Source of the DNA: a virus
Length of the DNA stretch: 54,617 nucleotides
IMG/VR virus record: IMGVR_UViG_3300033146_001808
Span: 1 to 54,617 of that record
Strand: one strand, 5' to 3'
In this document: in pieces, positions 1-54,617 of the stretch
How the letters are laid out: the number at the start of each line of letters is the position of its first letter
How positions within the stretch are numbered: the first letter of the stretch is position 1
Program-made: the position numbers and the translations under genes
Notes under the pieces: model-generated
What the model saw: only the letters and a program-made list of their open reading frames with translations
Database searches by the model: none
What the model was told of the DNA's origin: nothing

Positions 1-357
1 CCAGAGATTATTGGATATGAACCCATAGTTCAATCTAATCTTAACATCTGGTCAGCAAGTATAGGAGTGAATTTAATGACATCACAAGGGTATTCGTTAG
101 CTCCATTAAAAGTGTCTTTAAAATTCCAAATAGGCACATTCTACTATTATTGGCTAAATTTAACAGCGGTTGCACATCGCTATGGTATGGATATATTTAA
201 TCACTATATAGTGTTACCTATAACTTGGTTAGATGAAGTTTATGATACTAATGAGATAGAGGTAGTAGATGAAGATACAGGAGAAGTAACAAAAACAACA
301 GTTGCTATTCTTAACAAAGACCATTATCGAGTTCACCAAAATAAGGTGAAGAGATAA
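1..357 (+). CDS. C-terminal part of an unrecognised protein, cut by the window edge
   Basis: The reading frame is open from base 1 to the TAA at 355-357, so the true start lies outside the window. The internal GTG at 67 and ATG at 76 are not preceded by a stop and the upstream codons look equally coding. The visible 118 residues include an aromatic stretch (GTFYYYWLNL) and end in a basic tail (HQNKVKR). I recognise no domain. It lies just upstream of lysis and fibre genes, so a structural or lysis-associated role is possible, but this is context only. The next frame begins exactly at its stop codon. Confidence 0.6.
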   Translation, partial: PEIIGYEPIVQSNLNIWSASIGVNLMTSQGYSLAPLKVSLKFQIGTFYYYWLNLTAVAHRYGMDIFNHYIVLPITWLDEVYDTNEIEVVDEDTGEVTKTTVAILNKDHYRVHQNKVKR

Positions 358-485
358 TTTATGGATATAGCGAGAAATATAAGCTCGACAATTATCCAAT
401 GAATGTATTAGATAATGAGAGTTTTGCTGAGTCGATTGCTGTTGGTGGAGAATTTTATGTTGAACCAATTGAAATTGAGGACTAA
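357..485 (+). CDS. Small ORF, 42 codons, possible ATT start
   Basis: A short open frame fills most of the gap between the truncated gene and the next CDS. It ends in TAA at 483-485, overlapping the next ATG by one base (TAATG). At its 5' end the previous stop reads TAATT, exactly where this genome often has TAATG, so an ATT start at 357 would reproduce the usual one-base overlap. The first ATG in frame is at 399 and would leave 28 residues. The product is acidic at its end (VEPIEIED) and has protein-like composition. It could be a real small gene, a gene that has lost its ATG, or the tail of the upstream gene reached by frameshifting. No function is recognised. Confidence 0.4.
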   Translation: MYGYSEKYKLDNYPMNVLDNESFAESIAVGGEFYVEPIEIED

Positions 486-1084
486 TGGACAATAACACTT
501 TAATCGACAAAAAGACAACTAGGTTGTCACAGAACCAAACATTTACGTTGTTTTTAATGGCTATGTTATTTTTTGTTGGCTATTCTTCATACAATGGTTA
601 TGTTGAGGGGAAGGTCACTAAAAATCACCAAATAATATCTATCAAGAAATCTGACCAAATTATTAGTTTATTAAAAATCATGGTAGAAGGAAGAGTTGAT
701 GTATTAAGTGAAGATGCTGCTTTGGAAAAATATCATGATAAATTTAATTGTAGCGCTTATGCCATATTAGACATGGCAATGCATACATTAACAATAAATA
801 ATGTTCATGATAGTATTCGTCAGATACAAATAAGAACCTATTACGATGTTGCTATCACTAATATGTATATGGACGACACTAGAATATTATCGAAGTTTAG
901 GTGTGGTGATAAAAGGCTTGATGGAGTAATGGCGTACATTCACCCAAATGAAATATTAGATCCCGTTTTAAAAATTATGTTTAGTGATAGAAAAACCTTG
1001 CAGAAGCGTAAAGATATAAGACAATTTCTTTATGGAAGTTTTGAAAGGTATTATCAAAAAGGTACAACTTATATTAAAGAATAA
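485..1084 (+). CDS. Membrane-anchored protein of unknown function
   Basis: This 199-residue protein has one clear hydrophobic segment at about residues 20-40 (FTLFLMAMLFFVGYSSYNGY), preceded by a short polar N-terminus with Lys and Arg. That fits an inner-membrane signal anchor with most of the chain outside the cytoplasm. The rest is mixed helical sequence with two Cys residues (FNCSAY and FRCGDK) that could form a disulfide outside the cell membrane. The gene starts by one-base overlap with the preceding ORF and is followed within 4 bases by a peptidase endolysin. A lysis accessory (spanin-like) role is suggested by position, but no lipobox or typical coiled-coil spanin pattern is visible. 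I do not recognise the family. Confidence 0.65.
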   Translation: MDNNTLIDKKTTRLSQNQTFTLFLMAMLFFVGYSSYNGYVEGKVTKNHQIISIKKSDQIISLLKIMVEGRVDVLSEDAALEKYHDKFNCSAYAILDMAMHTLTINNVHDSIRQIQIRTYYDVAITNMYMDDTRILSKFRCGDKRLDGVMAYIHPNEILDPVLKIMFSDRKTLQKRKDIRQFLYGSFERYYQKGTTYIKE

Positions 1085-1088
1085 TATT

Positions 1089-1424
1089 ATGAGTTTAAGA
1101 AAAGAACAATCGGAGTTTGCTAAAGATATAGTTCAACTATTAATCTTTATCCATCAACAAGGCTTTGAGATAAGCTTTGGTGAAACTTTTAGGACTAAGT
1201 ATCAACAAGCGGAATACATTCGTACAGGGCGCTCAAAAACGATGCGCTCTAAACACTTAAAGAAGTTAGCAATGGATTTGAATTTCTTTAAAGATGGTAA
1301 GATTGTTTACTCAAAGGAAAGGCTTCAAGTGATCGGTGACTATTGGGAGAGTTTAGATACTTTAAATAAATGGGGAGGTAATTGGAAGTTTAAAGATGTA
1401 CCTCATTTTCAAAGAACAGCATAG
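1089..1424 (+). CDS. Endolysin, M15 family D-Ala-D-Ala (L-Ala-D-Glu) peptidase
   Basis: This is a 111-residue single-domain zinc peptidase of the VanY/T5-endolysin type, which cleaves peptide cross-bridges of peptidoglycan. The zinc-binding signature S-x-H-x6-D is seen as S54, H56 and D63 (SKHLKKLAMDL), and the second half as D103-x-x-H106 (KDVPHFQ), the arrangement expected in M15 enzymes. The usual Gly in SxHxxGxAxD is Lys here. The frame stays open upstream to an ATG at 1032 inside the previous gene. I chose ATG 1089 because it lies 5 bases after the previous stop and gives the compact family length. There is no signal peptide, so export would depend on the holin-like protein encoded next. 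Confidence 0.85.
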   Translation: MSLRKEQSEFAKDIVQLLIFIHQQGFEISFGETFRTKYQQAEYIRTGRSKTMRSKHLKKLAMDLNFFKDGKIVYSKERLQVIGDYWESLDTLNKWGGNWKFKDVPHFQRTA

Positions 1425-1426
1425 TT

Positions 1427-1603
1427 ATGAAAAACGAAATAACATATAAATTCCATTTTACTATTAGTAAGATTATGGGAATATTTATAATTTTAGGAGG
1501 AATATCTTTAGGTTTTTATACTAAGGATAATTCAGTAGCGGTTACATTAACAACGGTAGGAGCCGGATTGTTAGCAACAAAGAATTTGTTTCAGAAAAAA
1601 TAA
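1427..1603 (+). CDS. Holin-like small membrane protein, 58 aa
   Basis: A 58-codon gene starts 2 bases after the endolysin stop. The product has a charged N-terminus, a hydrophobic segment at about 16-31 (IMGIFIILGGISLGF), a short charged turn (TKDN), a second apolar Gly/Ala-rich segment at about 37-51 (VAVTLTTVGAGLLA) and a basic tail (NLFQKK). Two membrane segments, tiny size and position directly after a muralytic enzyme are what phage holins look like. A holin would form membrane lesions that release the endolysin at the end of infection. The assignment rests on topology and context; holins have little conserved sequence. Confidence 0.7.
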   Translation: MKNEITYKFHFTISKIMGIFIILGGISLGFYTKDNSVAVTLTTVGAGLLATKNLFQKK

Positions 1604-1611
1604 TATTTATA

Positions 1612-2727
1612 ATGGCAAAAGATTGTATAGAATGGAGTGAGTATGCTAAGATAGAGATTATAATAAAAAAATATCTTGAAGAGCATAATATTGTCGGTGA
1701 TGTTAAATTTATTGATTTAATAGATACTCCAGATGAATATGTTAATGAAAATTTATTTGTAAGAATAAATGATGATGGAGATGGTTTAATTTTTCATTCT
1801 ATTCCTTCTGGTACATATAAAACTACTTTGCCAGGAGATCCTAGAGTACCGGAAGATATAGGAGGTATTGATAAAGACACTTTAGCTTCAGAATTAGATG
1901 GTAAAACTAATAGTGAAATGTGGGATGAAATATTATTTAAAACAATGTTTGCTACTAAAACGGATGATAAAGATGTAACTTTAAATAGTATAATGAGTGG
2001 ATATGTTGAAGTAGGAACTAGTATTAGCGGAACATTAACTGCAACATATAATCATGGAGAAATTACAGATGGAGATGGAGTAACGACAAGTGAAATTGGA
2101 GATTCTAGTACTAAATTTGTATTTATAGATTATGATGACAATACTATAACTAAAAACGTTACTGATATAGACGTACAGAGCACCCCTATTACAACGAAAG
2201 TATTATCTGGAAGTCATAGATGTAAAGTAATATTAACTCATTTACCTGGCACTAAATCGTATTTAGATAGCAAAGGACATGTTTATACTGATACAAATTT
2301 AGATGATTTAATTGCAGAAACAGAAGAAATTGGTTATTCAAATTATTATTATGGAAGATATAAAATTCTTCAAGGATTTTTTAATAATGCTTCTGATCCT
2401 ATTACAACAGGAACAGGAAGTGCTGAAAGATTAGATGTAAATTTATTTCATAATAAAGTTTGGGGATTAAATGGAAGTGTATTAAGTTCATTATCATTTC
2501 TTGATACACAATATAAATTCGTTGTAGCTTTTCCTAAATCATTTGGAGATGTAACTAAGATAGTTCTTACACAAGGAGGAACACCAATAGAGATACAGAA
2601 CAATCCAAGTATGAGTAAGTTTGAGAAAGAATATGATATGCCAGATGGTAAAGTAACTTATAATGTATATTCTTATACAGTAGCAAATCCATTAGTAACA
2701 GGAACACCAATTAAAGTATTTTTATAA
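1612..2727 (+). CDS. Putative tail appendage / receptor-binding protein
   Basis: A 371-residue protein. Its N-terminal ~75 residues look like a small mixed domain, followed by a linker ending in KTNSEMWDEILF at about residues 98-110. I recall this kind of short 'DGKT-x-SE-x-x-D-x-x-LF' motif from fibre-like adhesins of Bacteroidetes phages. The remainder is Thr/Ser/Gly-rich with alternating hydrophobic residues, consistent with beta-sandwich repeats as in appendage or receptor-binding proteins. It sits directly before a longer collagen-containing fibre gene with a 2-base gap. Which of the two touches the receptor cannot be told from sequence. Confidence 0.6.
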   Translation: MAKDCIEWSEYAKIEIIIKKYLEEHNIVGDVKFIDLIDTPDEYVNENLFVRINDDGDGLIFHSIPSGTYKTTLPGDPRVPEDIGGIDKDTLASELDGKTNSEMWDEILFKTMFATKTDDKDVTLNSIMSGYVEVGTSISGTLTATYNHGEITDGDGVTTSEIGDSSTKFVFIDYDDNTITKNVTDIDVQSTPITTKVLSGSHRCKVILTHLPGTKSYLDSKGHVYTDTNLDDLIAETEEIGYSNYYYGRYKILQGFFNNASDPITTGTGSAERLDVNLFHNKVWGLNGSVLSSLSFLDTQYKFVVAFPKSFGDVTKIVLTQGGTPIEIQNNPSMSKFEKEYDMPDGKVTYNVYSYTVANPLVTGTPIKVFL

Positions 2728-2729
2728 TT

Positions 2730-5636
2730 ATGGGACAAGACTTAAACTTAGCAGTACCTTTAGGAAAGGCTAATAAATTTACTCAATTTGCTAATGTAGT
2801 ATTTGATTCTGTAGCTATATTACTTATTTATTTAAATGGTAATGGAACTACAATATCGCCTTCTGTTGTAAAAAAAGCTGGAGATTTTTATTTTGTAAAA
2901 GATGGAACTAAATTTATTTTATACACTCTTAATACAGATGAAATATCAGTTACTAGATTAGGAGAAAAAGGAGATGCTTTAAATTGGTTAGGAGAATTAA
3001 ATACTGCTCCTAGTAGTCCTAATGAATTAGATGCTTATTTTAATACAGTAGATGGTCAATCTTATATTTATAATGGAACTTCATGGGATAAATTATCACA
3101 AAAAGGTATTCAAGGAGTGCCTGGATCTGGAGTAATAATTATAGATACACTTCTTATTGCTGATATATTAGCATTAACTCCAGCAGTAGGTTCAATGTAT
3201 ATAGCAGAGAATACTGATAGTGGAGCTTCTGTTCCCGGAGAAGCAGGAGATGGATATGTTTATAATGCTAGTAGTTGGACTAATGTAGGTCCGATACGTG
3301 GACCAAAAGGAGAGGATGGAGATGATGCTCCAATGGTAAAAATAGAATATGCTATAAATACAAATGGAGATAATTCTCAAACAACACCTGCTGCAACACA
3401 TGAGTATATAAGTTTTAGTACTGATGACGGTGTAACATGGTCAGATTGGGCTAAATATATTGGAGATAAAGGTCAGCCTGGAGATCCTGGTATAGATGCT
3501 AAGAATGTTAAAATAAAATATTGTACAGATACTAGTGGTAACACTTGTCAAACTACTCCTAGTATAACATATAAATATATAAGTTTTAGTACCGATGATG
3601 GTTCTAATTGGAGTACTCCAACAAAATATTTAGGTGATGATGGAAATCCGGGTAGTCCTGGTTCTAATGCTCCTATGGTAAAAATAAAATACGCAGAAGA
3701 TACTAATGGTACAAATGTTAGTTTTACTCCTAGTGCTTCTAGAAAGTATATTAATTTTAGTGTTGATAATGGAGTGATTTGGTCTGGGTGGTATAAATAT
3801 TTAGGAGATAAAGGAGATCAAGGAATTCCTGGACCAACTGTAGTTTCTGTTAAAGGTACGAATGTTGCTAAAATAAATACTACTGTTGGTGATGAGTTTA
3901 TTTTAGTAGAAACAGAAGATACTCCTACGGTTAATTCTATTCAACCTATAAGTTCTAAATGGGCTTATAGTTTTATATCAAAATTAATAAGTTCTTTTCA
4001 ATCAATTCCTGATAATAATCATTTTGTTACAGAAAAATTAGTTAAAAACTCTCTTGATAATAAAGTTACTGCAAATAATAACATAACAGCTTTAACAACT
4101 TCTGCAATAAGAAAGATAAAGCATGATGTTAAAGGCCTTATTACCGCTAGTACTGCTGCTACAACTGATGATTTAGCAGAAGCTTCTTCTAATCCTGCTA
4201 ATTTATATTTTACAATGGCAAGAGTAAGAACTACTACATTAAGTGGATTATCTATTCCAACTTCTTCTATTGTTGATATTACTGCTGCTAATACAGTTCT
4301 TGAAGCATTTGGTAAATTGCAAGCATTAATAAACGAAATAGATAGTGTAATATCTGATTTAACAACTGATGATATTCCTGAAAAAACAACAAGTCCTAGT
4401 AATCTTTATTTTACAACAGCAAGAGTTAAAGATGTCAAATTAGATGATATGGCTACTCCTGATGATAATACTGACTTAAATGCTAGTAATTCTCGTCATG
4501 GATTATTAAAAAAATTAATAGATGATGCAACTAAGTTTCTTAATTCAAAAGGAGAATGGGTTGTTCCTAATTATATTAATAATACTCATTTATTACATAC
4601 TGGAGATGTTGAGGGTGCTTTTAATTCTACAGCATTAACCATAAAAAACAAAGTTGTTACTTATGCTAAAATTCAAGATGTACCCACATTAACTGTATTA
4701 GGAAGAGTAGCTTCAAGTAGTGGTTCTGTAAAAGCTTTAACTAAAACAGAATTATTAACTTTAATAGATTCATTTAACACAACTAAAAGAGGATTAGTTG
4801 GTCATCCTACAACAGCAGAAGTAACAGCTAATAAAATATTGCGTGCTGATAATACATGGGTGTCTCAAATAAATACGCAACTTAGTAACACACAGGTAAT
4901 AGCAATGGAACTTGCTGGTTATAGTATAGCAACAGCTCCAGATACTATTGCAACTGATGATACTATTCTTCATGCTTTTGAAATACTTGAATACAGAGTA
5001 AGTATAAACGATAATAAAGTATCTGATCAAAATCATAATGTAGTTGGTAACTTAACTAATACTCCTACTGCTGCTAACGTAAAAATATTAACATCAAATG
5101 GTAATGATACTATAATACCTCCAGCAACAATATCAAAAGCAGGTGTTATGACAGCGGCTGATAGGATTAAGCTTAACGAATTAAAGATACAACATTACAT
5201 CACAGCTTCAAATGATGCTCCATGTGGTACTCTAGGTCTGACTACTAATGTAATTAATGATGAATGTGCTTCATTTGAAACAATTCGTCTAAATGTCTCG
5301 GTTAATACACCTTCCTTAAACGAGTTATTTGTATTAGACTCTAATGCTATTACGGTAATTAAGGCTTGTACGTTAAAAATACAATATGATATAGATTGTA
5401 ATGTAGATACTGACGTGGCTATTATTTATGTTTATAATAAGAGAACAGGTTATTCTGTACATAATACATTTTCCAGAGTTTATAATAAATCAGTACCACA
5501 ATCTTATTCTAAAACTATAACGGGTATAGTTGCTAATGATGGTGATGTATTTGAATTACGAGTTAGAAATCTTAAATATGTTAATGGAATGCGATTAACG
5601 TATTTTCAAGTAAATTTAACATTAGAAACAATATAA
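2730..5636 (+). CDS. Tail fibre with collagen-like linkers and tandem repeats
   Basis: A 968-residue fibre-like protein. Residues ~1-120 form an N-terminal region, probably the virion attachment end. Several short Gly-X-Y stretches follow: KGIQGVPGSG, RGPKGEDGDDAP, DKGQPGDPGIDA, DDGNPGSPGSNAP and DKGDQGIPGP. They separate three copies of a ~55-residue beta-rich repeat. Next come two copies of a NLYFTxARV element (NLYFTMARV, NLYFTTARV), a pattern familiar from trimeric phage fibre shafts. The last ~140 residues (after ADRIKLNELK) read as a beta-rich C-terminal domain with a hydrophobic finish, plausibly the receptor-binding tip. Gly-X-Y segments are known to trimerise phage fibres. Together with the gene before it, this is the probable host-range determinant. 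Confidence 0.8.
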   Translation: MGQDLNLAVPLGKANKFTQFANVVFDSVAILLIYLNGNGTTISPSVVKKAGDFYFVKDGTKFILYTLNTDEISVTRLGEKGDALNWLGELNTAPSSPNELDAYFNTVDGQSYIYNGTSWDKLSQKGIQGVPGSGVIIIDTLLIADILALTPAVGSMYIAENTDSGASVPGEAGDGYVYNASSWTNVGPIRGPKGEDGDDAPMVKIEYAINTNGDNSQTTPAATHEYISFSTDDGVTWSDWAKYIGDKGQPGDPGIDAKNVKIKYCTDTSGNTCQTTPSITYKYISFSTDDGSNWSTPTKYLGDDGNPGSPGSNAPMVKIKYAEDTNGTNVSFTPSASRKYINFSVDNGVIWSGWYKYLGDKGDQGIPGPTVVSVKGTNVAKINTTVGDEFILVETEDTPTVNSIQPISSKWAYSFISKLISSFQSIPDNNHFVTEKLVKNSLDNKVTANNNITALTTSAIRKIKHDVKGLITASTAATTDDLAEASSNPANLYFTMARVRTTTLSGLSIPTSSIVDITAANTVLEAFGKLQALINEIDSVISDLTTDDIPEKTTSPSNLYFTTARVKDVKLDDMATPDDNTDLNASNSRHGLLKKLIDDATKFLNSKGEWVVPNYINNTHLLHTGDVEGAFNSTALTIKNKVVTYAKIQDVPTLTVLGRVASSSGSVKALTKTELLTLIDSFNTTKRGLVGHPTTAEVTANKILRADNTWVSQINTQLSNTQVIAMELAGYSIATAPDTIATDDTILHAFEILEYRVSINDNKVSDQNHNVVGNLTNTPTAANVKILTSNGNDTIIPPATISKAGVMTAADRIKLNELKIQHYITASNDAPCGTLGLTTNVINDECASFETIRLNVSVNTPSLNELFVLDSNAITVIKACTLKIQYDIDCNVDTDVAIIYVYNKRTGYSVHNTFSRVYNKSVPQSYSKTITGIVANDGDVFELRVRNLKYVNGMRLTYFQVNLTLETI
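3300..3840 (+). repeat. Three tandem ~55-codon repeats with collagen-like spacers
   Basis: Within the fibre gene, three units each begin with VKIxYaxdTxG, continue with TP-x4-YIxFS and D(D/N)G-x-x-WS, and end with KYxGD(K/D)G followed by Gly-X-Y triplets. The copies differ at many positions, so they diverged after duplication rather than recently. This kind of unit can change number by recombination and so alter fibre length. Confidence 0.8.
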
Positions 5637-5637
5637 T

Positions 5638-6210
5638 ATGATTAATAAGATACAAGTTTACGGAATAGTACTTATAATTTTTATAGTGATGCTTATTGCT
5701 ATAATTTATGGAGGGAAAGTTATCATTAAATTAAATGATAAAATAGATAGTTTAGAAACAACAGTTATTCAAAGTGACTCGACAAACAAAGTTATCTTAT
5801 TGAGTAATGAGATGTTTAATCGTGTTTTAGAGAATAAATTAGATTCAATAGAGAAACATACTAAAATTAAGCCAAAGTATATTACTAATGTAACGGAGAT
5901 TCATAATCATTATCAAAGTAATGATACAACGATTTATGTAGCTCCTGAGCTATCATCTAATCTTTTTGATATAAGTTATGGTAATAAGTGTTGGGGATTC
6001 ACAGGAAGCTTTAATACGGTAAATAAAAAAGTAAAAATAAGTGATAAATGGGCTGAGAATGATATTACAATTTATGGATACTTTCAGAGAGATAGATTAT
6101 GGGGAGTTAAATGGTTTCCTAAATGGGGAACAAGAAGAGATTTTTTAGGTAGTTATTCTGATTGTGGAATTAAGACAGAAGTTACTGAATATAAATTAAA
6201 GAAGAAATAA
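5638..6210 (+). CDS. Membrane-anchored coiled-coil protein, spanin-like
   Basis: A 190-residue protein with an N-terminal transmembrane segment at about residues 9-27 (IVLIIFIVMLIAIIYGG). A Lys/Asp/Glu-rich helical region follows, likely a coiled coil (KLNDKIDSLETT, NKLDSIEKHTK), and then a folded C-terminal part with several Trp (KCWGFTGSF, DRLWGVKWFPKWG). One anchor plus a coiled coil in the envelope resembles Rz-type inner-membrane spanins, and similar proteins recur beside fibre and terminase genes in Bacteroidetes phages. A virion or DNA-delivery role is equally possible. It starts one base after the fibre stop and overlaps the next start by one base (TAATG). Confidence 0.5.
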   Translation: MINKIQVYGIVLIIFIVMLIAIIYGGKVIIKLNDKIDSLETTVIQSDSTNKVILLSNEMFNRVLENKLDSIEKHTKIKPKYITNVTEIHNHYQSNDTTIYVAPELSSNLFDISYGNKCWGFTGSFNTVNKKVKISDKWAENDITIYGYFQRDRLWGVKWFPKWGTRRDFLGSYSDCGIKTEVTEYKLKKK

Positions 6211-6818
6211 TGAGCGATAATATATTTGATAAAAGGAATGATTTAATTTATTTCGATAAAGATATTGATAAGCCAGCTTTAACTAAGCAGGCTTTGCCGT
6301 TTAAGCCAGTTAAAGATTTATATAGTAGAGATAGAAGCCAAGGTAAGAAGTTTATAAATAAGTGTGTAAAAATGGTTTATTATTTACACCATAAAGATTC
6401 TCCAATAGCTCATTTATCTACAGAGATGAAAAGAAATGAGATTGGTAATATGAGTGATGATCTAAATACTTTTGATTTTGGCAATGAATATTATAAAGCT
6501 TTTGAGAAGTTTTTCATAGAAACTCATCATTCAAGGATAGAGCAAAGATATTTAAGGTTTATTAGCGACTTAGATGACATTAGAGATAGTCTTATTGAAA
6601 TGCCTACGAAAGTCCGACAAAGAGTCTCTAAACTAATTGGAGAAGGAGAAAACCAACATAAACTTGAAGGAGTAGTTGAATATGATAATCAGATTGACAA
6701 AGTTCGTTCTATTCGTTCTTTATTAGATTTGGATAAATTAGAAAGCGTATTGAAAGCTAAAGTAGAAGAAGAGTACAAAGCTAAGAAAAGTAACAATAGA
6801 AGATTATTCGACCAATAA
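6210..6818 (+). CDS. Candidate small terminase subunit
   Basis: A 202-residue, highly charged, helix-predicting protein directly upstream of the large terminase gene (1-base gap). The C-terminal third (KLESVLKAKVEEEYKAKKSNNR) looks like an amphipathic helix followed by a basic tail. Small terminase subunits recognise packaging sites, form rings and hand DNA to the large subunit; they are small, helical and usually encoded just before it. I see no recognisable helix-turn-helix signature, so the call rests on position, size and composition. It could instead be another packaging-linked protein. Confidence 0.4.
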   Translation: MSDNIFDKRNDLIYFDKDIDKPALTKQALPFKPVKDLYSRDRSQGKKFINKCVKMVYYLHHKDSPIAHLSTEMKRNEIGNMSDDLNTFDFGNEYYKAFEKFFIETHHSRIEQRYLRFISDLDDIRDSLIEMPTKVRQRVSKLIGEGENQHKLEGVVEYDNQIDKVRSIRSLLDLDKLESVLKAKVEEEYKAKKSNNRRLFDQ

Positions 6819-6819
6819 T

Positions 6820-8934
6820 ATGAGATTTAAGAACACATATAAATTTAGCCCTATTTCGAATGGTGAAGAAGCGCCTTTTGAATTCGACCTATTTCATCAT
6901 AGTAATAATGAGGTTCCAGAATCAGAAGTTAATTATAATAAATACATTGAAAAGCACAATGTAATGACTGATGATTTTTGGTGGATAGAACAAAGGCGAA
7001 GGTGTATTGATGGTGTTACTTATAGTAATGTATTAGAAAAAGGTGGTGATGCTATTGTAGATGGTATTGATGCTATCTGGAATGATGCTAAAGAACCAAT
7101 GGAATATTTCAATAGGAATGTTGAAAGGCAAGTTATTATCCCTCCAACATCTGTTTATATTGTTGATGCTGATTTAATTTGTAAAGATTATAAGCTACAT
7201 ATCCCGGGAAGATTATATTTTTATCTTAATTTCTGGAAGATCATGAGAAAGGTCAAAGGTCAGAAGAGGAAAAAATATGGCAATCCTAAGTTTACGGATA
7301 TGGATTTCTTTAAAGCATATAGAGTAGTAAATCAAATTAAGGAAGGTGTTGATAATTCAGAAGCTAAAGCAAGACAGAAAGGATTTAGTGAGTGGGTAGG
7401 TGGAGGAATTCTTGCTTATAATTATTTATTCGTACATGATAGTGAGAATATTATAATTGCAGGTACAGAAGGCGATGCAACAAACTTGTTTGCTAAAACA
7501 ATGAATGGAATTGATAATCTTAAGAACACTCAATTTTATAGATTTTATAGTAAGAAAGTTCAGAGTAAAGATGATATGAAACTCATTGCTGAAAGAGGTG
7601 GTAGTATTCAATCTTTTTATACATCTACAGATCCTCAGAAACTTTCTCGTTTATCTCCTTATTGGGTAGTATATGAAGAGGTAGGAAAGTGGCAGAAAGG
7701 ACTTGTTAAGCAAGTTGATACGTTTGTTACTCCTTCAATTATTGCAGAGAATGAGCGTACAGGATTTAGAACATATATCGGTACTGGTGGAGAAATGGAT
7801 AAAGGAGCTGATGATTTACGTAAAATACATTATTCTACAAGCAATCAATATTTAAGGTTTGTAAATAAATTCGAGAGAGTTGATGCTACAAATACTAAAT
7901 CAGGTTGGTTTACTTCTGACTGGTGGTTTAAAGTTATTGATGAAGATGGAAATAGTTTAAAGGCTGAATCTATAGTTGCCAACGCTAAAGAAATTTCTGA
8001 CGAGAAAGATGCAGTAGAAAGATATATTCTTACTACTCAAAAAGCTTTATTTGCTGGAGATGCATTTATGATTTCAAATGCAGGTTTCTTTGGAGAGGTA
8101 ACTATAAATAGATTAAATGCTAGACTGGCTAAGATAAGATTGAACAAGGAGCTACAAATAGAGCGACATGGTATATTAGAATGGATTGATAAAAGTAAAC
8201 CTTATAATGGTGTTAGATTTATCGAAACTGATAAAGAAGAAGCTTTTGTTACAATAGTAGAAGAGCCAATGCTTGATAAAGATGGCAAAGCTTATTTTAA
8301 TTTATACGAAGGTGGTATTGATAGTTATGACCAAGATGAATCAAACACTTCAACTTCATTAGGAGCTGCGGTTATTAGAAAGAAATTATTAGATTTGAAT
8401 ACAACATATAATACTGATTGTGCAATGTTATTAGAACGCCCAGATACAGCTCATGGAGGAAGGGTGAAGTTTTATGAACATTGTGCTATGTTGGGTATTT
8501 ATTACGGTAAATTAGAGTTTACTATTGAGCATACAAGAAAGCTTGTAATAGATTGGATGTTATGGAATGGATTTGAGAGCTTAATTGCTGAAAGACCAAG
8601 TTTTGCTTTTGCTGATAAGATAGATAAAAGTAAGGCTGCGAATAGATATGGAGTTGATGGTAGTATGAAGCCGCAAGTAATGGCATTGATGTCAGAAACT
8701 TTAACAGAAGAGTTTATTGATAATATGTTCCTTACAGAACAGATTGAAGCTTTAGCTAAGTATCAGTATTCAAGAAGTTATAACTGTGATGTTACTGTTG
8801 CTACAGCTCATGCTAATATTGGAGCCAAGGAGCATAGTAATAGGATAATAATGACAGAGGATAGGAGAAATAACGAAAGAGCTTTTAAACCAAGAGTGTT
8901 CAAGAGAGTTAGTAATAATATAATAGCTATATAA
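6820..8934 (+). CDS. terL: Terminase large subunit (packaging ATPase-nuclease)
   Basis: A 704-residue motor protein that pumps genome DNA into the procapsid and cuts it. The ATPase half shows a phage-type Walker A region at residues 184-190 (ARQKGFS, following an arginine-containing strand) and a Walker B with catalytic Glu at 282-287 (WVVYEE). The C-terminal half reads as an RNase H-fold nuclease. GGIDSYDQD at 498-506 supplies the first metal-binding Asp (D501), and LLERPD near E539 a second acidic residue. Length is normal for TerL of tailed phages. Gene order (TerS candidate, TerL, portal) and spacing of one base on each side support it. Confidence 0.88.
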   Translation: MRFKNTYKFSPISNGEEAPFEFDLFHHSNNEVPESEVNYNKYIEKHNVMTDDFWWIEQRRRCIDGVTYSNVLEKGGDAIVDGIDAIWNDAKEPMEYFNRNVERQVIIPPTSVYIVDADLICKDYKLHIPGRLYFYLNFWKIMRKVKGQKRKKYGNPKFTDMDFFKAYRVVNQIKEGVDNSEAKARQKGFSEWVGGGILAYNYLFVHDSENIIIAGTEGDATNLFAKTMNGIDNLKNTQFYRFYSKKVQSKDDMKLIAERGGSIQSFYTSTDPQKLSRLSPYWVVYEEVGKWQKGLVKQVDTFVTPSIIAENERTGFRTYIGTGGEMDKGADDLRKIHYSTSNQYLRFVNKFERVDATNTKSGWFTSDWWFKVIDEDGNSLKAESIVANAKEISDEKDAVERYILTTQKALFAGDAFMISNAGFFGEVTINRLNARLAKIRLNKELQIERHGILEWIDKSKPYNGVRFIETDKEEAFVTIVEEPMLDKDGKAYFNLYEGGIDSYDQDESNTSTSLGAAVIRKKLLDLNTTYNTDCAMLLERPDTAHGGRVKFYEHCAMLGIYYGKLEFTIEHTRKLVIDWMLWNGFESLIAERPSFAFADKIDKSKAANRYGVDGSMKPQVMALMSETLTEEFIDNMFLTEQIEALAKYQYSRSYNCDVTVATAHANIGAKEHSNRIIMTEDRRNNERAFKPRVFKRVSNNIIAI

Positions 8935-8935
8935 A

Positions 8936-11572
8936 ATGAAAAAGAAAAATACGAAAATTAGCGTTGATGTAATAGAAAAGACCGCTTTAAATATTATATC
9001 TACTAATCCAGAGAAGAATAATAATCCTGATGATAAATTATGGGAAAGATATAATTCTACCTATAGAGAGCGTTTTGATTATTTGACAAAAATCGGAGAG
9101 TTTGACTTACCAATGCAAGAGAGAAATATTCCTTTACAAAGAAGACTTATTGATTTACTTGTGGCGAAAAAATCTGTTCGACCATTCCAATACACTATTT
9201 ATTTAGATAGTGAGGACACTCGTATTAAGAAATTTCAAGATAAAATCCGTTCTTTTGTTCAATATGGTATAGAAAAATCAGAAGAGGTAGCTATGACTTT
9301 AACTTCTCAGATAGGAAATATTGAAGGTAACATCCAACAGATTCGTGGGATAATGCAGCAGTCAACAGAACAAGGTAAACCACCTTCTCCGGAAGAACAA
9401 GCTCAATACATGAAGGTTGTTCAAGAAATGGAAATAGCTAAACAAGATTTACAGCGCCAAACTGTAATGAATGAAGATTATATTAAAGAGTTTAATTCTA
9501 AGCAGAAGAACTCTCCTAATGAAATAATTGAGCGTATAGCTACTAAGTATATGAAACATTTAGAACGTGTAGTTAATTTCAACTATATGTCTACAATGCA
9601 ATTTAAGAATAGATGTGTTACAGGAAAGCATCATTATATGGTTGCTAAATTCAATGATAATAAACCAGTAATAAGAGGACTTGATTCTGGTAACATTGTT
9701 TATCAAACAGGAGGTAATGAAACTACTATTCAGAAAAAGGATTGGGCTTACTATAGCGAGAAGATGTCATTTGTACAAATACTTGAATTATTTGGCGAAG
9801 AATTAATTTCTAAGCATGGCGAAGGAGTATTGAGAGAACTTAGAGATACTTATTCACCAATGACTAATAATTCTGATATGTGGGCTATGCCTGATGGTGG
9901 TGTTATTTTTGGTGACGAATTAGAAGGTAGTAGTAATTCTAATTTCAGTAATTCTAAAGAAATTAAAATAAAGTGGGTATGGTTTAGAGCAGGAGAACCA
10001 GTATATCGTAAAACAAGTCTTGATAAGTATGGTAACGAGCATAAGCATGTCTTACCTTCAAAAACATTAATCAATAAAGACGAGTATAATTATAATCATG
10101 GATTTTATGTTCACAAAACTGATAAGAAATTAAAGTACAATAAGAAAGATGTATCTGTTTATTCTAAGAAAAAGGGAGATAAAATTGAAACTCGTAGCTA
10201 TAAGAAATTATATCATGCCGTAGTAATAGCTGATGAATATGTTATTGCTGCTGATGAATGGAAGAATGTTATTAGAGATACTGATTCTTACAGTAGATTT
10301 AATATTCCAATTTTTGGAGAGTCTTTTGATGGCTTAATTAGAAAGCCTTATTCGTTAATTGCTGCTACAAATGATATACAAGATTTAATAGATATCATAT
10401 GGACTTCAAGAGAATATATGATAGCTGCTGCAGGAACTAAAGGTAATGTACTTGATGTTTCTCAAAAGCCTGATCATATGACTACAGATGAGTGGGAATA
10501 TCATATTAAACTAGGTCGTATCTATATTCAAACTATAGATGCTAATGGTTCGGCTAAAAGAATATCTTATAATCAATGGACTAGTTTTGATAATACTGTA
10601 AGTCAAGGTATTCAATATTTTGATGGGATGATAGAGAATCTTACAAGAATGATGGGAAGTATCATTGGTATTCCTTATCAAGCTATGGGAGAAACTACCA
10701 GAACCGACCAAGTAGGTGTTAATAAAATGGCTATTAAAGAGTCTGGAATGGTAACCGAGCTTATGTTTTATGAACACTTCATGGTTGACAAAGAAGCTTT
10801 AGAAGAGTATATTTCATTAAGTATAGCTGATGCAGATGGAAAGGATATAATATTTTCTGATCCAAACTTGAAAGGAACTACTGAATATTTATTGAGCACT
10901 AAAAAGCTTATTGGAGATAATATAAGAATGTATCTATACTCTATGTTTGAGGACAAAGAGAAGATGATGCACTTACAACAATTAGCTTCTGGAATGATTG
11001 ATAAATTAGGATTGTCTTTTGGTAGTTTAATTAAGATATTCAATTCAGAGACTCTAAAGGAAATGGAAGGTAAAGTGATATACTTAGAGGAGCAATCAAA
11101 GAAAGCCGCTTCTGAGTCACGTCAGGCAGCAATGCAACAAGAAATAGCTGCCAAAAAGGATATGGAGAAATACACTAATGATTTAGCTGTGTATTTAGAA
11201 AAGATGAAAGCCCAATTCCAACAAGGAGATTTAATGATTAGGCAAGCTACTTTAGAATTTGATAGAGAAAAATTTGCTGTAGAGCAGAAAGCTACTATGA
11301 TGGATTTACAAATCAAGTCTGACAAAAATCAGATTGATATGATGAAAGTCAAAGAAGACACCGCTGTTGAAAAAGCTATGTTGATTTCTGATGATAAGCA
11401 TAGAACATTTGATGATCAATTAAGAGCATTAGAACTTCAAGTTAATTTTATGCTTGAAAAAGCTGGACTTGCATTAGAGGGTAAAAAGGTAAGTAATGAC
11501 TTAAAAAAGATAAGTGTTTCTGGAGCTAATAGAATGAAAACATCATCTAATGAAAGAATTAATGATAAATAG
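8936..11572 (+). CDS. Portal protein
   Basis: An 878-residue protein directly after TerL, where crAss-like and most podoviral genomes encode the portal dodecamer through which DNA enters and leaves the head. The N-terminal part contains a Gln/Glu-rich helical insertion at about 115-190. The middle (IPIFGESFDGLIRKPYS, then NDIQDLIDIIWTSREYMI and MMGSIIGIPYQAMGE) fits the wing/stem region of portals, which contact DNA and TerL. The C-terminal ~160 residues are a long charged coiled coil (Lys/Glu/Gln-rich), larger than in typical portals, perhaps a barrel that projects into the head. The gene starts one base after terL. A 51-base spacer follows, the longest in the head region before the capsid genes. 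Confidence 0.8.
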   Translation: MKKKNTKISVDVIEKTALNIISTNPEKNNNPDDKLWERYNSTYRERFDYLTKIGEFDLPMQERNIPLQRRLIDLLVAKKSVRPFQYTIYLDSEDTRIKKFQDKIRSFVQYGIEKSEEVAMTLTSQIGNIEGNIQQIRGIMQQSTEQGKPPSPEEQAQYMKVVQEMEIAKQDLQRQTVMNEDYIKEFNSKQKNSPNEIIERIATKYMKHLERVVNFNYMSTMQFKNRCVTGKHHYMVAKFNDNKPVIRGLDSGNIVYQTGGNETTIQKKDWAYYSEKMSFVQILELFGEELISKHGEGVLRELRDTYSPMTNNSDMWAMPDGGVIFGDELEGSSNSNFSNSKEIKIKWVWFRAGEPVYRKTSLDKYGNEHKHVLPSKTLINKDEYNYNHGFYVHKTDKKLKYNKKDVSVYSKKKGDKIETRSYKKLYHAVVIADEYVIAADEWKNVIRDTDSYSRFNIPIFGESFDGLIRKPYSLIAATNDIQDLIDIIWTSREYMIAAAGTKGNVLDVSQKPDHMTTDEWEYHIKLGRIYIQTIDANGSAKRISYNQWTSFDNTVSQGIQYFDGMIENLTRMMGSIIGIPYQAMGETTRTDQVGVNKMAIKESGMVTELMFYEHFMVDKEALEEYISLSIADADGKDIIFSDPNLKGTTEYLLSTKKLIGDNIRMYLYSMFEDKEKMMHLQQLASGMIDKLGLSFGSLIKIFNSETLKEMEGKVIYLEEQSKKAASESRQAAMQQEIAAKKDMEKYTNDLAVYLEKMKAQFQQGDLMIRQATLEFDREKFAVEQKATMMDLQIKSDKNQIDMMKVKEDTAVEKAMLISDDKHRTFDDQLRALELQVNFMLEKAGLALEGKKVSNDLKKISVSGANRMKTSSNERINDK

Positions 11573-11584
11573 TAATATTTTATA

Positions 11585-11592
11585 TATATTTG
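11585..11592 (+). promoter_or_regulatory. Candidate Bacteroidetes-type -7 promoter box upstream of the capsid genes
   Basis: The octamer TATATTTG matches the TAnnTTTG -7 element of Bacteroidetes housekeeping promoters. It lies in the 51-base spacer between portal and scaffold-like genes, 32 bases before the ATG. Transcription would start near 11597-11599, leaving a ~25-base AT-rich leader. No convincing -33 TTG is seen at the usual distance, so activity is uncertain in this AT-rich sequence. Confidence 0.45.
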
Positions 11593-11623
11593 TAATCTAA
11601 TTTTTAACCAAACTAAGTATAAG

Positions 11624-12673
11624 ATGGAAATAGAAAGAAAAGATGGGAGCCAAGTAGAGGTAACCCAAGAGATGTTAGCTGCTCAATTCAATAAAGGATA
11701 TGAGGACAAGGTTAGCGACAAGGCTGCTACTGTTGAGAAGATAGGAGATTTAGGAATAGATTTCGGAAAAAATGAAGGCGATAATGAGGGTGGTGCTGGA
11801 GGAGATGAAGGCAATGGAGAGTTAGTTAATTTGTCAACTGATGAAATTGATGCTTATAAAGATTTTTTAGGTGGAGATATACCTGATACGGTTTATAAGG
11901 ATGAAAGTGGTAAAGCTTTCTCTAAAAAAGAAGTTATATATAACCTTAATAAGATAGTTGCTGATAAGTCAGTTTCTAATTATCAAGCTGATCCTTTCAT
12001 AGCAAGTTATGTAAAAGCAAAAGCAACTGATGGTTTTAATCATGATGATTATGTAAAATCATTAAATGCTAATCAGAAGTATTATGATATGAAAGATGAT
12101 GATCTACTTAGATTAATACAGAAGAATCAAGGTAAAGATGATAAGGTTATCGATGATTGGTTAAATAGTACAAATGTAATTACAAAAGAGCAAATGGCTA
12201 AAAATGCTAGAGCTCAGATTAAAGAAAATGAACAAGCGCAAAGAAATGAGACTTTTAAACAAAACGCTGATAGCAGAAAGCAAAAAATTAGTGTTTTAAA
12301 TGAAAGGTCGAAATCAACTATAGATAAATATGCTCAGGAAGCGTTTATTAATGAATTTCCAATTAGACTAGATGATAGTACTAAGGATAGAGTCATTAAT
12401 ACGATGAAATCATTAATGCAACATGAGATAGTAGAGAGAGATGGAAACTATGAAGAGAGACTTGGACTTGATGAATTTCTTCGTAATGACGACTTATTGC
12501 TTAAAGCGTTACCGTACATTGCGATGATTAAAGAAGGTATTGACAAGGATCAAATTAATGGATACATCAATAAGGTAAAGAATAAAGAATTTGAGAAGAT
12601 AGAAGGTGGAGATAATGGTTTAGGTTCTGGAGGCAACTCTAAGGGCATAGATTTTAAAGCTCTATACAAATAA
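11624..12673 (+). CDS. Probable capsid scaffolding / assembly protein
   Basis: A 349-residue acidic, low-complexity, mostly helical protein encoded between portal and major capsid protein, the usual position of scaffold proteins that shape the procapsid and are later lost. Residues ~50-70 are Gly/Glu/Asp-rich (NEGDNEGGAGGDEGNGE). The centre is helical with many Lys and Asp. The region ~185-235 (KEQMAKNARAQIKENEQAQRN) looks like a coiled coil, and the end (GGNSKGIDFKALYK) is short and basic, as in scaffolds that bind the capsid protein through a C-terminal tail. No protease motif is seen. A structural virion role other than scaffold cannot be excluded. A candidate promoter lies just upstream. 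Confidence 0.6.
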   Translation: MEIERKDGSQVEVTQEMLAAQFNKGYEDKVSDKAATVEKIGDLGIDFGKNEGDNEGGAGGDEGNGELVNLSTDEIDAYKDFLGGDIPDTVYKDESGKAFSKKEVIYNLNKIVADKSVSNYQADPFIASYVKAKATDGFNHDDYVKSLNANQKYYDMKDDDLLRLIQKNQGKDDKVIDDWLNSTNVITKEQMAKNARAQIKENEQAQRNETFKQNADSRKQKISVLNERSKSTIDKYAQEAFINEFPIRLDDSTKDRVINTMKSLMQHEIVERDGNYEERLGLDEFLRNDDLLLKALPYIAMIKEGIDKDQINGYINKVKNKEFEKIEGGDNGLGSGGNSKGIDFKALYK

Positions 12674-12691
12674 CTTTATTATAATTTTATT

Positions 12692-14140
12692 ATGAAATTT
12701 ATAAAAGGCGGGATACAAGAAGTAGCCCAAGAGAGTATAACCTCTCAACTATTGATTGAAGCAGGTGTTAACAATCCTGATTTTGTACCAACAATGATGC
12801 GTTTATATAAGGACAACTTTATGTTGAACCACATTTTGGATGTTAAGAAAATGAAAACTGATGGTTTATCGATGAATACTAATGATGGTAATTATCGTAC
12901 AGTAAGTTCAAACCATATTAAATATCGTATTGCTGAAACTGATTTTAGAGTAGAGAAATTCCGTTCTAATGATGCTGGCGTTACGTTTATTGACGAATTA
13001 GGTAGCACAGATAAGCCTGGTCAATTCCAGTCTATAGTAACAGTATATTCAAACACAAATTGGATGGGTTACAAAGAGATTGCTGAATTAGGTGATAATG
13101 AAACTCAAATTTGGGCTATTAGTGATCCAATAGAGCATGCTGATGGAATCTTCGAAACAAAGATTAAATTAGTTACCAATAATCATAATGATTATATCCT
13201 TCCTGAATTATTGGAAGATGGCGCAGAATTTTATGTTGCAACTAATGCACACGAGCAAGATTTCTCTGAGAGAGGTGTTGAGAAGTATAGCTTCAAATCA
13301 TGGGGTGATACTTATTTGTCATTAATGCGATTCAAGTATTCTTGGTCAGGAACTGCTGCAGCTATGATGAAGAATAAAGCTTCTGTAAAAGGTCGTTTTG
13401 TTGAGCATAATGGTCAAACGTTATTCTTACGTAAAGCTGAAATGGAAATGTTTCAAAGAGCATCTAAGCAAATTAACTTTGCTCACATGTTCGGTAAAGG
13501 AACTGTATCTGTTGATGGAAAGATTATTACTAAAGACCTTGGTGGTCGTGAAGTGATGATGGGTGATGGTATTTATAATTCTAATGGTGGACCAATAAGA
13601 ATTCCTTATAATGGTTGGACTAAAGAATTTATTGAGTACTTCATTTCTGAGATTGATAACTATGTAAATGGTGATATTGATTCTCATAGAGAAGTTTATC
13701 TTGCAATGGCTCCAATGGCATATATGTCATTTCAGCATTTAATGAGTGAGTTTGGAAAAACTGCTAATAACAATGTTGTTGGTGATGGTAGTTCAAAAGG
13801 TATTAACGATACTTATGCTTATTATGAGATAGGTGGTATTCGTTTAATTGCTCATAAAGAGCCTTCAATGACTCGTAGAGCACGTACAGTATCTCCTGAT
13901 GGTACATTCATTAACGATTGGGATTGTGTTGTTCTTCCTTTAGGATTGACTGATGCAGGAACGAATGGTGTTGAATTAGTTCAGTTACGACCTATGACTG
14001 GTGGTACAGTAGCAGGTGTTGATGAAGGTGGAAATATCGCTTCTTCTGTAGATGGTAGCTCTAAGCACATCTTATTCCAGAATGGAGTAATCAATCAAAA
14101 TAAGGTATTCATTATCAGAAAACCTAGATTAGTAAAGTAA
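12692..14140 (+). CDS. Major capsid protein (crAss-like, HK97-type fold expected)
   Basis: At 482 residues this is the normal size for crAss-like major capsid proteins, and it sits in the expected slot after portal and scaffold. The N-terminal arm (ESITSQLLIEAGVNNPDFVPT) is followed by mixed alpha/beta sequence and a long extended/E-loop-like region (VEKFRSNDAGVTFIDELG). An APMAYMSFQHLM helix occurs at about 345-356, and the chain ends in a short basic tail (FIIRKPRLVK). By eye its arginine codons are mainly CGT, unlike most neighbours, which prefer AGA; this fits very high expression. The leader is AT-rich with no Shine-Dalgarno sequence. The fold is inferred from family knowledge. Confidence 0.85.
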   Translation: MKFIKGGIQEVAQESITSQLLIEAGVNNPDFVPTMMRLYKDNFMLNHILDVKKMKTDGLSMNTNDGNYRTVSSNHIKYRIAETDFRVEKFRSNDAGVTFIDELGSTDKPGQFQSIVTVYSNTNWMGYKEIAELGDNETQIWAISDPIEHADGIFETKIKLVTNNHNDYILPELLEDGAEFYVATNAHEQDFSERGVEKYSFKSWGDTYLSLMRFKYSWSGTAAAMMKNKASVKGRFVEHNGQTLFLRKAEMEMFQRASKQINFAHMFGKGTVSVDGKIITKDLGGREVMMGDGIYNSNGGPIRIPYNGWTKEFIEYFISEIDNYVNGDIDSHREVYLAMAPMAYMSFQHLMSEFGKTANNNVVGDGSSKGINDTYAYYEIGGIRLIAHKEPSMTRRARTVSPDGTFINDWDCVVLPLGLTDAGTNGVELVQLRPMTGGTVAGVDEGGNIASSVDGSSKHILFQNGVINQNKVFIIRKPRLVK

Positions 14141-14163
14141 TAGAAATTTAAAAGTATAAAGAC

Positions 14164-15294
14164 ATGAAAGTTAAATTAAGAGGTGTAACGAAAGTTGCCA
14201 AAGAACATGGATTGAGAGTAATTCCTGTAAAAGTAAATGATAACACCTATGCTACGGGTCAAGGTATATTACCTAATGATCCTGACACCGTGGATAACCT
14301 AACATTGAAAGAGATGCTTGGAGAGAAACAACTAACAGCAGATAAAATGAAAAGGTTTCCTTTCATTATAAATCCTTATGCTAGAAAAACTTTTCAAGAT
14401 GGCCATTTGTTTGATTTAGATAACCCAGAAGAGAATGCTTTATTGAATCTAATATTAATTAGTGCTGATAGAGTTGCCCCAAGTAAAGGTGAGTTCAATA
14501 GAATGAAGCACGATTTTTATATTGAGAACAGAACTAAGGAAAGCGAAAAGAAAACAAAGTCATTCAGAAAAACTATCAAGGCTGGTATAGCTGTAGAGAA
14601 GTTGTCTCCAAATGAAATGTTGGAATTAGCTGATTACTTATTTGTAAATCATAATGAAGCAAATTGTTCTCGTGATAGAGAAGTTTCTGTTATTACTAAT
14701 ACCATTTATGAATACTCTGCTACTAAGCCGGATTTCATACTTGATGCATTGAAGAAAGACAATAAGACAAACTTATATGTATCTTCATTAGTGATTGCAG
14801 GTATTCTTACTAAAAAAGGTGCTGACTTCTATGAGGGCAAAACATTTATTGCAACAACTTTTGAAAAGGTAGTTTCTATCTATAATACTGATTTAACTAA
14901 AGCTGCTCGTTGGGATGGCAAATTACGTGAGAAGTCTAAAAACGCTCATATAACATTTGACGAACCAATACTTGATATTACTGGTATCAAAAATGAATTC
15001 TTAATGGCTATCTTTGATGAAGATGTAGCTAAGATAGATGAGTTGACTATTACCATAAAAAAGAGTGCTAGCAACGAGCTTATGGCTTTACTTGTAAAGT
15101 TTAATGATAAGGTTAAAGTAATTAAGAATCCTCCTAAATCGGAAGAGCCTAAAAAACTTACTTTATTAGAGAGCGCAGATCAAGAGCCATTCATGGTATT
15201 CAAAAGCAAGTTTCAGAAGTTCTATCAAGATTATGATGGAGAATTGAAGAAGCAGCCAATGAAGGACTTTTTACAATCTTTAAAATCTGAATAA
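14164..15294 (+). CDS. Structural protein following the capsid gene, function not assigned
   Basis: A 376-residue protein encoded 23 bases after the major capsid gene, where crAss-like phages carry conserved head-associated genes. The N-terminal ~100 residues look like a small beta-containing domain (KVKLRGVTKVAKEHGL, VIPVKVNDNTYATGQG). The rest is helical and Lys/Glu-rich, ending in a charged linker (NPPKSEEPKKLTLLESADQE) and a final amphipathic helix. There is no membrane segment or catalytic motif. A head auxiliary or packaging-chaperone role is plausible from context only. Its stop overlaps the next start by one base (TAATG). Confidence 0.55.
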   Translation: MKVKLRGVTKVAKEHGLRVIPVKVNDNTYATGQGILPNDPDTVDNLTLKEMLGEKQLTADKMKRFPFIINPYARKTFQDGHLFDLDNPEENALLNLILISADRVAPSKGEFNRMKHDFYIENRTKESEKKTKSFRKTIKAGIAVEKLSPNEMLELADYLFVNHNEANCSRDREVSVITNTIYEYSATKPDFILDALKKDNKTNLYVSSLVIAGILTKKGADFYEGKTFIATTFEKVVSIYNTDLTKAARWDGKLREKSKNAHITFDEPILDITGIKNEFLMAIFDEDVAKIDELTITIKKSASNELMALLVKFNDKVKVIKNPPKSEEPKKLTLLESADQEPFMVFKSKFQKFYQDYDGELKKQPMKDFLQSLKSE

Positions 15295-16163
15295 TGATAC
15301 TAGAGACAACATATCAAATGTATTTATCCTTTCTTGATGGTATCAAGAAGTATGGAACAGGAGTAGTAGATCCTAAAGCCTTTAACCGAATCATTAATGA
15401 TTGGGGCCAAGACGAGTGGATAAAGAACAATATTGCAAAAGGTATTGAACTTACACAAGATTTACAAGATAGGTTGTCAGTACTAAAGGTTATCACAGAT
15501 GATGTATATTCTTATAGTAAGAGAATTGATGGAGCAAGTAAAGTTGTTATCGGTTCAATTCCCCCAAATAAGGATATACAAGCATTTGTTTCTCCAACTG
15601 GAGTTACAGGTAACCCACTTCCTGCTGTTGATTATTACTTTCCTTATTCTTTAAAAGGAAGTATGGAAATAGGTGCAAATTACTATCCGGAGTATATGAC
15701 GTTATTAAGTGTTCAATTTAAAATTGAATATGTAGATAATGAGTGCGAAAAAGGTATTAGTGACTGGTTAGATGCTAATATATTAAGAACAGATAATAAA
15801 TCTGTAATTAAGAAAAACCCATTCAGAAAGCCTAAAGATAATCGTTTGTATTACGAGATAGTTAATGATTCATTTATATTAACAACTGGAACCGCTTCTA
15901 AAGGTCATAAGATGAAATTAGACTATTTACGTTATCCAAGAAGAATATTCTTCAGTACAGATAATGGTGGTGATTTATACATGGAACAAGATGGGATACC
16001 TAATTACAGTTTAAGTAATAATACTCCTATTGGAAGTGTAAACTGTGAATTACCAAATAGTTTAAGACAAGAGATAGTGAGTACTGCTGTTCGCGTATTC
16101 ATTGAAAGAATTCAAGATCCTAGATATAAGTCATTTCTAAACGAATTAAATATTAGAATATAA
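15294..16163 (+). CDS. Probable head-tail connector / ring protein
   Basis: A 289-residue protein. The first ~85 residues are helical. A middle part with several Tyr and Pro follows (DYYFPYSLKGSM, YLRYPRRIFFSTD). The C-terminus has the pattern LPNSLRQEIVSTAV, followed by RVFIERIQDPRYKSFLNEL, typical of small connector or adaptor proteins that end in helices packing around the portal. It overlaps both neighbours by one base (TAATG at each end), so it is translationally coupled to the gene before and the gene after. Crassvirales heads have stacked ring proteins below the portal, and this is a good candidate for one. Which ring is not resolvable here. Confidence 0.6.
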   Translation: MILETTYQMYLSFLDGIKKYGTGVVDPKAFNRIINDWGQDEWIKNNIAKGIELTQDLQDRLSVLKVITDDVYSYSKRIDGASKVVIGSIPPNKDIQAFVSPTGVTGNPLPAVDYYFPYSLKGSMEIGANYYPEYMTLLSVQFKIEYVDNECEKGISDWLDANILRTDNKSVIKKNPFRKPKDNRLYYEIVNDSFILTTGTASKGHKMKLDYLRYPRRIFFSTDNGGDLYMEQDGIPNYSLSNNTPIGSVNCELPNSLRQEIVSTAVRVFIERIQDPRYKSFLNELNIRI

Positions 16164-17401
16164 TGGAAAATTTAAAATATCCAAAAAAATCCTACTTCAT
16201 TGAAGATTTAGGTACTGATAATTTCGAAAAAATAGGTACTAACCTAGTTTTCAAAAAAGAAGGTGTTATAATTGACAGTACAACTGCTGCTAATAACATT
16301 AAGCATTTTACTAAAGATGGAGCTTCTGGAGCGCGTTTTTTAGAGTTCAAATCTGATGCTACTTGCTACACTGAGTGTAAGTATGGTTTCGGTTTTGCTA
16401 TCAAGCGTGAGTATGAGAACCCGGGTAAGCTTAATGAGTATCCTCGCAATCACATGCGTAGTCGTCCTTATTATGGAACAATTGCTCCTGTAACTATTAC
16501 TAATGGTGTAATTGAGGATTCTAACATCAGAAAGATGGAGAAAGCTACTTTAGCTGACATTAAAGCTGATCATTATTCGAATAAAGAAGGAGATTTCTTT
16601 AAAGCATTTAAGTTTGCTGTAGCCAGCATTAAGACTGCTACTGCTACTATTACACTTGATGGCGTTGCTCATACAGGAGTAGTATTAGATGAAACTCATG
16701 TTAATCAAATTGATGGTTTGGTAGCTATTGAGCGACATGATGGTTCTGTTCTTATTATGGCTACTGAGGATGGTTCTTACTTTGAATTTAGTAGTGTTGC
16801 TGATGGTACTATTGATAGAGAAGGAATTATGGTTGTAGGTACTGATCCTTCAATTAATATCTTTATTCACCATGCAGATACTATGAAGGTATCATTTGCT
16901 GAATTATTTGTATTAACTCTACCTGCAGTTACATCTAAGAGCTATAATTTACGTTTCTTAGGAGATGAAAATTTAAATGTACTTAAGACATTTGCTTCTG
17001 CTTCTTCATTTTCTTTATCTGATGTAGATTATTCTAATAAAGGTGATTTACTTTATATTACATCAGGAGTTAAAACTCTTAATGAAATTGTAGTATTACC
17101 AGGAGTAGCTGCTACAGCTTTATATCCAGGCGCTATGTTATTAGCATCTGGTAATGGTTCATGGCCAACAATGCAGAAGGATAAACTTCGCAGACGTTTC
17201 ATTGGTTATTACAAAGGTCGTTTTGGTGAAGAGCAATTTCTTCCTTCGGCTAAACGTCATGTTGAAATGACTTTTACTAAGATCATTGAGAAGCCTTCTT
17301 TATCTAGTGGTGCATCTGAATATGCGAAACAAGGTGTTCGTATTAGTATTGTTCTTCCTTATGATGTTTATAATACATCAGATGAATTGATAGCATTGTA
17401 A
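16163..17401 (+). CDS. Abundant virion structural protein (capsid auxiliary or tube-like), 412 aa
   Basis: A 412-residue beta-rich, Ala/Gly/Ser/Thr-rich protein with no catalytic motif. By eye the arginine codons are mostly CGT/CGC (about 12 CGN against 3 AGA), a bias shared with the major capsid gene but not with the flanking genes, which favour AGA. That suggests a very high-copy product. A strong hairpin plus T-run follows the stop directly, so its mRNA probably ends or is stabilised there. Internal sequence such as ATITLDGVAHTGVVLDE and LMATEDGSYFEFS suggests a beta domain inserted in a larger fold. It may be a second major shell or decoration protein, or a ring/tube protein. I do not recognise the family with confidence. 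Confidence 0.6.
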   Translation: MENLKYPKKSYFIEDLGTDNFEKIGTNLVFKKEGVIIDSTTAANNIKHFTKDGASGARFLEFKSDATCYTECKYGFGFAIKREYENPGKLNEYPRNHMRSRPYYGTIAPVTITNGVIEDSNIRKMEKATLADIKADHYSNKEGDFFKAFKFAVASIKTATATITLDGVAHTGVVLDETHVNQIDGLVAIERHDGSVLIMATEDGSYFEFSSVADGTIDREGIMVVGTDPSINIFIHHADTMKVSFAELFVLTLPAVTSKSYNLRFLGDENLNVLKTFASASSFSLSDVDYSNKGDLLYITSGVKTLNEIVVLPGVAATALYPGAMLLASGNGSWPTMQKDKLRRRFIGYYKGRFGEEQFLPSAKRHVEMTFTKIIEKPSLSSGASEYAKQGVRISIVLPYDVYNTSDELIAL

Positions 17402-17412
17402 TAATAAATTAT

Positions 17413-17446
17413 AGTTCGGCATTCTTAATTGAGTGTCGAGCTTTTT
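17413..17446 (+). terminator. Intrinsic terminator (or 3' stabilising hairpin) inside the structural block
   Basis: A 12-base-pair stem (17413-17424 with 17431-17442) including three G-T wobbles encloses the 6-base loop TTAATT and is followed by a T-run ending at 17446. It begins 11 bases after the stop of the 412-aa gene and ends before the ATG at 17459. It would end or attenuate transcripts coming from the capsid genes and lower expression of the downstream ring and tail genes. Confidence 0.75.
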
Positions 17447-17458
17447 AACTTCCAACCT

Positions 17459-18181
17459 ATGGCGACTACAGTAGAGATTATATATAAGATTAAGGAAAGG
17501 GATTCTTCTTTCAATGTTACTGATGATTATAAGATTAGTGATGAGTTAATATTATCAATGATGAATGATAATAGAGCTTCATTAATTCGTGAAGAATACA
17601 ATAAGAATAGAATTTTAGATCCTATGTTCTTTCAATTTAATTGCTGCTATAAGATAGAGTGTGTAGAGGGAGGTTGTACTATTGATGGAGAATATATTCC
17701 TGATGGAGAAAATGTATATCAAGTGAATTTAAAGCCCCATGTAACAGGAATCGGTGGCAATGGGATATCTTACATAGGAAACAAAACTGGTACTATTAGG
17801 TTTGACTTATTATCGTTTGACGACTATTCTACAATGGAAGGTAGAGTTTGGACTAAGGAAGCTTTATCGAGTACATTATTAGGAGATAAGTTACTATTAA
17901 AGAATTTACCTACAAAGGGGTTTTCTTTTATTTGTTTAAGAGAGATTTTATTGGATCCAACTACAGCTTGTACGTGGGATGATAATATTACAGAATATCC
18001 CGTACCAAGTGTAAAGAAGTTAATCAACATGGTTGTATATGAGATAATGACAGGAAGTAGATTACCTTCTGACAAAATCAATAATGCTACTGATGATACT
18101 ACAGCACCAAAAATACAAGACCAAGCTATAGCCCAACAACAGAGGTTACAAACAAGTGGAGAGCAAAATAGAAGACGCTAA
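17459..18181 (+). CDS. Probable ring / connector protein
   Basis: A 240-residue protein starting at ATG 17459. The frame extends upstream to a TTG at 17429, but that lies inside the terminator hairpin, so it is unlikely to be used. The N-terminal half (NDNRASLIREEYNKNRILDP, then a Cys-containing segment FNCCYKIECVEGGCTID) precedes a beta-rich domain (GIGGNGISYIGNKTGTIRFDL) and a helix, with a Gln/Arg-rich tail (AIAQQQRLQTSGEQNRRR). The NDNRASLIREEYNK pattern recurs in connector-region proteins of Bacteroidetes podoviruses as I recall. It overlaps the following start by one base. Confidence 0.6.
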   Translation: MATTVEIIYKIKERDSSFNVTDDYKISDELILSMMNDNRASLIREEYNKNRILDPMFFQFNCCYKIECVEGGCTIDGEYIPDGENVYQVNLKPHVTGIGGNGISYIGNKTGTIRFDLLSFDDYSTMEGRVWTKEALSSTLLGDKLLLKNLPTKGFSFICLREILLDPTTACTWDDNITEYPVPSVKKLINMVVYEIMTGSRLPSDKINNATDDTTAPKIQDQAIAQQQRLQTSGEQNRRR

Positions 18182-18615
18182 TGGAAGATAAATGTAAAAT
18201 TACAATAATATACCCATTGACAGTAACGAGGGCAGATGGCTTAGAAATAAAGCTACTTGCTAATTCTCAATATTGTTTTGAGGAAGAGGGCTATTTTGAT
18301 GCTCCTTTTAAAGAAATAACTGACCATAAAAATAAAGCGTATGGTTATAAAGTTATTAGTGGGGCTTCTTATTTCATAGTATTTGATAGAGCTGCTGTTC
18401 AAGAGAATTTTGATAGAGAAGGGCTTGATGAATTATCATTAGCAGAGAGAGCTAGAGAGGACCAAATGAACAAGGTTGCAGATCACAAGAAAGAGACATT
18501 AAAGATATTAGGACATGACATCAAAGCATTCGAGAGAGTTGATTATAATGGAAGATGGCTTCAGAAAACACTTGAAAAAAGATATAAGCCCGGCAATGCT
18601 GGGAAAGTGGATTGA
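18181..18615 (+). CDS. Small structural-block protein, function unknown
   Basis: A 144-residue protein. The first ~75 residues are beta-rich (KCKITIIYPLTVTRADGLEI, YKVISGASYFIVFDRAAV). The rest is helical and charged (ELSLAERAREDQMNKVADHKKETLK) with a basic end. This two-part plan suits a small ring or collar component, but I recognise no family. It begins by one-base overlap with the gene before and ends in TGA, unlike the usual TAA, because its 3' end is overlapped by the next gene in another frame. Confidence 0.55.
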   Translation: MEDKCKITIIYPLTVTRADGLEIKLLANSQYCFEEEGYFDAPFKEITDHKNKAYGYKVISGASYFIVFDRAAVQENFDREGLDELSLAERAREDQMNKVADHKKETLKILGHDIKAFERVDYNGRWLQKTLEKRYKPGNAGKVD

Positions 18616-19093
18616 TGAACATGATAAGCAAATAACATATAGTTATAAGGCTTTTAGGAATAGTGAAGATTTCGAGGGAACATTAGATTCCATAGTATTA
18701 GAAGTAAAAGATATTCGGAAAGAAACCGAATTAAACACTAATTATTCTAAACTTACTGGAGGTGATAGTAAATTAAATAGGAGATTTGTAAGAAGCTATG
18801 TATTGCGGTTTTTACAGGTCTTTTTGTATGAATTAGCCAAGGGTAATACTGTAATAATAGGAAATAAAGAGATAGGGTTTTCTTTCAATAGTCAAATTAA
18901 GAAGAGACTAATGAAAGGTAAAATTATCGAATACAGTACTCTTAGAGTTTATGTTCACATATCAAAGAAGTTATTTAGCAAGACAATGGTATTTTACTAT
19001 TCTCATGTTGATAAGAGATTCCAGAAAGCATTTAAAGAAGTAAGAAAGAATATTAAGTATATACGTTACCCATCAAATTTTTTAGAAGAATGA
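18548..19093 (+). CDS. Conserved structural-block protein of unknown role
   Basis: A basic protein of 181 residues from ATG 18548. The frame also offers ATGs at 18515 and 18596. All overlap the previous gene, by 101, 68 and 20 bases respectively; other overlaps in this window are 1-4 bases, so 18596 is also credible. The core (RRFVRSYVLRFLQVFLYELA, then VIIGNKEIGFSFNSQIKKR) is a hydrophobic-basic helix followed by a beta hairpin. Many Lys, Arg and Tyr in the C-terminal half suggest nucleic-acid or portal contact. Its stop TGA overlaps the next ATG (ATGA). It lies among ring and tail genes. Function is not assigned. Confidence 0.55.
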   Translation: MEDGFRKHLKKDISPAMLGKWIDEHDKQITYSYKAFRNSEDFEGTLDSIVLEVKDIRKETELNTNYSKLTGGDSKLNRRFVRSYVLRFLQVFLYELAKGNTVIIGNKEIGFSFNSQIKKRLMKGKIIEYSTLRVYVHISKKLFSKTMVFYYSHVDKRFQKAFKEVRKNIKYIRYPSNFLEE

Positions 19094-19698
19094 GCTTAAA
19101 ATATTATACAAGTCCGATAGAAGTTTATAATAAACTTACAAAAGCATGGAAGAGAACACCTGTAAACAAAGGAGAAGTTTTCGAGAATTGCATTGATGCA
19201 GAAATAAATTACATTAAAGATGGTGATTTGTTTTCTAAATTCACAGAGTTTCCAATAGAGATTGATAAGACAGTCGGCCTTGGTTCTATGCCATGTAATG
19301 TTATTAGAATAATAGAGGTTTATGACGAGTCTGGAAATGACGTTGATTATGTTGTAACGGGGTCTAATCATATTAAAGTTGTTGGATATGATAAAGTATA
19401 TATGCACTTCTTAGGAGCTATTGTAGATGAAGATGGAATACCAGTTATACATCAAGGTCATGTAAACGCTTTAGTGACTTTTAATTTAATGAAGTTTGTA
19501 GAACAAGAAGTGTTATTACAGCGTATGCCACTTGGTTTTTTACAAAAGTACGAGCAGCAATTTTCAAATCAAGTTGTAGCATTAAAGCAATCTGCTCAAT
19601 ATAAAGACAAATCGCATTATGATAAAGTTAATATTATAAGATTTAATATGCTTAAGAAAGTTGGTCATAAAAGATTAATTAAAACAATGTTCGAATAA
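19090..19698 (+). CDS. Tail tube / tail adaptor protein (podoviral gp4/gp11-like position)
   Basis: A 202-residue protein starting with a four-base ATGA overlap and ending with a TAATG overlap to the large tail gene, so the three genes are translationally coupled. The sequence has a helical N-terminus, a central beta part (VGLGSMPCNVIRIIEVYD, YVVTGSNHIKVVG) and helices from ~120 (HVNALVTFNLMKFVEQE). In podoviruses the gene just before the P22 gp10-like tail protein usually encodes the tail tubular or adaptor protein that joins portal rings to the tail; size and order fit. The assignment is by position and general fold pattern, not by a diagnostic motif. Confidence 0.55.
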   Translation: MSLKYYTSPIEVYNKLTKAWKRTPVNKGEVFENCIDAEINYIKDGDLFSKFTEFPIEIDKTVGLGSMPCNVIRIIEVYDESGNDVDYVVTGSNHIKVVGYDKVYMHFLGAIVDEDGIPVIHQGHVNALVTFNLMKFVEQEVLLQRMPLGFLQKYEQQFSNQVVALKQSAQYKDKSHYDKVNIIRFNMLKKVGHKRLIKTMFE

Positions 19699-22600
19699 TG
19701 AAAGCAATAAATAGATTTTTAGCAGGCATAAAGGAGTTTAAAAGCCCCGACCTATACAAAGGCAACGAATGGTGTTTTCCTTCTTCTGGTGTAAGAATAA
19801 TGGACTATAAAAACAAAGGATTGTCTGTTGTGTTTCATAAAGGTAATACTGGAGAAATTACAGCAGAGTTATCAAATGGAGAAGCTTTTAAATTACCTTA
19901 TGGATTTACTCCAATAGGTAATGTTACATACAATGGAGTAATTTATATATCAAGTGTTGCTGATAATGGATTATGTTCAATAGGTTCATATCCTTCTCCA
20001 AATTGGGATTCTCCTATAACTGGTTTTGAAAGGAATTATAAAGTTCTAAAGAATTTTACTACCAATGGTGCAACAAGGATTGATTTAACTACAAAGAAAT
20101 TTAATTTTTCTGATATAAATCAAGTTGATATGATTGCTAAGAAAAAATTTGATGGTACTGTAGATTTATATTTAGCTGATTTTCATAATCCTAATAGGGT
20201 TATTAATACAGGCTTCACACAAATAGGATATATTCTTAATACATTGATACACGAAAATGAATTCAATGGCTCTAATAGTCTTATACCAACTACTCTTAAA
20301 TATATAAATCCAGAGTTAGGTAGTGTAATTAATGGTGGTACTTTGGAATTTGGAATGTATCATATTTATTTCAGATATAAAACTGGTTCTAAAACAACAA
20401 CTAAATTTGTCGGTAAAGTATTTCCTATTCAAATAGGTAAAGGTGATACTAGCAAAACAGTAATGGGTAGCTATGAATTAACTTATGATGATGTTATTGC
20501 CTTGTCAAATAAGATGATTAAGATTGATATTTCTGGAATTGATTTTGATAGTGGATTTGAATCAATAGAAATAGCAGTTGTAAGATATTCTTCTGATACA
20601 GGTAACGCCTTAATTAGAGATACGTATTTGATAGATAAAGAGTATTTGATATCTACATTAGGTAATGAGATTATAATTGATGGTAGAGAGCCTAGGATGA
20701 CTTTTGCTTTTGAAGAAGTAATTATGTCAAGTAATACTTTTTCTACATGTAAAGATCAGACCATTGTTGATTCACGATATTATGGAAGTAGATGGAAAGG
20801 TATTGAATATGATAGAAGAATAATATCTGAATTTTGTTCTAAAATACAAGTAGGATATACATTATCAAATGAAATCCCAGACACTCCTAAATATGAAAGT
20901 TCTAATGAAGATATATATCAGCATCAAAACGAAATGATAACATATAGTAATACAGGTTTCTTTAGAGGTGAAACATATCCATTTACGGCAAAGTTATTAT
21001 TAACAAATGGTTCATTTACAGAACCGTTTCCACTTGAAGGTTGTTATGAATACATACCCGGAACAAGAAGTGCTATAAATCAAAAAGGTGTTTATACATT
21101 TCCTTCTCATGGAGAAAATGCTGTTCATAATCAAGTAAATAATAGACACAAATCATTAGGAGTTAAATTTACAATGAACGATGCTATTACTTTTATGAAT
21201 AGTAATCTTGGATATTTCAATAATATCAAAGGCATTGTATTTATGCGCGGAGATAGAATAGAAAATTTGTTGTATCAAGGAATAGGTTCTGATGTAATTA
21301 AAGGAGTTGTTTCTAAAGTAGGTAAGTATGGAGATAATAATAATGGCTCTAGTGAAGTTGATTTTGAGTTCGAAGAAAACAAAAAAATACCTTGGCCATT
21401 TAATAAATTAGGTTTTTATACTGGTGGTGGAAGAATAGATAGCTCTGATGTAGGAAGGAAGTATGAGGAATATAATGTTATTGGTGAAATATTAAGTGAT
21501 GGAGTGATTATTGCGCCAAAACATAAAGCTGTTTTTTCTCCTGATTATTTATTTGAAGCAAATAGCAAACTTTCAATAGGAGAAGATGTTGTTACTAAAA
21601 GAATAATAAAATATACACAATGGAATAATCAAGGAAAATATAATTGGGATTCTTCAAATAATGAAGAGAGAATAAACGATAGGCTATTTACTGAGTATGG
21701 TCATTCACTGAACAGTAATGAAGTGTCTATTCATTTTGACCCTTCAAATTCATTATCAGGTAAAGGTTATTTAATAGATGATGCTGTACATAATGGATTA
21801 GAAAATATGTGTTCTATAGTTGACCAATTTAATTCAGCTCAACAATTATTTGAATATAATCTATATTTATTTAATAGTGGAAATCCTTATCAAGATACTA
21901 GTTCTGCAGTTTGTAGTAAAGATAATCCTGAAAATTGTACAAGTAGAGTCGCTGGTAATGCTTCTATGAGATTGGCTAGATTTATAGCTATTAGTTTTAA
22001 TAATGATATTACAGAAAGTTTCAATGATCATATAATTAATGTTTATAAGAATGAGCCTTCAATAGCATTATATAATTCAATAATCGATACATTCAATCCT
22101 GGTAGTACTTTGTATTATGATATTAGTGATATAAAAGAATTAACTAATTCGATATTCACTACATTCAAAGGAGATTGTTTCTTGCAACGAATAGCATTTA
22201 GATTATATAATACATATAATTTGAAAGATGGATGGGAAGAAGAGGACGTTTGGTCAACTGTAAGAAATCATTTTTATCCAAACGGTTCAACGAAAAAGGG
22301 GCTAAAGAATGCAGGTTCTATAATGTCAGCAATCGTAGAGAGTCGTATTAATGGAGCTATGCGTAATGTGGTTGAAGGAAAAACATCAACAGGTACTCTT
22401 GTTAATTATAGGTTTTATCCTGATGTATTAGCGGGATATGACGTTAAACATTGGATAGGTTCTTTTGACCTTGATGAAAATAAATATGAAGGCTGTTATG
22501 TAAATAGTGGATATAATAAAGTATCATCAGATAGTAAGGCTGTAGGTTTTAGTGTTGGAGCAAAATATGGTTCTAATGAAAGACCAACAAGGATTTACTT

Positions 22601-24143
22601 TTCGCCAAAAGCTAAGGCCGGAGAGATTGCTGATAAATTCAGAATGATTAGTCCAATAGCATTTCAAGACTATCCTTTAGAGAATGGAGCGATTACAGCG
22701 ATTGCAAATGTAAATGATACTCTTATATCAATACAAGAGAATGCTATCAATCAGCATCAGCTAGGGCAGCAGAAACTAACTAATACGGCTTCTGATATAG
22801 TTCTTAATAATACAGGAATGTACCTTAGTGATAAAGTTAGGCAACTTGCTCAATATGGTTCTCAACATCAATGGAGTGTTTTGAGTATAGGAAATAATAT
22901 ATTTGGAGTAGATTTATACAAGAGAGTTATATGGGTAGTAGGTACAGGTCAAACTGATTCTGGTCAAACTTCATATAATAGCACTAATCTTTCTGAAAAG
23001 AAGCAAGTATTCGGTTGGTTGAAGAAATTAGTTGATGATAATTCTTACGATACAGATGTATTAGATTTCGTTAAAGACAATCCTATAAACGGAGAAGGAG
23101 TTAATGTTGGTTTTGATAGACGATATAAAGAGGTTGTATTTGGATTTCATTTTAAACAAGTCGTAGAGAATGCCTTTCCATTAAGTTCTGTAACAACATG
23201 GATTAGTGATGCTATTGCTTTTTTTGGAGAGTTAAGAATACTTACAGATGGTGACAGTGAAATAACTTACTTATATTATTGGAACGATAATTATGTTGCT
23301 GCTACGAGTTCTGATATACCAGATCCAACAGGAGCTAGTCATAATAGTTGGATTAGATGTGGAGATATAAATGGTAACCTTACAATCTATAGTGAAGAGA
23401 ATATGCGCTATGCTAAAAGTGGAGATATTGTTAATATATACAATGGAAATAGTGGTCATGCTTATATCGTAACTTCTGATTATCCACAATCAAGAAGTGA
23501 TTTATATATTTATAAAAGTATTTGTTTTGAATGTGACCCTATTGTTACAAATAGAATTTCTATTACAAGAACGGTTACATTTGTTAGAGAGAGTTTAGTC
23601 TACGATGCTTTAAACATGGTATTCACTGGTACGGGTTTACATAATTCGGGTATGTATTTTGAACTTGGAGAAAATATGTTTAGTGCTAATGAATATAATA
23701 TTGATAATGATAAAAGAAATTCTGTATTTTTACACAACAATAAATCATCAAAAGTAGGTGAGTATTATGGAGAGATGCGAGAGAGTAAATTAAGTTTCAT
23801 TGTATCTGGTGACGAAAAAGTTCGTGAAATGATAAAGATGTTTTTGAATTACAGTATAGATACGGACAATATACCATTTAAGAGTATAGAGTTTTTTACT
23901 GATTATCAATCATCAAAACTTGATCCATTTATTCCTATAGATCCTAATTTATTTTATTTGAAGCCAGAGTATTTAGAAAATATGTGGAGAGGCCCAATAT
24001 CTGGTAATCAAGATTCAAATCCTCTTTATCAAATGTTATCAGAAATGAGAGGTGAGTATTTGAAAGTAACATTAACTTACAACCAAGAGCAAGAGAAGAG
24101 TATTAGAAAGTTTATAACGGATCATATAATTTCATATATATAA
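19698..24143 (+). CDS. Large tail protein (tail stabilisation / muzzle type, P22 gp10-like)
   Basis: A 1,481-residue, Ser/Asn/Gly/Tyr-rich, beta-dominated protein with no membrane segment. The beginning (RFLAGIKEFKSPDLYKGNEW) and the following repeated beta blades (FTPIGNVTYNGVIYISSVAD, CSIGSYPSPNWDSPITGF) match the start of the long 'stabilization protein' that crAss-like phages encode at this position. That protein forms the distal tail tube, called the muzzle in the structurally solved member. Such proteins are about this long and form a multimeric nozzle carrying fibres. The C-terminus (FITDHIISYI) is short and hydrophobic. It overlaps both neighbours by one base. Confidence 0.75.
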   Translation: MKAINRFLAGIKEFKSPDLYKGNEWCFPSSGVRIMDYKNKGLSVVFHKGNTGEITAELSNGEAFKLPYGFTPIGNVTYNGVIYISSVADNGLCSIGSYPSPNWDSPITGFERNYKVLKNFTTNGATRIDLTTKKFNFSDINQVDMIAKKKFDGTVDLYLADFHNPNRVINTGFTQIGYILNTLIHENEFNGSNSLIPTTLKYINPELGSVINGGTLEFGMYHIYFRYKTGSKTTTKFVGKVFPIQIGKGDTSKTVMGSYELTYDDVIALSNKMIKIDISGIDFDSGFESIEIAVVRYSSDTGNALIRDTYLIDKEYLISTLGNEIIIDGREPRMTFAFEEVIMSSNTFSTCKDQTIVDSRYYGSRWKGIEYDRRIISEFCSKIQVGYTLSNEIPDTPKYESSNEDIYQHQNEMITYSNTGFFRGETYPFTAKLLLTNGSFTEPFPLEGCYEYIPGTRSAINQKGVYTFPSHGENAVHNQVNNRHKSLGVKFTMNDAITFMNSNLGYFNNIKGIVFMRGDRIENLLYQGIGSDVIKGVVSKVGKYGDNNNGSSEVDFEFEENKKIPWPFNKLGFYTGGGRIDSSDVGRKYEEYNVIGEILSDGVIIAPKHKAVFSPDYLFEANSKLSIGEDVVTKRIIKYTQWNNQGKYNWDSSNNEERINDRLFTEYGHSLNSNEVSIHFDPSNSLSGKGYLIDDAVHNGLENMCSIVDQFNSAQQLFEYNLYLFNSGNPYQDTSSAVCSKDNPENCTSRVAGNASMRLARFIAISFNNDITESFNDHIINVYKNEPSIALYNSIIDTFNPGSTLYYDISDIKELTNSIFTTFKGDCFLQRIAFRLYNTYNLKDGWEEEDVWSTVRNHFYPNGSTKKGLKNAGSIMSAIVESRINGAMRNVVEGKTSTGTLVNYRFYPDVLAGYDVKHWIGSFDLDENKYEGCYVNSGYNKVSSDSKAVGFSVGAKYGSNERPTRIYFSPKAKAGEIADKFRMISPIAFQDYPLENGAITAIANVNDTLISIQENAINQHQLGQQKLTNTASDIVLNNTGMYLSDKVRQLAQYGSQHQWSVLSIGNNIFGVDLYKRVIWVVGTGQTDSGQTSYNSTNLSEKKQVFGWLKKLVDDNSYDTDVLDFVKDNPINGEGVNVGFDRRYKEVVFGFHFKQVVENAFPLSSVTTWISDAIAFFGELRILTDGDSEITYLYYWNDNYVAATSSDIPDPTGASHNSWIRCGDINGNLTIYSEENMRYAKSGDIVNIYNGNSGHAYIVTSDYPQSRSDLYIYKSICFECDPIVTNRISITRTVTFVRESLVYDALNMVFTGTGLHNSGMYFELGENMFSANEYNIDNDKRNSVFLHNNKSSKVGEYYGEMRESKLSFIVSGDEKVREMIKMFLNYSIDTDNIPFKSIEFFTDYQSSKLDPFIPIDPNLFYLKPEYLENMWRGPISGNQDSNPLYQMLSEMRGEYLKVTLTYNQEQEKSIRKFITDHIISYI

Positions 24144-25192
24144 TGCAAACATACAAACGAAATAAAAAGAAAACTCTATATAGTGGTAACTCACAAGGGT
24201 TACAGCAAGGTATAGATATGGGTGTTAATGTTGGTTTAGTTGGATTAGCTATGACTGGTGTTGGAGCTCCTGTTGCTGCAGGAATAGGCGCACTATATCA
24301 TGCGGGTAAAATGGGTAGTAAATTCATAACAGATGTAGGAACAGATGAGTATGGTAGAACTAATGTGGCAGCTAATGCTGCTGCTAAAATATTAGACCCA
24401 CTTTCAGGTGTTACAGATATGGCAAGAGGATTTGCAGAAGGAGATATTGTACAAGCTCTTGATCCATTTGGTATAAAAGCTCAACTTGATTTAAATAAAG
24501 AGATTACTGAGAACATGAATAAAGAACCAGAAGAAATAATTCATACTGATTCTAATAATTCATTAGGAGGTAGACAGAGAGGTGTTGTTAGTGAAAACGT
24601 AAAAGAAGTAATAGAAACTGATTTATCTGTAGAAAAAAGCACTGACAACACTTCTTACGCAGCAGAAGGTGCACAAGTTGTTAATAGCGTTATGTCAATG
24701 GATAAAGCTATGAACGCTGATAAAACGGCTTTAACAAAAGAAATGGCAAATACTGGTATAGAGATGATGGATCCAATTGCAGATGTTCAATTAGATGTAA
24801 ATAATCCAGATGTATTAGGAGGGATGGAAATGAAACCTATGCCTATTGAATCAGCTATACAACCTACTTTTAGTAATGAAACAGGAAAGGTATTACCGGG
24901 TCAGTTACCTATAAATGAAGAAATAAAACCTTTTGAATTACCTGAAAATAATTATGCAGAAGAATTTAAGTGGGGAGATGCAAGTGGGTTAGGTTTATTA
25001 TTAGGAGGTAAAGAGTTTAGTCCAACATTAGATGTTTCTTATACAGATAAAGAGTTTTCTATGGAAGCTTATGATTTATTTAAAAAAGAAGATGTTGATA
25101 AGAAAAAGAAAAAGGAGTTGTATAGTAATATAAATGATTTAGGAAATAAAAATAAATCAGGCATGATGTTCGATTTCATGCGTAACTATTAA
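24143..25192 (+). CDS. Probable ejected cargo protein with apolar N-terminal segment
   Basis: A 349-residue protein with a basic N-terminus (YKRNKKK). A Gly/Ala/Val-rich apolar stretch follows at about 26-60 (VGLVGLAMTGVGAPVAAGIG), then acidic low-complexity sequence (KEPEEIIHTD, KPFELPENNYAEEF) and a Lys-rich helix near the end. Apolar Gly-rich helices in otherwise soluble virion proteins are common in podoviral proteins that are ejected and cross the host envelope. The position between the tail protein and the giant polymerase gene is that of cargo genes in crAss-like phages. Function is inferred from composition and context. Confidence 0.5.
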   Translation: MQTYKRNKKKTLYSGNSQGLQQGIDMGVNVGLVGLAMTGVGAPVAAGIGALYHAGKMGSKFITDVGTDEYGRTNVAANAAAKILDPLSGVTDMARGFAEGDIVQALDPFGIKAQLDLNKEITENMNKEPEEIIHTDSNNSLGGRQRGVVSENVKEVIETDLSVEKSTDNTSYAAEGAQVVNSVMSMDKAMNADKTALTKEMANTGIEMMDPIADVQLDVNNPDVLGGMEMKPMPIESAIQPTFSNETGKVLPGQLPINEEIKPFELPENNYAEEFKWGDASGLGLLLGGKEFSPTLDVSYTDKEFSMEAYDLFKKEDVDKKKKKELYSNINDLGNKNKSGMMFDFMRNY

Positions 25193-25203
25193 AATTGATT
25201 ATT

Positions 25204-26604
25204 ATGAGAGAAGGTATTATAAAAAAAGAACCTATATATAATTATAGAGGTAGAACTTATGTTCATGTAGGACAAATGAGCGATTATGATAAAAGAGTTA
25301 GTCGTATAGCTGCTCAAATAAAAGATCAAGAGTTAAGGCTTATTCATGATAAACGAATGGGTAATACTGATAAAATAAAAGCAAGAGAAGCACATTTGGC
25401 AAAGCTTCAAGGTCAATCTACTAAACTTGAATCAGGAAAAGGAGATTTTATAAAAGAACTTAAACAAAAGAAAAGTGATTTAGAAACTCATTATTCAGAT
25501 GATGATGGTAATGTGAAAAGTCTTTATAAAGGTAATTACGACGAGATAGTTAATCGTTTAAATAAGACTGATGAATCTTATAATGAATTTCAAAGTGAAG
25601 GCCAAAATTCTTATCCTATAAGTAATGGTACTGAGAAGGATTCTAAATATGGTTTTATGAATCAGAAAGAGGAAAGCAAAAGTTTATATAGTACACTAAA
25701 AAACGTTCTTATAGAAGCTGATCAATCTACAACTAGAAAGATGAATACAGATGGAGGAGCTTCAAATAATCCTCAACAAAAAACTGAAAAAGATGTTGAT
25801 TTATCTAAAATAGATATTGATAATGAAGAAGAAGAATTAGGATATAATGATGGAGAATTAGAGGATTTAACTACTGAATCTAATGATAGTAAGTATGAGT
25901 ATGGATTGAATGAAGAGGGAATGAAAAAAGCCTCTAATCTTGGTACTGATAATTCTATGTATTCTAGTATAGGAGAGCGAATTAAAAAGGAAAAAGACTC
26001 TTATTTAAAAGCTTTAGATAATAATACTATGTTAGGTAATGCTATGGATATAGTAGCTATGGGAAGTAACATAGTTGATATGAAGCATAATCGTGATGAA
26101 GAGTTTGATTCTAATTTACATTTAGTAGGTAGGTCGAATAATAAAGTTCAAGCACCAAATATAACATCAGCACTTAATAATAAAGCTGATGCTAATTTAG
26201 TAAGAGGATTGTATCAATCAAGGGTAGGAGGTAATGGAATTGTTGAAAATGCTGCTAATGTTGCTAACGCTGATAGCATGGCTTTAAAGATAGGTGAAGC
26301 GCAAGGTAAAATGAATAGTCAAGCTGCTTCTCAAACATCAATAGCAGAGGCTAGAGATAAAGCTTTTGTTGAAGGAACTAATTCTCGTGCTATTATTGAA
26401 GATCAAAGAAGAAAAGATGCATTTGAAGATAAAAAATCTAAGTATGACCAAGTAGGTAAACAGTCATTATATAGTATGGCAAGTAATATAGGAACTAGAA
26501 AGATTAATAAGGATTATAATACATATAATTACCTTAGACAGAAATCAATGGATCAAGCATATAAAGATGCTTTAATGAAAGATGGTTTAGTACCAAACGC
26601 TTAA
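25204..26604 (+). CDS. Probable ejected cargo protein, coiled-coil rich
   Basis: A 466-residue highly charged protein starting at ATG 25204; a TTG at 25195 in the same frame is unlikely. Residues ~30-100 form a Lys/Glu/Gln-rich coiled coil (RIAAQIKDQELRLIHDKR, KARE AHLAKLQGQ). The middle is acidic and disordered (DIDNEEEELGYNDGELEDL). From ~270 there are helices with Ala/Asn/Gly (NAMDIVAMGSNIVDMKH, VENAANVANADSMALKIGEA) and a final helical part. No enzyme motif is seen. It lies between two other cargo candidates, and its leader is AT-rich. Such elongated, flexible proteins are expected for material packed beside DNA in the head and pushed through the tail. Confidence 0.5.
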   Translation: MREGIIKKEPIYNYRGRTYVHVGQMSDYDKRVSRIAAQIKDQELRLIHDKRMGNTDKIKAREAHLAKLQGQSTKLESGKGDFIKELKQKKSDLETHYSDDDGNVKSLYKGNYDEIVNRLNKTDESYNEFQSEGQNSYPISNGTEKDSKYGFMNQKEESKSLYSTLKNVLIEADQSTTRKMNTDGGASNNPQQKTEKDVDLSKIDIDNEEEELGYNDGELEDLTTESNDSKYEYGLNEEGMKKASNLGTDNSMYSSIGERIKKEKDSYLKALDNNTMLGNAMDIVAMGSNIVDMKHNRDEEFDSNLHLVGRSNNKVQAPNITSALNNKADANLVRGLYQSRVGGNGIVENAANVANADSMALKIGEAQGKMNSQAASQTSIAEARDKAFVEGTNSRAIIEDQRRKDAFEDKKSKYDQVGKQSLYSMASNIGTRKINKDYNTYNYLRQKSMDQAYKDALMKDGLVPNA

Positions 26605-26614
26605 ATATATAGAT

Positions 26615-28684
26615 ATGGGATTTAGAGGAATGATAATGCCCGGTAAACCAACGTTGTTTCCGGGAGTACCACAAGGAACAAGTATACGAGGTGGTGGAAA
26701 AAAAGGCTCGTCTACAAAGAAAGGAGAAACACTCGAATCTCCTAATGGGATGGTTAGGCAAACTACTGAATATAATATAGCAGAAGCTCAAATGAATCAG
26801 AGAAAAGTTTCACTGTCTAATAATTTATTTAAGATACTTAAAGAAAGGCATCATGGAGACATGAATGCTTATTCTAATGATCCAGAAGTGCAACAAGCAT
26901 TAGCTATATATCAAAATGAAAGAGCCAGTCTTGCTGCTTCAAGGAATCAAGTTGAATCTGAAAAGGAATATAAAGAAGCTGCTGTTTCCACTACTGATAA
27001 AAATAAAGGTACTGATAAGTATTATGTTGATGATAGAGGGCAAAGGCGATTTTTAGGTGTTGATGGTAGAGCATATACTAGTGGTCAGAAATATAAAACT
27101 AGAGATGGAAAAGTTCATACTGCTAAAAAAAGAAATGATCAAGATTATTTGACTTATGGAGAATGGTATAAAGTTAAAGAGAACAATGCCTCTATGGGTA
27201 AAAATAAATATGGTGTTTATACGGTAGAACAAAACGAGTGGACTACTTCTGTAGATTATAATAAAGATGAAATTTCAACTTATGTTACGGGCATTTTAAG
27301 TAAAGCAGGAAGTGATACTTATGCTGGTGGAACAAGTGCTCAAATGTTTGGTAATTCATTTATGAAAGTTAATGGTCACCATAAAACAGATTTGAAAAAA
27401 TTAACTCAAATGGCAGATGTTGTTAATGACACTTTACCTTCTAATACGAGAGTACAGATGAAACAAAAGTATTGGGAAGAGAAGCATGATGATGATGTTT
27501 TATTAAGAACTAAAACAGGTGGTCAATTTATTAATAAAAATCAGTATGCTATGATAAAGGATCAAATAAAGGAAGGAACTTCTGCTGCTGATTTAGGCAT
27601 TTCAAAAGAATTATATAGTCAAATTAAAAGTGGTAATAACACTTATGATAATGAGAATATTAAATTTGCTTTTTATACGCAAAATATAGTTGGAAAGACA
27701 GCTAATGCAATGGCTACTGATGAGAGAGGTGATTATAAATTCATAAAATTATCTGATTCAGAAGTAGGATTTAATATGGAGAGGAAGAAAGCCACAGAAG
27801 CTTCGGCTCACTCTGTTGCTGCTAATATTAATGCCGCTAATCCAGATAAGGCTATAAGGAAAACTATTTATCAAAAACAAGCTAATGGAAAGTACTTGGC
27901 AATAGATGTTGCTACAGGCATTTCTCATCCAGAAAGTATAGCTACTAAAAATGCTTATGATAAAGCTAATAAAGCTTTAGTGGCTGAACACTTTGATGAT
28001 GATGGAGAAGCTAAACTTGAAACATTTACAAGGAAAAATGCTGTATCTAATGAATCTAATATTATTGTATTACCAAATGGTCAATTATTAGAAGGTGATA
28101 TGCTTAATAAAATGTATGTAGTTCATTATAACGAAGCTACTGTTTCACATCCTTCATATAGAAAGAATAAAAAAACTGGTGAAGCTGAATACGATATACA
28201 TAGAGGAACTGATAAAGAAGGTAATGAATTATCTGATGGTAAGTTTACTACTGCTCATAATAAGACGGGTCACTATATGGATCTAGCAATGGATATTGAT
28301 GATTTCACTAAATTGCAGGAAACAATGGTTACATCTAAATCTGATTCAGGAAATAATTATGATGGAACAGGGAAGCCTCCTCCTGATGCTTATTATAAAG
28401 CAGGTCAAGATGAGCTTGTTGATGATGGTTTTATTTATAATTCTGTAAGTAAAGTTGGAGAAAACTTAAATATAGAACTTGGAGGTTCTGATGGTTCTCC
28501 TCAGAGTGGTGTTGTTTATTTTAGAGTTTATGTTCAAGATGATCAATTTGGTATTAATACAGAATATAAAGGTGGTGGAGCAACTGCTGCTAATAGGGAA
28601 TCACAAGATGCGGCTGCTCATGGTGGTCAATATATTAGAGCGAATGCTGATAATGCAATCATTAATGCAATTAGAACAAATTAA
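26615..28684 (+). CDS. Probable ejected cargo or internal virion protein
   Basis: A 689-residue protein of unknown family. The N-terminus is Gly/Pro/Lys-rich (MPGKPTLFPGVPQG, RGGGKKGSSTKKGE). A helical region (~60-110) is followed by mixed sequence rich in Lys, Asp, Tyr and Thr, with repeated turns like KYYVDDRGQRRF and DGRAYTSGQKY. The middle (~290-420) is helical and the end Gly-rich (LGGSDGSPQSG, KGGGATAANRES). No catalytic motif or membrane segment is visible. It sits directly before the giant helicase-polymerase gene and just 12 bases upstream of its start, consistent with a packaging partner or cargo. Confidence in the ORF is high; confidence in role is low. Confidence 0.5.
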   Translation: MGFRGMIMPGKPTLFPGVPQGTSIRGGGKKGSSTKKGETLESPNGMVRQTTEYNIAEAQMNQRKVSLSNNLFKILKERHHGDMNAYSNDPEVQQALAIYQNERASLAASRNQVESEKEYKEAAVSTTDKNKGTDKYYVDDRGQRRFLGVDGRAYTSGQKYKTRDGKVHTAKKRNDQDYLTYGEWYKVKENNASMGKNKYGVYTVEQNEWTTSVDYNKDEISTYVTGILSKAGSDTYAGGTSAQMFGNSFMKVNGHHKTDLKKLTQMADVVNDTLPSNTRVQMKQKYWEEKHDDDVLLRTKTGGQFINKNQYAMIKDQIKEGTSAADLGISKELYSQIKSGNNTYDNENIKFAFYTQNIVGKTANAMATDERGDYKFIKLSDSEVGFNMERKKATEASAHSVAANINAANPDKAIRKTIYQKQANGKYLAIDVATGISHPESIATKNAYDKANKALVAEHFDDDGEAKLETFTRKNAVSNESNIIVLPNGQLLEGDMLNKMYVVHYNEATVSHPSYRKNKKTGEAEYDIHRGTDKEGNELSDGKFTTAHNKTGHYMDLAMDIDDFTKLQETMVTSKSDSGNNYDGTGKPPPDAYYKAGQDELVDDGFIYNSVSKVGENLNIELGGSDGSPQSGVVYFRVYVQDDQFGINTEYKGGGATAANRESQDAAAHGGQYIRANADNAIINAIRTN

Positions 28685-28696
28685 AATATTTATAAG

Positions 28697-31600
28697 ATGA
28701 GTGATGAAATAAAGAATAGCGGTAATACTCCTGATGGAGGAGAAACTAAAAAACAAAAATCACCTGTACATGCTGGACCCCCTCAACAAGAAGGGGATCC
28801 AGATTTTGGGTTTATGGCATTGCAACAAAAAGGTGTTACTTCTGGAGATATGGGAAACTCTTCTTTTGTAGATAAGATTTATCTTGAAGATAGAGATAAG
28901 TTTGTTGGAAAATTAATAGAAGGTGGAGCTGATGAAGAGCAAGCTAATGTATTTTATGATGCAAAGCGTAATGAGTATGAGGGTTTAAAAAATGGATTTT
29001 ACACTAACGATGATGCTACAGACCTTAATGCAATGGAATACGGTCAGACATCAGTAGGAGCGTTTAAGAAGGACTTATACAATTCTTATTCTCAGAATAC
29101 GTCAATGGGTGCAAAAGGTTTTAAAGTAGCTAATTCTTATTCGTATTTAGATAGAAGTATTTTTAAATATAAAGATCAGAAAACTGGTAAGATGATAGAG
29201 AAGCCTTTATCGAGATATGATGCTTCTACAGATCCTAGTTTAGTAATAGATAAGGGTTCTGATGGAATGCCTTTTATTCGTCAATTACAAGCAGGAGAAA
29301 ATCATTATGAATTTGAAACTTATCATACTGGATTCCTTTGGAAAGATGAGCATAATGTTTATGGAGGAAATGCTTTAGAAGATGCTACATTAGGATTCAT
29401 ATCAGGTTTTACAACATTGCCAGGGAGAATAATTGCTGGAGGTGGTGCTGTTATTACAAGTGCTATATTTGGAGAGCCTACTGATAAAGATGGTACATTA
29501 CAAGATGTATATGATTTCTGGGATGATGCTACCAATATGGCTGACAGATTACAATACAGACCTTCTGATGAGGTTATGGAGGGTGGTTTTACAGGAAGCT
29601 TTGGAAGTTTTGCTTATGCTATGGGTAATGGTGTTGGAGAAATGGCAATGCAAATAGTGATGGCGACTGCAACAATGGGAGGTTCTTTAGAAGTTGGATT
29701 AGGTACAGGAGCATTAAGAGCTTTGGCTAAAAGAACTTTGATAAAAGAAGGAATGGAAGTTGGCGCAAAGAAAGCTATTGTTGAAGGATTAAAATATGTA
29801 GGAAAGAAAAATCTTGATGATGTAGGTAAAGCGGCTATTGCTGCAATGGACTCAGCATTAAAGAAAAGTGCTGGAACAGCAGTAGAGCAAGCGTTATCAA
29901 AAGCTGTAATGAATAAATCATTAATTGGTAAGGCTGGTAACTTCATGAATAATTATGGTGTTATAGGAGGCTTACAATCAAGTGGAGCTGTATTTGATGG
30001 AGCAATGCGTAATGGATTAGATAAGCGGTCTGCTGCAGGCTTAGCTATAGGAGCTGGAGCTATTACTTATGCTACAGAGAAAATGTTTTCTTCTGGGTAT
30101 TTAAACAGTATGATGGGAGCTGCAGATTTAGATAAAGCTGCAAGTAAATTTCTTATTAAAGAATTTGGAGCAACATCAAAAGAAGCTTTAGAAACTACTA
30201 TTACTAAAATGGGTAAAACAGCTCTTAAAGGTCCTAATGCAGTAGGTAGAATGACTACTAATTATACTGCAAAGATGATTAAGAAGTTTGCTGATAAAAA
30301 TGGAATAGGATATAAAGCTGCAAAAAAAATTCTTGGTAAAGCAAGAAAGGTACGTGATTTAGGAGATAAAACTATTGGTAAAGTAGCTACAACTATTGAT
30401 AAAATGACTACTGGCATTAATAAAGCAGAGCAAGATTGGGTAAAGAAAAATTATCTTGATGGACGAATGAATGTGCCTAATATTATTAAAGGTATGTTTG
30501 GTGAAGGTACACAAGAGGCTTCTGAAGAAGTTGGTAATATAGGACTTAATTGGGCTCATGATAATTTAAAGATGTCTTTTGGTGGTGGTACTATGGAAGA
30601 GTATCGAAAGAAAAAAGGATATATGGGTTACTTGTCTTTTAGAGATGAGGTTCTATCTTCTGCAACTGCTAATAATATATTTCAGAATTTTATTGGTGGT
30701 TTTGCTATTGGTGGATTTATGGCTGGTGTTAGTAAAACACAAGGTAATGGATATGCTGATGCTGATAATGCATTATTTGATATGGCTGCTCAAAGAGGTG
30801 AGTCAGAAAAATTAATGAAATCATTTTATGGTAAATGGAAAAATACAAATGCTAAAGCTTATGGTTCTACTGATCATGATTTAAGTATGAAAGTATTAAC
30901 TCATACAGATGATAATTCTCCTACAGTTAAAGTTGAAGAGGATTTTAGTTCTTATGGATTAGAGCAAGGCATGGAGCTTAAAACACAAGCTGATGTTAAT
31001 TATTATAATATACTTAAACAAATTAAATATTCTGAAAAGTTATATGAGGAAACTGGATTTACTCCAGGTTATCTTGATAAATTTAAAGGTCAAGAAAGTT
31101 TGTTTGAAAACGGAATGCAAATCTTTAGAGATTTAGATGAACTTAAAAAGAGTGCTGTTAAAACACAAGCTAAACTTAAAGATGAAAAGATCACTCCAGA
31201 ACAAAAGGAACAATTAGAGAAAGAATTGGCTCAATATGGAGAAGCTGAAAAGGTAATGCAAGAACGCTTTGATTATCTTATGAAGCCACAAGCTAATGGT
31301 TTTAGTAAAGCTTATGATGATACTTATAAGAATTCATTAGCATTAATGGAATTAGCCAATGATGAGGCTTTTTCTAATATGAAAGCTAATTATGAAAATG
31401 AAGGTAAGAAGTTTCCTGATAAATTAGGAAAGAAAGAACTTGAAGAGTTTCATAAATTAAGAGATAAATCATTAGGAGAGAATTTACAAAAGAGTTTTTA
31501 TCATGATATGATTAACTCTATTCGTTCTGTTAATGAATTTACTGATTCAAGAATTGAGAGAGCTAAAAAATTACTTGAAGATTCTAATATTAATGATGAA

Positions 31601-34600
31601 CAGAAATCAGAGCTTGATGGCATAATCGAAGATTTTGGAGCTACTTCTAATGACTATAAAAAGTCAATGGCTGATATTGATTCTAATTTAAAAATAGAAG
31701 CAGGAAAACTTAATAGCATGAAAGCAGAAGATGGTCCTTTTGATTCAAGTGCTATTACTGCATTATTAGATAGTCGTGTTAAACAACAGACTAACATGAC
31801 TACTAAATTAACCTCACAACTTTCTTCATTAGGAAAGTTTGCTGGTTTAGCATCATCAAATAAAGAGATTAGTTCTATAATGGATGATTTCACTAATGAA
31901 GCTGAAAACATTTTTTCTTCTATTAGAGATGATAATAAGTTCATGACTAAAGATGTAGTTAATGAAGAATTTGGAATCACTGAAAAAAAATCATTACCAA
32001 TAAAAAACACTTTTGCTAGAGTTGTAGGACTTAATGCACAGGATGAAAATGGTGAGATGGTTAATGTAGGTAATGCTTCAATAGAAGAGTTATCACAACA
32101 ATTAAGGATAAGTGGTACTAATGTAATAGATGTTTTTAATGCAGGTAGAATAGCTTCTGATGAAAATTTTAAAGAAGCAACTCGTATAGCTAAACAATCG
32201 GAGACAGAGGAGGGTCGTATTGCATTATTAAATGAAACTTATGAGTTAGTATATAAAAGTCATCTAGATTCCTTAGAAGCTTCTAAAGAGAATGATTATA
32301 ATGAAAATTTAATTAGTCTTATACAAGAAACAGAAGGAGTATTAAAGGATTTAGAATTAGCTAAGAAATCTTTGCTTGTTCGTAATAGAGTGTTTTATGA
32401 TATGACTCTTGATACTGATAAAGAAATTCATAGAGATCCTAAAGTAGATGTTCCATTAGATGATAAGTCTTATAATGAAATTTTAGAAAAAGTTAATCAA
32501 GCTGAAATTGATATTAAAGGGCATTTAGAAAACATGAAAAATGCTGCAGGAATTAGAGATTCTTATTTCGCTATAGAAAGACATACTACTACTATTCAAA
32601 ATAAGCATTCTTTATCTATCATAGTAGATGATGAATCGTTAAAGGATAAAGAGTGGGCTAAAGATATAGCTGAGAAGCTTGATAAGATTGAATTACCTCA
32701 TGTTGATATGGATGCTTATGGAACTGGATTAAGTAGTGAGGAACAAATTAAAATCGATAAGGCAGAGAAAGAGATAATGGGTTTAATGCAAATTATTCAT
32801 GATAATAGAAACGATATTAAATCGAAAGCTGTATTATCAAGTATATTGAAAAATTCTGTATTAGATGCAAATGCTATTACTAAATTTGGAGAACCTAGTG
32901 GAAAGAATTATTTAAAAGGAGCTGTTATTTTAGGCAAAAGAAAAATCGACATAATGAAACCATTAGTTTCGGAATCTAGTGATGTTAATTCTTTTACTTG
33001 TGTAACTAAAAACCCTTTTATAAATCAATTAAATTATGTTCATTTTGTTAACTTTTTAGTAACGAATTTATCAGATGTAAATCCTAAAGATATAGCTAGT
33101 ATTCGATACACAGTAAATGAAATGTTTTCTGATAATGATAAAATAGCTTTTTCTTCTACAGAACAATTAATGCAAGAAAATGCAGCTTTAGCTTTCCTTA
33201 ATGGAGGGGATGCTATCTTTAATGATATAATGAAGATAGAAGATGAAGCTCATAAAGATGTTGGTGTAGATATTAGACCTAGTTTTAACAATAAGCCCGG
33301 GTTTATGTTTTTAACTGGAGATGCTCAGACTGGTAAATCTGTTCAAATGACTCCTCAAATAGTTTTATTTAACTCTATATTAAATAAAGGTACTGATGGA
33401 GAACAACAAAATTATATGTTTGTAGGACTTAATGAAGAAGTTGTTTCTCATTTTAAAGATGAGATAGAGCAAATACATTTAGTTCAAGAGAAACTTGGTT
33501 TACAAAAAAGTGGAATGCAAGCAATGAAACATAATGATTTAATAACTAATGTTTCAAAAGATGATGTTAAGAATACTGTATTGATTGTTGATGAAGCAAC
33601 TATATTGTCTAATTCAGATATCAATAAGATTGCAAATATAACTGGAGATAGCAGAAAAGTTATGTTTGTGGGAGATGCTACACAAATGCCTGATTTTTTA
33701 AGTACTGATGCTACAGGTTTTTCTGATGCTTCTTCAATAGGTTTCCTAACAGTACCTACACAAAGAAAATTTGCTTCTAAAAATCCTGTATTAACTAATT
33801 TAATGGATTCTATTATTGGTAGTTTGAATGGTAATGGTTATAATAAATTTGCTCCAGCATGGAATGAAATTGATTCTAAGACAGGATTACGTTCTGGTAC
33901 TGAATATAAATCTACTACTGATGATATTTTCAAATCATTTAAAGAAAGAATAGATGCAGCTAAAGATGATATTGATCCTTCAGATGTTGGTTTATTATTT
34001 TTAAGTGAAAAGCATTATGAAGATTATAAGGCTTCTAATCCTGATGTGGAAAATTACGAAAAATATGTAGCTGTATTAGGTCACGATAAGACAGTAAAAG
34101 ATAAGAAATTTGAATCTATTCAAGGAGGTCGTAGGGGAGAAATTTATATAATGTTTGATGGTGATATGAGAAATTTTCAAGCTTACGCTAAGAAGAATAT
34201 TTTATATCCACAAAAATTAGCTAAATCAGCTTTATACACTATGGCTGGTAGAGCTTCTAGTTTTATTTCAATGGTTAGTGACGAATCTAATATAGCAGTT
34301 AAAAGGCCTGCTAATTTTAATTCTGATCCAGAAATACTAGAAGGTATTAAAAACAAAAATGAAATACAGCAGTATCTTAAAGATATAATGAATGCTGAAA
34401 AAGTTAAGGATTTAAAAGAACAAAAGATTAATGATGATGGAGAAGTTGATGATGATAGCGATAGCCCATTAAAAGAGACCGTTGAAAGGCGTGCTGTAAT
34501 AAATAAGATAGATGATATCAGAATTAAAACAAAGGATCTTAAATCTATTGATAAAGCTGATGGTAGTGGAGAAGAAAATTATTATGAAGGGAAGCTTAAT

Positions 34601-37600
34601 GGTAAAACTGTAAAAGTCCTTAGAACAACTTCTGTTGTTTCTAAATATGGAATAGATTTTCAATCTGTTATTGATTTTAATAATGGAAAAGACACATCAA
34701 AACCATCACTAGCTTTTTACAGTAAGCTTGGTCGTTCTGTTGACCTTATATTCAGAACAATAATGGATTCTAATAATAGGAATGTAGAATTTGAAGAAGT
34801 GGTTAAAGTTTTATCTGATGCTGATTTATATACTCATGATTTTGGTGGAAATAAAATTGATTTATATGGAAAGAATCCTGATCAAGTGATTCAAGATATA
34901 ATGAAGTATCTATTGGAAATTAAAACTGAGATAGAAGCTAAAGGCGAGTATCTTATTCCACTTGATACTAAATTAGCAACTACAGATATTGATATTAAAG
35001 ATTTTGATGGTGTTTCTGGAACTCCTGATTTAATGACAGTAGATGAGAAAGGTGTTGTTAGGATTTATGATTTAAAGAATAAGAAAGATGATAATGATTT
35101 ATCTAAAGGTTCTCAATATAATCATGAAGGAGCATCTGATATAATTCATTATACTAATCAAATTAGTGGTTATAAAGAGCTTTTGAAATCAATGGATGAT
35201 GAATTAAATATATCTAATGAAATGGGTTTAATTATTCATAGATATAAAGGTGATCCACCTAATAGTAAATCTAATAATGGAATGCGTAAATCAGTAAAGG
35301 TTGAGATTATACCTCTTACATATAAGCAAACTAATATAGGGCAAGCTATAGAAGATTTTAATAATAGAAAGATTAATAATCAATCGATATTATCATATCC
35401 AGATACGACTTCTATTAATGGTCAAGAAATAACTATTGGAGAAATTTATTCTGATAATAATAATATAGTTAAAGTTGATAAAATAATTGTTGATGAAGAT
35501 GGTAATGTTAGTATTTCAATTAGTGGAAAAGTTTTTGGTGGAGAAGAATTCTTAAATAAATACAGTTTATTTACACCTACTCACTCTCCAGTTATAGTAA
35601 GTAGTCACAAAGGTAAATCAATAACAGGAGAGCCTGCCGCGGTGTATTCTGCGAGCATATTTGCTGAACATAACGGAGCTTTATATTCAACTCCTGTTTC
35701 AATAGTTGTTGGAAAATCTGATTTCATTAAATTTAATGGACTTAAAATCTATGACTCTAAAAACAAAACAGAAAGTAAGGCTTTATCTATTGATGCTATT
35801 AAAGAAAAGATAATAAAAATCAAAGAAAAACTTGCTAATAGTGATGCTAAAAGAAAACTCGTTTATAAAGAAACTCAAAAATCTGCTGATAATAAAAATG
35901 ATTATAAGGGAGTGTTTGTGACAGAAGTTGAAGGAGATCTTAGTGATTATTTAGCTTCTAATTTAGAAAGAGCTGATACTGATTTTATAGATTCAATGAT
36001 AAAAATTGATAGAGACTTGACTAATGAAATCTTTACTCATATATCTACATTTGGATTACCAAATAGTTTTGATAAAAAACAAAATAAATGGGTTTCGTTT
36101 GATCCATTTCTAATGACAGACAAAGAGTTTAATGATTCTCTAACTGCTATTAAAGAAAGTGTTGATAATAGCGTTACAAGTGAGGATTTAGACAATTTAA
36201 TAGCTTATAACTTCGAGTTATGGAATATGCACAAGGTAGCTAGAGCAAGTAAAGCTAATGCTGTTAATGGAAGAATTGATTTCGGTACAATTAAATTAGC
36301 AACTAATTTAGATAGTCATATTATACAAAGGAAAGGCAACAGGCTTATTTCTATGAAAGAGTTTTCTGAAAATATTGATGATACTGATTTTAGTGTTGAT
36401 AGTAATACTCAATTAGAATTTAAGAAAGTGACCGGAACAGATGATGAACATGTTTTAGTATTAGAATTATTTAAGAATGGTGCTCCTTCTGGAGAGAGTA
36501 TTAGTGTTGTTACACCATTTGTTGGAGGAAAAAATCAAAGATTTAAAAGATTACTTGTTGATGAACTTGAAATGTATGAGAATGGAGATAATGAATCACA
36601 CCCATTTAAAACTTTTGCTCATAATTTAGTTTTAAATAATAGAACTAATTTTAAGGAACTTATTAAAAATGACAAGACAGCTCCTAAAGAGTTTAAGAAC
36701 ATCATATTTGATGATGAGAATAACAAGGTTGTTTATCATGGTAATGTAGCTTCTAAATTAAGAGAAGAAACAGAGAATAATACACTTATTGCTTTAATTA
36801 AATATTTGAAAGAAGATAAAGTAATTAGCAAGATGTATGTTCCTAAAAATTATGTTAATATTGATGATTTAAAAACAAACATTGTCGGTATTAATGCTAT
36901 TCCTTCTTATGTTAAGCCTACAAATTCTGAATTTATTCATGCTGATATTAAATCTACAATAGAAAGTTTAGATAATCCTAAGCCTCCTGTTAATAGTGGT
37001 AGCCAGAATGGAAGTAGAAGCGGTGGTCGAAGAAGTGCTATTAATAGATTTGGTAAGATAGAATCACAAACGGAAGCTGAGGCTAGAGTTGTAGTTTCTA
37101 AAATACTTGGTGAAGAATATGCTGATAAATGGTTAGGCTTTGAGAGAAGTTTGAAGTATGATGAAGTTGAAGTATTTGGATTAATGGCTAATGGTCGTAT
37201 AAAATTAAGTATTAATAAAGGTAAAGTTAATAAACTTACTGCAAGACATGAGATGTTTCACGTTGTTGATGATTATATTCTTAATGATAATACTAAAAAA
37301 CTTATTTATCAAGAAGTAAGAGATAATGTTCCAGCTTTAAAAAATTCATCTATAGATGATATTAAAGAGTTCTTGGCAGATTGGTATTCTGTACATGGAC
37401 AAGCTCAACAAGAGGGCTTAATTGATTCTGAATACATAGAGAAGTATGGTGCTTTATTAAATATGATTCAAGATAATTATAATATTTTTTCTGGAAAGAT
37501 CGCTCAATTATTTAATGACATTGAAGAAGGTAAATTCCAAAAGCCTGTTTCTGATTTATTAGGTAATGCTATTATTGATAATAATAATATTAGATTAAGT

Positions 37601-40600
37601 AAAAAAGGAACTCATAAAAAGAAAAGGCGAGAATGGAAGAATAATAAAAATCATAATCAGAACACTAATACAATAGGTAGTCAATTGTCTGATGAAGATA
37701 TTGCTAAATTAAAAGAGCGTCAAGAACGTAAAGTTAGAATAGAAGACCAAGTTAAGGTTCAAACTAGAGTTGAATTAGAAGAAGATGCCAAGGTTGTTTT
37801 GGATAGATTGTTTGGTAAAAACGCTAGATTATTACAAAAAGCAACGCAAGAAGTAATTGCTATATTTGGTTCTGAAACTAATCTTAATGGTAAAGATAGG
37901 ACCATTAATGATTTAATTCAAAATTTAACTAATGATACATTAGGTGTTGGATTTAATTCTAGATTTATTTTTAATGAATCATATAATAGAGAAATAGTTT
38001 TAGATAAAATTAATGATGCTGGTGAGAATATAGTTAAGCATACTTTAGATATTAAGAGTAGTGATTTCCCATTTATTAAGGATGATGATGATTTTGCTGC
38101 AGTATTAGTAATGCAAATATCTAATAGTATTCCATTAGCAAATGCTTTTTTACAAAGGGTTTTTCCTCATTATAATATGAAATCTAAAACGATAGCTGGA
38201 TTTACATCTTTACAATACACGAATAAAGAATCGGTACCAGGATCAGCAGTTCAAGATATGGCGAATTTTGCTTATGCTAATATTCCATTTGTAAATAGAG
38301 ATGAGAATGGGCCTTATTTATCAATTACTAATTTACCAGCTACGGAAGCTAAGAATATTCTTAGAGAGGCAGCAAAGATTGCAAGTGGTTTTTCTAATTC
38401 CAATACTACTTATTTCGAGGACATAGAAGAAGCGTTATATTCAATGAAACCTAATGATGGTTCTGCTAAAGATATTGCTTTAGATAGCATCTTACGTAAG
38501 CTTGTTGTGGGTTATGATAATTTAAGAGGTAATTCAGGTAATTTGAATACTTGGTTAGGTTCTTATAATGAAGTTTTAAATACAGATAATTTTGGAGAGA
38601 TAAAGCCAAGCCAACATGAATTTAATGCTTTAGCTGATGCTATGTTTTCTGATTTAGTAAGTTATGTTGATAGTCCTAAGATTAGAGCTAAATTTACTGA
38701 TAATGGAGAACATTATATTATGCTTGATAATTCTACTGCTTCAAACGATAAGCATATTTTAAAGGACAATATCGCTTCTAATCTTTATGCTAATGATAGT
38801 TTAAAAGAAGTTGTTATAAATACTACATCTAAAGAATCAGCATTAAATTCTGATAAGTTGAAATATAGATTTGAAACTGATGGCCTTTATCAAGAACAAA
38901 CTTTATTATTGAATGATATAGGTAATGGATATAGTTTTGCTAAAGTTGATAGTGGTGTTATAAGAACTCTTACTAAAATTGTTGGTCTTTCTAATTTAAG
39001 AACAGATGTATTTGAGAGATTAGCAAATAATAATGGAAAAGTGTCTAAAGTTAAAGGCTTTAAAAATGATGGTATTTCTATTGATCCTAATATGACTATT
39101 AGTGAATTGATAGCTACAACTTTTGGTAACTTTTATGAGGTTGTTCAATTGCAATCAAGAGTAGAGAGAGAATTATTGGCTTTTGCTGATGAGCAAACTA
39201 AAAATAATGAAGAACTTAGTGCTATACTAGCTGATTCAGATCCTTCAAAATTACCTACTCATCAATTAGCTCAATATGAGGCTTATTATGATGGTCGTAA
39301 TGAAATAATTAAAAATGTTTATGAATCGACATCTTCTAATCTTAAAGAATTTAATTCATCTATAAATCTTAAAGTTGGTAATCAGAATATAGATACAGTA
39401 GCTCAAATTGTTGATATTAATAATGGTGTTAATCCAAATGAAGCTAGATATCCTAAGATTACAGATTACTTTAATCATATAGATATGCTTGCTAAATTAA
39501 ATAATAATGATTTAGTAGCTTATTCTTCAAGAACTCAATATATAGCTAATAAAGCTTTTTATTCTTTAACAAAAAGTAATAGAATAGAAGCTGTATCTAT
39601 TAATGATACTAACACTATGGCTGGTATTGATAAAGTAGGTAAGCATGAGCTTGTAAATACTCATAGGTCTAAGATATTAAATAAGAAGTATAATGCTCTT
39701 AAAAAAGCTGAGAGAGTTAAATCATCAGTCTTTAATGAGAATGGTACAACGAATATCCCTTTTATTAGTACTAATAAGGATAAAGCTTTATTTGGATTTG
39801 AAGGAGTAGTACTTGTTCCTGGTATTGAGAATGAATATACTGCTGTTGATAGTATGAATCCTCATGATTACATGCAATTGACAATGGGTTTATTCTTAAA
39901 CAAATTGAATGATACTGGTGGTAAAGATATTTATTTACCATTAGGTCACTCTTCAAGAACTTATTTTGCTAAATCTAAATTTCATAAAGCTGATTCTCCT
40001 TTTACTGTAAAGATTGAAGGAGATAAGTTAGTAGATTTTCAAATTGATAAAAATAAGTTTGTTCCTATTCTTAAAAAGAATTTTAATTATAGTAATAAAT
40101 TAGCAGAGAATTCTAGGAATAGATGGAGGGAATATTTAAAAGATAGTCCTGTATTTGATAAGGAAGTTAATGATTTAATAAATAGTGATATTCCTGTTTC
40201 TTCTAGTAAGTATGATATTCTTAAAAAGAAATCTAGAATTATAACCACATTGGGCGAAAGTCATAGTGAGAATGAGCTTTTAGATATGCCAGGGATGAAA
40301 CGTATTCGTAATTCTGGATTAATAGAAAATAGTGATTATTATATAGCTAGTAAAACAAATGAAGATACTGGAGCTATTAGTTATTTCTTAGAATTTGGTA
40401 ATGAAATTAATTTCGAGACTTTTAAAAGTAATAAAGATGTTGAGGAAAGAGATGGCATTAATGAGAATAGTTTAATCTATACTAGATCTAATTATAGATT
40501 ATTATTTAAAAATAGAAATGGTAGAGTATCTGAAGAGACATTTGATTTAATTATGCAAGAAGAAATGAAGCATAATAAAGAATTAAGTAATCTATTAGAT

Positions 40601-43600
40601 AAAGATTCTTATGGTATTGATGACTTTTATAAAAACTGGTTAAAGAAAAATCATCCTAATTCTTCTCAAACAAGTAAGCTTAGTGCTAAGACAGTTAAGA
40701 AAGATAAAGATGGTAAAGTTGTAAGTACTAAATATCATTATAATCCAGTATATCAAGGATTAGCTTTAGCGAATTCAATTTTAATGCCATCAATTCATAG
40801 ATCTATTGCAGGAAATGAAACTGGATTTAAACATTTTGGAGATTTCACTAAGAGGTATGATCCTAATAAGACTCCTACAAGTGGAATTATGAAAACTAAA
40901 GATGGCCTTGGTAGTAAGTTTAATGTAATTATAATGAATGATACTACATTAGGAGTAATACAATATAATATGAGTGGTACTGTTGATAAAAATGATGGTG
41001 GTGCAATTATGTTTGTAGGTTTTGAACAATTAATGCGTAAATCTTATGGAGGAAAGTATTCTTCATTTGATAAAACTGCTTATAAGCCTCTTATTACTGG
41101 AGGAGATGCTATGACAGGTATTAATACACAAATGAAATTTAGTGCTGATGCTTATTCTCCAAGTATATTAAAAAATAATGAAAAATTAAGAGAACAACAA
41201 GAACAGTTATTCGAACAATGGATTAAAGCTTTTGAAAAAGAAATTGATTCTGATCGATTACAAGGTAAAGTTAAGGAATTATATAATGATTTAAAGACTC
41301 GATATCCTAATGATATTCATACTCGTTCTGAACGATTTATTGAAACTTTTACCAATAAAAAAAGAAGACATCTTAGATTTGGAGGTGAAGATTTGACTAC
41401 AACTCAAATTAGAGATATTAATGGATTATTAGATTTAATGAGAGAGAGTGTTATTATGGGTGCTGTACCTACTACTTCTGTTAAAACAGGAGCTTATAAT
41501 ATTACTGCTCATAAATTTGGCAAAGAAAGAGGTGAGGATTTTAATAACATTAAACCTATAGTAGTAGATTCTGATAGATTTGGATTAGTTAATAACTATG
41601 ATCAAGATGTTAGTGAAAATGCTACTGTAGCGGCTCCTAATCAAGCTTTGTCTCATATAGGTGTTGGTAATCCAGAAATCGCATTAGCTGTTAATCAGGC
41701 TATGTCTGGCTTATTGAATGAAGGTATCAATGATTTATATAATGAAATAGGTGTTGATAGAAATCCTAAAAATTGGAAATCTTCTGATATCGATAAATTC
41801 AAAAACTGGATTAGAAAAATTGGATTAGAAAATGCGGAAGCTAATCAAGGAGGTGCTGGTATTGTTGAAATCCTTTCTACTAATGGTAGCCTTGAAACAT
41901 TACAAATAGCACGTAAATTAGAGCAATATTTTGTTTCTAATCTTAATAAACATGTTCAACCAAGGTTTAAAGGTACTCGTTTAATTCAAGGAGATGGTTC
42001 TGAATTTACTATGTATGACGAAAAAGATGCTAATGGGAATGTTATTGGAACATTAACAGAGCAAGATTTAGAAAAACATCTAAAGAAAAACCCTGATTTA
42101 ATTTATGAAAAAAGATTAACTGACCCATTTGCTTTCATGCAACATGATGCAGATGGTAATTTTACACCAGCAGAAGTAGGTACGCAATTTTTATATGCTA
42201 AAACATTTGGTATTAAAGAGGGGGAACAACCTAGAGATGGTTATATATTAACTATGCATAATGGAGCAATGCTCGATTATCATAGCGTTACTTCTAAAGG
42301 CGATAATATAGAAGCTAATGTAAAAGATGGGTTTCAAGTTGGAATGAAAATTAAAATTAGTGATACTCCATTTTTAAGAGTATCGGATTTAGTGAAAGAA
42401 GGTTTTGGAGTTGATGATGGTTATGTTATTTTAACTGATGATAATATTGATGATTATGCAGAAGATTTTGCTGCTTATTTAGAGAATTATCATGAATCAT
42501 TAGAAATTGCATTAACTCGTGTACCTTATGATACAGTTGCTCTTGGTTTTGTTGCTCGTATTACTCAATTCACTTGGGGTAATGGTAGTACTATATATAT
42601 CAATCCTAAAGACAACTTACGTACTGGTGGTGACTTCGATATTGACCAATTAAGTTCTTATCATAATGAGTATGAGCATTACAGTATTAAACCTAAATTT
42701 AATAATAAAGTAGAAACTTCTCAAAGTGCTGCTCATAAGAATACTGTTGTAGATTCTATTAAGAATTATTATAAAAATCCAGAGAATGTAGGTGCTATTT
42801 ATCAAAGTACTGGTGTTGAAGATATCAGACAAGGCATTAAAAAAGGTAAAAAAATGTTTTATGAAAAATATCATAAGAAGCCTAAAAGTGCTGATAATTT
42901 AAGAATACATTCTATAGGTGGAGTTATAGGAATGGAAGAACTAGCTAATGAAGGAGCCAGTGCTGTTTCTATATTTGCTTTGTCGGCATCTTCATTTGGA
43001 GTAATTAATCAATTAGGAGATGTGGACTATATTAGTGATAGTTTCATTAATATGAATAAAGATGAAATGCTATTTAAATCTCAACTTATTGGTGGATTTT
43101 TACAAGCTTCTCTTGATAATAAGAAAGAACTTATTCTTGGAGAATTTAATGTTCCTGCTTCTGCTGATGGGTTATTATTAGGTTTAGCAACAATGGGGCA
43201 TGATTATGATGAGATATATACTATAGTTAATTCTTATGCAGCACAAGAAATGTTTAAGCAATTAAGAGATGCTACTAAGCTTGGTCAAAAGACTAAGAGT
43301 ATCCCTGAATTAATAGTTGAACTTTCTAATTATGTTAATTCTGTTAATCCAGAGAGTATTAAAGATATTGATAGATTTATGAGTGATTCTATTAATGGTC
43401 TTAAAATACCTGATGCTTATAAAAACAGTAAGCAACCAATAGAGGATGCTTATGATGTATTAAGTAATGAGAATTCTACTGTTGAAGAAAAAAGTAAAGC
43501 GGCTGATGCGTTAAGTCGTGTAGCTAGATCTATTTTTGGTCAAAAAATTAAAAATACTAAAAAGCTTGCTGCTTTAAATAAGAAGAAAGAATTGTTAAAT

Positions 43601-45922
43601 ACAGATGATTCTGAAGCTGTAGAGAAATTGCAAGATGAAATAAATACGGTTCAAGATTCTATTGATATTCTAGCTAAATATAGTGGAATAGTAAAAGTTG
43701 TCGAGAACTATAAAGACAATAAAGAAGTTGTTGAATTATTACGTAAAGCTCATATTAATTCAGAAGTATTAAGAAGGCTTGGTAAAATAATGAAACTTCG
43801 TGGAGGTATTGATTCTGATCATAATGATTCATTAATGAGAACTAAAGATATTGAATTATCATTAGGAATGAAAATTGATGAATTTTTAAGTAGAGAAATT
43901 TCTGATGAAGATGGTTCAGAGATTACTACTATAGATACAGAGGATTCACATATCGACTTCTTTATTAATAATAGTAATGCTTTTATTAAATCAACTGCTG
44001 ATAGTAAAGAAGGTCTTATAGAATTAGAAAAAGATATTTTCAATGCTGCTAATATTTCTGAGATACTTAATAATAATGATTATTTATTTGAATTACTTAG
44101 CGCGGCAAATAATAGAATTGAAGCTGTAGAGAATGTTTTCTTTATAAATAAGCCAATGAATAATATGGTTGATTTATTAAGTGGAGCTCAATTAAGGGCT
44201 TCTCTTGAATACAAGGAACAATACAAAGCCAAAGATGGTTTCATGCAAGAAGTGTTGTTAGATTTCTTCTTTAAGCAGAATAATAATGGAGTAGACAATA
44301 TTTCACTTAATGTTCCTAATTTAGATATTGATGGTAATTATGTAGCTACTGATTTTGCTAATTACACTAATCTTGATATGGGTAATGCTACTCATAGGAG
44401 TAAATTCAAAAAACATTTCCCTGCTGTAGTAATGGGAATGGTAGAAGCTGTAGAAAATAATCCTGAACAGATTAAAAAGTACATGGATGCTATTGGTATT
44501 AATGTATCATTACAGGAAGCTAGAAATATTAAGAAGAGTAAATTCTTTGCTTTATTAGAGCGTAATGGTAATGATGGTTTTAAAAAGCTTAGTGTTAATC
44601 CTAGTGTTAATTATGATGAAGCGGCTACTGCAGAAGCACATCAAGAGTTTGCTAAATTACCAGATAATGTTAAATTTTTATTCGAAATGTATCATGTATT
44701 AGAATCTAAGATGGTATATAAGGATAAAGGATTTAGTAATATTGTAAGTAATGATTTATCTATTAAGATGGAAAAGGTTTTTAAAGATAAACATGATAAT
44801 CTTAATGCTATGTTTGATAGATATAATTCAAATGATTCTAATGACCCTCATACTATTGATGCTGTTCATTATTTAGGTGTTAATGCTAAGATTAGAAGAT
44901 TTGCTAGCAAGAAGAGAGGTGATTATCCTAAGTTTGTTACAGAGAATATTAGTAACAGTAGATACAATAAGATAAATAAACCTTTTATTGATACTGGAAT
45001 TAAAAATAGTGATGGTACTCGTAAAAATTTAAGTCATAATGTATCTCATTATATGGGAATTTATGATACTAGTACTACTATGAATACTGTAAAAGGGATT
45101 CAGATTGTAAAAATTGATGAAGCAAATGATATTAAGCTTGATATTATTAGAAACAAAAAAGATAGAGAGCATAATGATCATATCGTTATCAAGACAGTAA
45201 ATCCTCATCATTATAAAGCTGGTGTTTATTTAGATGATAGTGGTAGAGCAGTAGTTGTAAAACCACAAGGAATATTTGCTATTACAGTAACTCCTGCAAT
45301 ATTAACTGATGAACTTACTACTGAATTTGAATATCTTAAAAATGCTGAAAATCTTAAAGTATCAATTGATCTAGAGCTTAAGCCTTTTAATTATGGAAGA
45401 TCTAGTGATAAGGGATTAATAGTAGAAGACTTTATCCAGAGTGATAGGAATACAATGTATATACCATTTGAAAGGTATAATCATTTTAAAAATTCTAATA
45501 GCTTTGGAGTGATGCACAATGCTAAAGATGGTGTTACAAAGGATGATGAAGAAGCTGATAAAGCTTTACGTCCAGAGTTTTCTTATAAAGATGATAATGA
45601 TGAATTTTATCATATTAAGTTAACATTATTTGCCAATAAATCTTTTGATAATTTAAAAGCAGAAGTAGATGAAATTAATAATGTTGAAGATTTAATTACT
45701 TATTCAGGTCTTGATATAGAAACAGAAGATGGAGTTCCTGTATTTGGCAAAAATAAAAATCAATCTTATATTAAAACTTATACTGATTCTGATAGAAAGT
45801 ATTTAGAACCTAAGCGTTGGACCTTTGTAAAGGTTGAAAAGATCAAAAAAATAGGTAAAAAGGAATCTGTAGGAAATATCATTGTTAAGAAAGTTATAGA
45901 GAATAACTTATCTAATTGTTAA
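28697..45922 (+). CDS. Giant virion protein: helicase, nuclease, metallopeptidase and RNA polymerase in one chain
   Basis: This single 5,741-codon frame has no interruption and would make a protein of roughly 640 kDa. In order: a soluble N-terminus; Gly/Ala-rich apolar stretches at ~230-260, ~300-335, ~415-470 and ~655-680 (NFIGGFAIGGFMAGV) that may enter membranes; a GEGTQEASEE element near 600 of the kind seen in large polyvalent phage proteins; coiled coils from ~740 to ~1,500; an SF1 helicase (1541-1852); a PD-(D/E)XK nuclease (~2108-2127); a zincin (HEMFH 2851-2855, E2891); and an RNA polymerase core (DFDID 4646-4650). The last ~1,100 residues include coiled coil and mixed domains I cannot assign. 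crAss-like phages package a large single-chain RNA polymerase that transcribes early genes after ejection. Having helicase, nuclease and peptidase in the same chain is unusual. It starts at an ATG 13 bases after the preceding stop. Confidence 0.9.
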   Translation: MSDEIKNSGNTPDGGETKKQKSPVHAGPPQQEGDPDFGFMALQQKGVTSGDMGNSSFVDKIYLEDRDKFVGKLIEGGADEEQANVFYDAKRNEYEGLKNGFYTNDDATDLNAMEYGQTSVGAFKKDLYNSYSQNTSMGAKGFKVANSYSYLDRSIFKYKDQKTGKMIEKPLSRYDASTDPSLVIDKGSDGMPFIRQLQAGENHYEFETYHTGFLWKDEHNVYGGNALEDATLGFISGFTTLPGRIIAGGGAVITSAIFGEPTDKDGTLQDVYDFWDDATNMADRLQYRPSDEVMEGGFTGSFGSFAYAMGNGVGEMAMQIVMATATMGGSLEVGLGTGALRALAKRTLIKEGMEVGAKKAIVEGLKYVGKKNLDDVGKAAIAAMDSALKKSAGTAVEQALSKAVMNKSLIGKAGNFMNNYGVIGGLQSSGAVFDGAMRNGLDKRSAAGLAIGAGAITYATEKMFSSGYLNSMMGAADLDKAASKFLIKEFGATSKEALETTITKMGKTALKGPNAVGRMTTNYTAKMIKKFADKNGIGYKAAKKILGKARKVRDLGDKTIGKVATTIDKMTTGINKAEQDWVKKNYLDGRMNVPNIIKGMFGEGTQEASEEVGNIGLNWAHDNLKMSFGGGTMEEYRKKKGYMGYLSFRDEVLSSATANNIFQNFIGGFAIGGFMAGVSKTQGNGYADADNALFDMAAQRGESEKLMKSFYGKWKNTNAKAYGSTDHDLSMKVLTHTDDNSPTVKVEEDFSSYGLEQGMELKTQADVNYYNILKQIKYSEKLYEETGFTPGYLDKFKGQESLFENGMQIFRDLDELKKSAVKTQAKLKDEKITPEQKEQLEKELAQYGEAEKVMQERFDYLMKPQANGFSKAYDDTYKNSLALMELANDEAFSNMKANYENEGKKFPDKLGKKELEEFHKLRDKSLGENLQKSFYHDMINSIRSVNEFTDSRIERAKKLLEDSNINDEQKSELDGIIEDFGATSNDYKKSMADIDSNLKIEAGKLNSMKAEDGPFDSSAITALLDSRVKQQTNMTTKLTSQLSSLGKFAGLASSNKEISSIMDDFTNEAENIFSSIRDDNKFMTKDVVNEEFGITEKKSLPIKNTFARVVGLNAQDENGEMVNVGNASIEELSQQLRISGTNVIDVFNAGRIASDENFKEATRIAKQSETEEGRIALLNETYELVYKSHLDSLEASKENDYNENLISLIQETEGVLKDLELAKKSLLVRNRVFYDMTLDTDKEIHRDPKVDVPLDDKSYNEILEKVNQAEIDIKGHLENMKNAAGIRDSYFAIERHTTTIQNKHSLSIIVDDESLKDKEWAKDIAEKLDKIELPHVDMDAYGTGLSSEEQIKIDKAEKEIMGLMQIIHDNRNDIKSKAVLSSILKNSVLDANAITKFGEPSGKNYLKGAVILGKRKIDIMKPLVSESSDVNSFTCVTKNPFINQLNYVHFVNFLVTNLSDVNPKDIASIRYTVNEMFSDNDKIAFSSTEQLMQENAALAFLNGGDAIFNDIMKIEDEAHKDVGVDIRPSFNNKPGFMFLTGDAQTGKSVQMTPQIVLFNSILNKGTDGEQQNYMFVGLNEEVVSHFKDEIEQIHLVQEKLGLQKSGMQAMKHNDLITNVSKDDVKNTVLIVDEATILSNSDINKIANITGDSRKVMFVGDATQMPDFLSTDATGFSDASSIGFLTVPTQRKFASKNPVLTNLMDSIIGSLNGNGYNKFAPAWNEIDSKTGLRSGTEYKSTTDDIFKSFKERIDAAKDDIDPSDVGLLFLSEKHYEDYKASNPDVENYEKYVAVLGHDKTVKDKKFESIQGGRRGEIYIMFDGDMRNFQAYAKKNILYPQKLAKSALYTMAGRASSFISMVSDESNIAVKRPANFNSDPEILEGIKNKNEIQQYLKDIMNAEKVKDLKEQKINDDGEVDDDSDSPLKETVERRAVINKIDDIRIKTKDLKSIDKADGSGEENYYEGKLNGKTVKVLRTTSVVSKYGIDFQSVIDFNNGKDTSKPSLAFYSKLGRSVDLIFRTIMDSNNRNVEFEEVVKVLSDADLYTHDFGGNKIDLYGKNPDQVIQDIMKYLLEIKTEIEAKGEYLIPLDTKLATTDIDIKDFDGVSGTPDLMTVDEKGVVRIYDLKNKKDDNDLSKGSQYNHEGASDIIHYTNQISGYKELLKSMDDELNISNEMGLIIHRYKGDPPNSKSNNGMRKSVKVEIIPLTYKQTNIGQAIEDFNNRKINNQSILSYPDTTSINGQEITIGEIYSDNNNIVKVDKIIVDEDGNVSISISGKVFGGEEFLNKYSLFTPTHSPVIVSSHKGKSITGEPAAVYSASIFAEHNGALYSTPVSIVVGKSDFIKFNGLKIYDSKNKTESKALSIDAIKEKIIKIKEKLANSDAKRKLVYKETQKSADNKNDYKGVFVTEVEGDLSDYLASNLERADTDFIDSMIKIDRDLTNEIFTHISTFGLPNSFDKKQNKWVSFDPFLMTDKEFNDSLTAIKESVDNSVTSEDLDNLIAYNFELWNMHKVARASKANAVNGRIDFGTIKLATNLDSHIIQRKGNRLISMKEFSENIDDTDFSVDSNTQLEFKKVTGTDDEHVLVLELFKNGAPSGESISVVTPFVGGKNQRFKRLLVDELEMYENGDNESHPFKTFAHNLVLNNRTNFKELIKNDKTAPKEFKNIIFDDENNKVVYHGNVASKLREETENNTLIALIKYLKEDKVISKMYVPKNYVNIDDLKTNIVGINAIPSYVKPTNSEFIHADIKSTIESLDNPKPPVNSGSQNGSRSGGRRSAINRFGKIESQTEAEARVVVSKILGEEYADKWLGFERSLKYDEVEVFGLMANGRIKLSINKGKVNKLTARHEMFHVVDDYILNDNTKKLIYQEVRDNVPALKNSSIDDIKEFLADWYSVHGQAQQEGLIDSEYIEKYGALLNMIQDNYNIFSGKIAQLFNDIEEGKFQKPVSDLLGNAIIDNNNIRLSKKGTHKKKRREWKNNKNHNQNTNTIGSQLSDEDIAKLKERQERKVRIEDQVKVQTRVELEEDAKVVLDRLFGKNARLLQKATQEVIAIFGSETNLNGKDRTINDLIQNLTNDTLGVGFNSRFIFNESYNREIVLDKINDAGENIVKHTLDIKSSDFPFIKDDDDFAAVLVMQISNSIPLANAFLQRVFPHYNMKSKTIAGFTSLQYTNKESVPGSAVQDMANFAYANIPFVNRDENGPYLSITNLPATEAKNILREAAKIASGFSNSNTTYFEDIEEALYSMKPNDGSAKDIALDSILRKLVVGYDNLRGNSGNLNTWLGSYNEVLNTDNFGEIKPSQHEFNALADAMFSDLVSYVDSPKIRAKFTDNGEHYIMLDNSTASNDKHILKDNIASNLYANDSLKEVVINTTSKESALNSDKLKYRFETDGLYQEQTLLLNDIGNGYSFAKVDSGVIRTLTKIVGLSNLRTDVFERLANNNGKVSKVKGFKNDGISIDPNMTISELIATTFGNFYEVVQLQSRVERELLAFADEQTKNNEELSAILADSDPSKLPTHQLAQYEAYYDGRNEIIKNVYESTSSNLKEFNSSINLKVGNQNIDTVAQIVDINNGVNPNEARYPKITDYFNHIDMLAKLNNNDLVAYSSRTQYIANKAFYSLTKSNRIEAVSINDTNTMAGIDKVGKHELVNTHRSKILNKKYNALKKAERVKSSVFNENGTTNIPFISTNKDKALFGFEGVVLVPGIENEYTAVDSMNPHDYMQLTMGLFLNKLNDTGGKDIYLPLGHSSRTYFAKSKFHKADSPFTVKIEGDKLVDFQIDKNKFVPILKKNFNYSNKLAENSRNRWREYLKDSPVFDKEVNDLINSDIPVSSSKYDILKKKSRIITTLGESHSENELLDMPGMKRIRNSGLIENSDYYIASKTNEDTGAISYFLEFGNEINFETFKSNKDVEERDGINENSLIYTRSNYRLLFKNRNGRVSEETFDLIMQEEMKHNKELSNLLDKDSYGIDDFYKNWLKKNHPNSSQTSKLSAKTVKKDKDGKVVSTKYHYNPVYQGLALANSILMPSIHRSIAGNETGFKHFGDFTKRYDPNKTPTSGIMKTKDGLGSKFNVIIMNDTTLGVIQYNMSGTVDKNDGGAIMFVGFEQLMRKSYGGKYSSFDKTAYKPLITGGDAMTGINTQMKFSADAYSPSILKNNEKLREQQEQLFEQWIKAFEKEIDSDRLQGKVKELYNDLKTRYPNDIHTRSERFIETFTNKKRRHLRFGGEDLTTTQIRDINGLLDLMRESVIMGAVPTTSVKTGAYNITAHKFGKERGEDFNNIKPIVVDSDRFGLVNNYDQDVSENATVAAPNQALSHIGVGNPEIALAVNQAMSGLLNEGINDLYNEIGVDRNPKNWKSSDIDKFKNWIRKIGLENAEANQGGAGIVEILSTNGSLETLQIARKLEQYFVSNLNKHVQPRFKGTRLIQGDGSEFTMYDEKDANGNVIGTLTEQDLEKHLKKNPDLIYEKRLTDPFAFMQHDADGNFTPAEVGTQFLYAKTFGIKEGEQPRDGYILTMHNGAMLDYHSVTSKGDNIEANVKDGFQVGMKIKISDTPFLRVSDLVKEGFGVDDGYVILTDDNIDDYAEDFAAYLENYHESLEIALTRVPYDTVALGFVARITQFTWGNGSTIYINPKDNLRTGGDFDIDQLSSYHNEYEHYSIKPKFNNKVETSQSAAHKNTVVDSIKNYYKNPENVGAIYQSTGVEDIRQGIKKGKKMFYEKYHKKPKSADNLRIHSIGGVIGMEELANEGASAVSIFALSASSFGVINQLGDVDYISDSFINMNKDEMLFKSQLIGGFLQASLDNKKELILGEFNVPASADGLLLGLATMGHDYDEIYTIVNSYAAQEMFKQLRDATKLGQKTKSIPELIVELSNYVNSVNPESIKDIDRFMSDSINGLKIPDAYKNSKQPIEDAYDVLSNENSTVEEKSKAADALSRVARSIFGQKIKNTKKLAALNKKKELLNTDDSEAVEKLQDEINTVQDSIDILAKYSGIVKVVENYKDNKEVVELLRKAHINSEVLRRLGKIMKLRGGIDSDHNDSLMRTKDIELSLGMKIDEFLSREISDEDGSEITTIDTEDSHIDFFINNSNAFIKSTADSKEGLIELEKDIFNAANISEILNNNDYLFELLSAANNRIEAVENVFFINKPMNNMVDLLSGAQLRASLEYKEQYKAKDGFMQEVLLDFFFKQNNNGVDNISLNVPNLDIDGNYVATDFANYTNLDMGNATHRSKFKKHFPAVVMGMVEAVENNPEQIKKYMDAIGINVSLQEARNIKKSKFFALLERNGNDGFKKLSVNPSVNYDEAATAEAHQEFAKLPDNVKFLFEMYHVLESKMVYKDKGFSNIVSNDLSIKMEKVFKDKHDNLNAMFDRYNSNDSNDPHTIDAVHYLGVNAKIRRFASKKRGDYPKFVTENISNSRYNKINKPFIDTGIKNSDGTRKNLSHNVSHYMGIYDTSTTMNTVKGIQIVKIDEANDIKLDIIRNKKDREHNDHIVIKTVNPHHYKAGVYLDDSGRAVVVKPQGIFAITVTPAILTDELTTEFEYLKNAENLKVSIDLELKPFNYGRSSDKGLIVEDFIQSDRNTMYIPFERYNHFKNSNSFGVMHNAKDGVTKDDEEADKALRPEFSYKDDNDEFYHIKLTLFANKSFDNLKAEVDEINNVEDLITYSGLDIETEDGVPVFGKNKNQSYIKTYTDSDRKYLEPKRWTFVKVEKIKKIGKKESVGNIIVKKVIENNLSNC
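33302..34290 (+). other. SF1 helicase domain within the giant protein
   Basis: Walker A is GDAQTGKS at residues 1541-1548. Walker B is VLIVDEAT at 1628-1635, with D1632 and E1633. Motif III is GDATQMP at 1659-1665, whose Gln after GDxx is typical of RecD/Pif1/Dda-like superfamily 1 helicases. A motif V-like QGG element is at 1809, and the motif VI counterpart ALYTMAGRAS carries arginine finger candidate R1852. All motifs are in the right order and at helicase-like spacing, so this is an apparently intact ATP-dependent translocase rather than a fragment. Direction and substrate cannot be read from sequence. Confidence 0.8.
34960..35160 (+). other. PD-(D/E)XK (RecB-like) nuclease motif within the giant protein
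   Basis: G2108-T-P-D2111 followed 14 residues later by D2125-L-K2127 (core: GTPDLM, then RIYDLKN) is the GxxD...DxK signature of RecB/Cas4-type nucleases. A third acidic ligand was not identified with certainty. It lies ~260 residues after helicase motif VI, the same order as in AddA/RecB helicase-nucleases, so the two domains probably work together on DNA ends. Confidence 0.65.
37060..37560 (+). other. Zincin metallopeptidase-like domain within the giant protein
   Basis: H2851-E-M-F-H2855 preceded by an LTAR strand, and a downstream E2891 in KEFLADWY, form an HExxH...E zinc site with catalytic Glu2852. Basic, low-complexity linkers flank it: a Gly/Ser/Arg-rich one at ~2767-2785 and a Lys/Asn-rich one at ~2970-2995. 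A second HExxH domain occurs in the 1,601-aa protein downstream. A self- or partner-processing role is inferred, not shown. Confidence 0.6.
42480..42700 (+). other. RNA polymerase catalytic core within the giant protein
   Basis: The stretch TGGDFDIDQL with D4646, D4648 and D4650 corresponds to the NADFDGDQM magnesium-binding loop of the beta-prime double-psi beta-barrel. It is preceded 38 residues upstream by R4608-V-P, matching the conserved RxP strand that precedes this loop in cellular enzymes at nearly the same distance. The loop Gly of DFDGD is Ile. The DxDxD form is what crAss-like virion RNA polymerases carry. A beta-like half should lie upstream, probably starting after the zincin (~3000), but its lysines were not located with confidence. 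Confidence 0.75.
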
Positions 45923-45927
45923 AATAG

Positions 45928-45935
45928 TATCTTTG
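45928..45935 (+). promoter_or_regulatory. Possible -7 promoter box before the 191-aa gene
   Basis: TATCTTTG matches TAnnTTTG and lies in the 17-base gap after the giant gene, only 4 bases before the next ATG. If used, transcription would begin at or within the start codon, giving a leaderless mRNA. No -33 element is evident, so this is a weak candidate. Confidence 0.25.
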
Positions 45936-45939
45936 TGTT

Positions 45940-46515
45940 ATGGCTATATGTGTAAATTATAAACAACCAGAAGTGAGGGCAGCGTTAGAAGATGCTGTTC
46001 TCACTCTTGTTGAGCATGCTCCCTTAGAAATGGTAGAGCGTATTTCAAAAAACGTTATTGAGAAGAATAATGGTAATCATTTGAGTTTAAATCCAAATGG
46101 AAAGCCTTCAGAAGTTTTTGCTCAATTAATGAAAATGTATTCTAAAGCAGAAGCTTATGCTTATCGTTCTGCTATGTATAATGATTCATTCATTAATAAA
46201 ACTAATTGGGTAGAAACAGGTGTAGAGCCTAAAATAAAGCAAGTGTTAGGGAATAAGCATGTAAATAGAAATGGTAATCAATCCTTAATGTATAAAGATG
46301 GTGATATATCATCTATAGAGCTTGATAAAGGCATTTTAGCCAAGGAAGATGATGATATGAAGAAATGTATCGGAATGGCAAAGAATGGTGCTAGAAGCAA
46401 GGTTAAGCGTGGAGGTATGTGGAGTGTTCAGAAAGATTTAAAAGGTATGCCTAGTCATAAAGAAGGAGGTGTTCAGTTATCATTTAGTAATGGAGTAGTA
46501 ATTAATTCAAAATAA
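45940..46515 (+). CDS. Short virion-block protein with the LxPNGxxSExF module
   Basis: A 191-residue protein. Residues ~45-80 carry HLSLNPNGKPSEVFAQLM followed by a helix (AYAYRSAMYNDSF), a module also found at the N-terminus of the 1,601-aa protein two genes on. I recall the same 'APNGKPSxLY' pattern in large proteins of crAss-like phages and mobile elements. The C-terminus is basic and ends in MPSHKEGGVQLSFSNGVV, which looks like the first half of a SHxxGGV...IEAEGxE element whose second half starts the next gene in another frame. It may therefore be the N-terminal part of a protein that is fused to the next gene in relatives. Function unknown. Confidence 0.6.
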   Translation: MAICVNYKQPEVRAALEDAVLTLVEHAPLEMVERISKNVIEKNNGNHLSLNPNGKPSEVFAQLMKMYSKAEAYAYRSAMYNDSFINKTNWVETGVEPKIKQVLGNKHVNRNGNQSLMYKDGDISSIELDKGILAKEDDDMKKCIGMAKNGARSKVKRGGMWSVQKDLKGMPSHKEGGVQLSFSNGVVINSK

Positions 46516-46519
46516 CGTT

Positions 46520-48541
46520 ATGGTTAAAAATATAGAAGCAGAAGGAAATGAGTTAGTACTAACAAATAATAATGGTAGTACAGCTATAATTCCTAAGAAC
46601 AAAAGGGCTGAAGTTCTAAAGCATTTAAAAGCCAATGATCACTCTAAATTAGATGATTTAATAAGTAATTTACCTAGAATGATGGATTATGCAGAAGATG
46701 GAAGTTACTTTCCTTATAAGGGGCCTAAAGGAGAAGTGAAGGCTAAAAAGAATGATATGGGTGGTGGAGTTGTTACCAATCAAGAACAATTTGATAAAAC
46801 ATTTGCTAATATAGATTTACAAAGTAATAATAGTATTCAGTTGAATGATATTAAAATGAATTATACATTAGAAAAAGATAATACTAATGTTAAAAATACA
46901 ATAAATCCATTAGAGAAAGTTGATATTGGTGAAGAACAAAATATTTTACCTGAAATGCCTACTAGTATATTAAGTCAAGAAGATTTATATAAAAAACCTG
47001 ATATGAGTAATTTTGATTTAAGTGGATTGGAGGATGTTAAATCAGTTGATAAAAAATTTAATGAATTAAAAAGTCAATATAAAAAAGAGAACCTTAATTT
47101 TGTTAAATCTAAAGATTATAAATCAAAAATTGATATATCTACATTAAAAAGTAAAGCTGATATAATGAAAGTTCAAGAATTACTTAAAATAGATTATGAT
47201 TTAGGTAAGTATGGAAAGAATAAAGATGGTGTTGATGGCTATTTGGGTAAAATGACTAAACACGCGATTGAAGAATATAATAAAAGCTTATCCAACAAGG
47301 TAGAACGATTCACTATTATTAAGGGCAACAATGTCGAATGTAAAGAAGATCAATGTGCGGCTTTTGTTCAAGGCGAACTTCATAGAGCTATCAATAGTGA
47401 TGTTAGTATTGATGATTTTATAAACAAATTAGGGATTAAAGGAGATGCTTGGAATATTTCTAAGAATATTATAAAGAATGGTGGAGAACTTATTTTCAAT
47501 GCTAAAGACAATGTTGATAGAAGTGGAATAAAAAGACAAAAAGGAGATGTTGTCTCGATGTATACTGGAGGTAGAAGTAATTACCAAGACCAAGCGAATG
47601 AGAAAGGTGATGGTAATACTCATACTGGATTTATATCTAAAGTTTATGATGATGGTTCATATGATGTACAACATAATGTACATTCAGTTAAAGGGCTTGG
47701 TATTGATGGAGTAAAGTATACAGGTCATAAATATACAAATCATGTTACAGCTAAAGGTATAATGGAAGGTAAATATGCAGGATTTGTAATAAATAAAATC
47801 ACTAGACCTAAATATGAAAATATTGATATTAAAGATGTTTCTATAAATAAAGAAAATGTAATAGTTGATAATGGAAATAGAAAAGCTAGTAGCTCAGTAG
47901 TATCGTATTTTAATGATAATAAAGAACAACTTGCTAAATCATTAAAAACTACTGAAGAAGAAACAATGATGTTTGCTACTGCTGCATTAGGTATTATAGA
48001 GCAAGAAAGTAAATTTGGAGAATCAGATAAATTTATAGCTGGTAGAGAAACTTATGAAACCACTGTAACGATGGCTAAAGGTTTAAAAGCTGCTTTTACA
48101 GAAAAAGAATACGGTAAAGATATTGAAGCTTCTCAAAGTTTAGCAAGAGTTAAAATAGATATGAATTTTGATAAATTTAATAAACAAGATATAAAAAATT
48201 TAATTGGAGATGATATTGATAATGATAATGGAGCATTAGTAATGACAATGAAAATACTTCATACTAATTACAAAAAAGCTTTAAGAAAAGGCTATTCAGA
48301 AAAAGAAGCTTTATATAGAGCAATAGCAGCTCATAATAGTCCTAGAAAAGCTTTTGATAATAAGAAAGGTTCTTATGCTTCTAGATATGATATTGATTAT
48401 GCAAATAAAGTTTTATTAAATGCAACGAGCTTTAAAATTAAAAATAGAGAAAATGAAATGAATACTAAAATTGATGAAATTTTAAATGATGATAAAATTC
48501 TATCTAATATTTCGAAAATAAAATCTGTATATAACAATTAA
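46520..48541 (+). CDS. Virion-associated peptidoglycan hydrolase (PG-binding, CHAP/NlpC-like, lytic transglycosylase)
   Basis: A 673-residue multi-domain cell-wall enzyme. The N-terminus begins IEAEGNELVL. Around 209-257 there is a peptidoglycan-binding-type repeat (KVQELLKIDYDLG, then DGVDGYLGKMTKHAIEEYN). Residues ~274-420 resemble a CHAP or NlpC/P60 cysteine peptidase/amidase: Cys279 in EDQCAAFVQGEL at a helix start, H368 in THTGFISKVYDDGSY and the later QHNVH. The last third has a lytic-transglycosylase pattern with IIEQESKFG (E496 likely catalytic) and AIAAHNSPRKAF. It has no signal peptide and lies in the cargo/structural block away from the lysis pair, so it most likely opens the wall locally during DNA entry. 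Confidence 0.7.
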   Translation: MVKNIEAEGNELVLTNNNGSTAIIPKNKRAEVLKHLKANDHSKLDDLISNLPRMMDYAEDGSYFPYKGPKGEVKAKKNDMGGGVVTNQEQFDKTFANIDLQSNNSIQLNDIKMNYTLEKDNTNVKNTINPLEKVDIGEEQNILPEMPTSILSQEDLYKKPDMSNFDLSGLEDVKSVDKKFNELKSQYKKENLNFVKSKDYKSKIDISTLKSKADIMKVQELLKIDYDLGKYGKNKDGVDGYLGKMTKHAIEEYNKSLSNKVERFTIIKGNNVECKEDQCAAFVQGELHRAINSDVSIDDFINKLGIKGDAWNISKNIIKNGGELIFNAKDNVDRSGIKRQKGDVVSMYTGGRSNYQDQANEKGDGNTHTGFISKVYDDGSYDVQHNVHSVKGLGIDGVKYTGHKYTNHVTAKGIMEGKYAGFVINKITRPKYENIDIKDVSINKENVIVDNGNRKASSSVVSYFNDNKEQLAKSLKTTEEETMMFATAALGIIEQESKFGESDKFIAGRETYETTVTMAKGLKAAFTEKEYGKDIEASQSLARVKIDMNFDKFNKQDIKNLIGDDIDNDNGALVMTMKILHTNYKKALRKGYSEKEALYRAIAAHNSPRKAFDNKKGSYASRYDIDYANKVLLNATSFKIKNRENEMNTKIDEILNDDKILSNISKIKSVYNN

Positions 48542-48550
48542 ACAATAATT

Positions 48551-51500
48551 ATGAAATGTCCTAGTAGTAAACAATTTAATAAATCAAGAGAAGTGTTAGG
48601 AACTATACAGTCTTTTAATGCTTTTAAGCTTAATGGAGAGCAGGATTTACATTTAGCTCCTAATGGTAATCAATCTGAATTATTTAGTGAATTAGTCAAT
48701 CAAGGTGGTGAAGAAAATGCTTTGAGAATAAAGGCTAAATTATTAACTATTAAAGATAAATTAGAATTAGATAGTAATGATGAAGTTTTATTAAGACACG
48801 TTGTATCATCTGATTTTAATGATTCTAATGTAGTCCAGTTACATATTGATAAGACAAGGCAAAGTGATCCTGTCGTAGTTAAGAGAGGTGTTAATACAGA
48901 AGAATTTGCTGGAGTAGAAGTAAGTGATATTATTCCTATTTACAATAATGGTCTTTTTGATAGAAGAAAGCAAAAAGTAGTAAAGACTACTCCTGTTTTT
49001 GAAACTGAATTTGGAGATATTAATGTTGATGATAGTAATCATATTAAGAATACTAAACAGAGTAAACGTAATTCTTCTAATTTATTTAATGGAGACACTA
49101 ATCCGAAGTTAAAATCATTATTTGAAACTAATCAGAATAAAAAATTAGCGGGTTTATTAATTAGGTCAATAAAATATTCTTTTGGTAATGCTGTTAAAAT
49201 TGTTGAGGAAACTAATTCTTCAACTAAAAATGCTTTTGGAGAAGTAAAGAATGGTTGGGTAGATACAAGTGGTAATATTCATTTAAACATGGAAAGCATA
49301 ACTCCTGAGACAGTTTTACATGAATTAGGTCACATATTAGAGCCACTAATTAAAAAGGCTAATAAGGAAGGCTATGAGCTTGTGATGGCAGATATAAATA
49401 AGGGTATTGAATCGGGTACTGGATTATATCATGAAATATATAGAAGAGTTAATCTTAATGATAAATTAAGTAAGGATCAGAAGTTATCAGAAGTATTTGC
49501 TGAGTCATTAGCTATTGATACTTTAAATAAGATGCAAGAGAAAGTTTCTGATTTAGGTATGGTAAATGAAAGTCCTGAAACTATATTTGAAGCAATAAAA
49601 AGGAAATGGAATAATATTAGAGAATCTGTAGAAGGAATGTTTGGCAGTATTTTCGGAGATAAGAAAATAAAGACCGTAGGAGATATAGGTTCTTTTTTAG
49701 CTGTATCAATGAAAGGAGATACAGTTTTCAAATTCACCCAAGAGGAAAGACTTTATATGGATGAATTCTTTAATGAGAGAGGTAATCAATTTAGAGATGA
49801 ATCTAATGGAACTAATTCTCAGGTTGTAATTGGTGGTAATAAGGATTTGATGGATTTTCTTAATGATAGAACTAATATTAAAGATGTTCGATTAGCTGTA
49901 GCAGAAAGTATGGCTAATAAAGCTATTATTGGTAATATAAAGAATAATGATGATAAATTAATTATTGATCATGCAGGAGAAACTTATTTCTTTGAATATC
50001 ATGATAAAAAAGATTTTGATAGAGTTGTATCAGAAATAAAAGATAAAATTGTAGATCCAATGTATGATCTTAAAGAAGCTATGTTTGATAATATAGTTAC
50101 TGGATTTAGTAAAGATTTAGTTGGTAAGCAGAATGATATTTATAAAACTATTGCTGGAGAACATACTACTGCTGAATCAGTAGATAGATTTTTAAATTTC
50201 ACAGGACTTAATCGTAAAGCTGATGCTGTATTAAGATATTCTCAATTAAAAGATCATAAGAACCCTAAGCTCGCTGCATTATATGACGAGAGTATGGCCG
50301 CTAATGATGATTATTTAATGATTATTCATAATGATGGCACTGATAGTAAATTAAAAGTAGGAATTATAAGTGGCAGTGTTAATTCATTAGTAGAAGGAAG
50401 TAATTTAGAAACTGATTCTAATAATATTTTCGCTAATTTAATGACAGATAAAGATTATTATTCTGCTACACCTCTTGGTGCTCATAATAAAATGACAATG
50501 AATAATATTGCTGTTGATAGAAGTAATTTAGGTATAGGGTTATTGATGCTTCATATTAATAACAAGACTAATGGTGATGTTACTTTTGGTAAGACTGGAA
50601 CAATCCACGTTACAGCACAAAAGACTACCGCTAAGATGATTTCTAATGTAGAGGGAATAAGAAGCAATGTGGCTATATTAAGAGGCATACCGGGCTTCTC
50701 TGAAACTTTAAAGCCAAGTGGATTAAAATCCTTATTGGATAATGATGATACATTTAAGAAGAAAATTGATACATCTGTATTTACAGAAGTTAAATCTTAT
50801 TTAGATACTATTGCTTCTGAAGATGAAAGTGATTCAATATTTGCGTACCAGGCTAAAAAATTACTTGAAGAATTAGAGAAAGACACTATTGCTGCAAGAA
50901 TTAAAGTATTAGATGTGATGTCTTCAATGCTTATTAATAAATACAGTAATAAGGCTAAATCTAATGCTTTATTCCAATTAGTAGCTAAGGCATCAAGAGA
51001 GCTTAAGGCTGGTAAAATAGGTACTATAAATGATTTAAATGACATTAGTGCTTTGGCTGTGAAAGTTCAATCTGCATTACATGCTAATCATGATTATATT
51101 CAAGATGTAGTTAATGTTAATCAAAAAGCTTCAATGAAAATCAACAAACATCTTATTGATGATATTCATGACTTAGCAGGAACAACAAAACATAGAGGAT
51201 TAATGAGAGATGTTCTTGATCAAGTGATGAAGGACAAACCTTTCTTAAAAAGTAAAGGATTCATTGTTGATATAGGTTCTCAAATTTATGAGCATTTTTA
51301 TAAAACTAAAAAAGTAAAAGTTGTTGATAAAAATGGGGAGTTTACTGGAGCTGAAACTATTGTTAAATTATCGGAATTACATTTTACTTTAGATGATGCT
51401 GATACAAAAGCTTTATATGATAAAGGGAAAATTACTGATGCTGATTTGAAAGCTACCAATAAAATGCTTGATATCATGAAAGAGCGTTGGATAGATTTAT

Positions 51501-53356
51501 TACATCATGAAGGATTACAAAAACAATTAGTTCGTGGACTTGCAGATGAGGAATATAGAAGAGAGGATGCAGAGATAGAATATAATGGCTTATTTCCTGA
51601 TAAGGGAATGATTCCTATTATAGAGAAATCTACAAGTGAATTATTAGTTGATAAAAAAGTTAAGAAAGCTGCTAAAAAAGGTTTAAGACAAAGTTCTCTT
51701 AGTGAGAATTTATTTGAAGATAGCGTTAGGCTTGATGATGGTACTATTGACCAAATGGGAACAGTAAGTAATTCATTTAGTATGCAGAAGAGAGCTGATC
51801 ATAGATTGGCATTAGGTGGTTTAAAAATGCTTAATGGAGAAATGGTTTCTTTTAATCCAGATTTAAATACAGAGATGTCAACTGATGCTTGGAAGACTTT
51901 CACTTATTTTGATATGGCTATATTAAGAAAAATAGAACATGAAAGAAATGTTATTCCTGTAGCTCGTGGAGCAATAGCTTTAATGACACAATTACATGAT
52001 GAGGGTAAATCTCAAACTAATAGTATTGCATTTGTTAAAGAATATATTAATCGTAATACTTATCGTCAGAATGAGGATGATAAAAATGATATTGATATAG
52101 GAGTTACACCTGTAGATGTTCCTGGTTTAACTAGAACATTAAAGAGTATGATGAACTTGGCTGTATTACCTTTTAAATTAAGTATAGGTATTATGTCAAG
52201 TGCTTTTAATATGAAGAATGTAGCTTTAGAATCATTAGCTGCTACAATAGCTAAATCTGATAGTACTGTTCCTAGAGCAGAGTATTTTATGAAAGCTTTT
52301 AAAGAGTCATTTGCTAATGCTAAAAAGCTTCAACAAGTAGCATTAACACATCAAGTATTTGGTAGAAGTGAATCTGAAATACTTACCAATCCATTTGTTA
52401 ATGTAACAGATTTTTCAGCTTTTAATCAGTTATTCACTAATATTTTTAATTGGGGAACTGATACATGGGCTAGAAGTGTAACCATGGCAGCTATAATGGA
52501 ACAAGATGGAAGTTATGATGCTTATGGTTATGATAAGAAGACAGGTGAAGTAACTTATGATGAGACTAAAGATAAAAGATTTTATGAGAATGGTAAGAGG
52601 AAGGAAGATGCTCAAAGTAAAGCTTTATATGAAGGAGTAATGCTTGATGTAATGGAATTATTGGATCTTGATAAAAGGCCTGATAAATTACCTTTAGGTT
52701 ATGGTCTTGAAGATTCTGTAGCGATGAAAAACATGGCTGATACAAGAGTTGTAGGAGCATTTAGTGATGATGTTGCAGCGATGGGTAGTAATACTTGGGT
52801 AGGTAACTTATTTACTTCATTTAGACAATATGCTTCTGTAAGGCTATTTAACTTTGGAGTATTTGGCAATAGAAGAAAGACTACTGTAGGAGGAAGAATA
52901 GTTGCTGTAGAGAATCCAGATAAACCAGGAGAGTATATTTCAACTAAAGAAACTAAAGAGATGGCAGGAGCATTACAATCTTGGTCAGAAGCTTATAAAA
53001 TTTTAAAAGATAGTGATATTGATAGTCAAGATAAATGGGATGCTCTTGGTGATACTGATAAACATAATTTAGTTAAAGCTGCATTATCAATTATAATGTT
53101 TATGCTTGTTGCTGGTTTTGTTATGGCTGGAGATGATGATGATGAGAAATATGATAAAACAACTATGGGTTATTGGGCTACTAAAATGTTATCAGATTTA
53201 ACAATAATGAGTTTAATAATGGATGTGAATGAAACGCCATTCCCTCCAATAGATTTTATTATCAGGTCAATGGAAAGAGGTAGATTTGATAAATTGCTTC
53301 CTTATTCAGGTTCTCTTACAGAAGTTAATCAGGTTATTAATAGTGATGATGAATAA
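48551..53356 (+). CDS. Large virion protein with zincin domain and hydrophobic C-terminus
   Basis: A 1,601-residue protein. The N-terminus repeats the module DLHLAPNGNQSELFSELV seen in the 191-aa protein. An HExxH zincin follows: H257-E-L-G-H261 with a downstream glutamate in SEVFAESLA (E314 or E318), then a helical tail (SVEGMFGSIFGDKK). Most of the rest is long helices and coiled coil. Near ~1,200 lies an apolar region (VLPFKLSIGIMSSAFNMKNV), and the end has a single strong transmembrane-like segment at ~1510-1530 (SIIMFMLVAGFVMAGDDDDE). Probably a cargo or polyvalent protein ejected with the polymerase. The zincin may process virion proteins or a host target. It follows the muralytic gene by 9 bases. 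Confidence 0.65.
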   Translation: MKCPSSKQFNKSREVLGTIQSFNAFKLNGEQDLHLAPNGNQSELFSELVNQGGEENALRIKAKLLTIKDKLELDSNDEVLLRHVVSSDFNDSNVVQLHIDKTRQSDPVVVKRGVNTEEFAGVEVSDIIPIYNNGLFDRRKQKVVKTTPVFETEFGDINVDDSNHIKNTKQSKRNSSNLFNGDTNPKLKSLFETNQNKKLAGLLIRSIKYSFGNAVKIVEETNSSTKNAFGEVKNGWVDTSGNIHLNMESITPETVLHELGHILEPLIKKANKEGYELVMADINKGIESGTGLYHEIYRRVNLNDKLSKDQKLSEVFAESLAIDTLNKMQEKVSDLGMVNESPETIFEAIKRKWNNIRESVEGMFGSIFGDKKIKTVGDIGSFLAVSMKGDTVFKFTQEERLYMDEFFNERGNQFRDESNGTNSQVVIGGNKDLMDFLNDRTNIKDVRLAVAESMANKAIIGNIKNNDDKLIIDHAGETYFFEYHDKKDFDRVVSEIKDKIVDPMYDLKEAMFDNIVTGFSKDLVGKQNDIYKTIAGEHTTAESVDRFLNFTGLNRKADAVLRYSQLKDHKNPKLAALYDESMAANDDYLMIIHNDGTDSKLKVGIISGSVNSLVEGSNLETDSNNIFANLMTDKDYYSATPLGAHNKMTMNNIAVDRSNLGIGLLMLHINNKTNGDVTFGKTGTIHVTAQKTTAKMISNVEGIRSNVAILRGIPGFSETLKPSGLKSLLDNDDTFKKKIDTSVFTEVKSYLDTIASEDESDSIFAYQAKKLLEELEKDTIAARIKVLDVMSSMLINKYSNKAKSNALFQLVAKASRELKAGKIGTINDLNDISALAVKVQSALHANHDYIQDVVNVNQKASMKINKHLIDDIHDLAGTTKHRGLMRDVLDQVMKDKPFLKSKGFIVDIGSQIYEHFYKTKKVKVVDKNGEFTGAETIVKLSELHFTLDDADTKALYDKGKITDADLKATNKMLDIMKERWIDLLHHEGLQKQLVRGLADEEYRREDAEIEYNGLFPDKGMIPIIEKSTSELLVDKKVKKAAKKGLRQSSLSENLFEDSVRLDDGTIDQMGTVSNSFSMQKRADHRLALGGLKMLNGEMVSFNPDLNTEMSTDAWKTFTYFDMAILRKIEHERNVIPVARGAIALMTQLHDEGKSQTNSIAFVKEYINRNTYRQNEDDKNDIDIGVTPVDVPGLTRTLKSMMNLAVLPFKLSIGIMSSAFNMKNVALESLAATIAKSDSTVPRAEYFMKAFKESFANAKKLQQVALTHQVFGRSESEILTNPFVNVTDFSAFNQLFTNIFNWGTDTWARSVTMAAIMEQDGSYDAYGYDKKTGEVTYDETKDKRFYENGKRKEDAQSKALYEGVMLDVMELLDLDKRPDKLPLGYGLEDSVAMKNMADTRVVGAFSDDVAAMGSNTWVGNLFTSFRQYASVRLFNFGVFGNRRKTTVGGRIVAVENPDKPGEYISTKETKEMAGALQSWSEAYKILKDSDIDSQDKWDALGDTDKHNLVKAALSIIMFMLVAGFVMAGDDDDEKYDKTTMGYWATKMLSDLTIMSLIMDVNETPFPPIDFIIRSMERGRFDKLLPYSGSLTEVNQVINSDDE

Positions 53357-53377
53357 TAATTTAAAAAACAGAATATT

Positions 53378-53974
53378 ATGAGTATATGTACAGAAGTTTA
53401 TGTTGAGCATTTCGTTAAAATCGATTGCCACGAGTATTCAATAAGATACTCCGGAACAGGAAAAGTTGCTGTTAGATTATATGACAGTAGAGGTGAAATG
53501 ATTAACGAAATGTTATACGATTCAAGTATTTCAGATGTAACTAATAGAATAAAAACTAATAAAGATGGTGTTTATAGTATTAAAATTTATGCAGAAGTAA
53601 ATGGGGCGATTGATTATAATGTAGTAATTGCTGAATTTCCTATTTATGATATTTGTGAAGCTAATGCTTGCTATTTAAAATTAGTAAATAGTCTTCAATG
53701 TTGTGATGTTGCTGATTGTGATGATGCGGGTAAGAAGAAAGCTGCTGATGTTAGAGAAGCTTTAAATCGCATCGGAGGATTGATGTATTTTATCAATATG
53801 TATATTCGTATTGAAACAGATAAGTATTTGGGATTAACTAATATTGATGCTACAAGAGCTGATTATGTTGCTCAGGTAGATAGCCTATTTGAGAAGATGG
53901 CTATTACACTTGAAAGGTGTAGTACTTGTTTTGATGATTCTAAGAGTGATAGTGAATGTAAATCTTGTAACTAA
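53378..53974 (+). CDS. Cys-rich two-domain protein, function unknown
   Basis: A 198-residue protein. The N-terminal ~95 residues are beta-rich (YSIRYSGTGKVAVRLYD, GVYSIKIYAEVNG), like a small beta-sandwich. The C-terminal half has clustered Cys (CEANACYLKL, QCCDVADCDD, RCSTCFDD, CKSC) around helices, which could bind zinc or form disulfides. No matching family is recognised. The short intergenic leader (53357-53377) is AT-rich. Together with the next Cys-containing gene it closes the + strand block. The codon make-up resembles its neighbours. Confidence 0.6.
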   Translation: MSICTEVYVEHFVKIDCHEYSIRYSGTGKVAVRLYDSRGEMINEMLYDSSISDVTNRIKTNKDGVYSIKIYAEVNGAIDYNVVIAEFPIYDICEANACYLKLVNSLQCCDVADCDDAGKKKAADVREALNRIGGLMYFINMYIRIETDKYLGLTNIDATRADYVAQVDSLFEKMAITLERCSTCFDDSKSDSECKSCN

Positions 53975-53980
53975 TGTATT

Positions 53981-54292
53981 ATGATATATTATAAAACTTG
54001 TGAGTGTAGAGAGCTTTATTATGCGTTTTTTGATAAAATAAAAGCTATATTGAAAAGTATTCAAAGGAATGTTTTTGTAAAGGAAATATATGGAGATAAT
54101 ACTGTATCATGTGACTATGATAAAATCAATGATTTAATGTATTTGAAAAAGAAAACAGATATCATTGAAAGGATTGAGAGTAATCAAAAAGTATGTGATG
54201 ATAACGGATTTGATTGTAAAATTGAATTACCAGATAAATGTGAAGATAATACTATAAAGTATTTCTTTAAAAGAATGAAATTATCGTTGTAA
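53981..54292 (+). CDS. Small Cys-containing protein, last gene of the late block
   Basis: A 103-residue helical protein with five Cys (KTCECREL, VSCDYD, KVCDDNGFDCKI, DKCED). It starts 6 bases after the previous stop and ends 4 bases before a strong bidirectional terminator. Its Cys pattern suggests it partners the preceding Cys-rich protein, as both could share a metal or disulfide network. No known domain is recognised, and there is no membrane segment or signal peptide. Confidence 0.55.
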   Translation: MIYYKTCECRELYYAFFDKIKAILKSIQRNVFVKEIYGDNTVSCDYDKINDLMYLKKKTDIIERIESNQKVCDDNGFDCKIELPDKCEDNTIKYFFKRMKLSL

Positions 54293-54296
54293 AAAT

Positions 54297-54328
54297 AAAG
54301 CCTCTCTAAATTAATAGAGGGGCTTTTT
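54297..54328. terminator. Bidirectional intrinsic terminator between convergent genes
   Basis: A GC-containing stem (GCCTCTCTA pairing with TAGAGGGGC, one G-T wobble, extended by three A-T pairs) encloses a 6-base loop at 54309-54314 and is followed by a T-run. The A-rich left flank gives a weaker T-run on the minus strand, so it can end both the + strand late operon and the facing minus-strand gene, whose stop is only 2 bases away. Confidence 0.9.
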
Positions 54329-54329
54329 G

Positions 54330-54599
54330 TTATTTATAATTTAATGTTTCTATATGTTTAATTGCTCTATGTCTTAATGTACTCATACTATAAGCTACAC
54401 CATGATAATATATTCTATCTCGTTTTTTTACTAACTGCTTGAAAGGTACGGTTTTTTTATTAGGACAATGCTTCAATACAAAGAAATTCCCATACTTATC
54501 AGCTCTTAGAAATTCTAAGCCGTCAAACTTAAAACTGAACCTTATTAAGTATTTTGGTTCATTTCTCCATGCTGTCGGATTGTCAATAATATCAATCAT
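54330..54599 (-). CDS. Small convergent protein, first gene of the opposite arm
   Basis: An 89-residue basic protein on the minus strand, ATG at 54597-54599. The middle reads like a small beta-rich domain (RFSFKFDGLEFLRADKYGNF, HGVAYSMSTLRHRAI) with several Lys, Arg and His, reminiscent of small nucleic-acid-binding or HNH-associated modules, but no catalytic motif is present. It is the only minus-strand gene here and faces the late block across a shared terminator. In crAss-like genomes the replication/early arm is transcribed opposite to the structural arm, so this may be its last gene. Family not recognised. Confidence 0.6.
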   Translation of the reverse strand: MIDIIDNPTAWRNEPKYLIRFSFKFDGLEFLRADKYGNFFVLKHCPNKKTVPFKQLVKKRDRIYYHGVAYSMSTLRHRAIKHIETLNYK

Positions 54600-54617
54600 T
54601 TGTATAAGTTAGTTGCG

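Follow-up and report, generated by a model that had tools for sequence, protein, structure and literature searches.

A giant crAss-like phage protein with a predicted helicase in the same chain as zincin and RNA polymerase modules

The window, that is, the whole stretch of DNA analysed here, spans 54,617 bases and is the entirety of its virus record. Genes for a terminase large subunit (TerL), a portal and a major head protein, all of crAss type, stand in the order common to Crassvirales. These structural genes match PHROG profiles phrog_6681 (E = 7.7e-37), phrog_6547 (1.2e-29) and phrog_11589 (1.8e-9), and TerL matches Crassvirales by tblastn. The contig is a fragment of a crAss-like phage. 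Directly after the structural block lies a gene for a single giant chain, followed further downstream by a gene for a second subunit. The features are as follows.

6820..14140, plus strand: terminase large subunit, portal, one unassigned gene and major head protein, crAss type (PHROG profiles)
24143..28684, plus strand: three genes (24143, 25195 and 26615) occupying the position that the cargo genes gp45/gp46 hold in crAss001
28697..45922, plus strand: giant chain, 5,741 aa, about 640 kDa (ORF)
29369..31234, plus strand: conserved N-terminal region, aa 225-846, common to the relatives' giants
33014..34420, plus strand: predicted SF1 (Pif1/RecD-like) helicase, aa 1440-1908 (Pfam, HMM, motifs)
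34664..35371, plus strand: probable PD-(D/E)XK (RecB-like) nuclease, aa 1990-2225 (motifs)
37004..37576, plus strand: predicted zincin 1, aa 2770-2960, with HEMFH at 2851-2855 and candidate third ligand E2891 (clade HMM)
40739..44698, plus strand: predicted Crassvirales-type RNA polymerase core, aa 4015-5334 (clade HMM, profile-profile comparison)
42632..42646, plus strand: putative catalytic DFDID loop, D4646/D4648/D4650, aligned with the DFDID of phi14:2 gp66 and others
48551..53356, plus strand: second subunit, 1,601 aa, with predicted zincin 2 (HELGH at aa 257) (clade HMM, BLAST)

Judged by gene position alone, the three genes at 24143..28684 would be counterparts of the crAss001 cargo genes; family searches with them gave no match. 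The Bacteroidota promoter pattern occurs in the window at a frequency not above chance.

The initial annotation had described an unbroken 17.2-kb frame, and the frame is sound. It is one ORF of 5,741 codons that begins with ATG, has zero internal stops and contains no in-frame TAG; at the window's composition, a stop-free run of this length would arise by chance with a probability of about e^-548. The GC content at codon positions 1, 2 and 3 stays near 0.43, 0.31 and 0.14 throughout all 17 kb, as it does in neighbouring genes, so the frame does not change. As the window is a single metagenomic contig, the frame might be suspected of uniting separate genes through misassembly, or its domains of being chance motif matches. 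We regard this explanation as very unlikely in either form, since the codon periodicity is uniform, eight other complete chains share the domain order, and HMMs built with the window left out score its domains far above shuffled controls.

The loop TGGDFDIDQ begins at residue 4643 (numbering from the ATG throughout), and its initial reading as a polymerase loop was borne out by alignment with named Crassvirales polymerases, with which the window shares R-x-P, D-x-D-x-D and D-N-x-K blocks. The clade HMM (its E-values, here and below, were computed for a file of 17 proteins) matched cr130_1 gp79 (6.3e-18), cr272_1 gp23 (1.1e-13), crAss001 gp50 (7.5e-12) and phi14:2 gp66 (1.9e-8), the matches covering the DxDxD loop or conserved stretches nearby. 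A profile-profile comparison gave 97.6% with E = 3.5e-12, and the leave-window-out HMM gave 310 bits, the best of 100 shuffled controls reaching 0.8 bits. A profile of the five named polymerases alone matched the window weakly, with the order correct. The polymerase profile found chance matches only among PDB sequences, and the AlphaFold2 model of the region, where two double-psi beta-barrels in one chain would be expected, was poor (mean pLDDT 42) and had no significant Foldseek match in the PDB. On this sequence evidence the region is a Crassvirales-type polymerase, with DxDxD placed in a core homologous to those of phi14:2 gp66 and crAss001 gp50.

The HEMFH zincin of the initial annotation is likewise recovered. 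RHEMFH begins at residue 2850 and EFLADWY at 2891, and the clade HMM matched crAss001 gp47 (8.8e-13), cr130_1 gp79 (9.7e-11) and cr272_1 gp23 (1.6e-6); in crAss001 gp47 the counterpart is the C-terminal HEAFH region. The leave-window-out HMM gave 78 bits (best of 100 shuffled controls, 4.9 bits), and HExxH together with the downstream glutamate E2891 is conserved in the relatives and in crAss001 gp47. By motif criteria, zincin 1 is a predicted zincin metallopeptidase. The second-subunit HMM matched phi14:2 gp65 (1.8e-17) and crAss001 gp49 (6.2e-7), and the 48551..53356 product matches by BLAST the C-termini of three relatives' chains (G014, G012 and G015); what is a separate gene in the window is thus the C-terminal part of the chain in relatives.

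Helicase motifs I, II, III, V and VI are all present and in order, as GDAQTGKS at 1541, VLIVDEAT at 1628, VMFVGDATQMPD at 1655, SIQGGRRGEIYI at 1807 and YTMAGRASSF at 1847. Pfam AAA_19 matched the window above its cutoff (E = 6.5e-6; 26.8 bits against 25.1), and AAA_30 did so in relatives G004 and G012. The leave-window-out HMM gave 112 bits, with 4.8 bits for the best of 100 shuffled controls; together with the motifs and AAA_19, this upholds the SF1 assignment made initially. The solved structures nearest to the helicase family profile in the PDB are of Pif1 type, with RecD weaker. An alignment of five rows was dropped as a search profile because it was too variable. In ten contigs the helicase sits at the equivalent place and retains its ATPase and motif VI residues. 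The helicase profile found it in frames of 6,416-6,812 aa in six further records, two of these alike. Neither the giants from nine named phages nor the large proteins of crAss001 and phi14:2 gave a match, the profile's sole match in a named phage being a separate 399-aa frame in FPSV-S29; nor was a helicase found in polymerase giants G018-G020. Our literature search found no report of an SF1 helicase inside giant crAss polymerases, although Figure 3 of PMC7886860 could contain one.

Beyond the helicase lies a probable RecB-like nuclease, recognised by its motifs: SGTPDLM at 2107 (GTPD with D2111), YDLKN at 2124 (D2125-x-K2127) and QISGYKELL at 2155 (QxxxY). GTPD, YDLK and QISGY start 567, 583 and 614 residues past the start of Walker A. 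The initial annotation had named this site, and the motifs are indeed there; however, the window's stretch has no Pfam match and only chance-level PDB matches, and the family profile found only chance matches among PDB sequences. The AlphaFold2 model, with a mean pLDDT of 34, was too poor to be informative. Relative G021 (L147) carries the same motif set at the equivalent place, with PDDEXK_1 under its cutoff (E = 0.015). Profile searches thus recovered the helicase, zincin and polymerase that had been proposed, but the nuclease only below threshold and in a relative. The site appears intact only in the window and in G021. In G022, G024 and G025 the aligned place is without the key D/K residues, in a poor part of the alignment, and in the remaining relatives the site is not recognisable, again in a poorly aligned region. 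Conservation of the nuclease together with the helicase was therefore rejected, and with it the view of the nuclease as a fixed part of the machine; because most relatives are without a recognisable site, it is, as far as the alignments indicate, an optional accessory within the family. PDDEXK domains have been described in some large crAss transcription proteins, alongside multidomain transcription genes. A PD-(D/E)XK-like motif, GTADI...HDFKTK, occurs in two giants without a detected helicase (G018, L114-L118; G019, L133-L136), where it sits C-terminal to the polymerase, unlike the window's site.

The region at aa 225-846 was recovered by a leave-window-out HMM (49 bits, E = 1.6e-15) and had no detectable match in the named giants. 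For the N-terminal ~1,400 aa as a whole, no link was found to crAss001 gp47 or the named giants; the N-termini could not be aligned, and common ancestry with the named giants could not be demonstrated for this part.

Relatives were gathered by a terminase-guided scan, by searches within the records so found, and by a second scan with the polymerase. Single-protein scans of the viral contig collection with the RNA polymerase, helicase or TerL as query gave no matches, and neither the giant nor the N-terminal half of a relative matched GenBank phages by tblastn. Nine further uncultured phages carry the helicase fusion at the equivalent place. In eight of them the chain is complete (6,387-7,505 aa) and has the same domain order, and in the ninth (G004) it is cut off at the contig end. 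The longest chain seen here, 7,505 aa, is of the same type and has two HExxH sites (G015, 29478-51992, L122-L123). A terminase tree separates the ten helicase carriers, as a single group, from ten named phages (support 100/100), and giants G018-G020 lie outside that group. The window TerL was not placed within the named Crassvirales families sampled; the tree was built without Intestiviridae, Crevaviridae, zeta and epsilon, and its root is uncertain. The lineage could be a new family inside the named ones or beside them, both being compatible with the tree. Because the carriers form a separate side and four families were unsampled, we call the phage crAss-like and do not assign it to a named family.

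Homologues of the zincin, polymerase and second subunit are virion proteins in crAss001 (gp47, gp50 and gp49) and phi14:2 (gp66 and gp65). The three crAss001 proteins were detected in virions by mass spectrometry (PMC10172136), and g065-g067 in the phi14:2 record are annotated from MS/MS proteomics. In these phages the proteins are separate (1,349-2,412 aa in crAss001; 1,421-2,180 aa for phi14:2 gp65 and gp66) and without helicase, whereas in the window the zincin and polymerase are fused. The Oafivirinae proteins cr130_1 gp79 (5,801 aa) and cr272_1 gp23 (6,386 aa) are closer in form: zincin precedes polymerase in a single chain of comparable length, the gene lies after the structural genes, and another zincin-bearing gene follows it. 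They differ in that no helicase was found in them and in that they read in-frame TAG codons, which the window's giant does not; the named giants at L002 (7081-24483) and L004 (23237-42394) contain 74 and 37, respectively. Given these two fusions in named phages, neither the size nor the joining of polymerase and zincin is new, and the helicase is the new part of the chain. The novelty initially seen in the joint modules thus holds for the helicase but not for peptidase plus polymerase. Exceptional size was also overstated, as a review gives lengths of up to ~6,000 aa for giant crAss polymerases (PMC10136315) and the longest relative here exceeds the window's chain. The same applies to a 'one-molecule' takeover machine, since a gene of its own encodes the other zincin-bearing subunit, the homologue of virion-associated phi14:2 gp65. 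What remains of the initial interpretation is one real crAss-like chain with helicase, zincin, polymerase and probably nuclease.

Other giant phage proteins offer parallels. Phage N4 (Schitoviridae) vRNAP is also a giant ejected chain with a polymerase and an HExxH domain (PMC12633501); unlike the window's, it is a T7-like single-subunit polymerase (PMC5512222). Its length is about 3,500 aa, and the sources drawn on here describe no helicase in it. The resemblance is best taken as analogy, not membership. The P23-45 tape-measure RNA polymerase (5,002 aa) is a giant virion chain whose polymerase is homologous to cellular enzymes (PMC10770324) but, unlike the window's, fused to the tail tape measure of a long-tailed Thermus phage. 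Polyvalent proteins, which occur in phages and conjugative elements, are defined by several enzymatic domains, often including zincins, combined in a single chain that is encoded near virion genes (PMC5512222), and the window's chain has this form. One 12,242-aa plasmid polyvalent protein carries a UvrD-like helicase (PMC5512222); in the classes quoted from that source, however, helicases are mostly SWI2/SNF2 and a crAss-type polymerase is not among them.

We consider it fairly probable that the chain is a crAss-like virion RNA polymerase enlarged specifically in this lineage, in which a gp47-type zincin and a gp50/gp66-type polymerase are joined to a Pif1/RecD-like helicase and a probable nuclease in the first half. 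By analogy with its virion homologues, it would be packaged in the head, pass through the tail as a threaded chain before the DNA, be delivered into the host at invasion and refold in the cell, where the polymerase would transcribe early genes. Since the homologues are virion proteins, ejection before the DNA and transcription of early genes are the likeliest roles. The ATP-driven helicase might act on this DNA too as it enters, by drawing it into the cell, by opening it so that initiation can occur or by removing proteins bound to it; its conserved ATPase and covalent link to the polymerase suggest some part in DNA entry or transcription. The zincin may cut the chain into parts, at assembly or following entry, and the nuclease would serve as an accessory. 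That helicase and polymerase of one injected chain act jointly, mechanically coupling DNA entry to first transcription throughout the lineage, is a possible but doubtful extension.

Cleavage may go further, and the chain may be a polyprotein from which the zincin or zincins release the helicase-nuclease, the polymerase and other parts as individual proteins, with fusion serving only to co-package equal numbers. Zincins are frequent in polyvalent phage proteins; in phage P1, DdrB is processed before it is packaged, its own metallopeptidase domain being the suggested cutter (PMC5512222). In crAss001 these modules exist as separate proteins and are therefore able to work apart. Yet no cleavage site is known, and cryo-EM of recombinant N4 vRNAP places the HExxH domain inside the full-length chain (PMC12633501). 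We regard this reading as a live but less likely rival. Another use of the helicase-nuclease would be as a virion-carried weapon or shield, uncoupled from transcription, that degrades host DNA or blocks host recombination nucleases as do polyvalent conflict proteins. A RecB-like motif set beside an SF1 helicase resembles helicase-nuclease enzymes, and polyvalent proteins bear many such domains (PMC5512222), but most relatives have kept the helicase and lost the nuclease site or have it in unrecognisable form. Cutting is therefore not the conserved job, and we judge this role improbable.

The chain suggests that the virion polymerase of crAss-like phages serves as a platform gaining and fusing other enzymes. 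If active, a helicase motor joined to a polymerase that is ejected would offer a testable explanation of how, without host factors, the first DNA is drawn in and opened. The modules are spread over three proteins in crAss001 and over two (giant plus second subunit) in cr130_1 and the window, and they form one chain in the eight relatives; these forms permit the order of fusion to be reconstructed.

Elsewhere in the window, the gene at 46520-48541, which lies after the giant and before the zincin-2 gene, encodes a product that scores below threshold against CHAP (PF05257; 21 bits, cutoff 26), suggesting a candidate cell-wall enzyme. A short protein at 1032-1424 resembles an M15-type peptidase, as judged by eye, and 2730-5636 is a tail-fibre gene (phrog_3904) with collagen-like Gly-X-Y stretches.
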